Virus record (IMG/VR): IMGVR_UViG_3300030329_002700
Location: 1-44,214 of that record
Length of the DNA stretch: 44,214 nt
Reading direction: 5' to 3' (one strand)
Source of the DNA: a virus
Shown: piece after piece, positions 1 to 44,214 of the stretch
How positions within the stretch are numbered: position 1 is the first letter of the stretch
Layout: every line of letters starts with the position of its first letter
Translations under genes and position numbers: made by a program
Notes under the pieces: model-generated
What the model saw: the letters and a program-made list of their open reading frames with translations, nothing else
What the model was told of the DNA's origin: nothing
The model's database searches: none

Positions 1-99
1 CATTCGATGCCGAAACGACGCTTGAGAATGAACTGGAATTTCGAGGCTTGATGGTCGAGTACGACAGGCAAAAAGACTTTATTTTTCTCAACGATCTTG
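1..99. repeat. Left copy of 99-bp terminal direct repeat
   Basis: Bases 1-99 are identical to 44116-44214. The copy lies inside an open reading frame whose phase is preserved across the join (44115 is divisible by 3), so the two ends are one locus of a circular sequence. The odd length and coding position fit an assembler k-mer overlap better than a physical terminal repeat. Confidence 0.95.
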
Positions 100-3000
100 A
101 GAGTCGCGGAGTTGACCTTTCTCAGATTAGCGAAAACCAAACGATACCCGTCACTGCCGTACAGGACTGGTCCAACGTAGTTCGACAAGACGGATCTGCT
201 GTCGATATCAACATAGAAGATTTTCGGTCTTCGGTATTTTCGGAAAACGATTTTGAGTTGTGGGTTAGCGACACCGAGGAGGGTGGATTTGCGACGCTCC
301 AGTTAAAAAACTGGAACGAGATAAACGAACGCCTCGAAGCGGAAACGGCGGCAGATCAGCGTATAGAAACAATTGAAGATGCTCTAAATCACCCCAGCCA
401 TATGGCAAGAGCGGCGGCTTTTGGCTCAATACTAAACAGTCTGGGCATAGAGTATTCTGAAGCCGGGTCTGAGTTCGCAAGTCGCTACTTTTATGTAGAA
501 ATGCCCGCAGAAGTATTTGGGGACATCAAGGTCCGCTTCGCTGATCATATGCGTCAAAGCCGTTTGCATGGAGAAGCTGATTTCAACATAGCTGATGGCG
601 GTTTCGACACCGCGATGGATGCGCTTGACGCAATCGTGAAATCCTATAATCAGGCCGAGGTCTTTCAGCCCCGCCGCGGTGACGGCCCACGCGGCTCGTT
701 TACGCCAGGTGCAAACTTTGGCGAGGGCGGGCGCTCCACCATACGATTGTTCGAAAACGCGGACCTGACCACCACGCTGCACGAACTGTCTCATTTCTAC
801 CTGGAGATGATGCGCGATCGGGCAAAGCGCCCGATGGCAGCGGAACAGCTGAAGCGCGACTGGTCCACGCTCGAAGACTGGTGGGCAAAGAACCCGGACC
901 TGATTGCGGAGAAGGCCAACAAGGAAGCCCAGGGCCGGGGCATGGACATCGAGGTAACGTCCGAGCAAGCCGCTGCCTACAGCGCCAATGGCACAACCGG
1001 TAATGCGGATCTCGATATGATCCTGTTCGTGGCGCAGCATGAAGTGACTGCGGATGCCCACGAAATCTATCTCATGGAAGGCAAGTCGCCATCGCTGAAA
1101 CTGGCGGAGGCGTTCGAGCGGTTCTCGGCGTGGATGATCCGGGTTTACGGCGCTGTCACGAAGCTGGGCGTCAACCCGCCGCAAGAGGTCAAGGAAGTGT
1201 TCGATCGCTGGCTGGCCACCGAAGCAGAGATCAAGCAGGCCGAAGAGTTCTCCAGCGCGGCGGCGGTGTTTGAGACATTTGAAGAATTCGACGGCACCGA
1301 GGCCGAATACGAAGAATACAAGGCCGCGGAGACACGCGCTCACGCCCAGGCAAAGCAGAAGCTGATGAAGCGCAAGATGCGCGACATCGAGCGTCAGCAA
1401 ACGGCGGAAGGGCAGGCGGTCAAGGACGAGGTCTATGCCCAGGTTGAAAACGAGATTAACCAGATGCCGGTCTACCGTGTCTGGGAGTGGCTTGCCCGCG
1501 GCCGCGTCCTGGCTGGCGAGGATGTGCCGGAGTTTCTGGAATCCGGCAAACGGCTTTCAAAGACCTGGCTGGTCAATAACTTTGGCGATGACATCGTCTC
1601 TATCCTGCCCAAGGGCGGCAACCGCATCCATCAACGTGATCTCCCTGGTAATGAGGGATTGAACCCCGATGTTGTGGCCGAGGCATTCGGGTTTAAAAGC
1701 GTCGATGAAATGATCGATGCGATCCTGGCGGCACCAAACCGCAAGCAGTACCTGGCGCAGGAACAGGAAGCGCGGCTGCGCGATGATCCGCGCTGGCAGG
1801 GCGACACGGTGCAAAGTGGCAACATCGAACAAGCTGCGATCGAGGATGTTCATAACGACGAACGCGGCACGTTCCTGCATCTCGAATTGCAGGCTATCAA
1901 CAAGAAGGGCGAACTGGGTGAGCCGTCTGCCCGCCAGGTTGCCAAGGAAACAGCGCGTCGGATCCTGGGGCGCATCAAGGTCGGTGCCGCCATCACGCCC
2001 GGTAAGTACCGCGCGGCCGAGGCCCGGTATGCGAAGGAAGCCCAGGAAGCAGTCGCCGCGGGTGATTTCCAGGCGGCAAGCGCGGCCAAGTACCAGCAGC
2101 TGCTGAACCATTATCTGTATTCGGAAAGCCTGAAGGTCCGCGAGGATATGGACAAGGCGGTGAAATACGTCCGCAAGTTCTCCGGCCCGGCCAAGCGCCT
2201 TCGCAATATCGATTTCGATTATGTCGAGCGGATCCAGCAAATCCTGTCGGCGTTCCAGTTCTCGGCGCGGCTGTCCGACAAGAAGCGCGAGAAGCTACAG
2301 GCGCAGGCGCTCGAAGAGTGGGCGAAGAAGAAGAACGAGGACGAGGGTGCCGAGATCCTGATACCCCAGGAAATTCTCGATGCCGATGAGAAGACCCATT
2401 ACCGCGATATTCCGGTGTCGGAGTTCCGCGCACTGATCGACACCATCAAGAACCTTGAAGCCCAGGGCAGGCTGGCCACGAAGATCACGCTGGCCGGCGA
2501 GAAACTCGAACTTGATAATTTTGCCAGTGAGGTAAACGACAGCATTTTTGATAACTGGAAGGGCGGCTTCAGAAACATCAATGAGCCGCCTACCGAGCGC
2601 CAGGGCAAGGTGTCCAGCCTCAAGCGCAAGTTCGGCCTGCGTAAGATGGAATTCGTTATGCGCCGCCTGGACGGGTTCAAGACCGGGCCGATGACCAAAA
2701 TATTCCGCATGATTGCGGATGCCGACGATGCGTTTGCCGAGCGCCGGGCCGAAGCGGCGACTAAGTTCCGCGAGATCTGGGGCGTATACGGGCCGCTTGA
2801 ACTTCGCCAGATGGCAAACAAAAAAATATTTATTCGTGAAATCAATACGTCCCTGACGAAGGACGCAATTCTCGCCGTCGCCTTCAATGTCGGCAATGAA
2901 GACAACCGCGCAAAGCTGATGGAGGGGTATGGCTGGAACGACACCCAGGTGGACGCCATCCTTCGTTATCTCGATGAGCGGGACTGGGAAGTTGTGCAGG

Positions 3001-4622
3001 CAGTATTTGATCACCTGGACAGCTACTGGGCTGAAACCGTGCAGCTGGATACCGAGCGCCGCGGCTATCCGGCATCAAAGGTTGAAGCGCAGCCGATTGT
3101 CCTGGACGGCGTTGAGCGGGCAAAGGGCGGGTATTATCCGTTGAAGTGGGATTATCTCGCGGACGGCCGCAACCGCGACGACCTGATGGAACCCTATGAT
3201 CTGTTAAAGATGGGCAGCCAGTCGATGTCGTCCCACCCGTCTACCAGCACCGGGCGCACGATCGAGCGACAGGCAAGCGCCGGCGGCCGCAAGGTGCGCC
3301 TGGAAGGTCTGAACGTCTACCTGAAAGCGGTCGATGACACGATCCACGATCTGTCCTGGCGGGGCACGGTCAAGGATGTCACCAAGATTATGAACCATAA
3401 GGATGTCCGAACCGCGCTGCTTCAGACAATGGGCCGCGATTTCATGCAACAGTTTAACGACTGGTTCAGCGATAGCGTTGTCGGCGACATGAATGATCCA
3501 CGCACCGCCGATGAGATTTTCCGCATTCTTCGCGGCCGCATCAGCGTCGCCACAATGGGCTGGAAAGTATCGACTGCTCTTGTCCAGCCGCTTGGGTATT
3601 TCTCAACAATGTCGCGCTTTGTCCAGGATTACGGCATTGCCCGCGGCGGGTATTATTCCCTCAAGGGCATCAAGGATTTTTACGGCAATCCTGCCCGCAT
3701 GAAAGAACGCATCGATTTTGTGATGGAGCGATCGCCCATGATGCGGGAGAGGTCAAAGACCTTCGATCGTGATGTCTATGACAACCTCAAGCGTTTGCGT
3801 AAGGGCCGCTACGGCGAGGTCGAGGCGTCGTTTTTCTGGCTGACATCGAAGCTACAGCTGGCGGTCGATATGCCGACATGGATGGGGGCGTATGAAGCTG
3901 CCCAGGCAAATGATCCATCGATGACCGAGGAACAGGCAGCGAAGGAAGCCGACAGTGTTGTGCGGATGACACAATCCTCGGGTGCCGCCAAGGATCTGAC
4001 GAACTTCCAGCGGGGCGGCGAAGGCAAGAAGCTGTTCTCGTTCTATATGACGTTCTTCTCGGCAATGACAAACATGATGGAAGATCAGTTCGTCATGGCA
4101 AAACAGAACCGCAAATATGTACCGCGGGCCATTGCAAGCCTGTTCCTGCTTACGTTTATGCCGGTGGTTATGGAGGAAGGCATCAAGTCGATCCTGGGCG
4201 TGGGCGGCCCTGACGAGGACGACGAAGAGGGCTGGGGTGAATACCTGGCCAAGAAATGGGCTTCGTTCTCGATCGGCGGCATACCGGTTGTGCGTGACAT
4301 AGCAAATGTCATGCTCACGGATTTCGACTACACCTTCTCGCCCGCTGCCAGGGTGCCGGAAATGATCATCAAGGCAGGCACCCAGGTGAAGGAGGTCGTT
4401 TGGGATGAAGATGGAATTACCTTCGACAGCGAAGAAATAGACCGGAAACTTGCCAAGTCCCTGGTAGATGCTGCATCGATTGTGATCCCGCTGCCGGCAA
4501 GTCAGATGAAGCTGACGGGTGAGTATTTCTACGATTACTGGGAAGGTGAGCAAGAGCCTGACAACTGGGCCAACTTCCTCGCCGAGGCGTTCTACCGGAA
4601 AGACCCGAAGGACTATCAATAA
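1..4622 (+). CDS. Giant polyvalent virion protein, C-terminal part (residues about 2270-3809)
   Basis: This is the continuation of the gene that begins at 37308; the reading frame is open from base 1 and the first in-frame ATG here (48) is not the true start. Numbering from 37308, a linker of the type VFQPRRG with RGSFTPG lies at residues 2490-2505. It is followed by a metallopeptidase-like domain with H-E-L-S-H at 2530-2534 and a downstream A-H-E-I-Y segment that would supply a third, glutamate, zinc ligand. Residues of about 2700-3600 are long, charged and helical, with coiled-coil character. A hydrophobic segment at about 3647-3665 precedes a C-terminal region resembling the large polyvalent protein-associated domain LPD38. 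Such proteins are packaged in the virion and enter the cell with the DNA. The position between the internal virion genes and the tail fibre fits a role in the ejection apparatus, in the place of T7 gp16. No lytic transglycosylase motif was recognised. The peptidase and LPD38 calls rest on motif recognition only. Confidence 0.85.
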   Translation, partial: FDAETTLENELEFRGLMVEYDRQKDFIFLNDLESRGVDLSQISENQTIPVTAVQDWSNVVRQDGSAVDINIEDFRSSVFSENDFELWVSDTEEGGFATLQLKNWNEINERLEAETAADQRIETIEDALNHPSHMARAAAFGSILNSLGIEYSEAGSEFASRYFYVEMPAEVFGDIKVRFADHMRQSRLHGEADFNIADGGFDTAMDALDAIVKSYNQAEVFQPRRGDGPRGSFTPGANFGEGGRSTIRLFENADLTTTLHELSHFYLEMMRDRAKRPMAAEQLKRDWSTLEDWWAKNPDLIAEKANKEAQGRGMDIEVTSEQAAAYSANGTTGNADLDMILFVAQHEVTADAHEIYLMEGKSPSLKLAEAFERFSAWMIRVYGAVTKLGVNPPQEVKEVFDRWLATEAEIKQAEEFSSAAAVFETFEEFDGTEAEYEEYKAAETRAHAQAKQKLMKRKMRDIERQQTAEGQAVKDEVYAQVENEINQMPVYRVWEWLARGRVLAGEDVPEFLESGKRLSKTWLVNNFGDDIVSILPKGGNRIHQRDLPGNEGLNPDVVAEAFGFKSVDEMIDAILAAPNRKQYLAQEQEARLRDDPRWQGDTVQSGNIEQAAIEDVHNDERGTFLHLELQAINKKGELGEPSARQVAKETARRILGRIKVGAAITPGKYRAAEARYAKEAQEAVAAGDFQAASAAKYQQLLNHYLYSESLKVREDMDKAVKYVRKFSGPAKRLRNIDFDYVERIQQILSAFQFSARLSDKKREKLQAQALEEWAKKKNEDEGAEILIPQEILDADEKTHYRDIPVSEFRALIDTIKNLEAQGRLATKITLAGEKLELDNFASEVNDSIFDNWKGGFRNINEPPTERQGKVSSLKRKFGLRKMEFVMRRLDGFKTGPMTKIFRMIADADDAFAERRAEAATKFREIWGVYGPLELRQMANKKIFIREINTSLTKDAILAVAFNVGNEDNRAKLMEGYGWNDTQVDAILRYLDERDWEVVQAVFDHLDSYWAETVQLDTERRGYPASKVEAQPIVLDGVERAKGGYYPLKWDYLADGRNRDDLMEPYDLLKMGSQSMSSHPSTSTGRTIERQASAGGRKVRLEGLNVYLKAVDDTIHDLSWRGTVKDVTKIMNHKDVRTALLQTMGRDFMQQFNDWFSDSVVGDMNDPRTADEIFRILRGRISVATMGWKVSTALVQPLGYFSTMSRFVQDYGIARGGYYSLKGIKDFYGNPARMKERIDFVMERSPMMRERSKTFDRDVYDNLKRLRKGRYGEVEASFFWLTSKLQLAVDMPTWMGAYEAAQANDPSMTEEQAAKEADSVVRMTQSSGAAKDLTNFQRGGEGKKLFSFYMTFFSAMTNMMEDQFVMAKQNRKYVPRAIASLFLLTFMPVVMEEGIKSILGVGGPDEDDEEGWGEYLAKKWASFSIGGIPVVRDIANVMLTDFDYTFSPAARVPEMIIKAGTQVKEVVWDEDGITFDSEEIDRKLAKSLVDAASIVIPLPASQMKLTGEYFYDYWEGEQEPDNWANFLAEAFYRKDPKDYQ

Positions 4623-4634
4623 ACCGCGCACTGT

Positions 4635-4663
4635 TTGGGGGTTCGAATATGATGCTGTATTAT
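4635..4663 (+). promoter_or_regulatory. Candidate sigma70-type promoter before the tail-fibre gene
   Basis: TTGGGG at 4635-4640 and TATTAT at 4658-4663 are separated by 17 bp, in the short gap between the giant gene and the tail-fibre gene. Transcription would start near 4670, about 20 bases before the fibre ATG. It could boost fibre and lysis genes independently of the long late transcript. There is no functional evidence. Confidence 0.4.
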
Positions 4664-4691
4664 TTGTTGCGAAAAACTCAATGGATTTGCC

Positions 4692-6362
4692 ATGACCATT
4701 AGCAGCGAGACAACAAAGTCTGGTCCCTACGATGGCAATGGGTCCACCGATACGTTCGCCTATGCCTTCCTTGTCTATGACGAGGCGGACCTGGAGGTGG
4801 TGCTGAAATCAAGCGCCGGCGTCGAGACGATCAAGAGCATAAGCACTCACTACACGGTGACCGGTGTCGGGGCCAGCAGTGGCAATGTTGTCATGGGAAC
4901 GCCGCCGGCAAACGGTGAGACCCTGACGATCAGGCGCAAGCAGGCGCTTACCCAGGGGACGGACCTGACCAACCAGGGTGCCTATGTCGGCGAGACGCAT
5001 GAGCGCGTGTTCGATGAGACAATACAGAAGATCCAGCAAGTTGACGAAGAAGTGGAACGGGCGATCAAGGTGGGGGTCTCGCAGGCCACCGCCGGCATAG
5101 ACTTCACGATGCCAGGGCCGACTGCATCGACGGTGATAGGTGCCTGGAACGCGGATGCGGACGCAATCGTCGCCGGGCCAACCGTATCGGCGATTGACAA
5201 CGCGCAGGCCAATGCAACCGCGGCAGCGGCCAGTGCTGTTACAGCTGCGGCCGAGGCTTCTGCGGCCAATCCAAAATACACGTTCAGCACGACCACCAGC
5301 ATGGCGGATCCTGGGGCCGGCACACTTCGTTATAACAATGCCAGCGTGGCGAGTGTTTCGGCCATAGCGATTGACGACACAACCGCCGATACCGGCAACC
5401 CTGACATCGAGGCGTGGATCGCAAGCTGGGACGACAGCACCTCTACAATCAAGGGATGGCTTCGCCTGGTCGAGCCAGGTACGCCGGCGAACTATGCCGT
5501 GTTCCACATCACCGGGCTGACAAACAACAGTGGATGGGTGCAGCTTGCTGTCAGCCACGTTGATAGCAATGGCACATTCGGCAACGGCGATAGCATCCGG
5601 GTGATGTTCTCGCGGTCGGGAGATAAGGGCGATACAGGAGCGACGGGCGCACAAGGGCCGCAAGGCGATACCGGCCCGATGTCAGGGCCAGGCTCCTCGA
5701 CCGACAACGCGGTCACCCGGTTCAACGGAACAGGTGGCGGCACGGTGCAGAACAGCGGCGTCACGCTTGACGACAGCAACAACCTTAGTTTCCCCGATGA
5801 CGCTAAAGTTCAGTTTGGCGCCGGAAATGATCTTCAAATTTATCACGATGCAAGCAACAGCTACATAAAAGACGCCGGCACTGGTCTTCTGGTAGTGCTG
5901 TCAAATCATTTCCGGGTCAACAACGCGGCAAATTCGGAGGTCATGTTACAGGCCACTGAGGACGGCGGCTGCGATTTGTACCACAACAATGTGTCAAAGC
6001 TGTCAACAACCGCCAATGGTGCGACTATTACCGGGACGGTTCTGGCGACCACCGATACCGATACCAGCAACACTGGAAGTGTAACGCTGGATTTCGCAGC
6101 CAACCAAAACTTTGTCTTGACGCTTACGGGCAATGTCACCCTTGCAAACCCAAGTACAGAACAGGTTGGTCAGGCCGGTGTAATTGTCTGCATCCAGGAT
6201 GGCACGGGTTCTCGCACCTTGTCGCTTGGCACCGACTACGAAACGGCTGGCGGCGCAGGGATTACTCTCAGCACGGCGGCAAGCGCGGTCGATGTGATCC
6301 CGTACTTCGTCAAAGCCTCTGGCAGTATTCAGCTAGGCGCACCGCAGTTGGCGTTCAGCTAA
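4692..6362 (+). CDS. Tail fibre protein with T7 gp17-like N-terminus and collagen-like repeat
   Basis: This 556-residue protein probably forms the receptor-binding fibre of the short tail. Residues 1 to about 125 resemble the virion-anchoring N-terminal domain of T7-group fibres, with the typical features of a GSTDTFAYAF segment near the start, a TLTIRRKQALTQ strand and a helix around FDETIQKIQQVDEEVERAI. An alanine-rich linker follows, then a beta-rich region, then a short collagen-like Gly-X-Y run from G310 (GDKGDTGATGAQGPQGDTG). The C-terminal part contains a segment of the form DLQIYHDASNSYIKD, common in fibres of marine phages. No strong ribosome binding site precedes the ATG. The stop codon overlaps the next ATG by one base (TAATG), so the two fibre genes are probably translated together. 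The trimeric state is inferred from the family. Confidence 0.85.
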   Translation: MTISSETTKSGPYDGNGSTDTFAYAFLVYDEADLEVVLKSSAGVETIKSISTHYTVTGVGASSGNVVMGTPPANGETLTIRRKQALTQGTDLTNQGAYVGETHERVFDETIQKIQQVDEEVERAIKVGVSQATAGIDFTMPGPTASTVIGAWNADADAIVAGPTVSAIDNAQANATAAAASAVTAAAEASAANPKYTFSTTTSMADPGAGTLRYNNASVASVSAIAIDDTTADTGNPDIEAWIASWDDSTSTIKGWLRLVEPGTPANYAVFHITGLTNNSGWVQLAVSHVDSNGTFGNGDSIRVMFSRSGDKGDTGATGAQGPQGDTGPMSGPGSSTDNAVTRFNGTGGGTVQNSGVTLDDSNNLSFPDDAKVQFGAGNDLQIYHDASNSYIKDAGTGLLVVLSNHFRVNNAANSEVMLQATEDGGCDLYHNNVSKLSTTANGATITGTVLATTDTDTSNTGSVTLDFAANQNFVLTLTGNVTLANPSTEQVGQAGVIVCIQDGTGSRTLSLGTDYETAGGAGITLSTAASAVDVIPYFVKASGSIQLGAPQLAFS

Positions 6363-8686
6363 TGACAATGTTCGCCTCACAGTGGCTGGCGAACCCCGGC
6401 GTGACATATGAAATCGATCAGTCGATCCGGTTCAATGACGACGATAGTGCGTACCTCAATCGAACCTTCGGCAGCGCAGGAAATCGCAAAACTTACACGT
6501 TCAGCGGCTGGTTCAAGCGTGCAAACATTCTCGGAGCCAACACGACGCTGGCGCTTGCTGTTGAAGCAGGCGGTAACAACGCCGACATTCACATACAATC
6601 GGATGAGAAGCTGAGATTTCGCGATCAAGGCAATAGCCTGAACTTGATAACAAATCAGGTATTTCGTGATCCCGGCGCGTGGTTTCACCTAGTTGCCGCC
6701 GTTGACACAACGCAATCTACAGCGTCGAACCGTGCAAAACTCTATCTCAATGGGTCGCAGATCACGTCGTTTTCGACGGAGACCTATATGGCGCAGGACA
6801 GCGAAGGACTGCTCAACAGCGCAGACAATGTTGAGATAGGGCGTAACCCGAATGGAAGCGTGTTCTGGGACGGATATATGGCCGAGCTTGTTTTTATCGA
6901 TGGACAAGCCTTGGGGCCAACGAGTTTTGGGGAAACTGACTCCGATACCGGGCAATGGGTGCCTATCAACGTGAGCGGTTTAACTTTCGGTAGCAACGGG
7001 TATCACCTAAAAGGTCAAGACAGTTCTGCGCTGGGCGATGACACCAGCGGCAACGGAAATGATTTCAGTAGCTCGGGCCTAAGCAGTGCCGACTCCGTCA
7101 GCGACTCGCCAACTGATAACCATTGTGTACTCAATGCGCTTGACGGTGCAGGTACGCTTTCTGACGGCAATCTTGTAAATGCTGCGACAGGTTCTAGTTT
7201 TGTTAATCGCAGAGCGACGATTGGTGTTCCAAGCTCCGGTAAGTGGGCTTTCCGTGTAAAAAAATCAGCCAACAATTTTATGGTTGGGGTTATTGCTCCG
7301 CAGGAAACTGACGGCGATCCCGATCAAAATAATATTGATGCTGTTTTCTATTACGACGAAGACGGCACAAGTTCGGGCGATATACAAACACGACGAAGCG
7401 GGTCAAAGGTTGTTGAGGCAACAGACCCACCAGCCGGTATCGCCACCGACACCTTCATGGAGGTGTTGATTGATAAAGACAACAATCGGCTTGGAGTTGT
7501 AATCGGTGGTACAGCTTATGTAGCTGTGGATAGCGGCGTTGCAATCCAAGACACGATGACGCAAATCTTTGTTGCTACGGCGGGTAGTGGTGTTACCGCT
7601 ACCGTCGATTTTGGTCAGTCAGGATTTACGCCAAGCCAAACGGGTTACAAAGCTCTAAGCACCGCCAATTTACCAGACCCAGTGGCAGATCCATCCGCTC
7701 ATTTCCAGACAACCTTGTATTCAGGAAACTCTTCTACTCAAGAAATAAATCAATCAGGTAATTCGACTTTTACACCGGGATGGGTGTGGATTAAAGCAAG
7801 AAACGGTGTAGGTTACTCACATCAATTATTTGATCAAGTTCGTGGTGCTACAAAACGAATAAATTCAGACGCAGCAAGTGAAGAAGATACAAGTGCTACC
7901 ACTCTAACAAGCTTCGACTCCGATGGTTTTTCATTGGGCAGTCAGCTAACTGTAAATGAATCTGGCAAAAATTATGTTGCTTGGCAGTGGAAGGCCGCAG
8001 GAAGTGGCAGCAGCAACACTGATGGCGACTTAACGGCCACCGTTTCAGCCGACAGTACGTCTGGTTTTAGTATCATTAAATATCAAGGCACCGGCTCTGC
8101 CACTACTGTCGGGCATGGGTTGGGCGTCGCCCCAAAAATGGTGATTGTGAAAGACCTCGACAACAGCCGGTCGTGGAACGTGTACCACGATGGTTTGAGT
8201 GCTGCGACCAAGGTCATTTATCTCGATCAAACAGCCGCAGAAAGCACTGACGCCGCAATCTTTGGGTCAGCCCCGACAAGCAGCGTTGTGAACATAGCTA
8301 CCGGCGGCGGCTCAAACGGCAGCGGGAACGACTACATTATGTATGCGTTTGCAGAGGTCGAAAGCTTTTCAAAAATTTCTTCTTTTGAAGGAAACACAAG
8401 CACAGACGGCGTTTTTGTGTACACCGGATTTAGACCGGCCTTTGTATTGGTAAAAAATATAGACGCTGTAACAGTTTGGCCTATTCAAGATACTGCAAGA
8501 TCGCCGTTCAATTTAGCTAATGCCCAAGTTTTCAGTAATTTAAGTAACGCTGAAACAACGGGATATCAGATCGACATTTTATCTAATGGTTTCAAGGCGA
8601 GAAGCGCAGACACCGGGATCAACGGCGCGACTATGATTTATCTCGCAATCGCTGAAACCAGTTTCAAAAATGCGAACGCTCGGTAA
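6362..8686 (+). CDS. Second tail fibre/adhesin with LamG-like and SPRY-like domains
   Basis: This 774-residue protein lies directly after the fibre gene and probably supplies host recognition at the fibre tip. Residues of about 15-205 look like a concanavalin/LamG fold (YTFSGWFKRAN, then WFHLVAAVDTT, then LYLNGSQ and YMAELVFIDGQAL). Residues of about 255-450 resemble the SPRY-like segment found in marine phage adhesins, ending in a VDFGQSGFTPSQTGYKALS stretch. The last 320 residues resemble a domain found in many marine phage tail proteins (DUF7483-like), with GFSIIKYQGTGSATTVGHGL and a final short repeat. Parts of the gene, especially about 7690-7990 and 8370-8600, are visibly richer in A+T than the neighbouring genes, which suggests a mosaic origin. 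Domain names are from recognition of patterns, not a search. Confidence 0.75.
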   Translation: MTMFASQWLANPGVTYEIDQSIRFNDDDSAYLNRTFGSAGNRKTYTFSGWFKRANILGANTTLALAVEAGGNNADIHIQSDEKLRFRDQGNSLNLITNQVFRDPGAWFHLVAAVDTTQSTASNRAKLYLNGSQITSFSTETYMAQDSEGLLNSADNVEIGRNPNGSVFWDGYMAELVFIDGQALGPTSFGETDSDTGQWVPINVSGLTFGSNGYHLKGQDSSALGDDTSGNGNDFSSSGLSSADSVSDSPTDNHCVLNALDGAGTLSDGNLVNAATGSSFVNRRATIGVPSSGKWAFRVKKSANNFMVGVIAPQETDGDPDQNNIDAVFYYDEDGTSSGDIQTRRSGSKVVEATDPPAGIATDTFMEVLIDKDNNRLGVVIGGTAYVAVDSGVAIQDTMTQIFVATAGSGVTATVDFGQSGFTPSQTGYKALSTANLPDPVADPSAHFQTTLYSGNSSTQEINQSGNSTFTPGWVWIKARNGVGYSHQLFDQVRGATKRINSDAASEEDTSATTLTSFDSDGFSLGSQLTVNESGKNYVAWQWKAAGSGSSNTDGDLTATVSADSTSGFSIIKYQGTGSATTVGHGLGVAPKMVIVKDLDNSRSWNVYHDGLSAATKVIYLDQTAAESTDAAIFGSAPTSSVVNIATGGGSNGSGNDYIMYAFAEVESFSKISSFEGNTSTDGVFVYTGFRPAFVLVKNIDAVTVWPIQDTARSPFNLANAQVFSNLSNAETTGYQIDILSNGFKARSADTGINGATMIYLAIAETSFKNANAR

Positions 8687-8702
8687 CAGCGAACGCTCGG
8701 TA
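8672..8702 (+). repeat. 14-bp tandem direct repeat at the end of the adhesin gene
   Basis: GCGAACGCTCGGTA occurs at 8672-8685 and again at 8689-8702, three bases apart. The first copy supplies the last codons and stop of the adhesin gene; the second ends in the ribosome binding site (TAGGAG) of the next gene. It looks like a local duplication at a gene junction. Confidence 0.85.
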
Positions 8703-8712
8703 GGAGAAAATT

Positions 8713-9246
8713 ATGTGGAAATACGGCGACATCACCATCCGCGAAAATTGCGCTTGGACGGATAGCGACGGCATCCAGCATCCGCGCAACTGGCACATTT
8801 GGTCAGCGGAAGAAAAGGCAGCGGCAGGGCTAACCGAAGTTATACCGGAAACACCGCCCGACAGTAGGCTGTACACTTGGTCGCAAAATGCAAACGGCAC
8901 GATCAACAAAACAGCAAAGGCGTTAGACGATAGCGGTTCCGGCGATGATCTGGTTAAGGGTGTCAAAACCAGTCTGAAAGATGAGGTCAACACGCAGCAG
9001 GGGGCACTACTTTCGCTTACTGACTGGTATGTAATCCGCAAGGCAGACAAGGGCATTGCGATCCCCGACAACGTGCAGGAGTACCGAGACGCGATCCGCG
9101 CAAAGGGAGATGCGATGAAGGCAGCGATTGATGATGCGGCTGACACCGCTGCTGTGGCTGCGCTGTTTCTAACTCGCACGATTGAGGAAGACGGCAGCAA
9201 AAGCAAGTCGGGCATTCTCTACGACTGGCCGGAGTTAGACCGATGA
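8713..9246 (+). CDS. Tail-fibre assembly chaperone-like protein
   Basis: This 177-residue protein follows the adhesin gene and has a good ribosome binding site (TAGGAG, 8 bases before the ATG). The C-terminal segment around residues 98-135 (LTDWYVIRKADKGIAIPDN, followed by YRDAIR) matches the usual pattern of phage tail-fibre assembly or chaperone proteins, where a helix containing W-Y-x-x-R-K is followed by IPD and a Y-R helix. The N-terminal part (MWKYGDITIRENCAWTDSDG) is typical of the small proteins next to marine phage fibres. The likely role is folding or assembly of the upstream fibre, or being a minor fibre component. The stop overlaps the next gene as ATGA. Confidence 0.6.
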   Translation: MWKYGDITIRENCAWTDSDGIQHPRNWHIWSAEEKAAAGLTEVIPETPPDSRLYTWSQNANGTINKTAKALDDSGSGDDLVKGVKTSLKDEVNTQQGALLSLTDWYVIRKADKGIAIPDNVQEYRDAIRAKGDAMKAAIDDAADTAAVAALFLTRTIEEDGSKSKSGILYDWPELDR

Positions 9247-9506
9247 ACGAACTGGACATGATCTGGAACGGCATAATGTCCGTCGCGATTGGCTGCTTTG
9301 TCTGGTGGATCAAGTCCCAGAAGACTGAGTTTCAGAATGTGTACGACATGATCGGCGACGTGAAGCGCCGCGCCGCCGATCACCGGGAAGAAGTCGCGAA
9401 GGTTTATCTGACCAAGGCCGAGGCCGAACAGGACAGGCGCGAGATGTTCCAGCGTTTCGACAAGATCGAGGAAAAACTCGACGCCTTACTTATAAGGTCA
9501 GGCTAA
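9243..9506 (+). CDS. Small membrane protein with coiled coil, lysis cassette (XhlA-like)
   Basis: This protein of 87 residues has an N-terminal hydrophobic segment (about residues 5-23, IWNGIMSVAIGCFVWWI) and then a charged helical tail with heptad spacing (residues 30-85) rich in Lys, Arg and Glu. This layout resembles the XhlA-type haemolysin or holin-associated proteins of lysis cassettes. It overlaps its neighbours on both sides (ATGA upstream, TAATG downstream) and lies four genes ahead of the metallophosphoesterase. It may assist the holin or anchor at the inner membrane. The exact function is not known. Confidence 0.6.
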   Translation: MNELDMIWNGIMSVAIGCFVWWIKSQKTEFQNVYDMIGDVKRRAADHREEVAKVYLTKAEAEQDRREMFQRFDKIEEKLDALLIRSG

Positions 9507-9715
9507 TGTCCGATGTCGTTCGGTTGTTTCTGCTGATACTAACGTGGGAGCCAGACGACAGTGTATCTCAACGAATGATGGAAGTGCCGATTTGTCCCCC
9601 GATGTCTTTTCTTGAACGGGAGTTCAAGCCGATGCAGGAGGCGGGGAAAATCAAAAGCTGGGTAGCGTTCTGTCTGCCAGCTCAGTTCAAATTTCTTGAA
9701 GGCAAAAGCATATGA
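9506..9715 (+). CDS. Small protein of unknown function in the lysis cassette
   Basis: The 69 residues are not recognised. The start is hydrophobic (VVRLFLLIL) and the rest is soluble-looking, with a motif PPMSFLEREFKPMQEAGKIK and an aromatic end. Its start overlaps the previous stop (TAATG) and its stop overlaps the holin start (ATGA), which supports it being translated. Its place between a membrane protein and the holin suggests a lysis-related or accessory role, but nothing in the sequence shows this. Confidence 0.6.
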   Translation: MSDVVRLFLLILTWEPDDSVSQRMMEVPICPPMSFLEREFKPMQEAGKIKSWVAFCLPAQFKFLEGKSI

Positions 9716-10071
9716 TTCCTTTGATTGGGCCGGTCATCGATCTCGTCGGATCTCTTGGCGGCAGTTACCTTGAGAGAAAAAAAGCCGAGGCGAAAGGCAA
9801 GGCAAGGGTTGCTGTTGCCAGGGCCGAGGGCGAAATCGAATGGGACATCGAGCAGGCCAAGGCATCTGCCAATAGCTGGAAGGACGAGTGGCTTTGTATC
9901 TTGTTCACAATTCCTCTCATCATGTGTTTCATCCCAGGCTGCGAGGATTATGTGACCCGCGGGTTCATGGTTCTCGATACCATGCCGGAGTGGTACCGCT
10001 ACTGTCTGGGCGTGATTGTCGCTGCCAGCTTTGGCTTCCGCGGTGCGACTAAGTTTATGGGGCGCAAATGA
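9712..10071 (+). CDS. Holin, similar to the 3TM gene-transfer-agent release family
   Basis: This 119-residue protein begins with a hydrophobic stretch (PLIGPVIDLVGSLGGSYL). A Lys/Ala/Glu-rich helix follows, then two membrane segments at about 65-80 (LCILFTIPLIMCFIPG) and about 95-112 (YCLGVIVAASFGFRGATKF). This order resembles the holin family named for gene-transfer-agent release in alphaproteobacteria. It would form the inner-membrane lesion that releases the lysozyme encoded immediately downstream, with which it overlaps by 4 bp (ATGA). The family match is by pattern only. Confidence 0.7.
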   Translation: MIPLIGPVIDLVGSLGGSYLERKKAEAKGKARVAVARAEGEIEWDIEQAKASANSWKDEWLCILFTIPLIMCFIPGCEDYVTRGFMVLDTMPEWYRYCLGVIVAASFGFRGATKFMGRK

Positions 10072-10493
10072 TGATTTACCCTATCAAAGAGATATCCGAC
10101 AGCCTGAAGCGTCACGAAGGCTACGCTCAACATGCCTACGTTTGCCCGGCCGGGGCTACCAGCGTGGGGTATGGACGCAACCTGGATGAGAAGCACGGCG
10201 GCCTGGGCATTAGCCAGGAAGAAGCGGAGTACCTTCTGGCCAATGACATCAAACGCTCGATCGAGGAATGCGAGAGGTTTGGCTGGTGGGAAGACTGCCC
10301 GATGGACAAGCGCCAGGTCATCATCGAATTGTGCTTTCAGATGGGGTGGCCTTCTCTCACGAATTTCAACCGGATGCTGTCCCATATGGCAAAGCAATCA
10401 TATGACCTGGCGGCGGTCGAATTATTGGATAGTCGCTTTGCCAGGCAAGTGCCGCATCGAGCAGCGGAACTTGCCGAGAGGCTTCGGGCCTGA
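10068..10493 (+). CDS. Endolysin, GH24 phage lysozyme
   Basis: This 141-residue muramidase would cleave peptidoglycan at lysis. The active-site pattern of the GH24 family (Glu, then Asp or Cys nine residues on, then Thr six residues on) is present as E17, C26 and S32 (HEGY, VCPAG, SVGYG). The usual threonine is therefore a serine, and the middle residue is the cysteine variant known in part of the family. There is no obvious signal peptide, so export should depend on the holin. The C-terminal helix contains the usual LLDSRFARQVPHRAAELAER-type ending. The ATG overlaps the holin stop and the stop overlaps the next gene (TGATG). Confidence 0.85.
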   Translation: MMIYPIKEISDSLKRHEGYAQHAYVCPAGATSVGYGRNLDEKHGGLGISQEEAEYLLANDIKRSIEECERFGWWEDCPMDKRQVIIELCFQMGWPSLTNFNRMLSHMAKQSYDLAAVELLDSRFARQVPHRAAELAERLRA

Positions 10494-11548
10494 TGGCGTC
10501 GCGAAGTTTACCCGAAAAGGTATTGCGGCAGACGCTTGATGCCGTTGAAAGGGCCGATGGCAATATCTCCGCGGCAGCGATTGCGGTAGGAATAAACCGA
10601 TCGACGTTTGAGGGACGCTATCGTAGGGCAAAACAAGTTCTGATGCCCGACAGTTCAGCTGATGATGAGTCAGAAACAGAGGTGTTGCTGCCGGAGTTTC
10701 CTGACGAAGATATCGATGTCGAGGAAATCCTGGACCACCTGGGTAAGCGTTGGTCGAAAAAGCAGGAACATGAGAAATCTAAGCGCTGGTTTGATATCAA
10801 AATAAAGTCTGATGAAGTATTTGGCCTGGCTGTCGTTGGAGATCCGCACCTGGGGACGCATTGCAATATCCCGTTGTTGAGGCGAGACGTTGAGATTATG
10901 TCAACAACGCCTGGCATCCATTGTGTCAATATCGGGGATACCACGAACAATTGGCCGGGCTACGGTCGCTTGGCTGCGCTCTATGCGGAGGAGGATATGT
11001 CGCGGCCGACAGAGCGGAAGCTGGCCAGGTGGTTCCTTGAGGCGCTGCCCTGGGTGGTTTGGCTCGAAGGCAACCACGACAACATGGCCGGTGAACTATC
11101 GGTCTACTTGCGATCGCAAAACGTAAAGCAGATCCCGATGTTGGATTGGCAGGCGCGGTTTAAGCTGGTTTTTCCGTCTGCGACGATCAAAGTCGATGCG
11201 GCTCATAACCACAAAGGGACCAGCATTTACAACCCGCTACATGGTCAGCGGAGAGCTGACCTCTGGGGGGAGGACGCAGACATCTACGTTGCCGGCCACC
11301 ACCACACCTGGGCAATACAGCAGCAGGAGCGCGCCAACAGCGATGGCAGCTGTGTCACCTACGCCAGGGCGAGGGGATACAAGTGGCACGATGAGTACGG
11401 CAAGAGGGGCGGATTTCACGAAGAGCGGTATGGCTCGACAATTATATTTGTGATCGATCCAAAGGCACCGCCGCCGACCAGGGTGAAGCCGTTTGCCGAC
11501 CTGGAGGAGGGTGCGGAGTTCCTGACCTGGAAGCGGGGAAGAAAATAG
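10493..11548 (+). CDS. Calcineurin-like metallophosphoesterase with N-terminal helix-turn-helix
   Basis: The 351-residue protein carries the metallophosphoesterase motifs in order: DPHLG, GDTTNNW, GNHDN, and a GHHHTW block near the C-terminus, which together bind two metal ions. The first about 45 residues look like a helix-turn-helix (AVERADGNISAAAIAVGINR then STFEGRYRRA), as if the enzyme had its own DNA-binding domain. The substrate cannot be read from the sequence; nucleic acid phosphodiester bonds are possible given the HTH. It begins at the lysozyme stop codon and is the last gene of the late operon, directly before the attachment site. A post-lysis-cassette position is a common place for extra, non-structural phage genes. 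Confidence 0.8.
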   Translation: MASRSLPEKVLRQTLDAVERADGNISAAAIAVGINRSTFEGRYRRAKQVLMPDSSADDESETEVLLPEFPDEDIDVEEILDHLGKRWSKKQEHEKSKRWFDIKIKSDEVFGLAVVGDPHLGTHCNIPLLRRDVEIMSTTPGIHCVNIGDTTNNWPGYGRLAALYAEEDMSRPTERKLARWFLEALPWVVWLEGNHDNMAGELSVYLRSQNVKQIPMLDWQARFKLVFPSATIKVDAAHNHKGTSIYNPLHGQRRADLWGEDADIYVAGHHHTWAIQQQERANSDGSCVTYARARGYKWHDEYGKRGGFHEERYGSTIIFVIDPKAPPPTRVKPFADLEEGAEFLTWKRGRK

Positions 11549-11558
11549 GCGCTCTAAC

Positions 11559-11816
11559 TTTCGCGACTTTTGCCATGTGACAGCACGGGAAACTATGGTA
11601 AACAGTGGGATGTGACGCGGAAAATAAAGTCGCGAAAGATTTTTTCGACATTCCGAAAAACATAGCCTGATCAATGTATTAGGCATTGTGGGGGTGTAGC
11701 TCAGTTGGTTAGAGCGCTGGCCTGTCACGCAAGCGCACACCCTCTGTATCCCTTACTGGAAGCGAAATTCGCGACTTTTTTCGCGATCTAGCCGGCGCTG
11801 TTTCGCGACTTTTGCC
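11559..11816. repeat. Arm-type integrase binding sites flanking the attP core
   Basis: A motif TTTCGCGACTTTTGCC occurs identically at 11559-11574 and 11801-11816. Shorter copies are at 11626-11637 (inverted, AAAGTCGCGAAA) and 11768-11779 (TTCGCGACTTTT), and a partial one at about 11779-11789. The copies lie on both sides of the tRNA-derived core (11690-11733), the usual arrangement of P and P' arm sites bound by the N-terminal domain of tyrosine integrases. The last copy overlaps the final codons of the integrase. The region 11549-11787 shows no gene. Confidence 0.7.
11690..11733 (+). other. Candidate attP core: 5' half of a tRNA-Asp gene
   Basis: The segment reads as the acceptor 5' strand (GGGGGTG), T8-A9, a D arm (GCTC/GAGC), an anticodon stem (CTGGC), a loop CTGTCAC with anticodon GTC (Asp), and a partly complementary 3' stem (GCAAG). 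After 11733 no variable loop or T arm follows, so it is not a working tRNA gene. It is 54 bases beyond the integrase stop and is bracketed by arm-type repeats. Phages of this kind recombine into host tRNA genes at such identity blocks. The block here is the 5' half rather than the more usual 3' half. Confidence 0.8.
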
Positions 11817-12900
11817 TGTCGCGGCGCTTGTCCTGGGCGTTTTTGGCCATCGTAAACGAAGCCGGATTGTAGGTGTCCAGGATCCGCTGGCTCTTCTCGA
11901 TCGAGTGTCCGGTGCCAGCTGCCAGTTCTGCCGCTGTAGCGCCCGCCTCTGCGCGTTCTACGCTAGCTGTCCGGCGTAGGTCGCGCATCTGCAATGATTT
12001 GGGTATGCCGGCAGCATCCATGATCTTTCGGATGTCTTTTGTCAGCCGATCTTTTGTGAAGGCTACGCCGCGGTATCTGCCATGTGTGGTCGGCGTCCGT
12101 AACAGAATAGCCCCAGGATGGATTTTAAGCCCCGTAGAGGCCAGGTAACGCTGTATCAGGTCATATGTCTCCGGCCATATAGGCGCGTACTGTGGGCGTC
12201 CCGTCTTCGCCTGTATGAGTTCGATGTGCGTGGGGAACAATTGTTCTGCTTTGATGGCTCGAATATCCCCCGGTCTTAGGCTGGTGTCGTAGGCGATCAT
12301 AAAAGCGCAGCCCGCACCGAGCATGTCCATTTCTTCTGCTTTCATCACAACGTCTGCCACCATGTCGGCGGTCCAAATAGTGGTGCGCGACGGCGGCTCT
12401 TTAACCCGCGTTGATCGCGTTGGGTTAAAGCTGATGACGTTCTGCTTTTCCAGGCGATTAAAGATAAAGCGCAAATCCTTCATTACGCGCTGTGCTTTGC
12501 TTACTGACTTGTGCTTGCGAAGGGCCGTGTAAAATTTTTCAACGTGGTTCGCCGTGATTTTTTCGACTTTTGTGTCGGGAAAGGCTTTCAAGATTGTGGT
12601 GAATGCGCGTTCCATCTCGTCCTGGCGAACGGCAGATTTGTCGGCGTGGGCGATGCTGTCCAGGTACTCGCGCATGTGCCATCCAAGGGTTCCTGGCGCG
12701 GGTGGTGTTTCAAGGTCTGTCTGTTCTGCCTTGCGCTCTTTGTCCCATTGAACATTCAGTTCTATCGCTCTTTGTTGCGCCCTGGCGAGGTCTTTGCCGA
12801 GCGGCTCATTGCGCCAGCCAGCCCTTCGCATTTGAGGTGATGCGACAAAATAATATCGGCCGAACTCTTCCCGGAAGTGTCTGATTTTATCGGAGGCCAT
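11788..12900 (-). CDS. int: Tyrosine-family site-specific integrase
   Basis: This 370-residue recombinase would integrate the phage at the tRNA-Asp site beside it. The first 70 residues look like an arm-binding domain. Residues 75-155 look like a core-binding SAM-like domain, and the rest is the catalytic domain. Visible catalytic residues are R209 (TSLRPGD), K232 (region AKTGRP), R309 (RDLRRT), H332 (GHS) and the nucleophile Y344 (DTYNP). In the H-x-x-R box the histidine is replaced by arginine (R306), a variant seen in some phage integrases. The ATG at 12900 was chosen because the upstream frame extension overlaps the excisionase gene; the overlap from this ATG is 14 bp. Confidence 0.9.
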   Translation of the reverse strand: MASDKIRHFREEFGRYYFVASPQMRRAGWRNEPLGKDLARAQQRAIELNVQWDKERKAEQTDLETPPAPGTLGWHMREYLDSIAHADKSAVRQDEMERAFTTILKAFPDTKVEKITANHVEKFYTALRKHKSVSKAQRVMKDLRFIFNRLEKQNVISFNPTRSTRVKEPPSRTTIWTADMVADVVMKAEEMDMLGAGCAFMIAYDTSLRPGDIRAIKAEQLFPTHIELIQAKTGRPQYAPIWPETYDLIQRYLASTGLKIHPGAILLRTPTTHGRYRGVAFTKDRLTKDIRKIMDAAGIPKSLQMRDLRRTASVERAEAGATAAELAAGTGHSIEKSQRILDTYNPASFTMAKNAQDKRRDRQKSRNSAG

Positions 12901-13117
12901 CAGCGAATGCGTCCAGTCGCTGATCGATTTCTGACGTTTCTTCTTTGGTCGGCAGCCGATCGAATGCTTCGTCCAGCTGTTCGCGATCCCAGACGCTGAC
13001 CTTGTCCGCTTTTTTCGGCGGGGGCATACGTCCGTCTGCGACCAATTGATCGAACTTGCTGACGCCCAGGGCAACGTAGGCAGCCGCATCCCGGCGTCGC
13101 AATCCGCGCGGCATCAT
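12887..13117 (-). CDS. AlpA/MerR-type DNA-binding protein, probable excisionase
   Basis: This 76-residue protein has a winged-helix pattern near its N-terminus (RRDAAAYVALGVSKFDQLVA, then MPPPKKADKVSVWDREQLDE) that is typical of AlpA-like regulators and phage excisionases. It lies directly upstream of the integrase and overlaps it, which fits an Xis function at attP. The start at 13117 gives the ATGA overlap with the preceding gene used throughout this operon; a GTG nine bases upstream is also possible. Confidence 0.75.
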   Translation of the reverse strand: MMPRGLRRRDAAAYVALGVSKFDQLVADGRMPPPKKADKVSVWDREQLDEAFDRLPTKEETSEIDQRLDAFADGLR

Positions 13118-13368
13118 AGCAGCCACCAGTCACGCAGCCTGGACCACAAACTCCGGCGCTTTGACAGCGGTACGTCGTAGTGGCTGATCTCGCCATAACC
13201 GCGAATGATCTGGCCAATTCGCTGGGCCTTGATCCGCACTGGGTTGAATTTGCTTTCATCCCTGATCGCATTCTCTATCTCTAAATAGGTTAAGCCGGCG
13301 ACGGCCAGCTGCACGATCATATCGTCGCGCTGCTTTTTCAGTTCACTCAATGGGATTTTACCGATCAT
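13114..13368 (-). CDS. Small basic protein of unknown function
   Basis: The 84 residues are not recognised as a named family. The N-terminal half (SELKKQRDDMIVQLAVAGLT, then YLEIENAI) could form helices of a DNA-binding fold, and the middle (NPVRIKAQRIGQIIRGYG) resembles a recognition helix. It overlaps the previous frame and the excisionase gene by ATGA at both ends, which supports coupled translation within the leftward operon. Confidence 0.6.
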   Translation of the reverse strand: MIGKIPLSELKKQRDDMIVQLAVAGLTYLEIENAIRDESKFNPVRIKAQRIGQIIRGYGEISHYDVPLSKRRSLWSRLRDWWLL

Positions 13369-13544
13369 GATCGTTCCTCGCTAGGTGGGATTTTCTCAAC
13401 AAAGTGCAGCAGTGTCCGAATCGCGTTGATGCATTGTTTCCTGGGAAACGGAAGGATGTTTACTTCGCCATCAACCGCGACGACCAACTCGCACTTGTCT
13501 GTATCCTCGGGGTCTGCCCTAAAGTATGCCAGTGCTTTAGAAAT
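13365..13544 (-). CDS. Open frame without a standard start codon, possible frameshift extension of the gene at 13537-13680
   Basis: This frame encodes about 59 residues (ISKALAYFRADPEDTDKCEL, then VVAVDGEVNILPFPRKQ) and ends in the ATGA overlap with the next gene, a strong sign that it is translated. No ATG, GTG or TTG lies near its beginning; only ATT (13544) or CTG would serve. It starts where the 47-residue frame upstream ends at UUC UAA, and a +1 shift there would join the two into one protein of about 105 residues. Real frameshifting, a non-standard start or a single-base assembly error are all possible. Confidence 0.5.
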   Translation of the reverse strand: MSKALAYFRADPEDTDKCELVVAVDGEVNILPFPRKQCINAIRTLLHFVEKIPPSEERS

Positions 13545-13680
13545 TACGCCCTGCCTTTGCGGTCGTTTCCGCCATGTGCAGCCCGAGGTATTGCGGGTTG
13601 GCCAGGGGTGCCGGCAAGTTCGCCGGCTTTTCCTGCTCTCCCCTGTTGAGGTATGACCAAATCATTTTTATGAGCGTCAT
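13537..13680 (-). CDS. Small protein of 47 residues, possible N-terminal part of a frameshifted gene
   Basis: It begins MTLIKMIWSYLNRGEQEKPA and ends MAETTAKAGRNF at a TAA. A good ribosome binding site (AGGAGA, 8 bases upstream of the ATG) supports translation. No family was recognised. The following in-frame stop lies where the next reading frame (13365-13544) opens, so the two may be parts of one product. Confidence 0.55.
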   Translation of the reverse strand: MTLIKMIWSYLNRGEQEKPANLPAPLANPQYLGLHMAETTAKAGRNF

Positions 13681-13705
13681 GGTTCTCTCCTATCAATAGT
13701 CGTAA

Positions 13706-14140
13706 TTAGCCGATCATCTCGGTTACTTCTTCCATGAGATCCGCGGACCCAAGGCCGGGGATCAGCCTGGTGGTCACCAGGTCGATCGCTTTTTCCATCA
13801 GGTCGTTGAACTCTGTCGCGTCCATGTTGTGAAACGCGATCGATTTGACCTGGCGAAACTGCTTGCCATCGAGGCCGGTGAGCGTATCGACATAATCGAG
13901 TGCTTCGAGGATTGCCTTTGACAGGCTCTCTGGCCGCGGGAAATTTTTCTCTAATTCTTCGGGTAGGTTTTCGTGAACCGTGCGGATCAATCCCCAGTAC
14001 AGTCGGTGCTGCCGGAGAGATCGCGCCTGCTTCACCTCGACCATCACCTGGTCGTGGAGGCGGAGCGACTGGATCGCCTGCCGCCCCGCTTCGTCTGTGG
14101 GCCTCAGTTCGAGGCCGTGCCGGATGGCGGCGAACCTCAA
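13706..14140 (-). CDS. DUF1367-like phage protein
   Basis: This 144-residue protein resembles the DUF1367 family of phage early proteins. A beta-rich start is followed by a helix with the pattern RSLRQHRLYWGLI and a C-terminal block KSIAFHNMDATEFNDLMEKA that precedes IDLVTTRLIP. The family's molecular function is not established; its members usually sit in recombination or ninX-like blocks, as here. The start is a TTG that overlaps the stop of the upstream gene (TTGA), in place of the ATGA used elsewhere in this operon. Confidence 0.6.
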   Translation of the reverse strand: MRFAAIRHGLELRPTDEAGRQAIQSLRLHDQVMVEVKQARSLRQHRLYWGLIRTVHENLPEELEKNFPRPESLSKAILEALDYVDTLTGLDGKQFRQVKSIAFHNMDATEFNDLMEKAIDLVTTRLIPGLGSADLMEEVTEMIG

Positions 14141-14649
14141 AAGGGGATCTCGTCATCGACAATTGGTTCCTTGCCCAGGCCCAGGGCAATCCACTTCTGC
14201 GCTTCTTCACGGGTTATCCCGCTCTCGATCGCAGACTTGAGGATGCCGCATATGCCTGGCGGCACATCTTCCGGCCGCGGGGCGTTCGCAACCGGGGCCA
14301 CCGGTCGAGGTGCCGGCTGCACGGGCAGCTGCTGAACTGTCGCACTGGGTGCCTGGGGTGCCGGCGCTGGGGCTGCGCTCCGCCGCTGGTCCCGCGGCAT
14401 GGCCTCACCATTGAGCGCGGTCAAGTTACGGTATACGCGGCCGTTGCTCTCGCGTTCGACATAGGTCAGTTCAGCTTGTTGCCCTTGCATGTGCTGGTAC
14501 GTCTCGAAGGCAACGTCACTGATGGTGTAATATTGCCCGTCTGTGCCTTTTATCGACGCGGGGCGATTGCCGTTCCTCGGGTTAACGTATTGAAGCCCGG
14601 TTGTGGCGGTGAAAACTTCTTGCTGCTGCATAGCTGTATTTCCGTTCAT
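14137..14649 (-). CDS. Protein with SSB-type acidic C-terminal tip
   Basis: The 170-residue protein ends in VDDEIPF, matching the acidic aromatic tip (D-D-x-I-P-F) by which bacterial single-stranded DNA binding proteins recruit partners. Residues 12-90 are beta-rich (TTGLQYVNPRNGNRPASI, YYTISDVAFETYQ, AELTYVERESNGRVYRNLT) and could be an OB-like domain. A proline/alanine/glutamine linker of about 45 residues follows, then a short helical segment before the tip. Together with the exonuclease and helicase of the same operon it suggests a phage recombination or repair function on single-stranded DNA. A true SSB fold is not proven from sequence alone. It overlaps its upstream neighbour by ATGA. 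Confidence 0.6.
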   Translation of the reverse strand: MNGNTAMQQQEVFTATTGLQYVNPRNGNRPASIKGTDGQYYTISDVAFETYQHMQGQQAELTYVERESNGRVYRNLTALNGEAMPRDQRRSAAPAPAPQAPSATVQQLPVQPAPRPVAPVANAPRPEDVPPGICGILKSAIESGITREEAQKWIALGLGKEPIVDDEIPF

Positions 14650-14990
14650 GATCGTAAATCTCCGACTGCTTGATCAAATAAAAACATCTGGGTTGGCTTC
14701 GCTATCATTACGCGTTGCTGGCGGCCGGAAGCCCCTGGCCGTTTGCCGATAAACTCAATGGCACCCTTGTCCGCCAGCGCCCGGTACCTGGCGGTGACGG
14801 ATGAATAAGCCGTGATGCCATAATCCCGCGCACATATATCGCGGACCTCGTCCGAGATAATGCCGTCCGGGTGCGCCCTGATCACGTTCAGAACAATCTG
14901 TTCGAGCGCGGTTGTGTCGATGCTGTCGCCGGCGTCGATAGATGTGTCCGGCGCACCGTATCGATACAGTTTGTGAATAGTCGCGGTCAT
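14646..14990 (-). CDS. Small winged-helix-like protein
   Basis: The 114 residues contain a probable winged helix at about 29-98: helix IVLNVIRAHPDGIISDEVRD, a second helix around SSVTARYRALADKG, then a beta wing (AIEFIGKRPG, QQRVMIA). This is the arrangement of DNA-binding winged-helix domains. The role could be transcriptional or in DNA processing. It overlaps the exonuclease stop (ATGA) and the next gene (ATGA), so it belongs to the leftward operon. Confidence 0.6.
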   Translation of the reverse strand: MTATIHKLYRYGAPDTSIDAGDSIDTTALEQIVLNVIRAHPDGIISDEVRDICARDYGITAYSSVTARYRALADKGAIEFIGKRPGASGRQQRVMIAKPTQMFLFDQAVGDLRS

Positions 14991-15760
14991 GCTGCTAACT
15001 CCTTCAGTTCCTTCGTTGCTTGCTTGTCAAAATGGTAGAGCCGGAGAAGGCTCAGAAATGTCTCGAAATCGCGGATGTGTTCGTCGGGAAAGACCAGGTA
15101 TTCGTATGACGCATCCGCCTTGTCGCAGCGCAGGCTGGCCCGCTGCTCGATCTCGATACCCAGTTCTTCCTCAAGTGCTTCGGTGTAGGCGCTGACCTGG
15201 AGAAAAGTCTCGGGATATATTGCCTTGCTGGTCTTGAAGTCGAGGCTGGTCAGCTTGCCATCAATGGTCGCGACAAGGTCGGTGGTGCCGCAATAGAAGT
15301 GGCGCTTCGAGAAGCACATGCGCTCAGTGAACATGACCTGGACATCGTGATCACCGAGCCAGTTGTTAAACGCGGTGCAGGCGTTCCTGGCTTCTTCGTG
15401 CGACGGCAGGGGGGCGTCTCCGCCGGCCAGACGTAACTCGATGTAGTCGTGGGTCAGTGAGCCGATTTCACGAGCCTGCCGGGAAATGTTGTCGGCCGCC
15501 GACGCAATAGTGTCGATCGCGCGGTTGCGCTGGATCTCGTCCATCTTGAACGTCTGGCCGACCGGGAACTGCTTTTCGAACTCTTCCCTGATGCATGTCC
15601 GTTGCCAGTGCATCATCGCCCGAGTTTTGTCTTTCATGCCCAAGATCGTGGTCACGTTCGGGACATGAAATTTTTTGGCACCGTCCACAGCTGCGCGATA
15701 GACGTGGTTTCTGTCCATCGTCAGCTTCACGCTGCCGTCATATAGTGTGTACTCGTTCAT
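14987..15760 (-). CDS. RecB-type PD-(D/E)XK exonuclease
   Basis: The 257-residue protein has the motifs of PD-(D/E)XK phage exonucleases: H104 in GSLTHDYIE, E146 before RMCF, D161 in GTTDLVA, D174-F-K176 (SLDFKTS), and the Q188/Y192 motif (QVSAYTEAL). Such enzymes resect double-stranded DNA ends and supply 3' overhangs for annealing. In this operon it works beside an SNF2-type helicase and an SSB-tailed protein, forming a plausible recombination module. No annealing protein of the Bet, Erf or RecT type was recognised in the operon. A ribosome binding site (AAATAAGAGGTGAG) precedes the ATG, and a candidate promoter with a family A operator lies 25-55 bases upstream. Confidence 0.85.
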   Translation of the reverse strand: MNEYTLYDGSVKLTMDRNHVYRAAVDGAKKFHVPNVTTILGMKDKTRAMMHWQRTCIREEFEKQFPVGQTFKMDEIQRNRAIDTIASAADNISRQAREIGSLTHDYIELRLAGGDAPLPSHEEARNACTAFNNWLGDHDVQVMFTERMCFSKRHFYCGTTDLVATIDGKLTSLDFKTSKAIYPETFLQVSAYTEALEEELGIEIEQRASLRCDKADASYEYLVFPDEHIRDFETFLSLLRLYHFDKQATKELKELAA

Positions 15761-15784
15761 TCATCTCACCTCTTATTTCCGACG

Positions 15785-15813
15785 ATAATAGGAAAAATAC
15801 GACTATCGGTCCA
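15785..15813 (-). promoter_or_regulatory. Candidate leftward promoter with family A operator, upstream of the exonuclease
   Basis: On the minus strand TGGACC (15808-15813) and TATTAT (15785-15790) are 17 bp apart. A family A operator (TAGGAAAAATACGA, 15789-15802) lies in the spacer, identical to the copy at 18050. This would let the repressor shut off the exonuclease and downstream genes separately. It is a sequence match only. Confidence 0.45.
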
Positions 15814-15834
15814 CAGTTAAATCACGAAGGTCGT

Positions 15835-16125
15835 TCAATAGGTCAATTCCAAACTACTCAGATAGGCATCAATGGCGCTAACGGCGTCATCCATCGTTTT
15901 CCGAAATAAGTCCTCGCTGGGCGCGGTGTCTGTCCATTCGAAATCATACACCGCCACGGCGCTTTCTTGGTCCGCATCTGTATATACGAGGTCAGAAAAA
16001 GCGGTGCTGTCCTCGTCTTCGATCATCCATTTCGCGGTAAATGCAGGCGCTTGCCGGTGGACAATATATCCCTGTTCCGCCTGATCGAATGGGTCAATGC
16101 CGACTATCCATTTTTTAAGGGTCAT
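15835..16125 (-). CDS. Small acidic protein of unknown function
   Basis: The 96 residues are acidic, with two clusters of Asp/Glu (MIEDEDSTAFSDLV, YTDADQESAVAVYDFEWTDT), and are not recognised. The gene overlaps the helicase stop by ATGA, so it is translated with it. An acidic DNA-mimic or a partner protein of the helicase would fit, but the sequence does not show either. Confidence 0.6.
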   Translation of the reverse strand: MTLKKWIVGIDPFDQAEQGYIVHRQAPAFTAKWMIEDEDSTAFSDLVYTDADQESAVAVYDFEWTDTAPSEDLFRKTMDDAVSAIDAYLSSLELTY

Positions 16126-18035
16126 GGCCCCATCCTTTCGATCAAAGCGTCACCCAGCTGGCGACGGTACTTCGCCACCACCTTGCGGGCAAGTGCGGCC
16201 TGCGCCGGCGTAAGGCTCTCCCGCTCTGCCAAACTGTGGCCAATTCGGCTGTCGATCTTGTTGTAGCCGACAGCGTTCTGAACGCGGGCACCGTCGCTGT
16301 CCATTGACGCCAGGCGGATGACCGCCTCATGCGCCGCGGCGATCTGGTCGCTGGTCATCAGCCTGCCTTCTTCGGCAAGCGCCCCGCCCTTGGTGCTGGC
16401 AGACGCTGCCTCAACCGGCGGCGGGGTAAAGGGAACCGACACAACCTCACGATCGAGCGCGGTATCGATCACGTTTTGTTTATGCACCAGGGATTGCGCC
16501 AGGCGGGCGTCGAGGCTCCCGTCCAGAACAATGTGCTGCACCAGGACACTATCGGTCTGGCCGATGCGATGGCACCGGTCTTCCGCCTGCGTGACGTTGC
16601 CAGGCACCCAGTCCAGTTCCGCGAACACAACGTGGCTGGCAGCCGTCAGGGTAAGGCCAACGCCCGCCGCCTGGATGTTACCGATGAACAGTTTAACCTC
16701 ATCGTCAGACTGGAAAGCATCGACGGCATACTGGCGCTGCTGCATGGGTGTCTCGCCGGTGATCGATACGCTGCCAGGGAAGGCTTCCTGTAGCTTGCGG
16801 ACGATGACCTTGTGGTGCGCGAAGCACACGACCTTGCGGCCGTCAGCCAGGGCTTCGGTCAGATGCTCGATAACATAGTCGATCTTTTCCATTGCGCTAT
16901 CGAGGCGCTGCTTCGACATCTCCTCGAACTGCACCTGGAGCGCCTGGTTCAATCGAGCGACGGCCTCACGATATGCCTGGTCGCTTTCGGCCTTGGCCAG
17001 TTCAACGTCAGCCCGCATACCTTCGAGCATGGCCTCGCGTTGTTCAAAGGCGACGCGCTCCCGCTCGACAGCTGCGCGGGCGGAACCGGTGGTCGGCACA
17101 GAGATCACCTGGCGGACCTTCGCCGGCAGGTCTTTCAGGACATCACCTTTCAGGCGGCGGACCAGAATTGTGCTTCTCATCTTTTCCTGTAACTCCCCAA
17201 GGTTTGAGGCTCCGCTTTCGTCCCAGCCGAAACCGTTGTGGTGGCCGTTGCAGTACCGTTTTGAGTAGGCGCTCTTGTACTTGAACGTATCAGGGTCGAG
17301 CGCGTTGACCAGCGTCCACGCCTCGATCGGGCGGTTGGGGATAGGGGTGCCGGTCAGGAACACCTTGCGGTCGGCGGAAATCGCCAGGGCTGCCTTGGTG
17401 CGCTTTGCCTTCGGGTTCTTCATGTAATGCGCTTCGTCGCAGATCAGAAGATCCCAGTGGGTTTCCGCCAGGGCAGGGTGCTTTGCCAGGACATCGTAGT
17501 TCACGATGATGATGTCGCCGTCCAGGGCAACAGGCTTACCGCCCTCAATGATCTGTATCGTCAGGTCATGGACGGACCACTTCTCGATCTCGCGCTGCCA
17601 GTTCAGGCGCAGCGATGCCGGGCAGACGATCACGCCGCGGCCGAAGTTCGAAATGGAATTGATGACACCGATCGCCTGGATGGTTTTGCCCAGGCCCATC
17701 TCGTCGCCGATCAGTGTGCTGCGGCGCGACATGGCAAACGCAATGCCAGCCCGCTGATAGGGCAGATAGGACAGCCCTTCGGGGCAGGGGATTTCACCGT
17801 CCCAGTCGGCGGCGCGGCTGGCCTCGATCTCCGCGGCCTTGTTCTCGGCACCCTTGTCCAGGATTGCCCTGGCCTTGGCGTCGGCAAAGTCGATCAGGTT
17901 CGAGGCTATGTCGGCGTCGTCTGTCCACCAGTGCTTGGCCTGGGGATCCCAGCGGAAGCGGGCGGCCTTTGGAATAGCCCGCTCCTCGTATGTGGTCACG
18001 GCGATGAACTTGTTGGCTGTTGCTGTCAGTTGCAT
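16122..18035 (-). CDS. SNF2-family helicase/translocase
   Basis: The 637-residue protein has all main SNF2 motifs: Q-like motif (LPYQRAGI), Walker A GDEMGLGKT (110-118), DEAH (200-203), TGTP (228-231), and a C-terminal lobe ending in QAEDRCHRIGQT (482-493), the SNF2 motif VI. Residues 10-45 (ERAIPKAARFRWDPQAKHWW) resemble a short DNA-binding segment seen in SMARCAL1-type phage homologues. A charged helical insertion at about 320-380 separates the lobes. The enzyme would remodel or translocate along DNA, perhaps in fork repair or annealing. It is preceded by an operator-like sequence and followed by ATGA overlaps. Confidence 0.85.
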   Translation of the reverse strand: MQLTATANKFIAVTTYEERAIPKAARFRWDPQAKHWWTDDADIASNLIDFADAKARAILDKGAENKAAEIEASRAADWDGEIPCPEGLSYLPYQRAGIAFAMSRRSTLIGDEMGLGKTIQAIGVINSISNFGRGVIVCPASLRLNWQREIEKWSVHDLTIQIIEGGKPVALDGDIIIVNYDVLAKHPALAETHWDLLICDEAHYMKNPKAKRTKAALAISADRKVFLTGTPIPNRPIEAWTLVNALDPDTFKYKSAYSKRYCNGHHNGFGWDESGASNLGELQEKMRSTILVRRLKGDVLKDLPAKVRQVISVPTTGSARAAVERERVAFEQREAMLEGMRADVELAKAESDQAYREAVARLNQALQVQFEEMSKQRLDSAMEKIDYVIEHLTEALADGRKVVCFAHHKVIVRKLQEAFPGSVSITGETPMQQRQYAVDAFQSDDEVKLFIGNIQAAGVGLTLTAASHVVFAELDWVPGNVTQAEDRCHRIGQTDSVLVQHIVLDGSLDARLAQSLVHKQNVIDTALDREVVSVPFTPPPVEAASASTKGGALAEEGRLMTSDQIAAAHEAVIRLASMDSDGARVQNAVGYNKIDSRIGHSLAERESLTPAQAALARKVVAKYRRQLGDALIERMGP

Positions 18036-18049
18036 GGTTCAGATCCTAA

Positions 18050-18063
18050 TAGGAAAAATACGA
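18050..18063. promoter_or_regulatory. Family A operator in the gap before the helicase gene
   Basis: TAGGAAAAATACGA is identical to the copy at 15789. It lies 15 bases upstream of the helicase ATG inside the leftward operon. TCCTA stands one base ahead of its TAGGA half, adding a half-site, and on the minus strand that stretch supplies the AGGATC ribosome binding site. No strong promoter was seen, so it could act as a roadblock site. Confidence 0.5.
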
Positions 18064-18067
18064 TCAT

Positions 18068-18478
18068 TCAAGCACGGAGAAAACGGTCAAAGTCTGCAAT
18101 GCGGAGTTTGCCGCGGTTGCCCAGGCTGTCACAAAGCAGCACCCATTTGCGCCCGCGCTTTGCCCAGACATGGCGCTGCCCGCTGCCGATCCTGGGGCAC
18201 TCGTCGCCCAGGATAACGGTCGCCCTGGTCGCGCCCTTCCATGCCTTGGCCTTCGGCGGCCGCGTTGCGAACGGCAGCTTGGGCATGTTCCATCGCTGCC
18301 TGGTGCGCCGCTGCTTCCGCACCTTGGGAGCGGGGCCGGTGCGTTTCAAGAATGCGGGGATCTCCAGGGGGTCCGCGGCCGATGCGCCAGGGGTAATTAA
18401 GTGGGTATTTAATTCCCGCTGTTCGCGGGCCTCGGTTTTCCCCAGGCAATACCGATTGTTGTTTATTCGAACGATCAT
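18068..18478 (-). CDS. Small basic protein of unknown function
   Basis: The 136 residues begin MIVRINNNRYCLGKTEAREQ and contain several basic stretches (KVRKQRRTRQRW; RHVWAKRGRKW), suggesting nucleic acid binding. No family was recognised. The ATG at 18478 follows an AAAGGCG ribosome binding site; a longer frame reaching back to 18760 has no such site and overlaps the preceding gene. It ends just before the operator-like site at 18050. Confidence 0.6.
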   Translation of the reverse strand: MIVRINNNRYCLGKTEAREQRELNTHLITPGASAADPLEIPAFLKRTGPAPKVRKQRRTRQRWNMPKLPFATRPPKAKAWKGATRATVILGDECPRIGSGQRHVWAKRGRKWVLLCDSLGNRGKLRIADFDRFLRA

Positions 18479-18515
18479 GTTTTTGTCGCCTTTCTCAAAA
18501 GTAGTGTGGTTCTCC

Positions 18516-18794
18516 TTAAAGTATCTCAAATTTTCCTGCGGAGTTACGCAGCTTGACCGTTGTGCATCCGGCGTAAGCCATACCGAAGTCATCGAGCGGT
18601 TCAAAGCCGTCAAAGTCGCCGTAGAGTTTGCCCGAGTAGTAAAGCACCATGTCATCGTCAAGCAGTTGGAAGTCGGTCTCGTTATTGGTTGGCATAGGCT
18701 GATCAATTTTGTGCGATCCGCCTTCAAATCCAAGGGCTTCGCTTTTGACATTACCGTCAATGTGGTCGGCGGTAATTATCCATCTGTAAGTCAT
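18516..18794 (-). CDS. Small acidic protein, first gene of the leftward operon
   Basis: This 92-residue protein (MTYRWIITADHIDGNVKSEA, then DFQLLDDDMVLYYSGKLYGD) is mainly beta-strand and acidic and is similar in style to small uncharacterised proteins of phages and plasmids. Its function is not known. A ribosome binding site (AAGGAGAG) lies upstream of the ATG and the promoter with two operators is 45-70 bases upstream, making it the first gene made from the leftward promoter. Confidence 0.7.
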   Translation of the reverse strand: MTYRWIITADHIDGNVKSEALGFEGGSHKIDQPMPTNNETDFQLLDDDMVLYYSGKLYGDFDGFEPLDDFGMAYAGCTTVKLRNSAGKFEIL

Positions 18795-18816
18795 GTGTCT
18801 CTCTCCTTGTTGTGTC

Positions 18817-18833
18817 GTTGCGATAATCTCAAC
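18817..18833. promoter_or_regulatory. Family B operator at the leftward promoter
   Basis: GTTGCGATAATCTCAAC matches the palindrome GTTGNNATNATNNCAAC at all 12 fixed positions. It lies just downstream of the -10 hexamer, over the expected start of the leftward transcript, so a bound protein would block the promoter. Confidence 0.65.
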
Positions 18834-18837
18834 ACGG

Positions 18838-18865
18838 AGTATAAATAGGAAATCTCCGATTGCAA
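18838..18865 (-). promoter_or_regulatory. Main leftward early promoter (PL-like)
   Basis: On the minus strand TTGCAA (18860-18865) and TATACT (18838-18843) are separated by 16 bp. The gene at 18794 follows with a leader of about 35 bases. The spacer contains the family A operator at 18846-18859 and the start region contains the family B operator. Confidence 0.65.
18846..18859. promoter_or_regulatory. Family A operator in the spacer of the leftward promoter
   Basis: TAGGAAATCTCCGA is a dyad of two 5-bp halves separated by 4 bp. It lies exactly between the -35 and -10 hexamers, the position where a repressor competes with RNA polymerase. Confidence 0.6.
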
Positions 18866-18896
18866 GCAGTTATTTACACTTTATCTAATTTGATTT

Positions 18897-19541
18897 TTAG
18901 AGGGAGCGGGACATCCAGACGACGCGGCCCTTGATCTCGACCGAATCAAGGGGCTGTTCAGTCGCACCGTAATCGGCATTCGCCGATGAGATCCTGACCT
19001 TTTCGCCAGGCAGGGCTTCGAGGCGCTTGATCACCAGGCCGGCACCGTCCCACAGGACAAAGACGCCAGGCGGGGAAGGGGCCTTGCGCGCGCAATCGAC
19101 ACACACGCGATCGCCAGGCTGAAGCATGGGCGTCATGCTGTCGCCATCGACGCGGATGATTGCCAGGTCGTTTATCGCACCGCCCATTGCCTGGACCTGT
19201 TCGGGCGGGAAGGCCCACCAGGCGACTGGTGCTTCCTGGTCGTTCAGGGCGCCGGGGCCGGCCGCGGCTCTCACGTCCAGTTCAGGTATCGAGCGTGTCT
19301 TGTTCGAGCCTTTGCCGCTGGCACCGACCTGAGCGATCTTGGGCGAGACGAATTCCTGCCAGTCCAGGTCTACCTTGTCACATACAGCCAATGCGACATC
19401 TGCCGGCAGATACTTGGGCTGCCCGCGGCGGATGTATTGCTGCAAATAAGTTCGGTTTTTTCCGGCTGCCAGGGAGAGAGATTGCATATCCTCTCGACTG
19501 TCGAGGATCGCGTCGTGCAGCTTGCGACGGACAGTATCCAT
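18897..19541 (-). CDS. CI-type repressor with S24 (LexA-like) peptidase domain
   Basis: This 214-residue protein is the probable lysogeny repressor. Residues 1-65 form an unusual helix-turn-helix (SLSLAAGKNRTYLQQYIRRG) and residues 85-214 an S24 peptidase domain. The self-cleavage machinery is visible: nucleophile S135 (DGDSMTPM), general base K172 (LVIKRLE), and a candidate cleavage bond A94-G95 (RAAAGPG). This implies induction by the host RecA response. The gene faces the Cro-like gene across a 136-bp gap that contains three operators of family A, which makes this protein the best candidate for binding them. Confidence 0.85.
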   Translation of the reverse strand: MDTVRRKLHDAILDSREDMQSLSLAAGKNRTYLQQYIRRGQPKYLPADVALAVCDKVDLDWQEFVSPKIAQVGASGKGSNKTRSIPELDVRAAAGPGALNDQEAPVAWWAFPPEQVQAMGGAINDLAIIRVDGDSMTPMLQPGDRVCVDCARKAPSPPGVFVLWDGAGLVIKRLEALPGEKVRISSANADYGATEQPLDSVEIKGRVVWMSRSL

Positions 19542-19582
19542 AAAACACCTGAATTACGCCAAGAAATCTGGGCGCACCGTAA

Positions 19583-19596
19583 TCGGAACTTACCGA
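19583..19596. promoter_or_regulatory. Family A operator between the repressor and Cro-like genes (upstream copy)
   Basis: TCGGAACTTACCGA is a near-perfect dyad with one mismatch between half-sites. Its centre is 22 bp from the next copy, two turns of DNA, which would favour cooperative binding. A weak leftward promoter (TTGATC-17 bp-TACGGT) for the repressor overlaps this area. Confidence 0.55.
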
Positions 19597-19604
19597 CCGA
19601 TCAA

Positions 19605-19618
19605 TAGGAAAAATAAGA
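19605..19618. promoter_or_regulatory. Family A operator just upstream of the rightward -35 box
   Basis: TAGGAAAAATAAGA differs by one base from the copies at 15789 and 18050. It abuts the -35 hexamer of the rightward promoter (TTGCGA from 19619), so its occupancy could block or assist polymerase. Confidence 0.55.
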
Positions 19619-19647
19619 TTGCGACATTCTGACACCGGGCCTATAAA
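19619..19647 (+). promoter_or_regulatory. Rightward early promoter (PR-like)
   Basis: TTGCGA (19619-19624) and TATAAA (19642-19647) are 17 bp apart. Transcription would start near 19654, inside the operator at 19653-19666, and read the Cro-like gene at 19678 and the replication genes after it. Confidence 0.7.
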
Positions 19648-19652
19648 GGAAA

Positions 19653-19666
19653 TCGTATTTTTACGA
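19653..19666. promoter_or_regulatory. Family A operator, perfect dyad over the rightward start site
   Basis: TCGTATTTTTACGA is a perfect 5-4-5 inverted repeat lying on the expected transcription start and ending three bases before the GGAG ribosome binding site of the Cro-like gene. It is the most symmetrical member of family A. Confidence 0.65.
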
Positions 19667-19677
19667 CTGGAGCGAAA

Positions 19678-19878
19678 ATGGACAGTACGGAATTCCTCGA
19701 CACCGTCGAAACCTTCATCAGAAAGAGATCGATGTACCCGACAGAATTCGGATCGAAAGTGATGAACGATGGGTCTTTCGTTTTCGATCTCAGGTCTGGG
19801 CGATCGGTAACGCTGAAGACCCAGGCGCGGGTGCTTGATTACATCGATGCGACTGATGCTGAAGATCAGGCTGCCTGA
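19678..19878 (+). CDS. Cro-like small regulator
   Basis: The 66-residue protein (MDSTEFLDTVETFIRKRSMY, then PTEFGSKVMNDGSFVFDLRS) has the helix-turn-helix layout of small regulators often encoded opposite a CI repressor in alphaproteobacterial phages: helix 1, the F-G-x-K-V turn and a wing before a last helix. It is the first gene on the rightward early transcript and would be expected to repress the CI promoter. It overlaps the resolvase gene by 32 bp. Confidence 0.7.
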   Translation: MDSTEFLDTVETFIRKRSMYPTEFGSKVMNDGSFVFDLRSGRSVTLKTQARVLDYIDATDAEDQAA

Positions 19879-20239
19879 AAGGCCGCCGCCGCTATCAGCG
19901 TGTTTTACCGATCCAGCCGGCCGTAAGGGCAGGGTGAAGACAAAGCGGTATCGCGATTGGGAAAAAATTTGTGCCCCGAAACTGAAAGAGGTGCGGGGGT
20001 ATCTGGTCCATAACCGGGTTGCAAGCTACCAGGGTGACGTAGCGGTGCAGTACCGGTTTGCCAGGACAGACCGCCGCAAGCGTGACCTGGGCAATCTGGA
20101 GAAAGCCATGTCCGACATCCTGGTCAAGCATGAGATCATCGAGGACGACAGCAAAATTGTAGATTTACGACTGGTCTGGGGCGGTGACGAGCCGGCCGAA
20201 ATATGGATCTGGGAGTGTGAGAAAGTCGAAACGGAATGA
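19847..20239 (+). CDS. RusA-type Holliday junction resolvase
   Basis: The protein (130 residues from this ATG) carries the RusA core motif RRKRDLGNLEKAMSDIL followed by IIEDDSKI, with the aspartates that bind catalytic metal. It would cut four-way junctions formed during recombination or replication. Starts at 19835 (TTG), 19847 (ATG) and 19856 (ATG) are possible; none has a strong ribosome binding site, and translation may be coupled to the upstream gene. The stop overlaps the next ATG (ATGA). Confidence 0.8.
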   Translation: MRLMLKIRLPERPPPLSACFTDPAGRKGRVKTKRYRDWEKICAPKLKEVRGYLVHNRVASYQGDVAVQYRFARTDRRKRDLGNLEKAMSDILVKHEIIEDDSKIVDLRLVWGGDEPAEIWIWECEKVETE

Positions 20240-20925
20240 ACGGATTTATCAAGGTCCACCGCCAGCTGTTCCAGTCACCGGTCTTCGAGGGGCAAGCCTT
20301 CGATCGTCGGAGCGTCTGGCTATGGATGTTGTCCGAAGCCCGGTTTGAGGCCGGCATCAAATACATCGAGGGCCGCGAGATCCACCTGGAGCGAGGTCAA
20401 TTTGCGGCCAGTTTGCGGTTCATGGCGAACGCCTGGGGATGGAAAAAGGACGCCGTAAGGCGTCTCATTAGGCGCTTCGAAACCGCGACAATGATCGAGA
20501 CAGACACCGCGACAGGCATATTTGTCGTAACCATCTGTAATTATGACAGATACCAGGGCGAACAAACGCGAACAGCGACAGCCAGCGCGACACCAACCGC
20601 GACACAAACGCGACAGGAGCGCGACAGCAACGCGACAAACTATAAGAATGGTAAGAAGGGTAAGAAGGGAAAGAAGGTATTTACCGGCAAGGTGATTTCC
20701 CCCACCCAGGAAGAATACGACAGGTGGTTGGAGGCTTATCCGCGGGTAGACCTCCCGGCCGAACTGCAATCCCTTGATGATTATTATTCAAGCGAAGGCG
20801 TTGAGCCGGACAAATGGTTTGCCCGTTGCTCCGCTGCGCTGGCCAAGAAAAACAGAAATTCCGATGTGATCGATCTTGATGCCGAGGCGCGGATGCGCCG
20901 TGCCATAAAGGAAGCCCAGGCATGA
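20236..20925 (+). CDS. Replication initiator/helix-turn-helix organiser protein
   Basis: This protein of 229 residues begins like phage replication organisers (MNGFIKVHRQLFQSPVFEGQ), with a winged helix at about 20-100 (RSVWLWMLSEARFEAG, FAASLRFMANAWGWKKDAVR). Residues 115-140 are a low-complexity run rich in Thr, Ala and Gln, encoded by the iteron array, and a basic Lys/Gly run follows (NGKKGKKGKK). The C-terminal part has helices typical of a DnaC- or DnaD-like domain. As with lambda O, the initiator's own gene appears to carry the origin. It is directly upstream of the primase-helicase, with an ATGA overlap on each side. Confidence 0.7.
   Translation: MNGFIKVHRQLFQSPVFEGQAFDRRSVWLWMLSEARFEAGIKYIEGREIHLERGQFAASLRFMANAWGWKKDAVRRLIRRFETATMIETDTATGIFVVTICNYDRYQGEQTRTATASATPTATQTRQERDSNATNYKNGKKGKKGKKVFTGKVISPTQEEYDRWLEAYPRVDLPAELQSLDDYYSSEGVEPDKWFARCSAALAKKNRNSDVIDLDAEARMRRAIKEAQA
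20574..20637 (+). repeat. Iteron array, candidate origin of replication
   Basis: CGCGACA occurs at 20586, 20598, 20609, 20620 and 20631, that is, at steps of 12, 11, 11 and 11 bp, with an imperfect copy at 20574 and two further copies at 20484 and 20508. The array is in phase with the DNA helix. A purine-rich strand (20641-20676, made of AAGAAGGG-like units) follows at once, as beside the lambda origin. It lies inside the initiator gene. Confidence 0.65.
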
Positions 20926-22748
20926 GAGGCGACATTTCGGAAATCAAACGCGCCCTGGCATCACAGTGCCAGTCGGTTTGCCAGGAACTTCTCCCGGCGG
21001 GCAAGGTTGTCCGCGGGGAATATGAAGTTGGCTCTATTACGGGTGAGGCTGGCAAGTCGCTGAAGATAAGATTGGATGGTCCAAAGGCTGGTCTTTGGAC
21101 AGATTTTGCCGCGGGAAAGGGTGGCGATCTTATCGATCTGTGGTGCCAGGTGCGCGACCAGGATCTGAAATCAGCCCTGGACGATATCCGGTCCTACCTG
21201 GGCATGGAGCGCCCGGCGTTTGTGCGACCGGTGAAACGGGAATATGTCCGCCCCGAAAAGCCGAAGATGGTGCGGCCGCGCAACAAGGTGCGCGATTACC
21301 TGTGTGAAAACCGCAATCTGCCCGAGGCAATCCTCGAAAGCTACAAGGTCGGCGACAAGGATGGTGCGATCTGTTTCCCGTTCCTGCGTGACGGCGAACT
21401 GATCATGTACAAGGTTCGCGACCCCGTTGATGGGGCAAAGCCCAAGCCGCTGGTCGGAGACTGCGAAAAGATCCTGTTCGGCTGGCAGGCGGTGGATCCC
21501 AACGCCAGGTCGATCGTGATAACCGAAGGCGAGATCGATGCATTGAGCATGGCGGCCTACGGACATGACGCCATGTCTGTGCCGTTTGGCGGCGGCGGTG
21601 GCAACAAGCAGGACTGGATCGAAAGCGAATTCGATCACCTGGCGCGGTTCGAGACAATTTACCTGGCGCTCGATAACGATGAGCCTGGCAGGGAAGCGGT
21701 GGCAGAGATTGCCAAGCGCCTGGGCCGACATCGATGCCGGGTTGTGCAGCTGCCCAAAAAAGACGCAAACGATTGCCTGATGGACGGTGTGCCGAAGGAA
21801 GACATCGATGCCGCAATCGAGGGGGCCGAGGCACTGGACCCTGACCAGCTGTCGAAGGTGGTCGATTTTACCGATCGCGTAATCGATCTGTTTTACCCGC
21901 CTGACGACAGGCCCCAGGGCCACGTGCTGCCTTACCAGGTGTTTGGCACGAAGGTATTTTTTCGCCCTGGCGAGGTGACGGTCTGGACCGGATCGACCGG
22001 CAGCGGCAAGTCCCAGCTGTTGAGTGACTGCATGGTGCATTGGTCCAACCGCGGGGCGAAGGTTGTCCTGGCGTCGCTGGAGATGGCACCCGCGCAAACG
22101 CTCAAGCGCATGATCAAGCAGATTTCGGGCATAGGTGGTGACGATCGCCGGCCGACCGAGGCGTATATTTCCGAGTGCCTGTCCTGGCTGGATCCCTCGC
22201 TGCTGATCTACAACCGCGTCGGTAAGGATACGGTTTCAAACATGCTCGAAGCGTTCGAGTATTGCGCCGCGGCGTATGGGTCAGACACGTTCGTGATCGA
22301 CAGCCTTATGCGGTGCGGTATTCCCCAGGACGATTACAACGCCCAGGAAGCGGCCATGTTCGAGATTGTAGATTTTGCGATACAAAAGAACGTGCATATT
22401 CACCTGGTGGCGCATACGCGGAAGGCGGGCAAGGAAGACAAGGGGCCGCCGGATGTTGAAAGCGTCAAGGGGACGATGGAGATCACGGCTAATGCGTTTA
22501 ACGTGATCGGTGTGTGGCGGGACAAGGACTGGGAGAGGCTGCGCGAGGAGGCAGACGAGGGCAAGGAACTGAGCGAGGCGCAGGAAGGCTACCTGGGCGC
22601 AGGCGGCGTGGTTGTCACAGTCTCAAAACAGCGTAACGGGGATTTCACCGGAGCTAGGCGGCTTCACTTTGATCTTGGTTGCTATCGTTATTGGTCAGAT
22701 CTGATCGAGAAGGATCGGCGGATCGATCTGGACCGGTCGGCTGCATAG
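20922..22748 (+). CDS. Primase-helicase (T7 gp4/Twinkle-like) with Toprim domain
   Basis: This protein of 608 residues has an N-terminal domain with weak zinc-finger character (two Cys at 16 and 20 but no clear second pair). A Toprim domain follows (TEGEIDAL at 201-208, then ALDNDEPG at 249-256), where E202 and D251/D253 would bind metal. A RecA-like helicase domain comes next, with Walker A GSTGSGKS (357-364), a Walker B (DTFVIDSL) and an H-x-R motif (LVAHTRKAG). It would unwind the origin region and prime synthesis. No phage DNA polymerase was seen in the window, so host polymerase is probably used. Its 3' end overlaps the minus-strand gene at 22654-22866. Confidence 0.9.
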   Translation: MRGDISEIKRALASQCQSVCQELLPAGKVVRGEYEVGSITGEAGKSLKIRLDGPKAGLWTDFAAGKGGDLIDLWCQVRDQDLKSALDDIRSYLGMERPAFVRPVKREYVRPEKPKMVRPRNKVRDYLCENRNLPEAILESYKVGDKDGAICFPFLRDGELIMYKVRDPVDGAKPKPLVGDCEKILFGWQAVDPNARSIVITEGEIDALSMAAYGHDAMSVPFGGGGGNKQDWIESEFDHLARFETIYLALDNDEPGREAVAEIAKRLGRHRCRVVQLPKKDANDCLMDGVPKEDIDAAIEGAEALDPDQLSKVVDFTDRVIDLFYPPDDRPQGHVLPYQVFGTKVFFRPGEVTVWTGSTGSGKSQLLSDCMVHWSNRGAKVVLASLEMAPAQTLKRMIKQISGIGGDDRRPTEAYISECLSWLDPSLLIYNRVGKDTVSNMLEAFEYCAAAYGSDTFVIDSLMRCGIPQDDYNAQEAAMFEIVDFAIQKNVHIHLVAHTRKAGKEDKGPPDVESVKGTMEITANAFNVIGVWRDKDWERLREEADEGKELSEAQEGYLGAGGVVVTVSKQRNGDFTGARRLHFDLGCYRYWSDLIEKDRRIDLDRSAA

Positions 22749-22866
22749 CTTCGAGCGCCTCTACAAGATCAAGAGACAAGACATACGCAAGTTCGTCGTC
22801 TTTGTTCGACAACCTCTCCTGGAGAAGACGTGCTAACTCTAGTGCGAGACTACTTTTGTTTTCCAT
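22654..22866 (-). CDS. Small protein of unknown function, convergent with the primase-helicase gene
   Basis: The 70 residues (MENKSSLALELARLLQERLS, then KDDELAYVLSLDLVEALEAM) are mostly helical with a charged, disordered C-terminus. The ATG at 22866 has a strong ribosome binding site (GAGGAGG, 9 bases upstream), which supports it despite a 95-bp antisense overlap with the end of the primase-helicase gene. Function is not known. It is the last gene of the second regulatory block. Confidence 0.55.
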   Translation of the reverse strand: MENKSSLALELARLLQERLSNKDDELAYVLSLDLVEALEAMQPTGPDRSADPSRSDLTNNDSNQDQSEAA

Positions 22867-23107
22867 ATTTTTGCGCCTCCTCAATTTTACCAAGCTGACG
22901 CTGTTGTCGGCGGGGGTTGTTGATCAACTGTTTGGATCGTTCGTCTCTTCCAAAAAAAGCCCTCCAGTTCGCAGCAAATTCCGACCGGTTCAAATTATCT
23001 TTGAGAGAATAAGTTTGAAACGGCTCTGCCCCTTGCGGCATTTCAAACGGGCTTTTTTCGTTAACGCCTTTTCCGTCGGTCGTTGCCAGTTTTATTTTGT
23101 TAGTCAT
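22850..23107 (-). CDS. Small basic protein of unknown function
   Basis: The 85 residues (MTNKIKLATTDGKGVNEKSP, with RAFFGRDERSKQLINNPRRQ later) look partly disordered and basic. There is a very good ribosome binding site (GGGAGG) before the ATG. It overlaps the following gene by 17 bp. No family was recognised; it could act with the regulators encoded just upstream. Confidence 0.6.
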   Translation of the reverse strand: MTNKIKLATTDGKGVNEKSPFEMPQGAEPFQTYSLKDNLNRSEFAANWRAFFGRDERSKQLINNPRRQQRQLGKIEEAQKYGKQK

Positions 23108-23143
23108 GCTTTCCTCCCGGTCTACCTGATTGGGTTTTAGTGT

Positions 23144-23356
23144 TTATAAATTCAGCCCCAGGCGACGCAGCATCTCGATTGTAGAGATGTCGAGAAATCT
23201 TGCGATTGTCTCAACCTCATCAAGCCGAACCCGCCTGGATCCGTCTAGCAACCGTGTTACCTGGGCGCGATCTATTTTCAGTTCCTTGCCGAGAGCCGTT
23301 TGCGTTTTGCCCAACTCGGCTAGGCGATCGACGATGTACACGCGATCTGGTTTCAT
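23144..23356 (-). CDS. XRE-family DNA-binding protein (second block, downstream gene)
   Basis: The 70-residue protein (MKPDRVYIVDRLAELGKTQT, then LKIDRAQVTRLLDGSRRVRL) is an almost minimal XRE helix-turn-helix domain. The ATG at 23356 follows a GAAGGG ribosome binding site; an in-frame extension upstream would run through the operator and promoter region. It is one of two adjacent XRE proteins and a candidate to bind one of the two operator families. Confidence 0.75.
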   Translation of the reverse strand: MKPDRVYIVDRLAELGKTQTALGKELKIDRAQVTRLLDGSRRVRLDEVETIARFLDISTIEMLRRLGLNL

Positions 23357-23368
23357 TACACACCCTTC

Positions 23369-23398
23369 ACCATAGGAAAAATCCGATTGGTCGGGCAA
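23369..23398 (-). promoter_or_regulatory. Candidate promoter with family A operator
   Basis: On the minus strand TTGCCC (23393-23398) and TATGGT (23369-23374) are 18 bp apart, with TAGGAAAAATCCGA (23373-23386) in the spacer. It would drive the XRE gene at 23356. The hexamers are weak matches. Confidence 0.4.
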
Positions 23399-23425
23399 GG
23401 TTATAGGGGAGGCAGTCATGTTCGG

Positions 23426-23641
23426 CTAGTCTTTCTTTAACAGAATATCGATTTCGTAGCCGAGAGCCTCTGCAATAGCTTCGACCGCATCCAGCTGCGG
23501 ATGTATGCTGTTTTCGTAATTTCTGATTGTGCTTGGAGCGACATCACAAATGTCAGCGACCGCCTGAACCGACATGCCGCGTTCGCGGCGAATGTCATTC
23601 AGTATTTTGCCGACAGGGCTGACTGGAATGTTGCGCTTCAA
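23426..23641 (-). CDS. XRE-family DNA-binding protein (second block, first gene)
   Basis: This 71-residue protein is a single XRE domain: VGKILNDIRRERGMSVQAVA, then DICDVAPSTIRNYENSIHPQ as turn and recognition helix. The start is a TTG preceded by GGGAG. It is transcribed leftward from a promoter that carries both operator families, so it is probably autoregulated and is the best candidate for the protein that reads family B. A LexA-like domain is absent, so unlike the CI protein it is not expected to be cleaved in response to DNA damage. Confidence 0.75.
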   Translation of the reverse strand: MKRNIPVSPVGKILNDIRRERGMSVQAVADICDVAPSTIRNYENSIHPQLDAVEAIAEALGYEIDILLKKD

Positions 23642-23656
23642 AAAAACACTCCCGTA

Positions 23657-23670
23657 ATCGTACTATTCCG
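23657..23670. promoter_or_regulatory. Family A operator upstream of the second repressor block
   Basis: TCGTACTATTCCGA is a 5-4-5 dyad with one mismatch. It starts at the -10 hexamer of the leftward promoter and extends over the transcription start and leader of the XRE gene at 23641. Confidence 0.55.
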
Positions 23671-23698
23671 ATCATGGTTGTAAGTTGGGATAATTGCA
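23670..23698 (-). promoter_or_regulatory. Candidate leftward promoter of the second repressor block
   Basis: On the minus strand TTGCAA (23693-23698) and CATGAT (23670-23675) are 17 bp apart. The family B operator covers the -35 hexamer and the family A operator lies at and beyond the -10, the mirror image of the order at 18817-18865. Confidence 0.5.
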
Positions 23699-23699
23699 A
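23683..23699. promoter_or_regulatory. Family B operator over the -35 of the second block's promoter
   Basis: GTTGGGATAATTGCAAC fits the palindrome at all 12 fixed positions and covers the -35 hexamer of the leftward promoter of the second XRE block. Confidence 0.65.
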
Positions 23700-23712
23700 C
23701 TATTTTATGAAC

Positions 23713-23729
23713 GAACCCGCAACGGGTTC
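23713..23729. repeat. Perfect inverted repeat between the second block and the terminase genes
   Basis: GAACCCG-CAA-CGGGTTC is a 7-bp perfect stem with a 3-base loop, followed by CCTCCC. It lies in the 166-bp gap before the small terminase gene. It could be part of a packaging site or a transcript hairpin. Confidence 0.4.
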
Positions 23730-23745
23730 CCTCCCTGAAACTTAC

Positions 23746-23777
23746 CGCCCCGCGGCATTCACCGTGGGGCGTTTTTT
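23746..23777 (+). terminator. Rho-independent terminator before the late genes
   Basis: CGCCCCGCGG and CCGTGGGGCG form a 10-bp stem with one G-T pair around a 6-base loop, followed by TTTTTT. It would stop rightward transcription coming from the replication genes, isolating the late operon. Confidence 0.75.
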
Positions 23778-23790
23778 GTTTTGGCAAACT

Positions 23791-23807
23791 GTTGTTATTA
23801 TCTCAAC
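23791..23807. promoter_or_regulatory. Family B operator abutting the small terminase start codon
   Basis: GTTGTTATTATCTCAAC fits the palindrome at all fixed positions and ends at the base before ATG 23808. No ribosome binding site fits between. TATTAT within it could act as a -10, placing the transcription start on the start codon. Confidence 0.6.
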
Positions 23808-24218
23808 ATGACAAAGCAGACGCTGACGCCGAAGCAGGAGGCTTTTTGCCTGGCATATGTGGAAACCGGGAACGCCAGCGAGGCTTACCGCCAGGCTTAC
23901 AACGCGGGAAACATGAAGCCGGAAACGATTAACCGGAAAGCAAAGGTTGAGATTGATAAGGGCAAGATCAGGGCAAGGGTCGCAGAGTTACATTCCAGGG
24001 CGCAGCGCAAGCATGACATCACGATCGAAACACTGACCGAAATGTATCGAGAAGCGTTCAACATGGGCAAAGAGATCGAGCAACCGGCCGCCATGAACGG
24101 ATCTGCTACCGGGCTGGCAAAGCTGCATGGTCTCATAACCGACAAGTCGCAGACCGAGGTCTCGGTATCGTTTGGGTTTGCCGATCGCCTGGCAGCCAGA
24201 AGGGCGGCGCGTAAATGA
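23808..24218 (+). CDS. terS: Small terminase subunit
   Basis: This 136-residue protein is a phage small terminase of the Terminase_2 type. The N-terminal helix-turn-helix is visible (TPKQEAFCLAYVETGNASEA, then YRQAY and a second helix), followed by helical oligomerisation sequences. It recognises the phage DNA and activates the large subunit, encoded directly downstream with an ATGA overlap. The ATG at 23808 was preferred over an upstream TTG because the family starts at the TKQTLTPKQ sequence. Confidence 0.85.
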   Translation: MTKQTLTPKQEAFCLAYVETGNASEAYRQAYNAGNMKPETINRKAKVEIDKGKIRARVAELHSRAQRKHDITIETLTEMYREAFNMGKEIEQPAAMNGSATGLAKLHGLITDKSQTEVSVSFGFADRLAARRAARK

Positions 24219-25708
24219 ACGCTTTGCCGGCCATCGATGAAATGGACCGGCTTGCCGATGCGCTGGACAGCTGTGCGTCGGATCCGTTGGCGTTTGTCGA
24301 AAGCGCGTTTCGATGGGGCGAGGGCGACCTGGCAGGCCATGACGGCCCTGAAGAATGGCAAGCTGAGATCCTTGGACAGATACGCGACGGGCTGGACGTT
24401 AACCAGGCGCTGCGCCTGGCAGTCGCAAGCGGTCACGGCATTGGCAAGTCTGCCCTGGTTGCCTGGATCATATTGTGGTCGATGGCAACGTGCGTTGACA
24501 CGATGGGGGTCGTGACAGCCAACACGGACAACCAGCTGAAGACCAAGACGCAGCCACAGCTAAGTAAATGGCATCGTTTGCTGGTCGATGAGATCCGTGA
24601 AATGTTCAAGGTCACGGTGACGGCGATCTTTTCCGCCGATCCCAAGCATGAGCGCACCTGGCGCATCGACCTGGTGCCGTGGAGTGAACACAACACCGAA
24701 GCGTTTGCCGGCCTGCACAACCAGGGCAAGCGCCTGGTGCTGATCTTTGATGAGGCATCGAAGATTGCGGATCCGATCTGGGAAGTCGCCGAAGGCGCAC
24801 TGACGGACGAAAACACCGAAATCCTATGGGCGGCCTTTGGCAACCCGACGCAGAACACGGGGCGGTTTCGGCAATGCTTCGGCAGATACAAGCATAGATG
24901 GCTCACCAGGCAAATTGACAGCCGCTCCGTGTCTCTCACTAACAAGGAACAAATTCAGGAATGGTGTGATGATTGGGGTCTTGATTCAGATTTTGTCCGA
25001 GTTCGAGTCCGGGGTCTCTTCCCGAAGTCGGGCGACTTGCAATTTATTTCGGGGGATACGGTCGAAGCTGCGGCAAAAGTGGAAGAACCTGCGTTTGATC
25101 GAACGCAGCCAATCGTTCTGGGCGTGGATGCGGCGAGGTTTGGCGAAGATCAAAGCGTTATTTACACGCGCATAGGCCGCGACGGCCGCGGGTTCGCACC
25201 GATCAAGCTGCGCGGCGTAGACACAACTGAACTTGCCAACCGTGTCGCCAGCTGGGCGATCGAGCGCAAGGCTGATGCAATATGCGTGGATGGCGGCGGC
25301 GTTGGCGGTGGTGTGGTTGATCAGCTGCGTCGGCTCAATACCGGCGGTGCCGAAGTCTACGACATCAATTTTGGTGGCAAGGCCAACAATTCCGAACGCG
25401 GTGACAGCAAGGGCGAACGCTACGCCAACAAGGCAGCTGAGATGTGGGGCGGAATGCGGGCCTGGCTCAAGGCCGGTGGTGCCATACCCGACGATCCTGA
25501 ACTGCATGACGAACTGACCGGCCGGGAATACGGCTATGTCCGCGATCTGGAGATCGTCCTGGAAAAGAAAACAGACATGAAGCGCCGCGGTCTCAGCAGC
25601 CCTGACATTGCTGATGCCCTGGCACTGACCTTTGCCGTGCCGATCGCGCCGCGGCACCAGGGCGTCCAGGCAAAGGCGCAAATTGAAACTGATCATTTCG
25701 AATATTGA
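24215..25708 (+). CDS. terL: Large terminase subunit (ATPase/nuclease)
   Basis: This 497-residue packaging motor has an N-terminal ATPase with Walker A GHGIGKS (73-79) and Walker B LVLIFDE (174-180), and a C-terminal RNase H-like nuclease. The metal-binding acids of the nuclease are D305 (GVDAARFG), D359 (CVDGGG) and D467 (SPDIADAL). It translocates DNA into the procapsid through the portal and cuts it at the packaging site. The length and order of motifs are normal. The ends produced, cos or headful, cannot be told from the sequence. Confidence 0.92.
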   Translation: MNALPAIDEMDRLADALDSCASDPLAFVESAFRWGEGDLAGHDGPEEWQAEILGQIRDGLDVNQALRLAVASGHGIGKSALVAWIILWSMATCVDTMGVVTANTDNQLKTKTQPQLSKWHRLLVDEIREMFKVTVTAIFSADPKHERTWRIDLVPWSEHNTEAFAGLHNQGKRLVLIFDEASKIADPIWEVAEGALTDENTEILWAAFGNPTQNTGRFRQCFGRYKHRWLTRQIDSRSVSLTNKEQIQEWCDDWGLDSDFVRVRVRGLFPKSGDLQFISGDTVEAAAKVEEPAFDRTQPIVLGVDAARFGEDQSVIYTRIGRDGRGFAPIKLRGVDTTELANRVASWAIERKADAICVDGGGVGGGVVDQLRRLNTGGAEVYDINFGGKANNSERGDSKGERYANKAAEMWGGMRAWLKAGGAIPDDPELHDELTGREYGYVRDLEIVLEKKTDMKRRGLSSPDIADALALTFAVPIAPRHQGVQAKAQIETDHFEY

Positions 25709-25719
25709 GAGGAAGCAAC

Positions 25720-25842
25720 ATGCCAAAAGTGAAGATGAAGTCCGGGAAAATGAAATCCTATCCCTACACCGCGAAAGGCAAGGCGGCCGCAAAGAAAGCT
25801 GCGTCCAGGCCTGGCGCTCGAAAGATGAAGAAGAGGTATTGA
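25720..25842 (+). CDS. Small basic protein
   Basis: Forty residues, very rich in lysine (MPKVKMKSGKMKSYPYTAKG, then KAAAKKAA and KMKKRY). Similar tiny basic proteins lie after terL in related podoviruses. A ribosome binding site (GAGAGGAAG) precedes the ATG. It may bind DNA or the capsid interior; function is not known. Confidence 0.6.
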   Translation: MPKVKMKSGKMKSYPYTAKGKAAAKKAASRPGARKMKKRY

Positions 25843-25844
25843 TC

Positions 25845-26021
25845 ATGTGTTTTTTTGGAGGAGGCCAACAAATGGCCCCGCCGCCGCCGGTAACGAACGA
25901 ACCGCCGGCAGTGCCAGGCGCGGCTGTTGAGGAAGGTTATGCGGACAGCTTGTCCGAGAAACAGAAACGTCTTCGTGCCGGGCAGGGGAGCGACACAACT
26001 ACGTCGCCGCTGGTGTCCTGA
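25845..26021 (+). CDS. Small Pro-rich protein between terL and portal (first)
   Basis: Fifty-eight residues (MCFFGGGQQMAPPPPVTNEP, then EEGYADSLSEKQKRLRAGQG). The short Met-Cys-Phe-Phe-Gly-Gly start and the proline-rich run resemble small proteins found in this position in other podoviruses. Function is not known. The TGA stop overlaps the ATG of the next gene (TGATG). Confidence 0.6.
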   Translation: MCFFGGGQQMAPPPPVTNEPPAVPGAAVEEGYADSLSEKQKRLRAGQGSDTTTSPLVS

Positions 26022-26236
26022 TGTGTACGCCCAGTCCTCCGAAGCCAGCCCCTCCGGCTCCGATTCCTGCACCAGCAGCGCCGCCGGTAGCAGCCAGTCC
26101 CGCGGTGCGTGAAGCCCGCCAAACAGAGCGGCGTCGCATTCGGGCAATGTCCGGTCGGCAATCGACAATTAGAACCGGTGCGCTTGGCATTGCAGAACAG
26201 GCCGATCGTCAAATGAAACGTCTACTCGGAGGCTGA
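26021..26236 (+). CDS. Small Pro/Ala-rich protein between terL and portal (second)
   Basis: Seventy-one residues beginning MCTPSPPKPAPPAPIPAPAA and ending in a charged helix (REARQTERRRIRAMSGRQST, then GALGIAEQADRQMKRLLGG). In other podoviruses a single protein of this kind lies here; two adjacent ones with similar Met-Cys starts may be a split or duplicated gene. A possible accessory head protein; the function is not known. Confidence 0.6.
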   Translation: MCTPSPPKPAPPAPIPAPAAPPVAASPAVREARQTERRRIRAMSGRQSTIRTGALGIAEQADRQMKRLLGG

Positions 26237-26237
26237 T

Positions 26238-27950
26238 ATGGCCGGAGATCCGCGCGAACCGTTCCAGCGGCGTCATGCCAGGCTGATCAACGAACGACAG
26301 TCCTGGATATCGCACTGGAAGGAATTGAACGAGTACATCCTGCCGCGCCGCGGCCGGTTCATCGGGTCTGCCCTGAAGACGCAATCGATGCCGAACAGGG
26401 GCGAGAAGATCAATCAGAAGATTATCGACAGTGAAGCGACCAGGGCGTTGAACACGCTTGTGTCTGGCCTGATGTCGGGCGTTACCTCTCCCGCCCGCAA
26501 ATGGTTCCAGCTGCGAACGCCTGACAGCGAAATGATGGAGTTCGGCCCCGTCAAGAACTGGCTCAAGACCGTCGAGGACACGATGTACGAAGTCTTTGCC
26601 GAGAGCAATTTCTACCAGGTGCTGCCCTACGTCTATGAGGAAATGGCAGTGTACGGCACCGGTGTGATGATGCAGTTCAACGATTTCGAGAATGTCGTCC
26701 GGTTCCAGGCGTTCTCGACCGGCGAATACTGCCTGGCGCAGGACTACACCTACACCGTTAATTCGATCTATCGCGAATGCCAGCTGACGGTGGAACAGGT
26801 CGTCGCCATGTACGGCCTTGAAAACTGTTCGCAAGCCGTCAAGGATCGCTATGCAAAGGGCGACTATGACGGCTGGGTCGAGGTTGTTCATTTGATCGAG
26901 CCGAACGATCTCCAGGGCGGTCAATACTGGGGCGACAATGTCGTTTCACTGTTTGGCGACAAGCGAACAGCTGAAATGCCCTGGCGGATGGTCTGCTACG
27001 AGAAGGGCGGCAATGACGGCAAGCTGCTGTCCACCTCCGGTTTTCCGAGTTTTCCGGTTTATGCACCACGCTGGCACCTACAGGTGCCCGACACCTACGG
27101 CCGCGGTCCCGGCATGACATGCCTGGGCGACGTGAAGCAGTTGCAGGACCAGCAAAAGAAGAAGGGCCAGGCGATTGCCAAGATGGTCAACCCGCCGATG
27201 GTTGCGGATCCGGGCATGAAAAACCAGCGTATGACCACGCTGCCGGGCGATGTGACGTTTGCCGATACGTCCAGCACGGGCGGGTTCAAGCCGGCGTATC
27301 AGCTGCAACCGCGCCTGAATGAATTCATCATGGATATGGAAGATGTGAGAAAGCGCATCCAGTCCGCGTTCTACGCCGATCTGTTCCTGATGATGGCGAA
27401 TGACGCCCGGCTGCAACCGCGCACGGCAACCGAGATAGACGAGCGCCGGGAAGAAAAACTGCTTGTGCTTGGCCCGGTGCTGCAACGCCTGAACCACGAC
27501 CTGCTGGATCCGCTGATCGATAATATGTTCGATCGCATGGTCCAGACGGGCATGACCCCGCCGATACCCCAGGAACTGGAGGGGCAGCCACTGCGCGTCG
27601 AATACATTTCGATGATGGCCCGCGCCCAGAAGTCCCAGGGCATCCTCGGGCTACAGGATACAGCCCAGTTCGTCGGATCCCTCGCAGCGATCTCGCCTGA
27701 TGTGGTCGATAAATTCGATTTTGATCAGTCGGTCGATGAATTCGGGGAACTCCGCGGCGTCCCGCCTGGGGTTATCAAGACCGATGACCAGGTGGCAGAG
27801 GCCCGCCAGGCGCGTCAGCAGCAGATGCAGCAGCAGCAGATGATGGAACAGGCCAGCCAGGCGGCAGCCGGGGCCAAGCTGCTGGGCGACACATCCACCC
27901 AGGAAGAAACACTGCTAGGCGACATGATCGCCGGGGTAGGCGCTCCATGA
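26238..27950 (+). CDS. Portal protein (head-to-tail connector)
   Basis: The 570-residue protein has the start of the podovirus head-to-tail connecting family (FQRRHARLINERQSWISHWK, then YILPRRGRF), a conserved middle with the crown and stem region (YAPRWHLQVPDTYGRGPGMT, then LGDVKQLQDQQKKKGQAI) and a C-terminal Gln/Met-rich helix (QQQMQQQQMMEQASQAAAG). Twelve copies form the ring at one capsid vertex through which DNA enters and leaves. The length is usual for podoviral portals. The stop overlaps the next ATG (ATGA). Confidence 0.9.
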   Translation: MAGDPREPFQRRHARLINERQSWISHWKELNEYILPRRGRFIGSALKTQSMPNRGEKINQKIIDSEATRALNTLVSGLMSGVTSPARKWFQLRTPDSEMMEFGPVKNWLKTVEDTMYEVFAESNFYQVLPYVYEEMAVYGTGVMMQFNDFENVVRFQAFSTGEYCLAQDYTYTVNSIYRECQLTVEQVVAMYGLENCSQAVKDRYAKGDYDGWVEVVHLIEPNDLQGGQYWGDNVVSLFGDKRTAEMPWRMVCYEKGGNDGKLLSTSGFPSFPVYAPRWHLQVPDTYGRGPGMTCLGDVKQLQDQQKKKGQAIAKMVNPPMVADPGMKNQRMTTLPGDVTFADTSSTGGFKPAYQLQPRLNEFIMDMEDVRKRIQSAFYADLFLMMANDARLQPRTATEIDERREEKLLVLGPVLQRLNHDLLDPLIDNMFDRMVQTGMTPPIPQELEGQPLRVEYISMMARAQKSQGILGLQDTAQFVGSLAAISPDVVDKFDFDQSVDEFGELRGVPPGVIKTDDQVAEARQARQQQMQQQQMMEQASQAAAGAKLLGDTSTQEETLLGDMIAGVGAP

Positions 27951-28117
27951 ATTGCCATGAGTGCGACGGCATAGGCGAGGTCGAAGTAGAGTATACCACG
28001 GGCGGCTACAGCCCTGATCGCTGGCAGGAAATCCGCACGCGCACAATTGAATGCCCCACCTGTAACGGCTGGGGGGCACCTGTCGCCGAGGTCTTGCGAG
28101 AGGTATCGACAAAATGA
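27947..28117 (+). CDS. Small zinc-binding protein, DnaJ-like cysteine pairs
   Basis: Fifty-six residues with two CxxCxGxG-type motifs (CHECDGIG at 3-10 and CPTCNGWG at 36-43), the zinc-finger repeat of DnaJ. The rest is too short for a chaperone, so it is a lone zinc ribbon. It is too short for a usual gene call and is supported by ATGA overlaps with the portal and the next gene. The role in head assembly is unknown. Confidence 0.65.
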   Translation: MNCHECDGIGEVEVEYTTGGYSPDRWQEIRTRTIECPTCNGWGAPVAEVLREVSTK

Positions 28118-28296
28118 ACTGCTGGCATTGCGGCGAAAAACTGATCTGGGGCGGCGACCACGATTACGAAATGTCGGATGAATTTGACCTGGAGACTAAT
28201 CTCAGCTGCCCGCGGTGCCATGCCCATGTCATTGTTTACCTCAAATTTGACGACATCACCGATGCCCTCAAGAACAAGCACCCGGACGTTCATTGA
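28114..28296 (+). CDS. Small zinc-ribbon protein
   Basis: Sixty residues with CWHC near the start (C3, C6) and CPRC at about 32-35, spaced as in a zinc ribbon (MNCWHCGEKLIWGGDHDYEM, then SCPRCHAHVIVYLKF). It overlaps its neighbours by ATGA and TGATG. It may be a virion-assembly factor; no function is known. Confidence 0.65.
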   Translation: MNCWHCGEKLIWGGDHDYEMSDEFDLETNLSCPRCHAHVIVYLKFDDITDALKNKHPDVH

Positions 28297-28643
28297 TGGC
28301 GGATAACGGCACGGACCTGTCGTCTGCCCGAGAGGTTCGCCAACGCACAGCGGTTGTCCGTAACAACCAGGAGCAATTTGGTCGTGATCTTGATGTTGTG
28401 TTATCCTCAACAGAAGGCAGGCGGTTTGTCTGGTTTTTGTGCCAGGGAGAGATGCTGGGCGACAGCGGCGCGTTGACCGATGCATTTGTTGTGGATCAAC
28501 CGGATCTGACGGCATATCGGCTAGGTCGGCAGTCAATGGCGCGGGCATTGCTGGCCGAGATTATGAAGCCGCAACGCAAAGATGTGTATGCGAAGATTGT
28601 TGAGGAAATAACATCAATGGAAAGGGTGAAAAATAATGGCTGA
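28296..28643 (+). CDS. Bbp19-like phage protein
   Basis: The 115-residue protein resembles the Bbp19 family of Bordetella phage BPP-1 relatives: a helix LSSTEGRRFVWFLCQGEMLG, a middle loop, then YRLGRQSMARALLAEI and a short tail. It is a small helical protein encoded between the portal and scaffold. Its function is not established. The ATG at 28296 was preferred over a TTG three bases upstream. Confidence 0.65.
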   Translation: MADNGTDLSSAREVRQRTAVVRNNQEQFGRDLDVVLSSTEGRRFVWFLCQGEMLGDSGALTDAFVVDQPDLTAYRLGRQSMARALLAEIMKPQRKDVYAKIVEEITSMERVKNNG

Positions 28644-29289
28644 AGAAGCTGTAGCAGCTGAAGCAACCGAAGAGGCGGCACCCGCCGCCGAACAGAATTC
28701 CGGTGAGGCAGAAGGATTTGCCGCACCAGAACAGCCGTCAGCGTTTGACGGCGAACCTGACGCCCAGGCGTCCGAGACAACTGACGATGCTGGCTCTGAA
28801 CAAGAGGGCAAGTCGGAAGTGCCGGCGGAATACGAGGTGTCACTGCCAGAAGGTTATCAGCTTACCGAAGAGCGAGAGACTGCGTTTGTTGAATTCGCGC
28901 AGGCTCACAACTTTTCGAATGAGCAAGCGCAATCTGCCATCGATTTGTATCTGAAGATGCAAACTCAGGACGCCGATCGCGTGATGAACGAATGGCAATC
29001 TCGATCGTCTCAATGGGTCCAGCAATCGAAAGAAGCTGGCCTGATGGATGGTCCAGTCCTGGCGCAAGCCAAGGCGGGTCTGGCCGCTGTCGATAAAAAC
29101 GGCGACCTGGGTCAAACGCTCCATCACCTGGGGCTAGACCACCATCCGGGAATTATTGAGGCGTTCCGAAGCCACGGCGCAGCGGTAAGTCCTGCTGATG
29201 CCGTTCCGACCAGTTCAGCTGACGGTCCTGCCAGAGCGCAGTCGATGGCTGAACGAATGTACCCAACCATGTTCAACCAAGAGGAGTAA
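28636..29289 (+). CDS. Scaffolding protein
   Basis: The 217-residue protein is strongly acidic at its N-terminus (repeats of Glu and Ala) and then helical (VEFAQAHNFSNEQAQSAIDL, then YLKMQTQDADRVMNEW), with a C-terminal part containing HHLGLDHHPGIIEAFRSHG. This is the composition and position of scaffolding proteins, which guide capsid assembly and leave before packaging. It lies immediately upstream of the major capsid gene. The call is by position and composition. Confidence 0.75.
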   Translation: MAEEAVAAEATEEAAPAAEQNSGEAEGFAAPEQPSAFDGEPDAQASETTDDAGSEQEGKSEVPAEYEVSLPEGYQLTEERETAFVEFAQAHNFSNEQAQSAIDLYLKMQTQDADRVMNEWQSRSSQWVQQSKEAGLMDGPVLAQAKAGLAAVDKNGDLGQTLHHLGLDHHPGIIEAFRSHGAAVSPADAVPTSSADGPARAQSMAERMYPTMFNQEE

Positions 29290-29295
29290 GCTGTC

Positions 29296-30300
29296 ATGGC
29301 TACTTTATCCGTTCTGAATCCGACATTGGCGGATTTGGCAAAGGCAACCGATCCAGACGGATCGATCGCTGATGTCGTTGAGATCCTCAATGAAACCAAC
29401 GAGGTTCTCGATGATATGTCCTGGGTGGAAGGCAACCTTCCGACCGGGCATCGAACCACGATCCGAGCCGGCATTCCTACGCCGACCTGGCGCAAACTGT
29501 ACGGCGGTGTTCAGCCGAACAAATCCGAGAACGTCCAGGTCACGGACGATTGCGGTATGCTCGAAGCATATGCCGAAATCGACAAGGCCCTTGCCGATCT
29601 CAATGGCAATTCAGCCCAGTTCCGGCTGATTGAAGACCGCGCCCACATCGAGGGCATGAACCAGCAGGTCGTGGACACCCTGTTCTACGGTGACAATTCC
29701 ACGGACAGCGAAAAGTTCATGGGTCTTGCGCCACGGTTCAATTCAACCAGCGCCAACAACGGGGAAAACATTATCTCCGGCGGCGGCTCCGGTTCAGACA
29801 ATGCGTCGATCTGGCTCATTGTCTGGGGTCCGAACACCTGCCACGGCATCATTCCCAAAGGCTCAAAAGCGGGTCTTTCGGTGACTGATAAAGGTCAGGT
29901 CACGATCGAGGATGCCTCTGGCGGCTCCAATACCGGCCGCATGGAAGCATACCGGACGCACTACCGCTGGGATGTGGGCCTCACCGTTCGCGACTGGCGT
30001 TACATCGTCCGGGTTTGCAACATCGACAAGTCCGCCCTCACCAAGGACGCGGCTTCCGGTGCTGACCTCCCTGACCTGATGTTCCAGGCAATGACGCAAA
30101 TTCCGAACCTCTCGCTGGGACGCGCTGCGTTCTACATGAGCCGGAACACGATGTCGTTCCTGCGTCGTCAGGTGTCCAACGCAACCAGCGGTTCGACACT
30201 CACGATCGAGAATGTCGGCGGCAAAATGGTCACTGCGTTCCAGGGCATCCCCATCCGTCGCGTCGATGCGCTTGCCGCTGACGAAGCGACGATTTCCTAA
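29296..30300 (+). CDS. Major capsid protein
   Basis: This 334-residue protein resembles the major capsid proteins of BPP-1-like podoviruses: N-terminal ATLSVLNPTLADLAKATD, a segment TYPTWRKLYGG-like (IPTPTWRKLYGGVQPNKSEN), and SMARTLY-like beta-rich core with NMSWVEG-like early helix (DDMSWVEGNLPTG). It would form the HK97-fold shell. A good ribosome binding site (GAGGAG) precedes the ATG. It is followed by a cement-like gene, as in BPP-1, and preceded by the scaffold. Confidence 0.85.
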   Translation: MATLSVLNPTLADLAKATDPDGSIADVVEILNETNEVLDDMSWVEGNLPTGHRTTIRAGIPTPTWRKLYGGVQPNKSENVQVTDDCGMLEAYAEIDKALADLNGNSAQFRLIEDRAHIEGMNQQVVDTLFYGDNSTDSEKFMGLAPRFNSTSANNGENIISGGGSGSDNASIWLIVWGPNTCHGIIPKGSKAGLSVTDKGQVTIEDASGGSNTGRMEAYRTHYRWDVGLTVRDWRYIVRVCNIDKSALTKDAASGADLPDLMFQAMTQIPNLSLGRAAFYMSRNTMSFLRRQVSNATSGSTLTIENVGGKMVTAFQGIPIRRVDALAADEATIS

Positions 30301-30324
30301 CCCTAGAGATCGGAGGATTGATCG

Positions 30325-30771
30325 ATGATCTTGGATGAAAGAACTGAGTTCTGCGACGCGACAAGCATCGCAGCATCCGCTGGCACCGCTCTCGTAGGCG
30401 ATGTCATGGACCTAACCACGGCCCGCGACCTGGGCAATGGTCAAGTGATTTACCTGGTGGTCCAGGTAACCACGGCCGTTGCATCCGGTGGTTCGGCAAC
30501 CGTGAACATTCAACTGGCATCTGACGCCGCCGCGGCCATCGCTACCGATGGTTCGGCGACCGTTCACTGGCAGACCGGGGCTGAAGCCAAGACGGTGTTT
30601 ACCGCTGGCAAGACCTATGTGGTGCCGCTGCCCTGGGAGGATCCCGCCTACGAACAGTTCCTTGGCGTGATCGTTACCACGGCAACAGCCACAACCACGG
30701 CCGGGGCCATCAATGCCTTCCTGACGCTCGATCCGAGCGGCTGGAGCGCACAGGCTGATGCCACCAACTAA
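30325..30771 (+). CDS. Capsid cement protein, Bbp16-like
   Basis: The 148-residue protein resembles the Bbp16 cement protein family of BPP-1: start MILDERTEFCDATSIAASAG, followed by a VGDVMDLTTARDLGNGQ strand and a jelly-roll-like series of beta strands rich in Ala and Thr. It would bind on the outer capsid surface and stabilise the shell. A GGAGG ribosome binding site lies before the ATG. Assignment is by sequence pattern and gene order. Confidence 0.8.
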   Translation: MILDERTEFCDATSIAASAGTALVGDVMDLTTARDLGNGQVIYLVVQVTTAVASGGSATVNIQLASDAAAAIATDGSATVHWQTGAEAKTVFTAGKTYVVPLPWEDPAYEQFLGVIVTTATATTTAGAINAFLTLDPSGWSAQADATN

Positions 30772-30784
30772 TTGACCTGATGCG

Positions 30785-30970
30785 ATGAAGGTCAATTTGA
30801 AGCGGAACTTTTGGGACGGCGAAAGACAGTGGCTGCATTTTGATAGCCCTGTCGAAATGCCCGACGAGATGGCCGACCGTTTGCCAAGCGATGCCGAGAT
30901 TGTCGGCGGGTCGAAGGCAACAAAATCGAAACCATCTAGGTCACCAAAGAGCGACAGTTCTGCTGAATAG
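30785..30970 (+). CDS. Small protein of unknown function after the cement gene
   Basis: Sixty-one residues: a folded-looking start (MKVNLKRNFWDGERQWLHFD, then PVEMPDEMADRLPSDAEIVG) and a basic/serine-rich tail (KATKSKPSRSPKSDSSAE). Similar small proteins with the RNFW start occur after the capsid genes of other podoviruses. Function is not known. Confidence 0.6.
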   Translation: MKVNLKRNFWDGERQWLHFDSPVEMPDEMADRLPSDAEIVGGSKATKSKPSRSPKSDSSAE

Positions 30971-30977
30971 TAGGGAA

Positions 30978-31017
30978 GGCTGCCCAGGTTCTCACCCGCC
31001 TGGGCAGCCGACCTTTT
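30978..31017 (+). terminator. Terminator-like hairpin after the capsid genes
   Basis: GGCTGCCCAGG and CCTGGGCAGCC form a perfect 11-bp stem around a 10-base loop, followed by GACCTTTT. The weak T-run suggests partial termination, which would lower the tail genes relative to the capsid genes. Confidence 0.65.
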
Positions 31018-31031
31018 AAGGGAATGAAAGC

Positions 31032-31619
31032 ATGGCGGTTTCCGAGGTATCCATCTGTAACCAGGCGCTTGCCCATATTGGTGCCGAGGCGCTGATCGAG
31101 GCATTGTCCGAGAACACCGAGGAAGCCCGTTTCTGCAATATCTACTATGCGTCTACCCGTGACAGCCTGTTGCGGGCGCATGAATGGAACTTCGCCACGC
31201 GCTATGTCAGCCTGGCGAAGATCGGCACAGCACCGACACGCTGGGAATACCAGTACGCCTATCCCGCCGACGCGCTGAACGCGATCGAGATCGTCAATAC
31301 CGTCGATGCCGACAAGATTGATTTTGAAATCATAAATGACGGCGCGTCTTCTCGCCTGATCGTTACCGACCAGGACGATGCGGAACTGCGCTACACCGCA
31401 AAGATTACAGACCCGACTGTCTTTGATCCGGGTTTTGTCGAGATCCTGTCCTGGGCAATTGCCTACCGCATTGCAGAACCGATTACTGGCTCATCTGAAA
31501 AGAAAAGCGACGCGCTGCGGATCTACTCGGAGACGTATGTGTCCTATGCCGGCCGCGACGCGGATGAAGGGATGGAGGATCCTGCTACTAATCCCAGCTG
31601 GCTCAAGGCCCGCGACTAA
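31032..31619 (+). CDS. Tail tubular protein A-like (T7 gp11-like)
   Basis: The 195-residue protein starts VSEVSICNQALAHIGAEALI and has the helical pattern of the T7 gp11-type adaptor (ARFCNIYYASTRDSLLRAHE, then WNFAT), which joins the portal to the tail nozzle. The stop overlaps the next ATG (TAATG). The start and length agree with that family. Confidence 0.85.
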   Translation: MAVSEVSICNQALAHIGAEALIEALSENTEEARFCNIYYASTRDSLLRAHEWNFATRYVSLAKIGTAPTRWEYQYAYPADALNAIEIVNTVDADKIDFEIINDGASSRLIVTDQDDAELRYTAKITDPTVFDPGFVEILSWAIAYRIAEPITGSSEKKSDALRIYSETYVSYAGRDADEGMEDPATNPSWLKARD

Positions 31620-34357
31620 TGGCAAAGGTCATCAAGGCCAGTTTTACCGGCGGCGAACTGGGTCCGTCGCTCCATGCCCGCGTCGATCTCACCAAGTACG
31701 AAACCGGCCTTGCGACCTGTTTCAATACCCTGATCCACGCGCATGGCGGGGCGTCCAACCGCCCAGGCACGGAGTTTATCTGCGAGGTAAAGGACAGCAC
31801 GAAGGCCGTCAGGCTGATGCCGTTTTCCTTCAATACCGAGCAAACGTATTGCCTGATCGCGTCTGACAGCAACATGCGGTTCATCAAGGATGCCGGCCAG
31901 ATTGTCGAGGCAACGAAGACAATTTCAGCGGCCACAAGGGCCAATCCCTGTGTGGTAACAGCAACCAGCCACGGCTACCAAAATGGGGAAGAGGTGTTCA
32001 TCTCCGGCGTTGTGGGCATGACGCAGCTGAACGGGCGAAACTTCCGGGTTAGCAACAAAACCGCAAATACGTTCGAACTTCAGGATCTTGCCGGCACCAA
32101 CATAAATTCCTCTGCGTTCACCGCGTATACATCAGGCGGCACCGCGGCGCGGGTCTACACAATTACCACGCCATACCCGGAAGCGGTTCTGTTCGACCTG
32201 AAGAAAACCCAGTCGGCCGATGTGATGACGTTTTGTCACCCAAGCTATGCGGTGAGGGATCTGACCAGGACAGCCCATACCTCCTGGTCGTTTACCGAAG
32301 TAGAATTCAGCCCGACGCAGACATTTGTGACCAACCTTGCTGTCACGGCAAACACAACCGGTTCGGTTACCGATCGATACACTGTCACCGCCTATAATGA
32401 GGAGGATGGCGAGGAAAGCCTTGCCGGTATCTCGGGCCACAAGGCCATCAGTAATATTACACAAGCCAACCCGGCGGTTGTAACGACGGCAACGCACGGG
32501 TTTGTAGATCACGATGAGGTTTTGCTTCAAAACATCGGCGGCATGACCGAGTTGAACGGTCGGCGTTTCAAGATCAACCAGCTGTCGTCCACCACGTTTG
32601 AACTGACAGGTGAAAACACAAGCGGCTACACCGCCTATACATCAGGCGGCACAGCTGCCCTGACGTTTGTTGAATTAACCAACAGCAACAGCACGCGCGA
32701 CAACACGATAACCTGGACCGCGAGTACAAACGCCGACAGCTACAACGTCTACCGCGACGTGAACGGCGTCATGGGGTTCATCGGATCTGCCGAAAATCCG
32801 ACCTTTACCGACAACAACAAGGAACCCGACGAGACCGACACGCCGCCGAAAGAACGCAACCCGTTCCGCGGCGAAGACAATTTTCCATCAACCGTCAGCT
32901 ATTTCGAGCAACGAAAGGTCTACGCCGCTACCAATAACAAGCCGCAAACGATCTTTTTCTCGCAGTCGGCAAACTACGACAACATGACGTTTTCATCGCC
33001 CCGAAAGGACGATGACAGCATCACAAGAACGGTCGCCGCCAGAGAAGTCAATTTAATACGCCACCTTGTGCCTTTGTCCGACCTGATTTTGCTAACATCT
33101 GGAGGAGAATGGAAAGTATCCGCGGGATCCAACGAGGTCATCACGCCTTCGTCCATCATCGTAAAGCCGCAAGAGTTCCGCGGTGCCAGCAAGGTCGAGC
33201 CGATCGTCGTCGGCAATACCGTTCTGTATGTCCAGGACCAGGGCAGCACGGTACGCGATCTTGGCTATAAGCTGGAAAGCGACGGCTATACCGGCACCGA
33301 TCTCAGTATCCTGGCAAATCATCTTTTCTACGGGTTTTCGATAATTGACTGGGCGTACCAGGAGAACCCGCACAGCGTGGTGTGGTGTGTGCGATCCGAT
33401 GGCGTTCTGCTTGGCCTGACCTATCTGCGCGAACATGAAGTCTGGGCCTGGCATCGCCATGAACTGGGCGGTGAGTTCCAGGGCGGCCATGCTGTCGTTG
33501 AGAGTGTTGCGTGCATATCGGAGGGAAGCGAGGACGCGCTTTATATCTGCGTAAAGCGCACGATTGGGGGCGCAACCAAGCGATATATCGAGCGCCTGCA
33601 TACCCGCGTGTTTACCGATGTCGAGGATGCCTTTTTTGTGGACAGCGGCCTGACGCTGGACAGCCCTGTCACCATTACCGGGGCGACAGCCGCCAACCCG
33701 GTTGTCGTAACTGCGCCGTCGCATGGGTTCAGCAACGGCGACGTTGTTGATATCGAGGATGTTGTCGGCATGACCGACATCAATAAAAATGGCTGGATTG
33801 TTGCGGATAAGACAACAAACACATTTGAATTGCAGAATTCAAACAGCACGGACCTGGACGGATCCGCGTTCACCGCCTACGCCTCTGGCGGCAAGGTCCG
33901 AAAAGCCGTGACATCGATTTCGGGGCTACACCATCTTGAAGGGCAGACGGTCTCGGCGCTGGCAAACGGATTTGTCGTTTCGGGTCTCACGGTCAGCAGC
34001 GGGGCCGTGACGCTGCCGAACGCTGCCAGCCGCGTGCATATCGGCCTGCCGTATGAGGCAGCGATCGAAACGCTGAACCCGGAAGTGTCGGGCCAGTCGC
34101 GGGCTACGATCCAAAGCGACAAAAAACGAATCTCGAACATAACCGTGCGCGTTGAGAATACCCGGGGCATATTCATCGGCCCCGACAGCACACGCACCGT
34201 CGAGATGAAACAGGGGCTAAACGACCTGACAACCGGCGATCTGTCGATGTCGATCCGTCCAACCTGGAACACAAACGGCCGCGTTTACATCAAGCAGCCG
34301 CATCCGTTGCCCATGACAATCCTGTCAGTGATCCCGGACATCAATGTCGGAAGCTAG
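31619..34357 (+). CDS. Tail tubular protein B-like (T7 gp12-like nozzle) with three FCCH-like repeats
   Basis: The 912-residue nozzle protein starts AKVIKASFTGGELGPSLHAR and DLTKYETGLATCFNTLIHAH, which are typical of gp12-type nozzles of BPP-1-like phages. Three copies of a domain of about 60-70 residues occur at about 108-178, 283-345 and 692-760 (for example VVTATSHGYQNGEEVFISGV, then TANTFELQ and TAYTSGGT), each with a GMT-[DQE]-[LI]-N core. Similar segments are often annotated in phages as ubiquitin-E1 FCCH-like domains; the name implies fold similarity, not ubiquitin activity. They probably decorate the tail. The gene overlaps the next by 14 bp. Confidence 0.85.
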   Translation: MAKVIKASFTGGELGPSLHARVDLTKYETGLATCFNTLIHAHGGASNRPGTEFICEVKDSTKAVRLMPFSFNTEQTYCLIASDSNMRFIKDAGQIVEATKTISAATRANPCVVTATSHGYQNGEEVFISGVVGMTQLNGRNFRVSNKTANTFELQDLAGTNINSSAFTAYTSGGTAARVYTITTPYPEAVLFDLKKTQSADVMTFCHPSYAVRDLTRTAHTSWSFTEVEFSPTQTFVTNLAVTANTTGSVTDRYTVTAYNEEDGEESLAGISGHKAISNITQANPAVVTTATHGFVDHDEVLLQNIGGMTELNGRRFKINQLSSTTFELTGENTSGYTAYTSGGTAALTFVELTNSNSTRDNTITWTASTNADSYNVYRDVNGVMGFIGSAENPTFTDNNKEPDETDTPPKERNPFRGEDNFPSTVSYFEQRKVYAATNNKPQTIFFSQSANYDNMTFSSPRKDDDSITRTVAAREVNLIRHLVPLSDLILLTSGGEWKVSAGSNEVITPSSIIVKPQEFRGASKVEPIVVGNTVLYVQDQGSTVRDLGYKLESDGYTGTDLSILANHLFYGFSIIDWAYQENPHSVVWCVRSDGVLLGLTYLREHEVWAWHRHELGGEFQGGHAVVESVACISEGSEDALYICVKRTIGGATKRYIERLHTRVFTDVEDAFFVDSGLTLDSPVTITGATAANPVVVTAPSHGFSNGDVVDIEDVVGMTDINKNGWIVADKTTNTFELQNSNSTDLDGSAFTAYASGGKVRKAVTSISGLHHLEGQTVSALANGFVVSGLTVSSGAVTLPNAASRVHIGLPYEAAIETLNPEVSGQSRATIQSDKKRISNITVRVENTRGIFIGPDSTRTVEMKQGLNDLTTGDLSMSIRPTWNTNGRVYIKQPHPLPMTILSVIPDINVGS

Positions 34358-34811
34358 TGTACAGCCCCTGGACGAGGAAACCCTCGCAGAATGCGCTGCG
34401 AAGGCGCGTGAGATCGATCGCCAGGAAGCCATGCTTCAGACCGGCCGGCCGCTTGATGAGGCCATGTGGCGCTCCTATCGCATGTCAACGGGCTGTTATG
34501 CCGGGCGGTGGGGCGACGACCTTGTTTGTGTCTGGGGCGTTGCTGCCCTGGCACCCCTGGAGGGGATTGGTCAGCCGTGGATGGTGGCAACGCCAGTGAT
34601 TGACCGTGCAGCGTTTCCGTTTCTGCGTCATTGTTGGTATTATCTCAACAAAATGAAGACTGAAAACGATTTCCTCTGGAACGTGGTCTGGGAGGAAAAC
34701 ACTGCTGCGCGACAGTGGTTGTCCTGGATGGGGTTTGAAATGAAACAACCGCGGAAAGTAGGTCCGTTCAACCGTAATTTCATTCCGTTCGAGTGGTCGG
34801 CAAATGTGTGA
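34344..34811 (+). CDS. T7 gp13-like internal virion/acetyltransferase-fold protein
   Basis: The 155-residue protein has the pattern of the DUF2833/gp13 family, with a GNAT-like fold (GRWGDDLVCVWGVAAL, then RAAFPFLRHCWYYLN). In T7, gp13 is an internal virion-associated factor in this position. The acetyl-CoA binding motif of true acetyltransferases is not clear, so catalytic activity is doubtful. A family B operator-like palindrome lies inside the gene (34633-34649). Confidence 0.7.
   Translation: MSEASVQPLDEETLAECAAKAREIDRQEAMLQTGRPLDEAMWRSYRMSTGCYAGRWGDDLVCVWGVAALAPLEGIGQPWMVATPVIDRAAFPFLRHCWYYLNKMKTENDFLWNVVWEENTAARQWLSWMGFEMKQPRKVGPFNRNFIPFEWSANV
34633..34649. promoter_or_regulatory. Family B operator-like palindrome inside the gp13-like gene
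   Basis: GTTGGTATTATCTCAAC matches all 12 fixed positions of GTTGNNATNATNNCAAC and shares TATTATCTCAACA with the copy at 23791. It lies inside a coding region of the late operon. If bound, it could act as a roadblock on late transcription. Confidence 0.5.
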
Positions 34812-35364
34812 ACTGTTTACGATAGGCACTGCGGCCATCACCGTTATGGACGTTGTCGGTGTGGCGTCCGCTGCAATGGGTGCCATGAGTTCGATGCAGC
34901 AGGCGCAGGCAGCCCAGGACCAGGCGAATTACCAGGCCCAGGTCGCGCGGAATAACGCGATCATAGCCCAACAGCAGGCTGACGATGTGCAGCTGCTGGC
35001 GCGGATGGAGGAAAGCGAGTACCGCACCCAGGTCGCGGGGTTCAAGGGCAAGCAACGCTCGATCCTTGCAGCCAGCGGGTTTGATGCAAACGAGGATGAT
35101 GCGCTTGATATTCTTTCCGACACGGCCGAGATCGGCGAAGTCGATGCGCTGAAAATCCGCAACAAGGGCCGGCGCGATGCGTACCGCTTCCACCTGGCGG
35201 CCCAAAGCGGCCAGGCACAGGCCGACTTATTCAGTATGCAAGCGGCGCAACAGCAACCCGCGACGGCGGGCGGTTTTGCGTTTGGCACCGGCATGGCTCC
35301 CGTCGCTGACAAGTGGATGACGCGCAACCGCGGTAAAACCATCGGGGGTTGGAAGATAGCCTGA
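34804..35364 (+). CDS. T7 gp14-like internal virion protein
   Basis: The 186-residue protein has an N-terminal hydrophobic helix (FTIGTAAITVMDVVGVASAA, then MGAMSSMQQAQ) followed by a Gln/Ala-rich coiled-coil and a C-terminal Gln-rich region. In T7, gp14 is ejected first and forms the outer-membrane pore. The order here, after a gp13-like gene and before a long helical protein, supports the same role. The stop overlaps the next ATG (TGATG). Confidence 0.75.
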   Translation: MCELFTIGTAAITVMDVVGVASAAMGAMSSMQQAQAAQDQANYQAQVARNNAIIAQQQADDVQLLARMEESEYRTQVAGFKGKQRSILAASGFDANEDDALDILSDTAEIGEVDALKIRNKGRRDAYRFHLAAQSGQAQADLFSMQAAQQQPATAGGFAFGTGMAPVADKWMTRNRGKTIGGWKIA

Positions 35365-37304
35365 TGCCGACAGTTCCTTCATTACAATCAGACACGCCTG
35401 GCCGCGTACAAACGCCGGCCTTCAGCGGACAGCAAAATATCCAGACCAACGTCGATATGTTTGGCGGTGGCGCTGCACGGCTGACGGGCATGACCGGGAA
35501 GCTGATGGATGCAGCTGCCGAGGTAGGCGAAAAAGCATTCCTGCGCGGCCAGAAAGAAGACGACGATACCGCACTGCTTGAATTTGAAATGAATTTCGAC
35601 GCCTGGCGTCACGATTATTTGAATAATGAACAGACCGGTCTTTATTCGAAAAAAGGAAAATTTACCCAGAACGCAACGTCAGACAGTCGCACGGCCGTCG
35701 AAAAGTATTTCACCGACGCAATGAAGGCGCACGAAAACAACCCGCGCATTCGCAACCGCCTGCAAAACTATGCCCAGGCGCAGGCACGGTCGCTGACTGG
35801 TGAAGTGTCTACCTATGAGCGCAGCGAAATGGGGACGTATCGCAAAGGGCTTTATGAGGCAAAAGTCGAACGCGCCAGTGAGACGGCGGTCTCTAAAATA
35901 ATAGGAAGCTATGCACCCGCCGGTACGGAAGTATCAAACGAAAAAGCCCGAGTACAACGCGAAGCAACGGCCGCGGTCAGAGAAGGCGTTCGCACGATAC
36001 AGGAAAACGGCAAGCGCCTCGGCCAGTCGAAAGACGAGATCGACAGAAACATCGAGAATTTTCGCGAAGGGGTTGTCGAGAGCGTGGTTAACAACATGCT
36101 TGCCAAAGGCAATGATCGTGACGCTCGCGAGTTCTACGACGCAAACAAGGATCTGGTTACAGACGAAAAAATACGCAACACGCTTGAGAAGTCGCTGGAG
36201 GATGGATCAACCCGCGGGGAGGCCCAGCGCCAAACAAGCAGGATATACAAAGCACACGACAACCAACCTGATCGGCTTGCGGCGGCCCGCAAAGAACTCG
36301 CAAACGATCCAAAGCTGCTTGACGATGTCGTCAAGCGCCTGAACGCCCGCGCAGCTGAAGAAACCCGCCAGCAAAAACTTGAAGATACCGATCGGTTTAA
36401 TAAAGCGAGCCAATGGCTGGCGAAACATAACCCGCCTAAAGGCGAGGACGGCCACAATCCCAATAAAGAGGCTGGAGAGGCGCGGACGTTTGATGATTTG
36501 CCCGCAAATTTGCGGCCAAGGGATGCGCGGCTGCTGTCGGCGCTCCGATCACAAAAACCTGATTTTGATACTGAGGCTTATCAAGCGGTCCTCGATATGC
36601 GCCGCGACTGGATAAACGGCAAAAACAACGGATGGGAAGGCCAGGCGGGGCGCGATGCAATCAAGCTGCTAACCGGCAAGGTCGATGATGGAACCTGGAA
36701 ATCGATCGACGCCATGCATCGCAAAGACACAACGCAAACGGTCAAAGGAGCGGATGCGCGGTCGGCGGTGCGCGAAGGCCGCAAGACAACCAGCCTCAAA
36801 CTGGCATCCACGGAAACCAAGAGGTTTGCGGAGATGTTTGCGCCTGTCACGGGTAAGCCCGGTAAATCAAAAGCCAAAAGAAAAAAGGCAAAACAAAAGG
36901 AAGCCTTGGCCCAGACCGAGGCGCGGCTCCATCAGCTGGTCGATGCCTGGTATGCGAACCCTGATAACGCGGAGAAGCAATTGTCCAAAAGCCAGGTCCA
37001 GAACTGGATTTTTGAAAGCCTGGTCGAAGGCGAGAACGTCTACACCGATACATGGTTGTACAACACGACCGAACGCCAGGCGATGCGCTTCGTTGAGTAT
37101 ATGGAAAACTACAAGGGGCGCGGCATGTTTGAGGTTACCGAAGCCGGCTACGATGAAATGGCGCGGTTGCTCAATGTCACGCCCGAAGCGGTTGCCGGGT
37201 ATGCCAAACAAATTAAAGACGCAGAAACTGAAAGCGGCGAACCATTGCTGGTCACCGTTAAGCGTCTTCGCGCAGCCCACGCGCTGGCAACGGGTGGAAA
37301 CTAA
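35364..37304 (+). CDS. Helical internal virion protein (gp15-like)
   Basis: The 646-residue protein starts MPTVPSLQSDTPGRVQTPAF and is mostly helical and charged, with many Ala, Lys, Arg and Glu in heptad-like patterns and a lysine-rich stretch near 500 (KAKRKKAKQKE). This is the composition of T7 gp15, which lies between gp14 and gp16 and forms a periplasmic tunnel. No enzymatic motif was seen. The ATG was chosen over a TTG 15 bases upstream. The giant gene starts three bases after its stop. Confidence 0.7.
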   Translation: MPTVPSLQSDTPGRVQTPAFSGQQNIQTNVDMFGGGAARLTGMTGKLMDAAAEVGEKAFLRGQKEDDDTALLEFEMNFDAWRHDYLNNEQTGLYSKKGKFTQNATSDSRTAVEKYFTDAMKAHENNPRIRNRLQNYAQAQARSLTGEVSTYERSEMGTYRKGLYEAKVERASETAVSKIIGSYAPAGTEVSNEKARVQREATAAVREGVRTIQENGKRLGQSKDEIDRNIENFREGVVESVVNNMLAKGNDRDAREFYDANKDLVTDEKIRNTLEKSLEDGSTRGEAQRQTSRIYKAHDNQPDRLAAARKELANDPKLLDDVVKRLNARAAEETRQQKLEDTDRFNKASQWLAKHNPPKGEDGHNPNKEAGEARTFDDLPANLRPRDARLLSALRSQKPDFDTEAYQAVLDMRRDWINGKNNGWEGQAGRDAIKLLTGKVDDGTWKSIDAMHRKDTTQTVKGADARSAVREGRKTTSLKLASTETKRFAEMFAPVTGKPGKSKAKRKKAKQKEALAQTEARLHQLVDAWYANPDNAEKQLSKSQVQNWIFESLVEGENVYTDTWLYNTTERQAMRFVEYMENYKGRGMFEVTEAGYDEMARLLNVTPEAVAGYAKQIKDAETESGEPLLVTVKRLRAAHALATGGN

Positions 37305-37307
37305 GTA

Positions 37308-40300
37308 GTGGTAAACCTGTTAGAAAACGACGAGGAAGACATTCTCTCGCAGCCCGACAACGAGGGGCCAGGCGATACGCTGACACCAAAACCGGAAAAC
37401 GATTTTGCTGCCCGGCTAGAGGCTATGGTTCAGCAGCTGGACCAACAGGCAACGGATCTTAACAAGTTTCGGACCAAGCAGTCGGTGTCTTTTGCCGGCG
37501 ATGTCCCGAACCCGGACGACCACGCGGTTGATGTTGAAAATGCCGACAAAACTAATCTGCCGGTAGAGGTCGCCCAGGCGCAGCGCCCGGCATTTGATGC
37601 GGCGGCGCTCGACGCGCAAGTCGAGAAAATGAACCCCGGCTATCTCAAGTGGCTGGCCGATCGCGACAACGCGGCAATCTCCAAGGACGATACATCTACC
37701 CTGGAGCGCATCAGTGCGCTGTGGGACGCCACCAAGGGCGCGTACAAGACCGGTAACGCAATCACCGATGTTGGTTTGCTGGGGTTTAAGAACCTGACCG
37801 GTGACATTACCGATGCTGAATTGCTGGAACTGAAGGCTCGCGAACGCGACCTGGAGCGCCTGCAACAGCAACAGAAGCTGTCCGGGTTTGGGGGCGATAC
37901 CGCACTGGAACAGCTGCTGGCCCCGTCCGGGTTTATCCTGTCGTCGGTCGAAAGCCTGCCGATGCTCATCCAGACCCAGACGGGCAGCCTTGATGAGGCA
38001 ATGCAAGGTGGGTTGATCGGCGGCACAGCCGGCTTTGCTTTTGGCGGCGTGGGTGCGGTGCCGGGGTTCTTTGGTGGCATAGGCGCAGGCTGGCGTGTCG
38101 GCATGGGCCTCGAAGCAGGCAAGCTGGAAGCCGGCCTGGCGTTCCAGGAATACATCACGATGAAGGACGACAACGGGCAACTGCTCGATCGTGACCTGGC
38201 AAGGACGGCCGCGCTGCTGACAGGCGCAGTCAATGGCGGGCTTGAAGTTTTTGCAATGAAAACGCTGCTCAAAGCGGCACCCGGTGGTGAGCAATTCCTT
38301 CGTATGGTTTCCCGCGAGGGTATGAAGGAAGCACTGAAACGCCCGACCTTTCGCCGCGCACTGACGAACTATTCCAAACGTGTCGCAATGGCAGGCGGTG
38401 CTGAAGGTGTCACGGAGTTTCTCCAGGAAACCATGACAACGGTAGCCGGGTCTGTCGCTAAAGCGCTGCAACAGGGCAGGGTGGGCGAACTGGCAACAGG
38501 CGAGTTTTGGGCCAAGACGTTTGGCGAAAGCGCCTATGCCGGTGTCCGCGGTATGCAGGGCGGCGCTGGTACGGCAACGGTGTTGGGAGCGCCTACCGTC
38601 GCGCTTGATGTTAACCGGGCGCGGAACGCGGAACGCGACAAGCTGTGGTTTGATGAACTCGCTGCCGGGGCGACAGAGAGCAAAACCCGCCAGCGATCGC
38701 CCGGCCGCTTTGCTGATTTTATCCGGGAGCAAGCCGCCGGCAGTAATGTCGAGACGGTGTATGTCGATGCCAACCGCTTTGTCGAAATGTTCCAGGGCAT
38801 GGGTTTTGATGCGGATGAAGTCGCCGAGAACTTCGACCTGGACCCCGCTGAGATCGATGCGGCACGGGAAGCCGGCACCGATATAGGAATAGATGTAGGC
38901 ACGTTCGCGGCCAAGATTGCACCAAACGAAGCCCTTTATAAGGGCGTCGAAGCCGATCTCCGTATCACGCCCGACAGCATGACGATGCGTGAAGCGGTCA
39001 AATTCAAAGAGGAAATACAAGCAAACGTAGACGACGAGGTCGAGCGTATAGTCCTTGAAAACGAAGGCGCAAGCGAAACTGAAATTATTTACAACCAGAT
39101 ATTCGGACAGTTGCGGAATGCCGGGCAAGGGCCAGACGCCGCTGATGCGGTGGCGCAAAACGTCGTGTCCGCCGTAGTTTCCCAGGCAGAAATGGATGGC
39201 ATTACGCCGCTAGAACTGTGGGTCCAGTACCCACTTGATATTGAAAGGGTCTTGCCGGAACAGCTGGAGGTAAAGCAGGGCGTCAGTACCGCCCAGGAAG
39301 TCATCATGGAACGCGCCCGCACGGGGCGGCGTCGCACCGAACGCCAGCTGTTCGGGCGGAGCCTGATTGATTTTGTGCGAGACCGCGGCGTTCGTTATGA
39401 CCCGGATGCTGTTGATACGCCAACGCAGTTAAGCATCGAAGGCGGCCGGCTGAATGTCGAGGGCGGGCCTGCAAATCTTGGGGCTGATCCGATGATCGGC
39501 GATCTCCAGGGCATGGATATCGATAAGGATCTGCGACCAGGGGAGCGCCGGGCATTGCGCCCCGAAGGCATGACGCTTGATGACCTGGCGCTTGCCGCCC
39601 AGGAAGCGGGGTATTTCCCGGAAAGGCTGCTGGAACAAGGGGACCGCATCGACATCAACGACCTGGTCGAGGCAATCCGCGAAAACCTTGCCGGCAATTT
39701 TACCTATATCCCTGAAGCCGAAAACATTCAGGACCGCGACCTGGACGCCGCCGCGGATGAACTTGTCGATGCATTGAATTCGATCGGCCTGGATCCGACC
39801 GAAATGACGCTGGACGAAATTCGCGAGGTGATCGATCGCGAACGCTCGAAGGCGGTTGGCGATGGCGGCATAGAGTTGCAGCACTCCGCTTATCACGGCA
39901 CCGGCGCAAGTGAACTGGAAGGCGGGCGCTTTGATATTAGCCGGGTGGGCGATCCCACGGTTGGCGAAGGGCATACGGCTTACGGGTGGGGTCTGTACTT
40001 TGCTTCAGAACGCGGCGTCGCAGAACACTACCGAGCGCAAAATGCGCCGAACACGGTAAAAATAAAAATAAAAGACTTCGATATTGGCGATGGTACGTTT
40101 TTTTCAACCGACACAATGGCGCCGGGTTATGTTTTTCTGAATGACCAGTTTGCCCAGCAATTTGAATGGTTCGCTGCACACAGCGAAAGTTTTGATGTTG
40201 CTGTCAGCGGTTTGAAAGAATGGGCGCAACAAAGAATAGACAACCCATACTACGAAGGGCGACGCGACAAAATTGAACGCGATCTTCGTTTGTTGGATCA

Positions 40301-43300
40301 GCTAACAGAAGACGATGTAACCGTCGAAAAGGGGTCTTTGTACCGCGTCGAACTTCAGCCCGACATCGATGAATACCTGGACTGGGATATTCCGGTCAAC
40401 GAACAGTCCCAGGACATCCAGGACAAGCTGCGGCGGATGCTCAACCCGTCAGAGCATGTCTATTTCGATCTTGACATACACAGCGAAACATACGGCCAGT
40501 ATGTCGATATAAGCGTCGAAGACGATATTTCCATTTGGGAAAAATCGAAGCTGAAATACCAGGACATTGCCGCCGCCAAAGACGATCGTGAGCTAGTTAA
40601 GTTATTGCGTGAAATTGGAGACAGCGAAGAGGAAATAGCCAAACGCCTGGCACAAAAAAAAGAAGTCAGAGATTTCGATGACCCGCGCAGTGATTACTAT
40701 CGCCTGCAAGTATACAACCGCAAAAAGCTAATGGCGGACGCGAACGTAGACGCGATGATGCGCGCACCAACGGGCGGGTTTTTTTATCGAAATCTAAGCG
40801 GGGCGCTGTCAGGGGGTCGGTCAGTTGTGGGGCGCGGCGACCAGGCTACCAGCATGATGCTGCGTGACGCCGGCCTACCCGGCAATCGTTTCCTGGACGC
40901 GCAGCATCGAGGCTGGTCTGATCAGTTGTTTGGGCCTGGCCGGCAGCTGATGTTCAAGGGTGAGCCTGTTCCATCGCACGTTGCAAAACTCATCGCGGAG
41001 CAAAGCGAAACGGCTGCTTTTTTTGATACCACGCAGCCCGATCAACCGCTGACGCAATCGTTACCCGCCGATACCGTCAAAGTGGTTCTTGATGATCAGA
41101 TACTTGAACGATGGCGGCGACGGCTTGAACTTGAACAGCAACCGCCGGCGGAAGAATTAGGCCCGATGGCAACCGCTTCCAATGAAATGCTGGCGCGGTT
41201 CGACGCTCAACGCGATGAGGCTATCGAGATCCTTAGTGAGATGGCAGCCGAACCCGATCAGGTGAAAATCGAGAAGACGGGCGAGGGCTACAACTTCGTT
41301 CTGTATGACGACAGCCTGGTGGATGTGACCGGCAAGCAGGGCATCGATTTCTTCCAGTCGTCGGTGCCGCTCCAGCGCCGCCCGCTTAAAATCGAGGGCA
41401 CCGGCCCAGGTGGGCGGGTTACAAACTGGGATTTTGCCGAGGCGTTGACCGATCGGCATATGGAAAAGCACGGCCGTGTGCTGGATCCAAGCGCCCCCCA
41501 GGACATGAAACTGATTGTCCGGGAAGGCAACCGCGAATTCATTAACCAGGCCCGTCAGGATGATACCGGCGAGGCGTGGTACACCGAAGACATCGCAAGC
41601 GCGATGGAAACCACTGCGGCATATATTCCTGCGTTGCAGGAAAGCCACCCTGACGCTGAATTGTATCAGGAACTGTTCCTGGTAATGACTGCCCTGATGT
41701 CGCCCCAGGAAAAGCCACCGCAAAACTGGGAGAAAGCCAGCCTGGCGTTTGAGGGCTATATCCCGGACGGGCTAATCCCCGATAAGAAGCCCAACGGCAA
41801 AGGCTGGGGCGTCAATGCATTAGCATTCCCGCTGCTACAGCACATGATGGACACGATGGGGCTGAAGGAAACCCTTGTTTGGCTGCGGGAGCCGCATACG
41901 GGTAGAGAGATAGCGGAAATGCGACGCGCTTCCGGGATCTTCAAGGGCGGCGACAAGAGCCAGTCACTGGCACAGTACAAAGCCGCTGAAACCACTTTGG
42001 GCGAGACATATCTCGGCATTTATATGTTCGGGCCAAAAGTCGGCGATTTTATGATGAACTCGACCGGCCACGATCTGGAAGCCGTGACTGTCGATCTGTG
42101 GCTGGCACGTTCCTATAACCGCCATATCGGGCGGTTGCTGGATGTAGGGCCGAAATTAAAGGCCGACCGCAAGATCATCAGCGAAGTCAGGACGCCGTCC
42201 GAACGCAAGTTGATCAAGGCGTGGGTGCGTGAACTGGCCGAAAAAAACGGCATGACAGCAAGTGCAATGCAGGCTGCGTTGTGGTACTATGAACAGAGGT
42301 TATTCAGAAATCATGGCATACAAAGCGAAAGCACCAACTTCAACGGCTCCGCGGTTCTCGCAGCGGAAAGGCGGGGCGTCACTGTCCCCGGAAGAAGCGG
42401 AGATGTTTCTGGAACTCTCCAGGCTGAAGGAGCAGAACAATCAGCTGCGTCGGGACCGACGCTCTTCCAATCAGGGATCCCGGCCGAAGGCGTAACGCCG
42501 TTCTATTCCGCGGTAACCCGCGCAGCCGATGACCTGGCGATTGAGAAAGGCACCGGCGAACAGTTTCTGGCAGCAATTAAAAAGACCGCTGGTGTCCGCG
42601 ACGAGGAGATCAGCTGGATCGGGCTGGATGAATTCCTGGCCGGGCGCAAAGGCGTAACGCGCCAGGAAGTCCAGGACTATGTTCGCGAAAACCAGCTAGT
42701 GATCGAAGAGGTTGTTAAGGCGGGCCGCTTGGTGCAAACGGCAGAAGGACTAGGCGACCGTCAAATGCCAGTCTACGGGTCAAGCGATTTTAACCTGCCC
42801 GGCGGTACGAACTACCGCGAGGTGCTGCTCAAGCTGCCTGTGCAAGATGCGGAAAGAATTAGCGGATACGTTGTTCCGACAAACGACGTCATGGCTGATG
42901 ATATTCTTACAGGTATGTCATTTGAGGGGCTTGAAGATTTAGATTACGGCCGGGCAGTCGATAGGCGCGGAGACGACATTATCGAGTTTAATGACCTGAG
43001 CCGGGGGTCTTACAACCAAGTTAAGCAGATAGTCGAGGCTGCTGGCGGGAGATTGCGCGAAGCTGGCCGAAGCGGCAAAACCGAAACATTCGTCGGCTCA
43101 CATTTCCCGACCGAAGAGAATGTTTTGGCCTGGGTTCGTGTGAACGACCGCATTGGACCCAACGGCGAAAAGATCCTGTTTATCGAGGAAATACAATCCG
43201 ACTGGCATCAGAGGGGCCGCAAGCACGGTTATGATAAAGGCGGCGTCCCCGACGCGCCGTTCAAAAACACCTGGCACGAAATGTCATTCAGGCGTGTTGT

Positions 43301-44214
43301 CGAAATGGCGGCACGGGAAGGCTACGACCAGGTCAGCTGGACACCCGGCGAGGTGCAGGCCGATCGTTATGATCTGAGTAAACAGGTAGACAGCATCCGC
43401 GTTGAAAAGCTGCGCGATGGTGATAAAGCCGGTCAGTATTACGTCACCGCTGAGAAAGACGGCCGAGGTGCCGGCATTGCGGAGGTTGTGACAGAAGACA
43501 AGCTGGCAGGGGTGATCGGCAAAGAACTTGCTGAAAAGGCTATCGCGGATGCCCCCGATAATCCTGACGGGAAAGATTACACCGGCCTTGATCTGAAGAT
43601 CGGCGGCAAGGGCATGAAGAAGTTTTATGACCAGATGGTCAAAAATTATGCCAGCAAGTTCGCCAAGAAATTCGGATCTAAGGTTACGACGACAGAAATC
43701 GAACTGCCTGAAAGTGTCGAGCAAGGGCGTAATATAGATTTTGATGAACTCGAAGCGGATGCGATCGAGTTTCTTAAAGAGCAGGGGTGGCGGTTAGAAG
43801 AAGACCCGGACGGGGTAACTCTACTTTTCGATCCGTCTGGAAACAGTGTGGGAGAGGATCCGGGCGGCGGTGAAATCATCGATTTTGCCGAAAGCCAGGG
43901 TTGGGTAGATCCGTCCGAGGCACAGTTCAGAGCAACCTTAATTGAGGCTAGCAAAAAAGAAGTCTGGACGATGCCCGTCACCGATCAGATGCGGGCGTCG
44001 GTCGGGCAGCAGGGTGTGCCGCTTTTCCAGGGTGGCCAGGCCAGGGATCTTCTCACTGAACAAGACAAACAGGCGGCAGTCGATCAGGCAAATCGGTTCA
44101 GTGACTTGGCGGTTTCATTCGATGCCGAAACGACGCTTGAGAATGAACTGGAATTTCGAGGCTTGATGGTCGAGTACGACAGGCAAAAAGACTTTATTTT
44201 TCTCAACGATCTTG
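37308..44214 (+). CDS. Giant polyvalent virion protein, N-terminal part (residues 1-2302)
   Basis: The gene starts with GTG at 37308 and reads without a stop to the window end, continuing at base 1 and ending at 4622; the whole protein has 3,809 residues. It has an acidic N-terminal part and glycine-rich hydrophobic stretches at about 231-271 and 411-435, perhaps for membrane insertion. An ART-PolyVal type ADP-ribosyltransferase domain lies at about 862-1265: YHGT (862-865), AYGWGLYF (891-898), AEHYR (905-909), EYLDWD (1022-1027) and a closing LPGNRFLD block. A helical module lies at about 1444-1662 (VDLWLAR, then QAALWYYEQ). A module with IEEIQSDWHQRGRKHGY begins at 1959. LFQ linkers stand at 1719 and 2239, where domains change. 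It would be packaged and injected with the DNA; host target and activity are unknown. Confidence 0.85.
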   Translation, partial: MVNLLENDEEDILSQPDNEGPGDTLTPKPENDFAARLEAMVQQLDQQATDLNKFRTKQSVSFAGDVPNPDDHAVDVENADKTNLPVEVAQAQRPAFDAAALDAQVEKMNPGYLKWLADRDNAAISKDDTSTLERISALWDATKGAYKTGNAITDVGLLGFKNLTGDITDAELLELKARERDLERLQQQQKLSGFGGDTALEQLLAPSGFILSSVESLPMLIQTQTGSLDEAMQGGLIGGTAGFAFGGVGAVPGFFGGIGAGWRVGMGLEAGKLEAGLAFQEYITMKDDNGQLLDRDLARTAALLTGAVNGGLEVFAMKTLLKAAPGGEQFLRMVSREGMKEALKRPTFRRALTNYSKRVAMAGGAEGVTEFLQETMTTVAGSVAKALQQGRVGELATGEFWAKTFGESAYAGVRGMQGGAGTATVLGAPTVALDVNRARNAERDKLWFDELAAGATESKTRQRSPGRFADFIREQAAGSNVETVYVDANRFVEMFQGMGFDADEVAENFDLDPAEIDAAREAGTDIGIDVGTFAAKIAPNEALYKGVEADLRITPDSMTMREAVKFKEEIQANVDDEVERIVLENEGASETEIIYNQIFGQLRNAGQGPDAADAVAQNVVSAVVSQAEMDGITPLELWVQYPLDIERVLPEQLEVKQGVSTAQEVIMERARTGRRRTERQLFGRSLIDFVRDRGVRYDPDAVDTPTQLSIEGGRLNVEGGPANLGADPMIGDLQGMDIDKDLRPGERRALRPEGMTLDDLALAAQEAGYFPERLLEQGDRIDINDLVEAIRENLAGNFTYIPEAENIQDRDLDAAADELVDALNSIGLDPTEMTLDEIREVIDRERSKAVGDGGIELQHSAYHGTGASELEGGRFDISRVGDPTVGEGHTAYGWGLYFASERGVAEHYRAQNAPNTVKIKIKDFDIGDGTFFSTDTMAPGYVFLNDQFAQQFEWFAAHSESFDVAVSGLKEWAQQRIDNPYYEGRRDKIERDLRLLDQLTEDDVTVEKGSLYRVELQPDIDEYLDWDIPVNEQSQDIQDKLRRMLNPSEHVYFDLDIHSETYGQYVDISVEDDISIWEKSKLKYQDIAAAKDDRELVKLLREIGDSEEEIAKRLAQKKEVRDFDDPRSDYYRLQVYNRKKLMADANVDAMMRAPTGGFFYRNLSGALSGGRSVVGRGDQATSMMLRDAGLPGNRFLDAQHRGWSDQLFGPGRQLMFKGEPVPSHVAKLIAEQSETAAFFDTTQPDQPLTQSLPADTVKVVLDDQILERWRRRLELEQQPPAEELGPMATASNEMLARFDAQRDEAIEILSEMAAEPDQVKIEKTGEGYNFVLYDDSLVDVTGKQGIDFFQSSVPLQRRPLKIEGTGPGGRVTNWDFAEALTDRHMEKHGRVLDPSAPQDMKLIVREGNREFINQARQDDTGEAWYTEDIASAMETTAAYIPALQESHPDAELYQELFLVMTALMSPQEKPPQNWEKASLAFEGYIPDGLIPDKKPNGKGWGVNALAFPLLQHMMDTMGLKETLVWLREPHTGREIAEMRRASGIFKGGDKSQSLAQYKAAETTLGETYLGIYMFGPKVGDFMMNSTGHDLEAVTVDLWLARSYNRHIGRLLDVGPKLKADRKIISEVRTPSERKLIKAWVRELAEKNGMTASAMQAALWYYEQRLFRNHGIQSESTNFNGSAVLAAERRGVTVPGRSGDVSGTLQAEGAEQSAASGPTLFQSGIPAEGVTPFYSAVTRAADDLAIEKGTGEQFLAAIKKTAGVRDEEISWIGLDEFLAGRKGVTRQEVQDYVRENQLVIEEVVKAGRLVQTAEGLGDRQMPVYGSSDFNLPGGTNYREVLLKLPVQDAERISGYVVPTNDVMADDILTGMSFEGLEDLDYGRAVDRRGDDIIEFNDLSRGSYNQVKQIVEAAGGRLREAGRSGKTETFVGSHFPTEENVLAWVRVNDRIGPNGEKILFIEEIQSDWHQRGRKHGYDKGGVPDAPFKNTWHEMSFRRVVEMAAREGYDQVSWTPGEVQADRYDLSKQVDSIRVEKLRDGDKAGQYYVTAEKDGRGAGIAEVVTEDKLAGVIGKELAEKAIADAPDNPDGKDYTGLDLKIGGKGMKKFYDQMVKNYASKFAKKFGSKVTTTEIELPESVEQGRNIDFDELEADAIEFLKEQGWRLEEDPDGVTLLFDPSGNSVGEDPGGGEIIDFAESQGWVDPSEAQFRATLIEASKKEVWTMPVTDQMRASVGQQGVPLFQGGQARDLLTEQDKQAAVDQANRFSDLAVSFDAETTLENELEFRGLMVEYDRQKDFIFLNDL
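44116..44214. repeat. Right copy of 99-bp terminal direct repeat
   Basis: Identical to bases 1-99; see the left copy. The frame is unbroken through this point in both copies. Confidence 0.95.

Follow-up and report, generated by a model that had tools for sequence, protein, structure and literature searches.

Genome organisation and two palindrome families

The virus contig IMGVR_UViG_3300030329_002700, analysed over its whole length of 44,214 bases (the window), carries a 99-bp direct terminal repeat (1-99 = 44116-44214), which makes it most likely that the record represents a complete circular unit. Comparison of the terminase with those of named phages revealed Pseudomonas phage AF (52%) and epsilon15-like phages (46-47% identity) to be closest. 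An internal virion protein of podovirus type is encoded along with a head-tail adaptor, a CI-like repressor of the S24 type and a tyrosine integrase; the phage appears to be a temperate epsilon15-like podovirus. Starting with terS (23808), the late genes extend rightward across the record ends to ~11.5 kb and include a 3809-aa open frame, from 37308 onward, that spans both record ends. Early genes lie on either side of CI and are read in both directions. Between early and late genes, XRE27 and XRE26 form a short leftward operon. Coordinates of the regulators and of the sites discussed below are listed in Table 1.

Table 1. Regulatory genes, palindromic sites and hairpin of the window
Feature	Position	Strand	Sequence	Location or assignment
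XRE26	23144..23356	-		70-aa Cro/CI-type HTH, HTH_3 above cutoff; favoured candidate B binder
XRE27	23426..23641	-		second small HTH protein, same operon, HTH_3 above cutoff
S24 CI-like repressor	18897..19541	-		Peptidase_S24; favoured candidate A binder, not B
Site B1	23684..23700		GTTGGGATAATTGCAAC	XRE27-XRE26 promoter region
Site B2	23791..23807		GTTGTTATTATCTCAAC	directly 5' of terS ATG at 23808
Site B	18817..18833		GTTGCGATAATCTCAAC	~ -3 to +15 of leftward promoter-like pair
Site B	34633..34649		GTTGGTATTATCTCAAC	within late gene 34344-34811
Site B	10889..10905		GTTGAGATTATGTCAAC	within phosphoesterase-like gene 10493-11548; fifth exact copy
Variant site B	28395..28411		GTTGTGTTATCCTCAAC	within late gene 28293-28643
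Weaker site B	4666..4682		GTTGCGAAAAACTCAAT	between two late genes
Weaker site B	13384..13400		GGTGGGATTTTCTCAAC	15 bp ahead of 13114-13368 start, beside integrase gene
Weaker site B	23199..23215		CTTGCGATTGTCTCAAC	within XRE26 gene
Intrinsic terminator-like hairpin, rightward	23746..23771	+		between B1 and B2
Family A operator (putative)	23657..23672		ATCGTACTATTCCGAT	at -10/+1 of XRE27-XRE26 promoter
Family A operator (putative)	23372..23387		ATAGGAAAAATCCGAT	just upstream of XRE26

A sequence-only reading of the window had described a 17-bp palindrome, here termed family B (GTTGNNATNATNNCAAC), in four perfect copies. The palindrome is real, but five exact matches were found (10889-10905, 18817-18833, 23684-23700, 23791-23807 and 34633-34649); the copy at 10889-10905 had been overlooked, and the one at 23684-23700 had been placed one base off, at 23683-23699. 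Exact matches were absent from 100 dinucleotide shuffles. With up to two mismatches, 9 matches were obtained versus 1.4 expected, a number reached in no shuffle, and a weight matrix scan at a threshold of at least 15.4 bits revealed four more sites (13384, 23199, 4666 and 28395) versus 0.11 expected in total. One of the two loose copies proposed before was located correctly (13384-13400); the other, given as 23192-23208, is actually at 23199-23215. Family B thus comprises five strong and four weak sites, symmetric 17-mers whose half-sites sum to the consensus GTTGNGATWATCNCAAC, and 4/9 of them lie inside genes (10889, 23199, 28395 and 34633).

The placement of the sites was then compared with that claimed. 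One copy does abut the first late gene, with B2 ending directly before the terS ATG, and no ribosome-binding site is visible at the B2/ATG junction. Promoters of the two repressor blocks had been named for two further copies; this holds for B1, which lies in the XRE27-XRE26 promoter region and also takes up the 17 bp between the hexamers of a promoter-like pair facing rightward (TTGTAA-17-TATTTT in the window, TTGTAA-17-TAAATT in the relative L004), but not for the copy at 18817, which is not at the CI promoter. The promoter-like pair at that copy (TTGCAA-16-TATACT, 18865-18838) serves a 92-aa gene (18516-18794) downstream of CI, and neither exact nor matrix scans revealed a B site in the CI/early divergent promoter region 19541-19678. 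A single copy, at 34633, had been assigned to the interior of the late operon; it is indeed within a late gene, but so is 10889, and the late operon carries four spread B sites in all (4666, 10889, 28395 and 34633), 3/4 of them intragenic. Promoter and start-site calls were made by consensus matching, with promoter-like sites being no more numerous region-wide than in shuffles and terminator-like sites not clearly more numerous.

A second palindrome family, family A, consists of 16-bp sites of the type ATCGGAnnnnTCCGAT at 18049, 18845, 19582, 19604, 19652, 23372 and 23657, with weaker sites in the early leftward region. Family A flanks CI and the early promoters and overlaps the XRE operon promoter (register TTGCAA-17-CATGAT) at -10/+1. 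An A-type site upstream of XRE26 is also present in the relatives L004 and L247 and, weakly, in L253.

Conservation of family B sites in relatives

The position of the motif in relatives had been named beforehand as one of the points on which the operator reading could be refuted. Fragments of close relatives cover eight of the nine B places, and the site was found to be kept in all eight. Where centre or flanks vary at the five comparable sites of the strong or variant type, all eight bases of the arms are unchanged; the weak sites are identical (23199 in L004, 4666 in L050 and 13384 in L049). The 10889 site is identical in L049, and in L050 it differs once, at the free centre. In L004, B1 retains its arms and both hexamer positions, and B2 is found at the same position. 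L129 retains the 18817 promoter and B site ahead of a different gene. A mosaic junction was observed in this relative at ~2400-2600 (window 18516-18830), where the promoter with its A and B sites is kept and the gene behind it is replaced. No viral relative of the gene holding the 34633 site was found.

The variant site at 28395 is retained in L013, L007 and L247 (L247 form: GTTGTGATAAGCTCAAC), although the encoded proteins are only 59% (L007) and 40% (L247) identical to that of the window. Residues shared with L007 use the same codon in 5/5 cases inside the site versus 18/57 outside; for L247 the counts are 3/5 versus 13/34, and one of the two changed codons within the site differs only at the base just outside the 17. 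A degenerate site, GTTGAGGAAATAACATC, occurs at 28599, 204 bp past 28395, and its offset matches that of a full-arm site, GTTGAGGAAAACGCAAC, at 5214 of L007.

Two more distant epsilon15-like fragments, L247 and L253, share the layout of the XRE-terS interval: the promoter of a small XRE gene contains a site, and a hairpin lies between this site and another one ahead of the ATG. In both, a few bases separate the end of a perfect site (GTTGTGATAATCTCAAC) from the first late ATG, and the B-like site upstream of XRE26 contains a TTGACA -35-like element that is followed by an A-type site. A third B site in L247 lies in the same late gene as 28395. By inspection, the hairpin in the B1-B2 interval is also present in L004, L247 and L253. 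The first late ORF of L247 (4973-5701) and L253 (from ~1396) encodes TerS with an extra N-terminal part, which by eye is GIY-YIG-like (FYIYSLSD...VFYIGKG) and gave no NCBIfam match.

When viral and genome contigs were scanned for the pair pattern, L004 was recovered (again as L023); the other matches looked unrelated, and no homologue of XRE27, XRE26 or TerS was found among them, viral or genome. The three viral pair-pattern loci that were opened proved to be coding DNA. The locus L138 of Hyphomicrobium sp. LHD-15, with two exact copies 119 bp apart (5495-5511 and 5614-5630) and no others in its genome, was set aside; by eye, they are flanked by a peptidase-like gene on one side and a short ORF similar to ribosomal protein S15 on the other.

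Pairing of the palindromes with candidate regulators

Three proteins had been proposed as binders of family B, those encoded at 23144-23356 (XRE26), 23426-23641 (XRE27) and 18897-19541 (CI). A terS-based scan yielded 79 new loci (1.15 Mb). A homologue of XRE26 was present in 2/79 only, L247 (54%) and L253 (58% identical, matched part), and the relaxed B motif occurred in the same two loci only (Fisher p = 3e-4). The other loci, covering 1.13 Mb, gave no match of at least 18 bits, while the sites of L247 and L253 score up to 25.7. Together with L004, the B motif co-occurs with XRE26 in three relatives. In L247 and L253, XRE26 and the late gene have no XRE27 between them, and it is on these two loci only, both fragments, that the separation of XRE26 from XRE27 is based.

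The XRE26 sequences conserve GKTQ..LG and D.AQV.R.L.G.RRV, which likely form the DNA-reading part of the protein. The predicted structure of XRE26, with a middling pLDDT of 72, looks HTH-like, and its PDB fold matches were not significant. Searches revealed no XRE26 homologue in named phages, where XRE27 gave three weak unrelated matches, and none in plasmids. For XRE27, no homologues were found in the 385 genomes of the class searched or in a genome scan, and close to the genes of its relatives in L005 and L006 (~42%) no GTTG-N9-CAAC site is present.

XRE26-type HTH genes were drawn from the genomes of a single class and phylum, the class being Alphaproteobacteria, as this is the class of Hyphomicrobium. 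The B matrix was trained on the five window sites alone, a locus was ~2-3 kb, and upstream was defined as within ~250 bp. At XRE26-type loci, some of which are related to each other, the best B match of the locus lay upstream in 6/11 (0.9 expected) and the best A match in 3/11. At loci of CI homologues it was the best A match that lay upstream in 12/22 (1.6 expected), and the best B match in 4/22; according to these cross controls the base rate is nearer 20% than 8%, since upstream regions are AT-rich. Between the two types of loci, B scores differ with p = 0.0014 and A scores with p = 0.008. L325, L326 and L332 each have two B-like sites, 34 bp apart, upstream of the XRE26-type gene. The trend is that B goes with XRE26-type HTH genes and A with CI-type genes, a specificity pattern short of proof. 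By eye, the XRE26-type HTH is in-frame with a UbiX-type flavin prenyltransferase-like protein in L321, L322, L324 and L327-L330, and in the translation of L326 the part downstream of the HTH resembles RibB.

CI is the likely reader of family A, because A sites lie on either side of CI and the early promoters as well as across the XRE promoter; alphaproteobacterial CI homologues likewise carry A-type sites upstream. This assignment is not airtight, since A-type sites are present in the fragment L247 but an S24 gene is missing from its usual place.

Of the other possible readers of family B, XRE27 has in its favour that B1 lies directly upstream of its gene and that the protein is 94% identical in L004, where B1 and B2 are both kept; it is missing, though, from L247 and L253, which retain the sites and XRE26, and we regard it as an improbable binder in this phage. 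It is still less probable that CI also binds B and that B is simply a second kind of CI operator. One promoter, at 18817/18845, is indeed shared by A and B, but A-type sites are commoner than B-type sites upstream of CI homologues, and the CI/early divergent region lacks a B site. Sites that are spread genome-wide and within genes would be possible for centromere-like elements; a role of family B as a host transcription factor, partition (ParB-like) or DNA-packaging site is nevertheless very unlikely, given that B sites track XRE26 and that no ParB-like family was found among the proteins scanned, which were part of the ORFs. The original idea that family B is the operator of an XRE protein linking early and late control thus partly holds up, in that the positions are conserved and the sites track one XRE gene, with the candidates narrowed: XRE26 is favoured, XRE27 is absent where sites are kept, and CI goes with family A.

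A possible two-operator circuit and its relation to known systems

We consider it reasonably probable that family B is the operator of XRE26, that CI reads family A, and that late control is by repression. Early and late genes of the phage would then seem to be controlled via two different operator words. XRE26 would bind the 17-bp palindrome with the consensus GTTGNGATWATCNCAAC as a dimer, while CI would act on family A at the early promoters and at the XRE27-XRE26 promoter. From the overlaps of promoters and sites in L247, L253 and the window, XRE26 should repress its own promoter via B, with autoregulation at B1, and CI should repress it via A. At B1/B2, XRE26 would gate entry into the late operon; it would provide a second input on the early promoter at 18817 and would also occupy the sites across the late operon (4666, 10889, 28395 and 34633). 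The intragenic ones among these late sites may serve as roadblocks, or as decoys that titrate XRE26 with growing genome copy number. Family A overlaps the XRE promoter at -10/+1, so that XRE26 is probably produced while CI is off and would be a lytic-phase timing factor and not a maintenance repressor.

As B1 overlaps promoter elements and B2 lies at the start of the first late gene, bound XRE26 would block initiation or passage, and we favour blocking as the function to which the positions of B1 and B2 point. The same protein might instead bind B and activate late transcription or relieve termination at 23746-23771. Owing to the terminator-like hairpin between B1 and B2, late transcription may need something to allow passage, and with A overlapping the XRE promoter, XRE26 would arise after loss of CI; both points suit an activator. 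A precedent exists in GIL01, a phage of Bacillus thuringiensis, whose LexA homologue is reported to activate lytic genes (PMC6182141). The likeness lies in a dedicated lytic-phase regulator acting on late transcription; GIL01 is an unrelated phage, and repression is favoured here (PMC6182141). B1 on -35/spacer elements and B2 abutting the ATG are typical blocking positions, and an activator has no evident use for sites deep within late genes, so that activation by XRE26 appears unlikely, albeit the most plausible of the other explanations weighed here. Under the preferred reading of XRE26 as a repressor, we infer its binding, repression, roadblock or titration function and timing. More tentatively, a dedicated small HTH protein might silence the late operon, with the intragenic sites being symmetric roadblocks or a replication-coupled titration timer.

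In lambda, CI and Cro are small HTH proteins with autoregulation that act on 17-bp dyad-symmetric sites; they share operators, and late genes are under Q antitermination. In the phage described here, unlike lambda, each of the two protein types, CI and XRE26, appears to read a different operator word, and the late operon comes with sites of its own. Features of Cro/CI-type repressor/operator systems found here are a small phage HTH_3 protein, dyad sites at consensus-called promoters, including that of its own gene, and sites that are position-conserved in relatives along with the regulator. In the Streptomyces phage phiC31, conserved inverted repeats of ~17 bp are found at many positions, of which only some are early promoters, and all are attributed to a single repressor system. 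PhiC31 is the closer system in form, with dispersed palindromes of ~17 bp; the present phage shows signs of another palindrome family and another regulator in addition to the first.

The nearest system in behaviour is that of mycobacteriophage L5 and cluster A, in which repressor sites occur at promoters and dispersed elsewhere, with an elongation block proposed (PMC9283540). The L5 sites are asymmetric, orientation-bound 13-mers, more than 20 in number, at promoters and in short intergenic gaps, and they are read by a monomeric repressor of ~183 residues with an N-terminal HTH plus a Stoperator domain (PMC9283540). The sites described here are, in contrast, symmetric 17-bp palindromes, about nine in number and several in coding sequence, and the candidate reader is a 70-aa single-HTH protein separate from CI. 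Thus, none of the three features of L5-type stoperators that were tested (asymmetric 13-mers, more than 20 sites, HTH plus Stoperator domain) was found. For the epsilon15-like phage vB_EcoP_ZX5 (Uetakevirus), a temperate podovirus with repressor and integrase whose terminase is one of the most similar in named phages, a single repressor together with an anti-repressor has been described, and the excerpted description contains no operator map or late-gene control scheme (PMC9782041).

The kind of system is known; what is new is the separate late regulator together with the conserved intragenic palindromes. To our knowledge, late-gene silencing and timing in temperate podoviruses outside the lambdoid group have been little studied. 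Two operator words were matched to two regulators from sequence alone, which is good though indirect support, and upstream-site tests in homologues are a general way to pair orphan phage palindromes with regulators. For this phage, the late word is kept in a coding gene despite large divergence of the protein, and the two regulators with their two words would make up a small, directly testable circuit.

Follow-up and report, generated by a model that had tools for sequence, protein, structure and literature searches.

We found that a viral DNA stretch of 44,214 bases (an IMG/VR record, hereafter the window) encodes a giant protein that takes up about a quarter of its length. We read it, with a probability of about 0.5, as a podoviral ejection-type polyvalent protein with a chassis-payload-chassis layout, a swappable central cassette and predicted self-release of the enzymes that it carries. 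Computed directly were a fixed slot for the payload, the exchange of payloads within near-identical chassis, purifying selection on payloads, an invariant HExxH and an association between a short motif and the metallopeptidase. The finding is real and the protein is of a known kind, of which its comparative anatomy makes it a distinct, testable variant. These results suggest that, among the known polyvalent proteins, this is a form that cleaves itself and has an exchangeable payload; both cleavage and injection are predicted.

The giant gene runs across the ends of the record. Joining 37308-44115 with 1-4622 gives one frame of 11,430 nt, 3,809 codons plus the stop, which starts at GTG 37308, leaves the right end, resumes at position 3 and stops at 4622 without an internal stop. 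Positions 1-99 and 44116-44214 are identical and form a perfect 99-bp direct repeat, a terminal repeat that sits inside a gene. An in-frame TAA (37302-37304) lies just 5' of the gene, so that translation begins at GTG 37308 or further downstream, for example at the ATG of residue 40.

37308..44115, plus strand: giant gene, part 1, residues 1-2269 plus the first base of junction codon 2270
1..4622, plus strand: giant gene, part 2, the remainder of the junction codon, residues 2271-3809 and the stop
44116..44214, plus strand: second copy of the 99-bp direct repeat at 1-99; the point of circular closure of the record lies within the giant gene
44031..44115, plus strand: orphan stretch without relatives, part 1, starting at residue 2242
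1..659, plus strand: orphan stretch without relatives, part 2, ending at residue 2489

The single 3,809-residue frame put forward in a preliminary description of this DNA was thus confirmed by the repeat, the uninterrupted reading and the fact that the N- and C-terminal parts are one gene in relatives (2,052 aa in BPP-1, 2,854 aa in Cobetia phage Carin1, 4,012 aa in Nostoc and Microcystis phages). The join across the record ends appears well supported, resting on these relatives and on one BLAST match to a Microcystis phage that crosses the junction (residues 1975-3786) rather than on independent sequencing. The junction falls within a 240-residue stretch that has no relatives, and none of the other viral contigs searched has the junction repeat. 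A length of 99 bp suggests the de Bruijn (assembler k-mer) overlap of a circular assembly rather than a biological terminal repeat or physical genome end. The size that the same description singled out is large and not unique, as the longest family protein has 4,254 aa (L072) and others have 4,012 aa.

The position of the gene, which is that of T7 gp16 in a podoviral ejection set, was also supported. The genes for a GP7-type major capsid protein and a nozzle and the T7 gp13-like, gp14-like and gp15-position genes come before the giant gene, and the gp13-/gp14-/gp15-like order ahead of the giant gene is common to relatives.

34344..34811, plus strand: T7 gp13-like internal virion protein (PHROG 308, E 9e-33)
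34804..35364, plus strand: T7 gp14-like internal virion protein (PHROG 418, E 9.9e-23)
35349..37304, plus strand: gp15-position gene, 651 aa, similar to the N-terminal part only of the phage AF structural lysozyme

The match of the gp15-position protein is confined to the N-terminal 250 residues of that lysozyme, and no muramidase or lytic transglycosylase was recognised in the ejection set of the window, in which BPP-1 (Bbp11) and Carin1 (gp33) differ. The genome also encodes a terminase, a head-tail adaptor, a primase/helicase and an integrase and therefore looks like that of a complete podovirus, probably a temperate one given the integrase gene (11788-13089, minus strand). Three stretches of the tail nozzle protein (31619-34357) match E1_FCCH, which is ubiquitin-activating enzyme-like (E 1.2e-35); relatives labelled 'FCCH domain ubiquitin-activating enzyme E1' have them too.

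The giant protein belongs to the family of BPP-1 Bbp10, PHROG 9880 (E 1.2e-33 and 1.7e-267), with homology over its N- and C-terminal parts. A tblastn search with the C-terminal 1,300 residues matched 42 phage records, including Bordetella phage BPP-1 (Bbp10), phages of Caulobacter, Vibrio, Pseudomonas, Xanthomonas and Cobetia, and cyanophages. The first 2,269 residues gave patchy matches only, because the middle of the protein can be aligned with few relatives; in pairwise comparisons, parts of residues ~60-845 and most of ~2460-3790 were alignable. For a wider sample, 80 loci were taken from at least 574 found by a C-chassis alignment search of IMG/VR. The 72 complete members from phages and IMG/VR had an N chassis of 583 aa (sd 36), a slot of 630 aa (sd 516, range 9-2333) and a C chassis of 1257 aa (sd 38), and 60 more, found in genomes of bacteria that are for the most part Proteobacteria, with Planctomycetota and Synergistota also represented, had slots of 1-1107 aa. 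All 132 complete members therefore show N and C chassis of steady length around a slot of 1-2,333 aa, which is 30 aa or shorter in 10 of them. Limnohabitans phage DC33 (L008, PQ492659.1) is filed as Inoviridae, yet its 39-kb genome has the podoviral giant protein in the usual place. In vir555 (L016, BK063671.1), whose assigned host belongs to the Methanomicrobiales, the genes are ordered in the same way and the family protein carries an ART-like payload, making a reach of the family into archaeal viruses possible.

The slot holds different enzymes in different relatives: PBECR1 in BPP-1, PBECR5 in Carin1, LPD23 in AF and ART-PolyVal in BL94, DC33, ctEw122 and ctQRb9. Pfam assignments in 58 slots comprised ART-PolyVal (11), PBECR5 (5), DUF7178 (4), MuF_C, RadC and GNAT (3 each), LPD3, PBECR3 and GGDEF (2 each), and zeta toxin, ddrB-ParB, LPD1, LPD5, LPD23 and PBECR1 (1 each); 35 slots from bacterial genomes had similar payload families by Pfam. 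Payloads are exchanged between close relatives. L041/L044, L050 and L051 are 97-99% identical in the C chassis and 86-99% in the N chassis, with unlike payloads, namely RadC, DUF7178-like and EIQSD modules (1,521 aa) in L041/L044, PBECR5 (679 aa) in L050 and a DUF7178-like module (618 aa) in L051. Similarly, L079 (LPD3) is 85% identical to L094/L097 (no recognised payload), and L055 (RadC) is 83% identical to L075 (PBECR5). In four such pairs, identity was lost ~165-196 residues into the slot and regained 26-29 residues before HExxH. The payload dN/dS values of 0.19 and 0.21 in two pairs (1521 and 1025 codons) indicate purifying selection, so the payloads are maintained and are not debris. The conserved chassis, the exchangeable slot and the motif at module boundaries described below form a comparative result beyond the view of the preliminary description, whose interpretation as a whole was partly supported.

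The two chassis of the window protein and their features are as follows.

37485..39842, plus strand: N chassis, residues 60-845, family-conserved, the upstream border of the payload slot
37485..37751, plus strand: LPD22 domain, residues 60-148 (Pfam E 2e-9, 38.0 bits against a cut-off of 28.6)
37998..38120, plus strand: glycine-rich hydrophobic stretch in the sequence, residues 231-271, with a weak DUF6861 match
690..4562, plus strand: C chassis with metallopeptidase, residues 2500-3790, from family alignments
669..1352, plus strand: putative zincin-type metallopeptidase, residues 2493-2720, with HELSH at 2530-2534 and invariant E2617 and E2624
4116..4172, plus strand: hydrophobic helix, residues 3642-3660, near the C-terminus; several relatives have one too

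LPD22, which lies above the Pfam cut-off, had been overlooked in the preliminary description. The HELSH metallopeptidase noted earlier proved to be an invariant family domain: in two member sets, every C chassis long enough to include the site has HExxH (89 of 89 and 75 of 75), and the H, E and H residues with a downstream glutamate (E2617/E2624 in the window) do not vary across the family. In the BPP-1 relative Bbp10, an HExxH metallopeptidase at residues 700-1000 has been classed among the zincins as CLCA_X (PMC3650047). A model of the C chassis (pLDDT 84) places strands ahead of the HExxH helix; Foldseek with the whole ~1,200-residue model, a weak test of the zincin fold, gave no match in the PDB, nor did a PDB sequence search with the C chassis. 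Payload-type enzymes sought with Pfam in the C chassis of 12 members were absent. The LPD38-like C-terminus of the preliminary description was rejected, as the 12 C chassis gave no Pfam match to LPD38 at E up to 0.1. A second HExxH occurs inside the payload slot of Xanthomonas phage CP2 (L013, HEVLH at 926) and Pseudomonas phage AF (L012, HEVQH at 807).

From the breakpoints seen in relatives, the payload of the window is predicted to span about residues 846-2502. It is about 1,650 aa long and has three modules, an ART, a DUF7178-like module and an EIQSD module; the latter two correspond to the further conserved modules that had been reported without a clear name.

39861..41342, plus strand: putative ART-PolyVal-type ADP-ribosyltransferase, residues 852-1345, with H863, Y897 and NFVLYDD at 1329-1335
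41445..42347, plus strand: DUF7178-like module, residues 1380-1680, with GPK at 1575-1577 and TVDLW at 1594-1598
42477..44012, plus strand: EIQSD module, residues 1724-2235, unnamed, widespread among phages

For the ART, which the preliminary description had also recognised, the family's conserved residues are present. The positions of H863 and Y897 are kept in all 10 ARTs compared, with a GEG..YGWGLYFA block around them in nearly all, and after a long insert NFVLYDD (1329-1335) was matched by pattern to the closing C-terminal NYVIFDD of the family, so that the H, the Y and the acidic residue of the ART-PolyVal H-Y-D set are all found in the window with their flanking motifs. The domain scores 14.5 bits, below the Pfam gathering score of 31.2 bits that relatives pass, and is split by inserts in the window. 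On sequence grounds, both the ART and the zincin assignments are supported.

The DUF7178-like module can tentatively be compared with HhH-GPD DNA glycosylases. The pattern G.K(16-20)D.[HW]..R...R, which endonuclease III itself has, occurs in 55 of 59 DUF7178-like members and not once in 774,000 aa of background, and Foldseek with a two-module model (pLDDT 81) ranked hOGG1 fourth (E 0.055, low TM). The comparison is a lead only, because hhalign of the module against endonuclease III and MutY gave a probability of 1.7% (control 99.5%). A search for endonuclease III across viral contigs gave no result. The DUF7178-like payload could be an injected DNA glycosylase. The EIQSD module is common in phage polyvalent and stand-alone proteins. 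A GNAT fold was considered for it and found no support in profile comparison (hhalign 4%, control 99.6%). A 209-kb Dolichospermum phage (L017, 6796-13959) encodes a 2,387-aa protein with two EIQSD copies.

The payload modules of the window are flanked by a short motif, [LFVIM][FY]Q.

41349..41357, plus strand: FFQ, residues 1348-1350, between the ART and the DUF7178-like module
42462..42470, plus strand: LFQ, residues 1719-1721, between the DUF7178-like and EIQSD modules
44022..44030, plus strand: LFQ, residues 2239-2241, after the EIQSD module
660..668, plus strand: VFQ, residues 2490-2492, before the metallopeptidase

Two more sites lie at residues 494 and 1452 of the protein. Spotted by eye and then tested on a set that includes some of the sequences in which it was first seen, the motif occurred 102 times in the slots of 127 non-redundant members, against 43 expected (z 9.2), and was also above expectation in their N chassis (94 against 61, z 4.4) and C chassis (z 2.1). 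Its strict form was found 22-55 residues before HExxH in 51 of the 127 members, compared with 4% of random windows, and its relaxed form in 87, compared with 14%. Ahead of the EIQSD module, it was present in 7 of 9 zincin-bearing proteins and in none of 21 complete stand-alone proteins without HExxH (Fisher p 1.8e-5); leaving out L192, L074, L072 and L063, the contrast was 3/4 or 3/5, depending on how L090 is counted, against 0/21. Before the DUF7178 module the motif was not enriched (5/42 against 6% by chance). We infer from these positions that the sites are candidate processing sites. Zincins have no known need for Q at P1, and the motif could instead reflect another protease or a non-proteolytic role such as packing or binding.

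In the working that we propose, the N chassis (~60-845) and the C chassis (~2500-3790) would be conserved delivery parts with the exchangeable ART/DUF7178-like/EIQSD cassette between them. Judging by gene position, the protein would be a late product, made alongside the gp13/14/15-like proteins, and its place after packaging would be close to the portal. Like T7 gp16 and the giant RNA polymerase of DEV/N4, with which we draw an analogy, it would enter the host by ejection, either before the DNA or together with it. The metallopeptidase, with which the C chassis begins, would then cut at the module-flanking [LFVIM][FY]Q sites, as motif position and co-occurrence suggest, freeing each enzyme separately, and the ART would modify a target in the host ahead of phage gene expression. 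In its full form, with the metallopeptidase cutting in cis at recurrent sites that bracket interchangeable effectors and one injected chain yielding several host-cell enzymes, this phage payload polyprotein is a tentative reading that we consider possible rather than probable. No virion proteomics for this gene or any family member was found in the literature searched.

The payloads could instead be delivered in one uncut chain, the LFQ-type motif serving as a linker through which the chain binds the portal or a different ejection protein, with a host or envelope target for the metallopeptidase. The N4 virion RNA polymerase with its MPTase domain is packaged unprocessed, and effector roles for MPTases are allowed by Iyer et al. 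(PMC5512222); however, the motif sits at module boundaries, and stand-alone proteins that lack HExxH do not have it ahead of the EIQSD module; we regard an uncut chain as rather unlikely. It is more doubtful still that the payload modules work within the virion or in assembly, as structural spacers or packing aids, and not as delivered effectors. Such a role would suit the placement of the giant gene among late genes and the N and C chassis being the sole universal parts, but slots of 30 aa or shorter in 10 of 132 members make the payload structurally dispensable, the payload families are enzymes of conflict systems, and the ART residues are conserved. That lysis or an attack on the cell wall is the main task of the metallopeptidase and the conserved C part, as 'lysin' and 'lysis protein' labels in Nostoc, Microcystis and Caulobacter phage records would have it, is highly improbable, since the giant protein and 12 C chassis had no match among the peptidoglycan-hydrolase families sought, and relatives have separate endolysins, several with a lytic transglycosylase in the preceding gene.

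Iyer et al. (2017) proposed polyvalent proteins, their injection and their release by zincins/metallopeptidase (PMC5512222). Like those proteins, the window protein is a multi-domain chain with an ART, a zincin and LPD22 near late genes (PMC5512222); unlike domains (LPD22, ART, zincin, DUF7178-like) were found in one chain and the gene among virion and late genes. The main text of that study does not mention Bordetella, gp16, ejection or an LFQ-type cleavage motif (PMC5512222), and the fixed slot, its exchange and the empty chassis are additions of the present analysis. Bbp10 of BPP-1 shares both homologous chassis (29% over 1,316 residues of the C part) and the gene order, but has 2,052 aa and a slot of ~150 aa with PBECR1, whereas the window has a payload of ~1,650 aa with three modules. 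T7 gp16 is likewise the last and largest of a gp13-14-15-16 set; it has no detectable sequence relation to the giant protein, in which Pfam and PHROG revealed no transglycosylase domain. The giant virion RNA polymerases of N4 and DEV are also giant enzyme-bearing proteins with the role of T7 gp16, which for the window protein is predicted from its genes; DEV gp71 (3,398 aa) is ejected into the host in a gp16-type role (PMC10925440). Their chassis is different, and no RNA polymerase domain was matched in the giant protein. Polymorphic toxins, too, combine a constant delivery part with exchangeable toxin-like enzymes (general knowledge; PMC5512222), but the window payload lies mid-chain, not at the C-terminus, and its delivery would be by a phage tail instead of a secretion system.

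Within the literature searched, whose coverage left out most subscription papers and bioRxiv preprints, we found no description of the fixed slot, of payload exchange or of the motif. The processing of polyvalent proteins, both its occurrence and its mechanism, has been a standing question since their proposal, and naturally empty chassis, near-identical chassis with unlike payloads and a candidate cleavage motif make it testable in small phages that grow on laboratory hosts. If our reading is right, it offers a rule for discovering injected effectors, which is to inspect whatever separates the N chassis from the metallopeptidase. A further consequence would be that ARTs are frequent in this short-tailed lineage, with 11 of 58 slots, whereas short-tailed phages were reported to be ART-poor, at 3% (PMC9503650).
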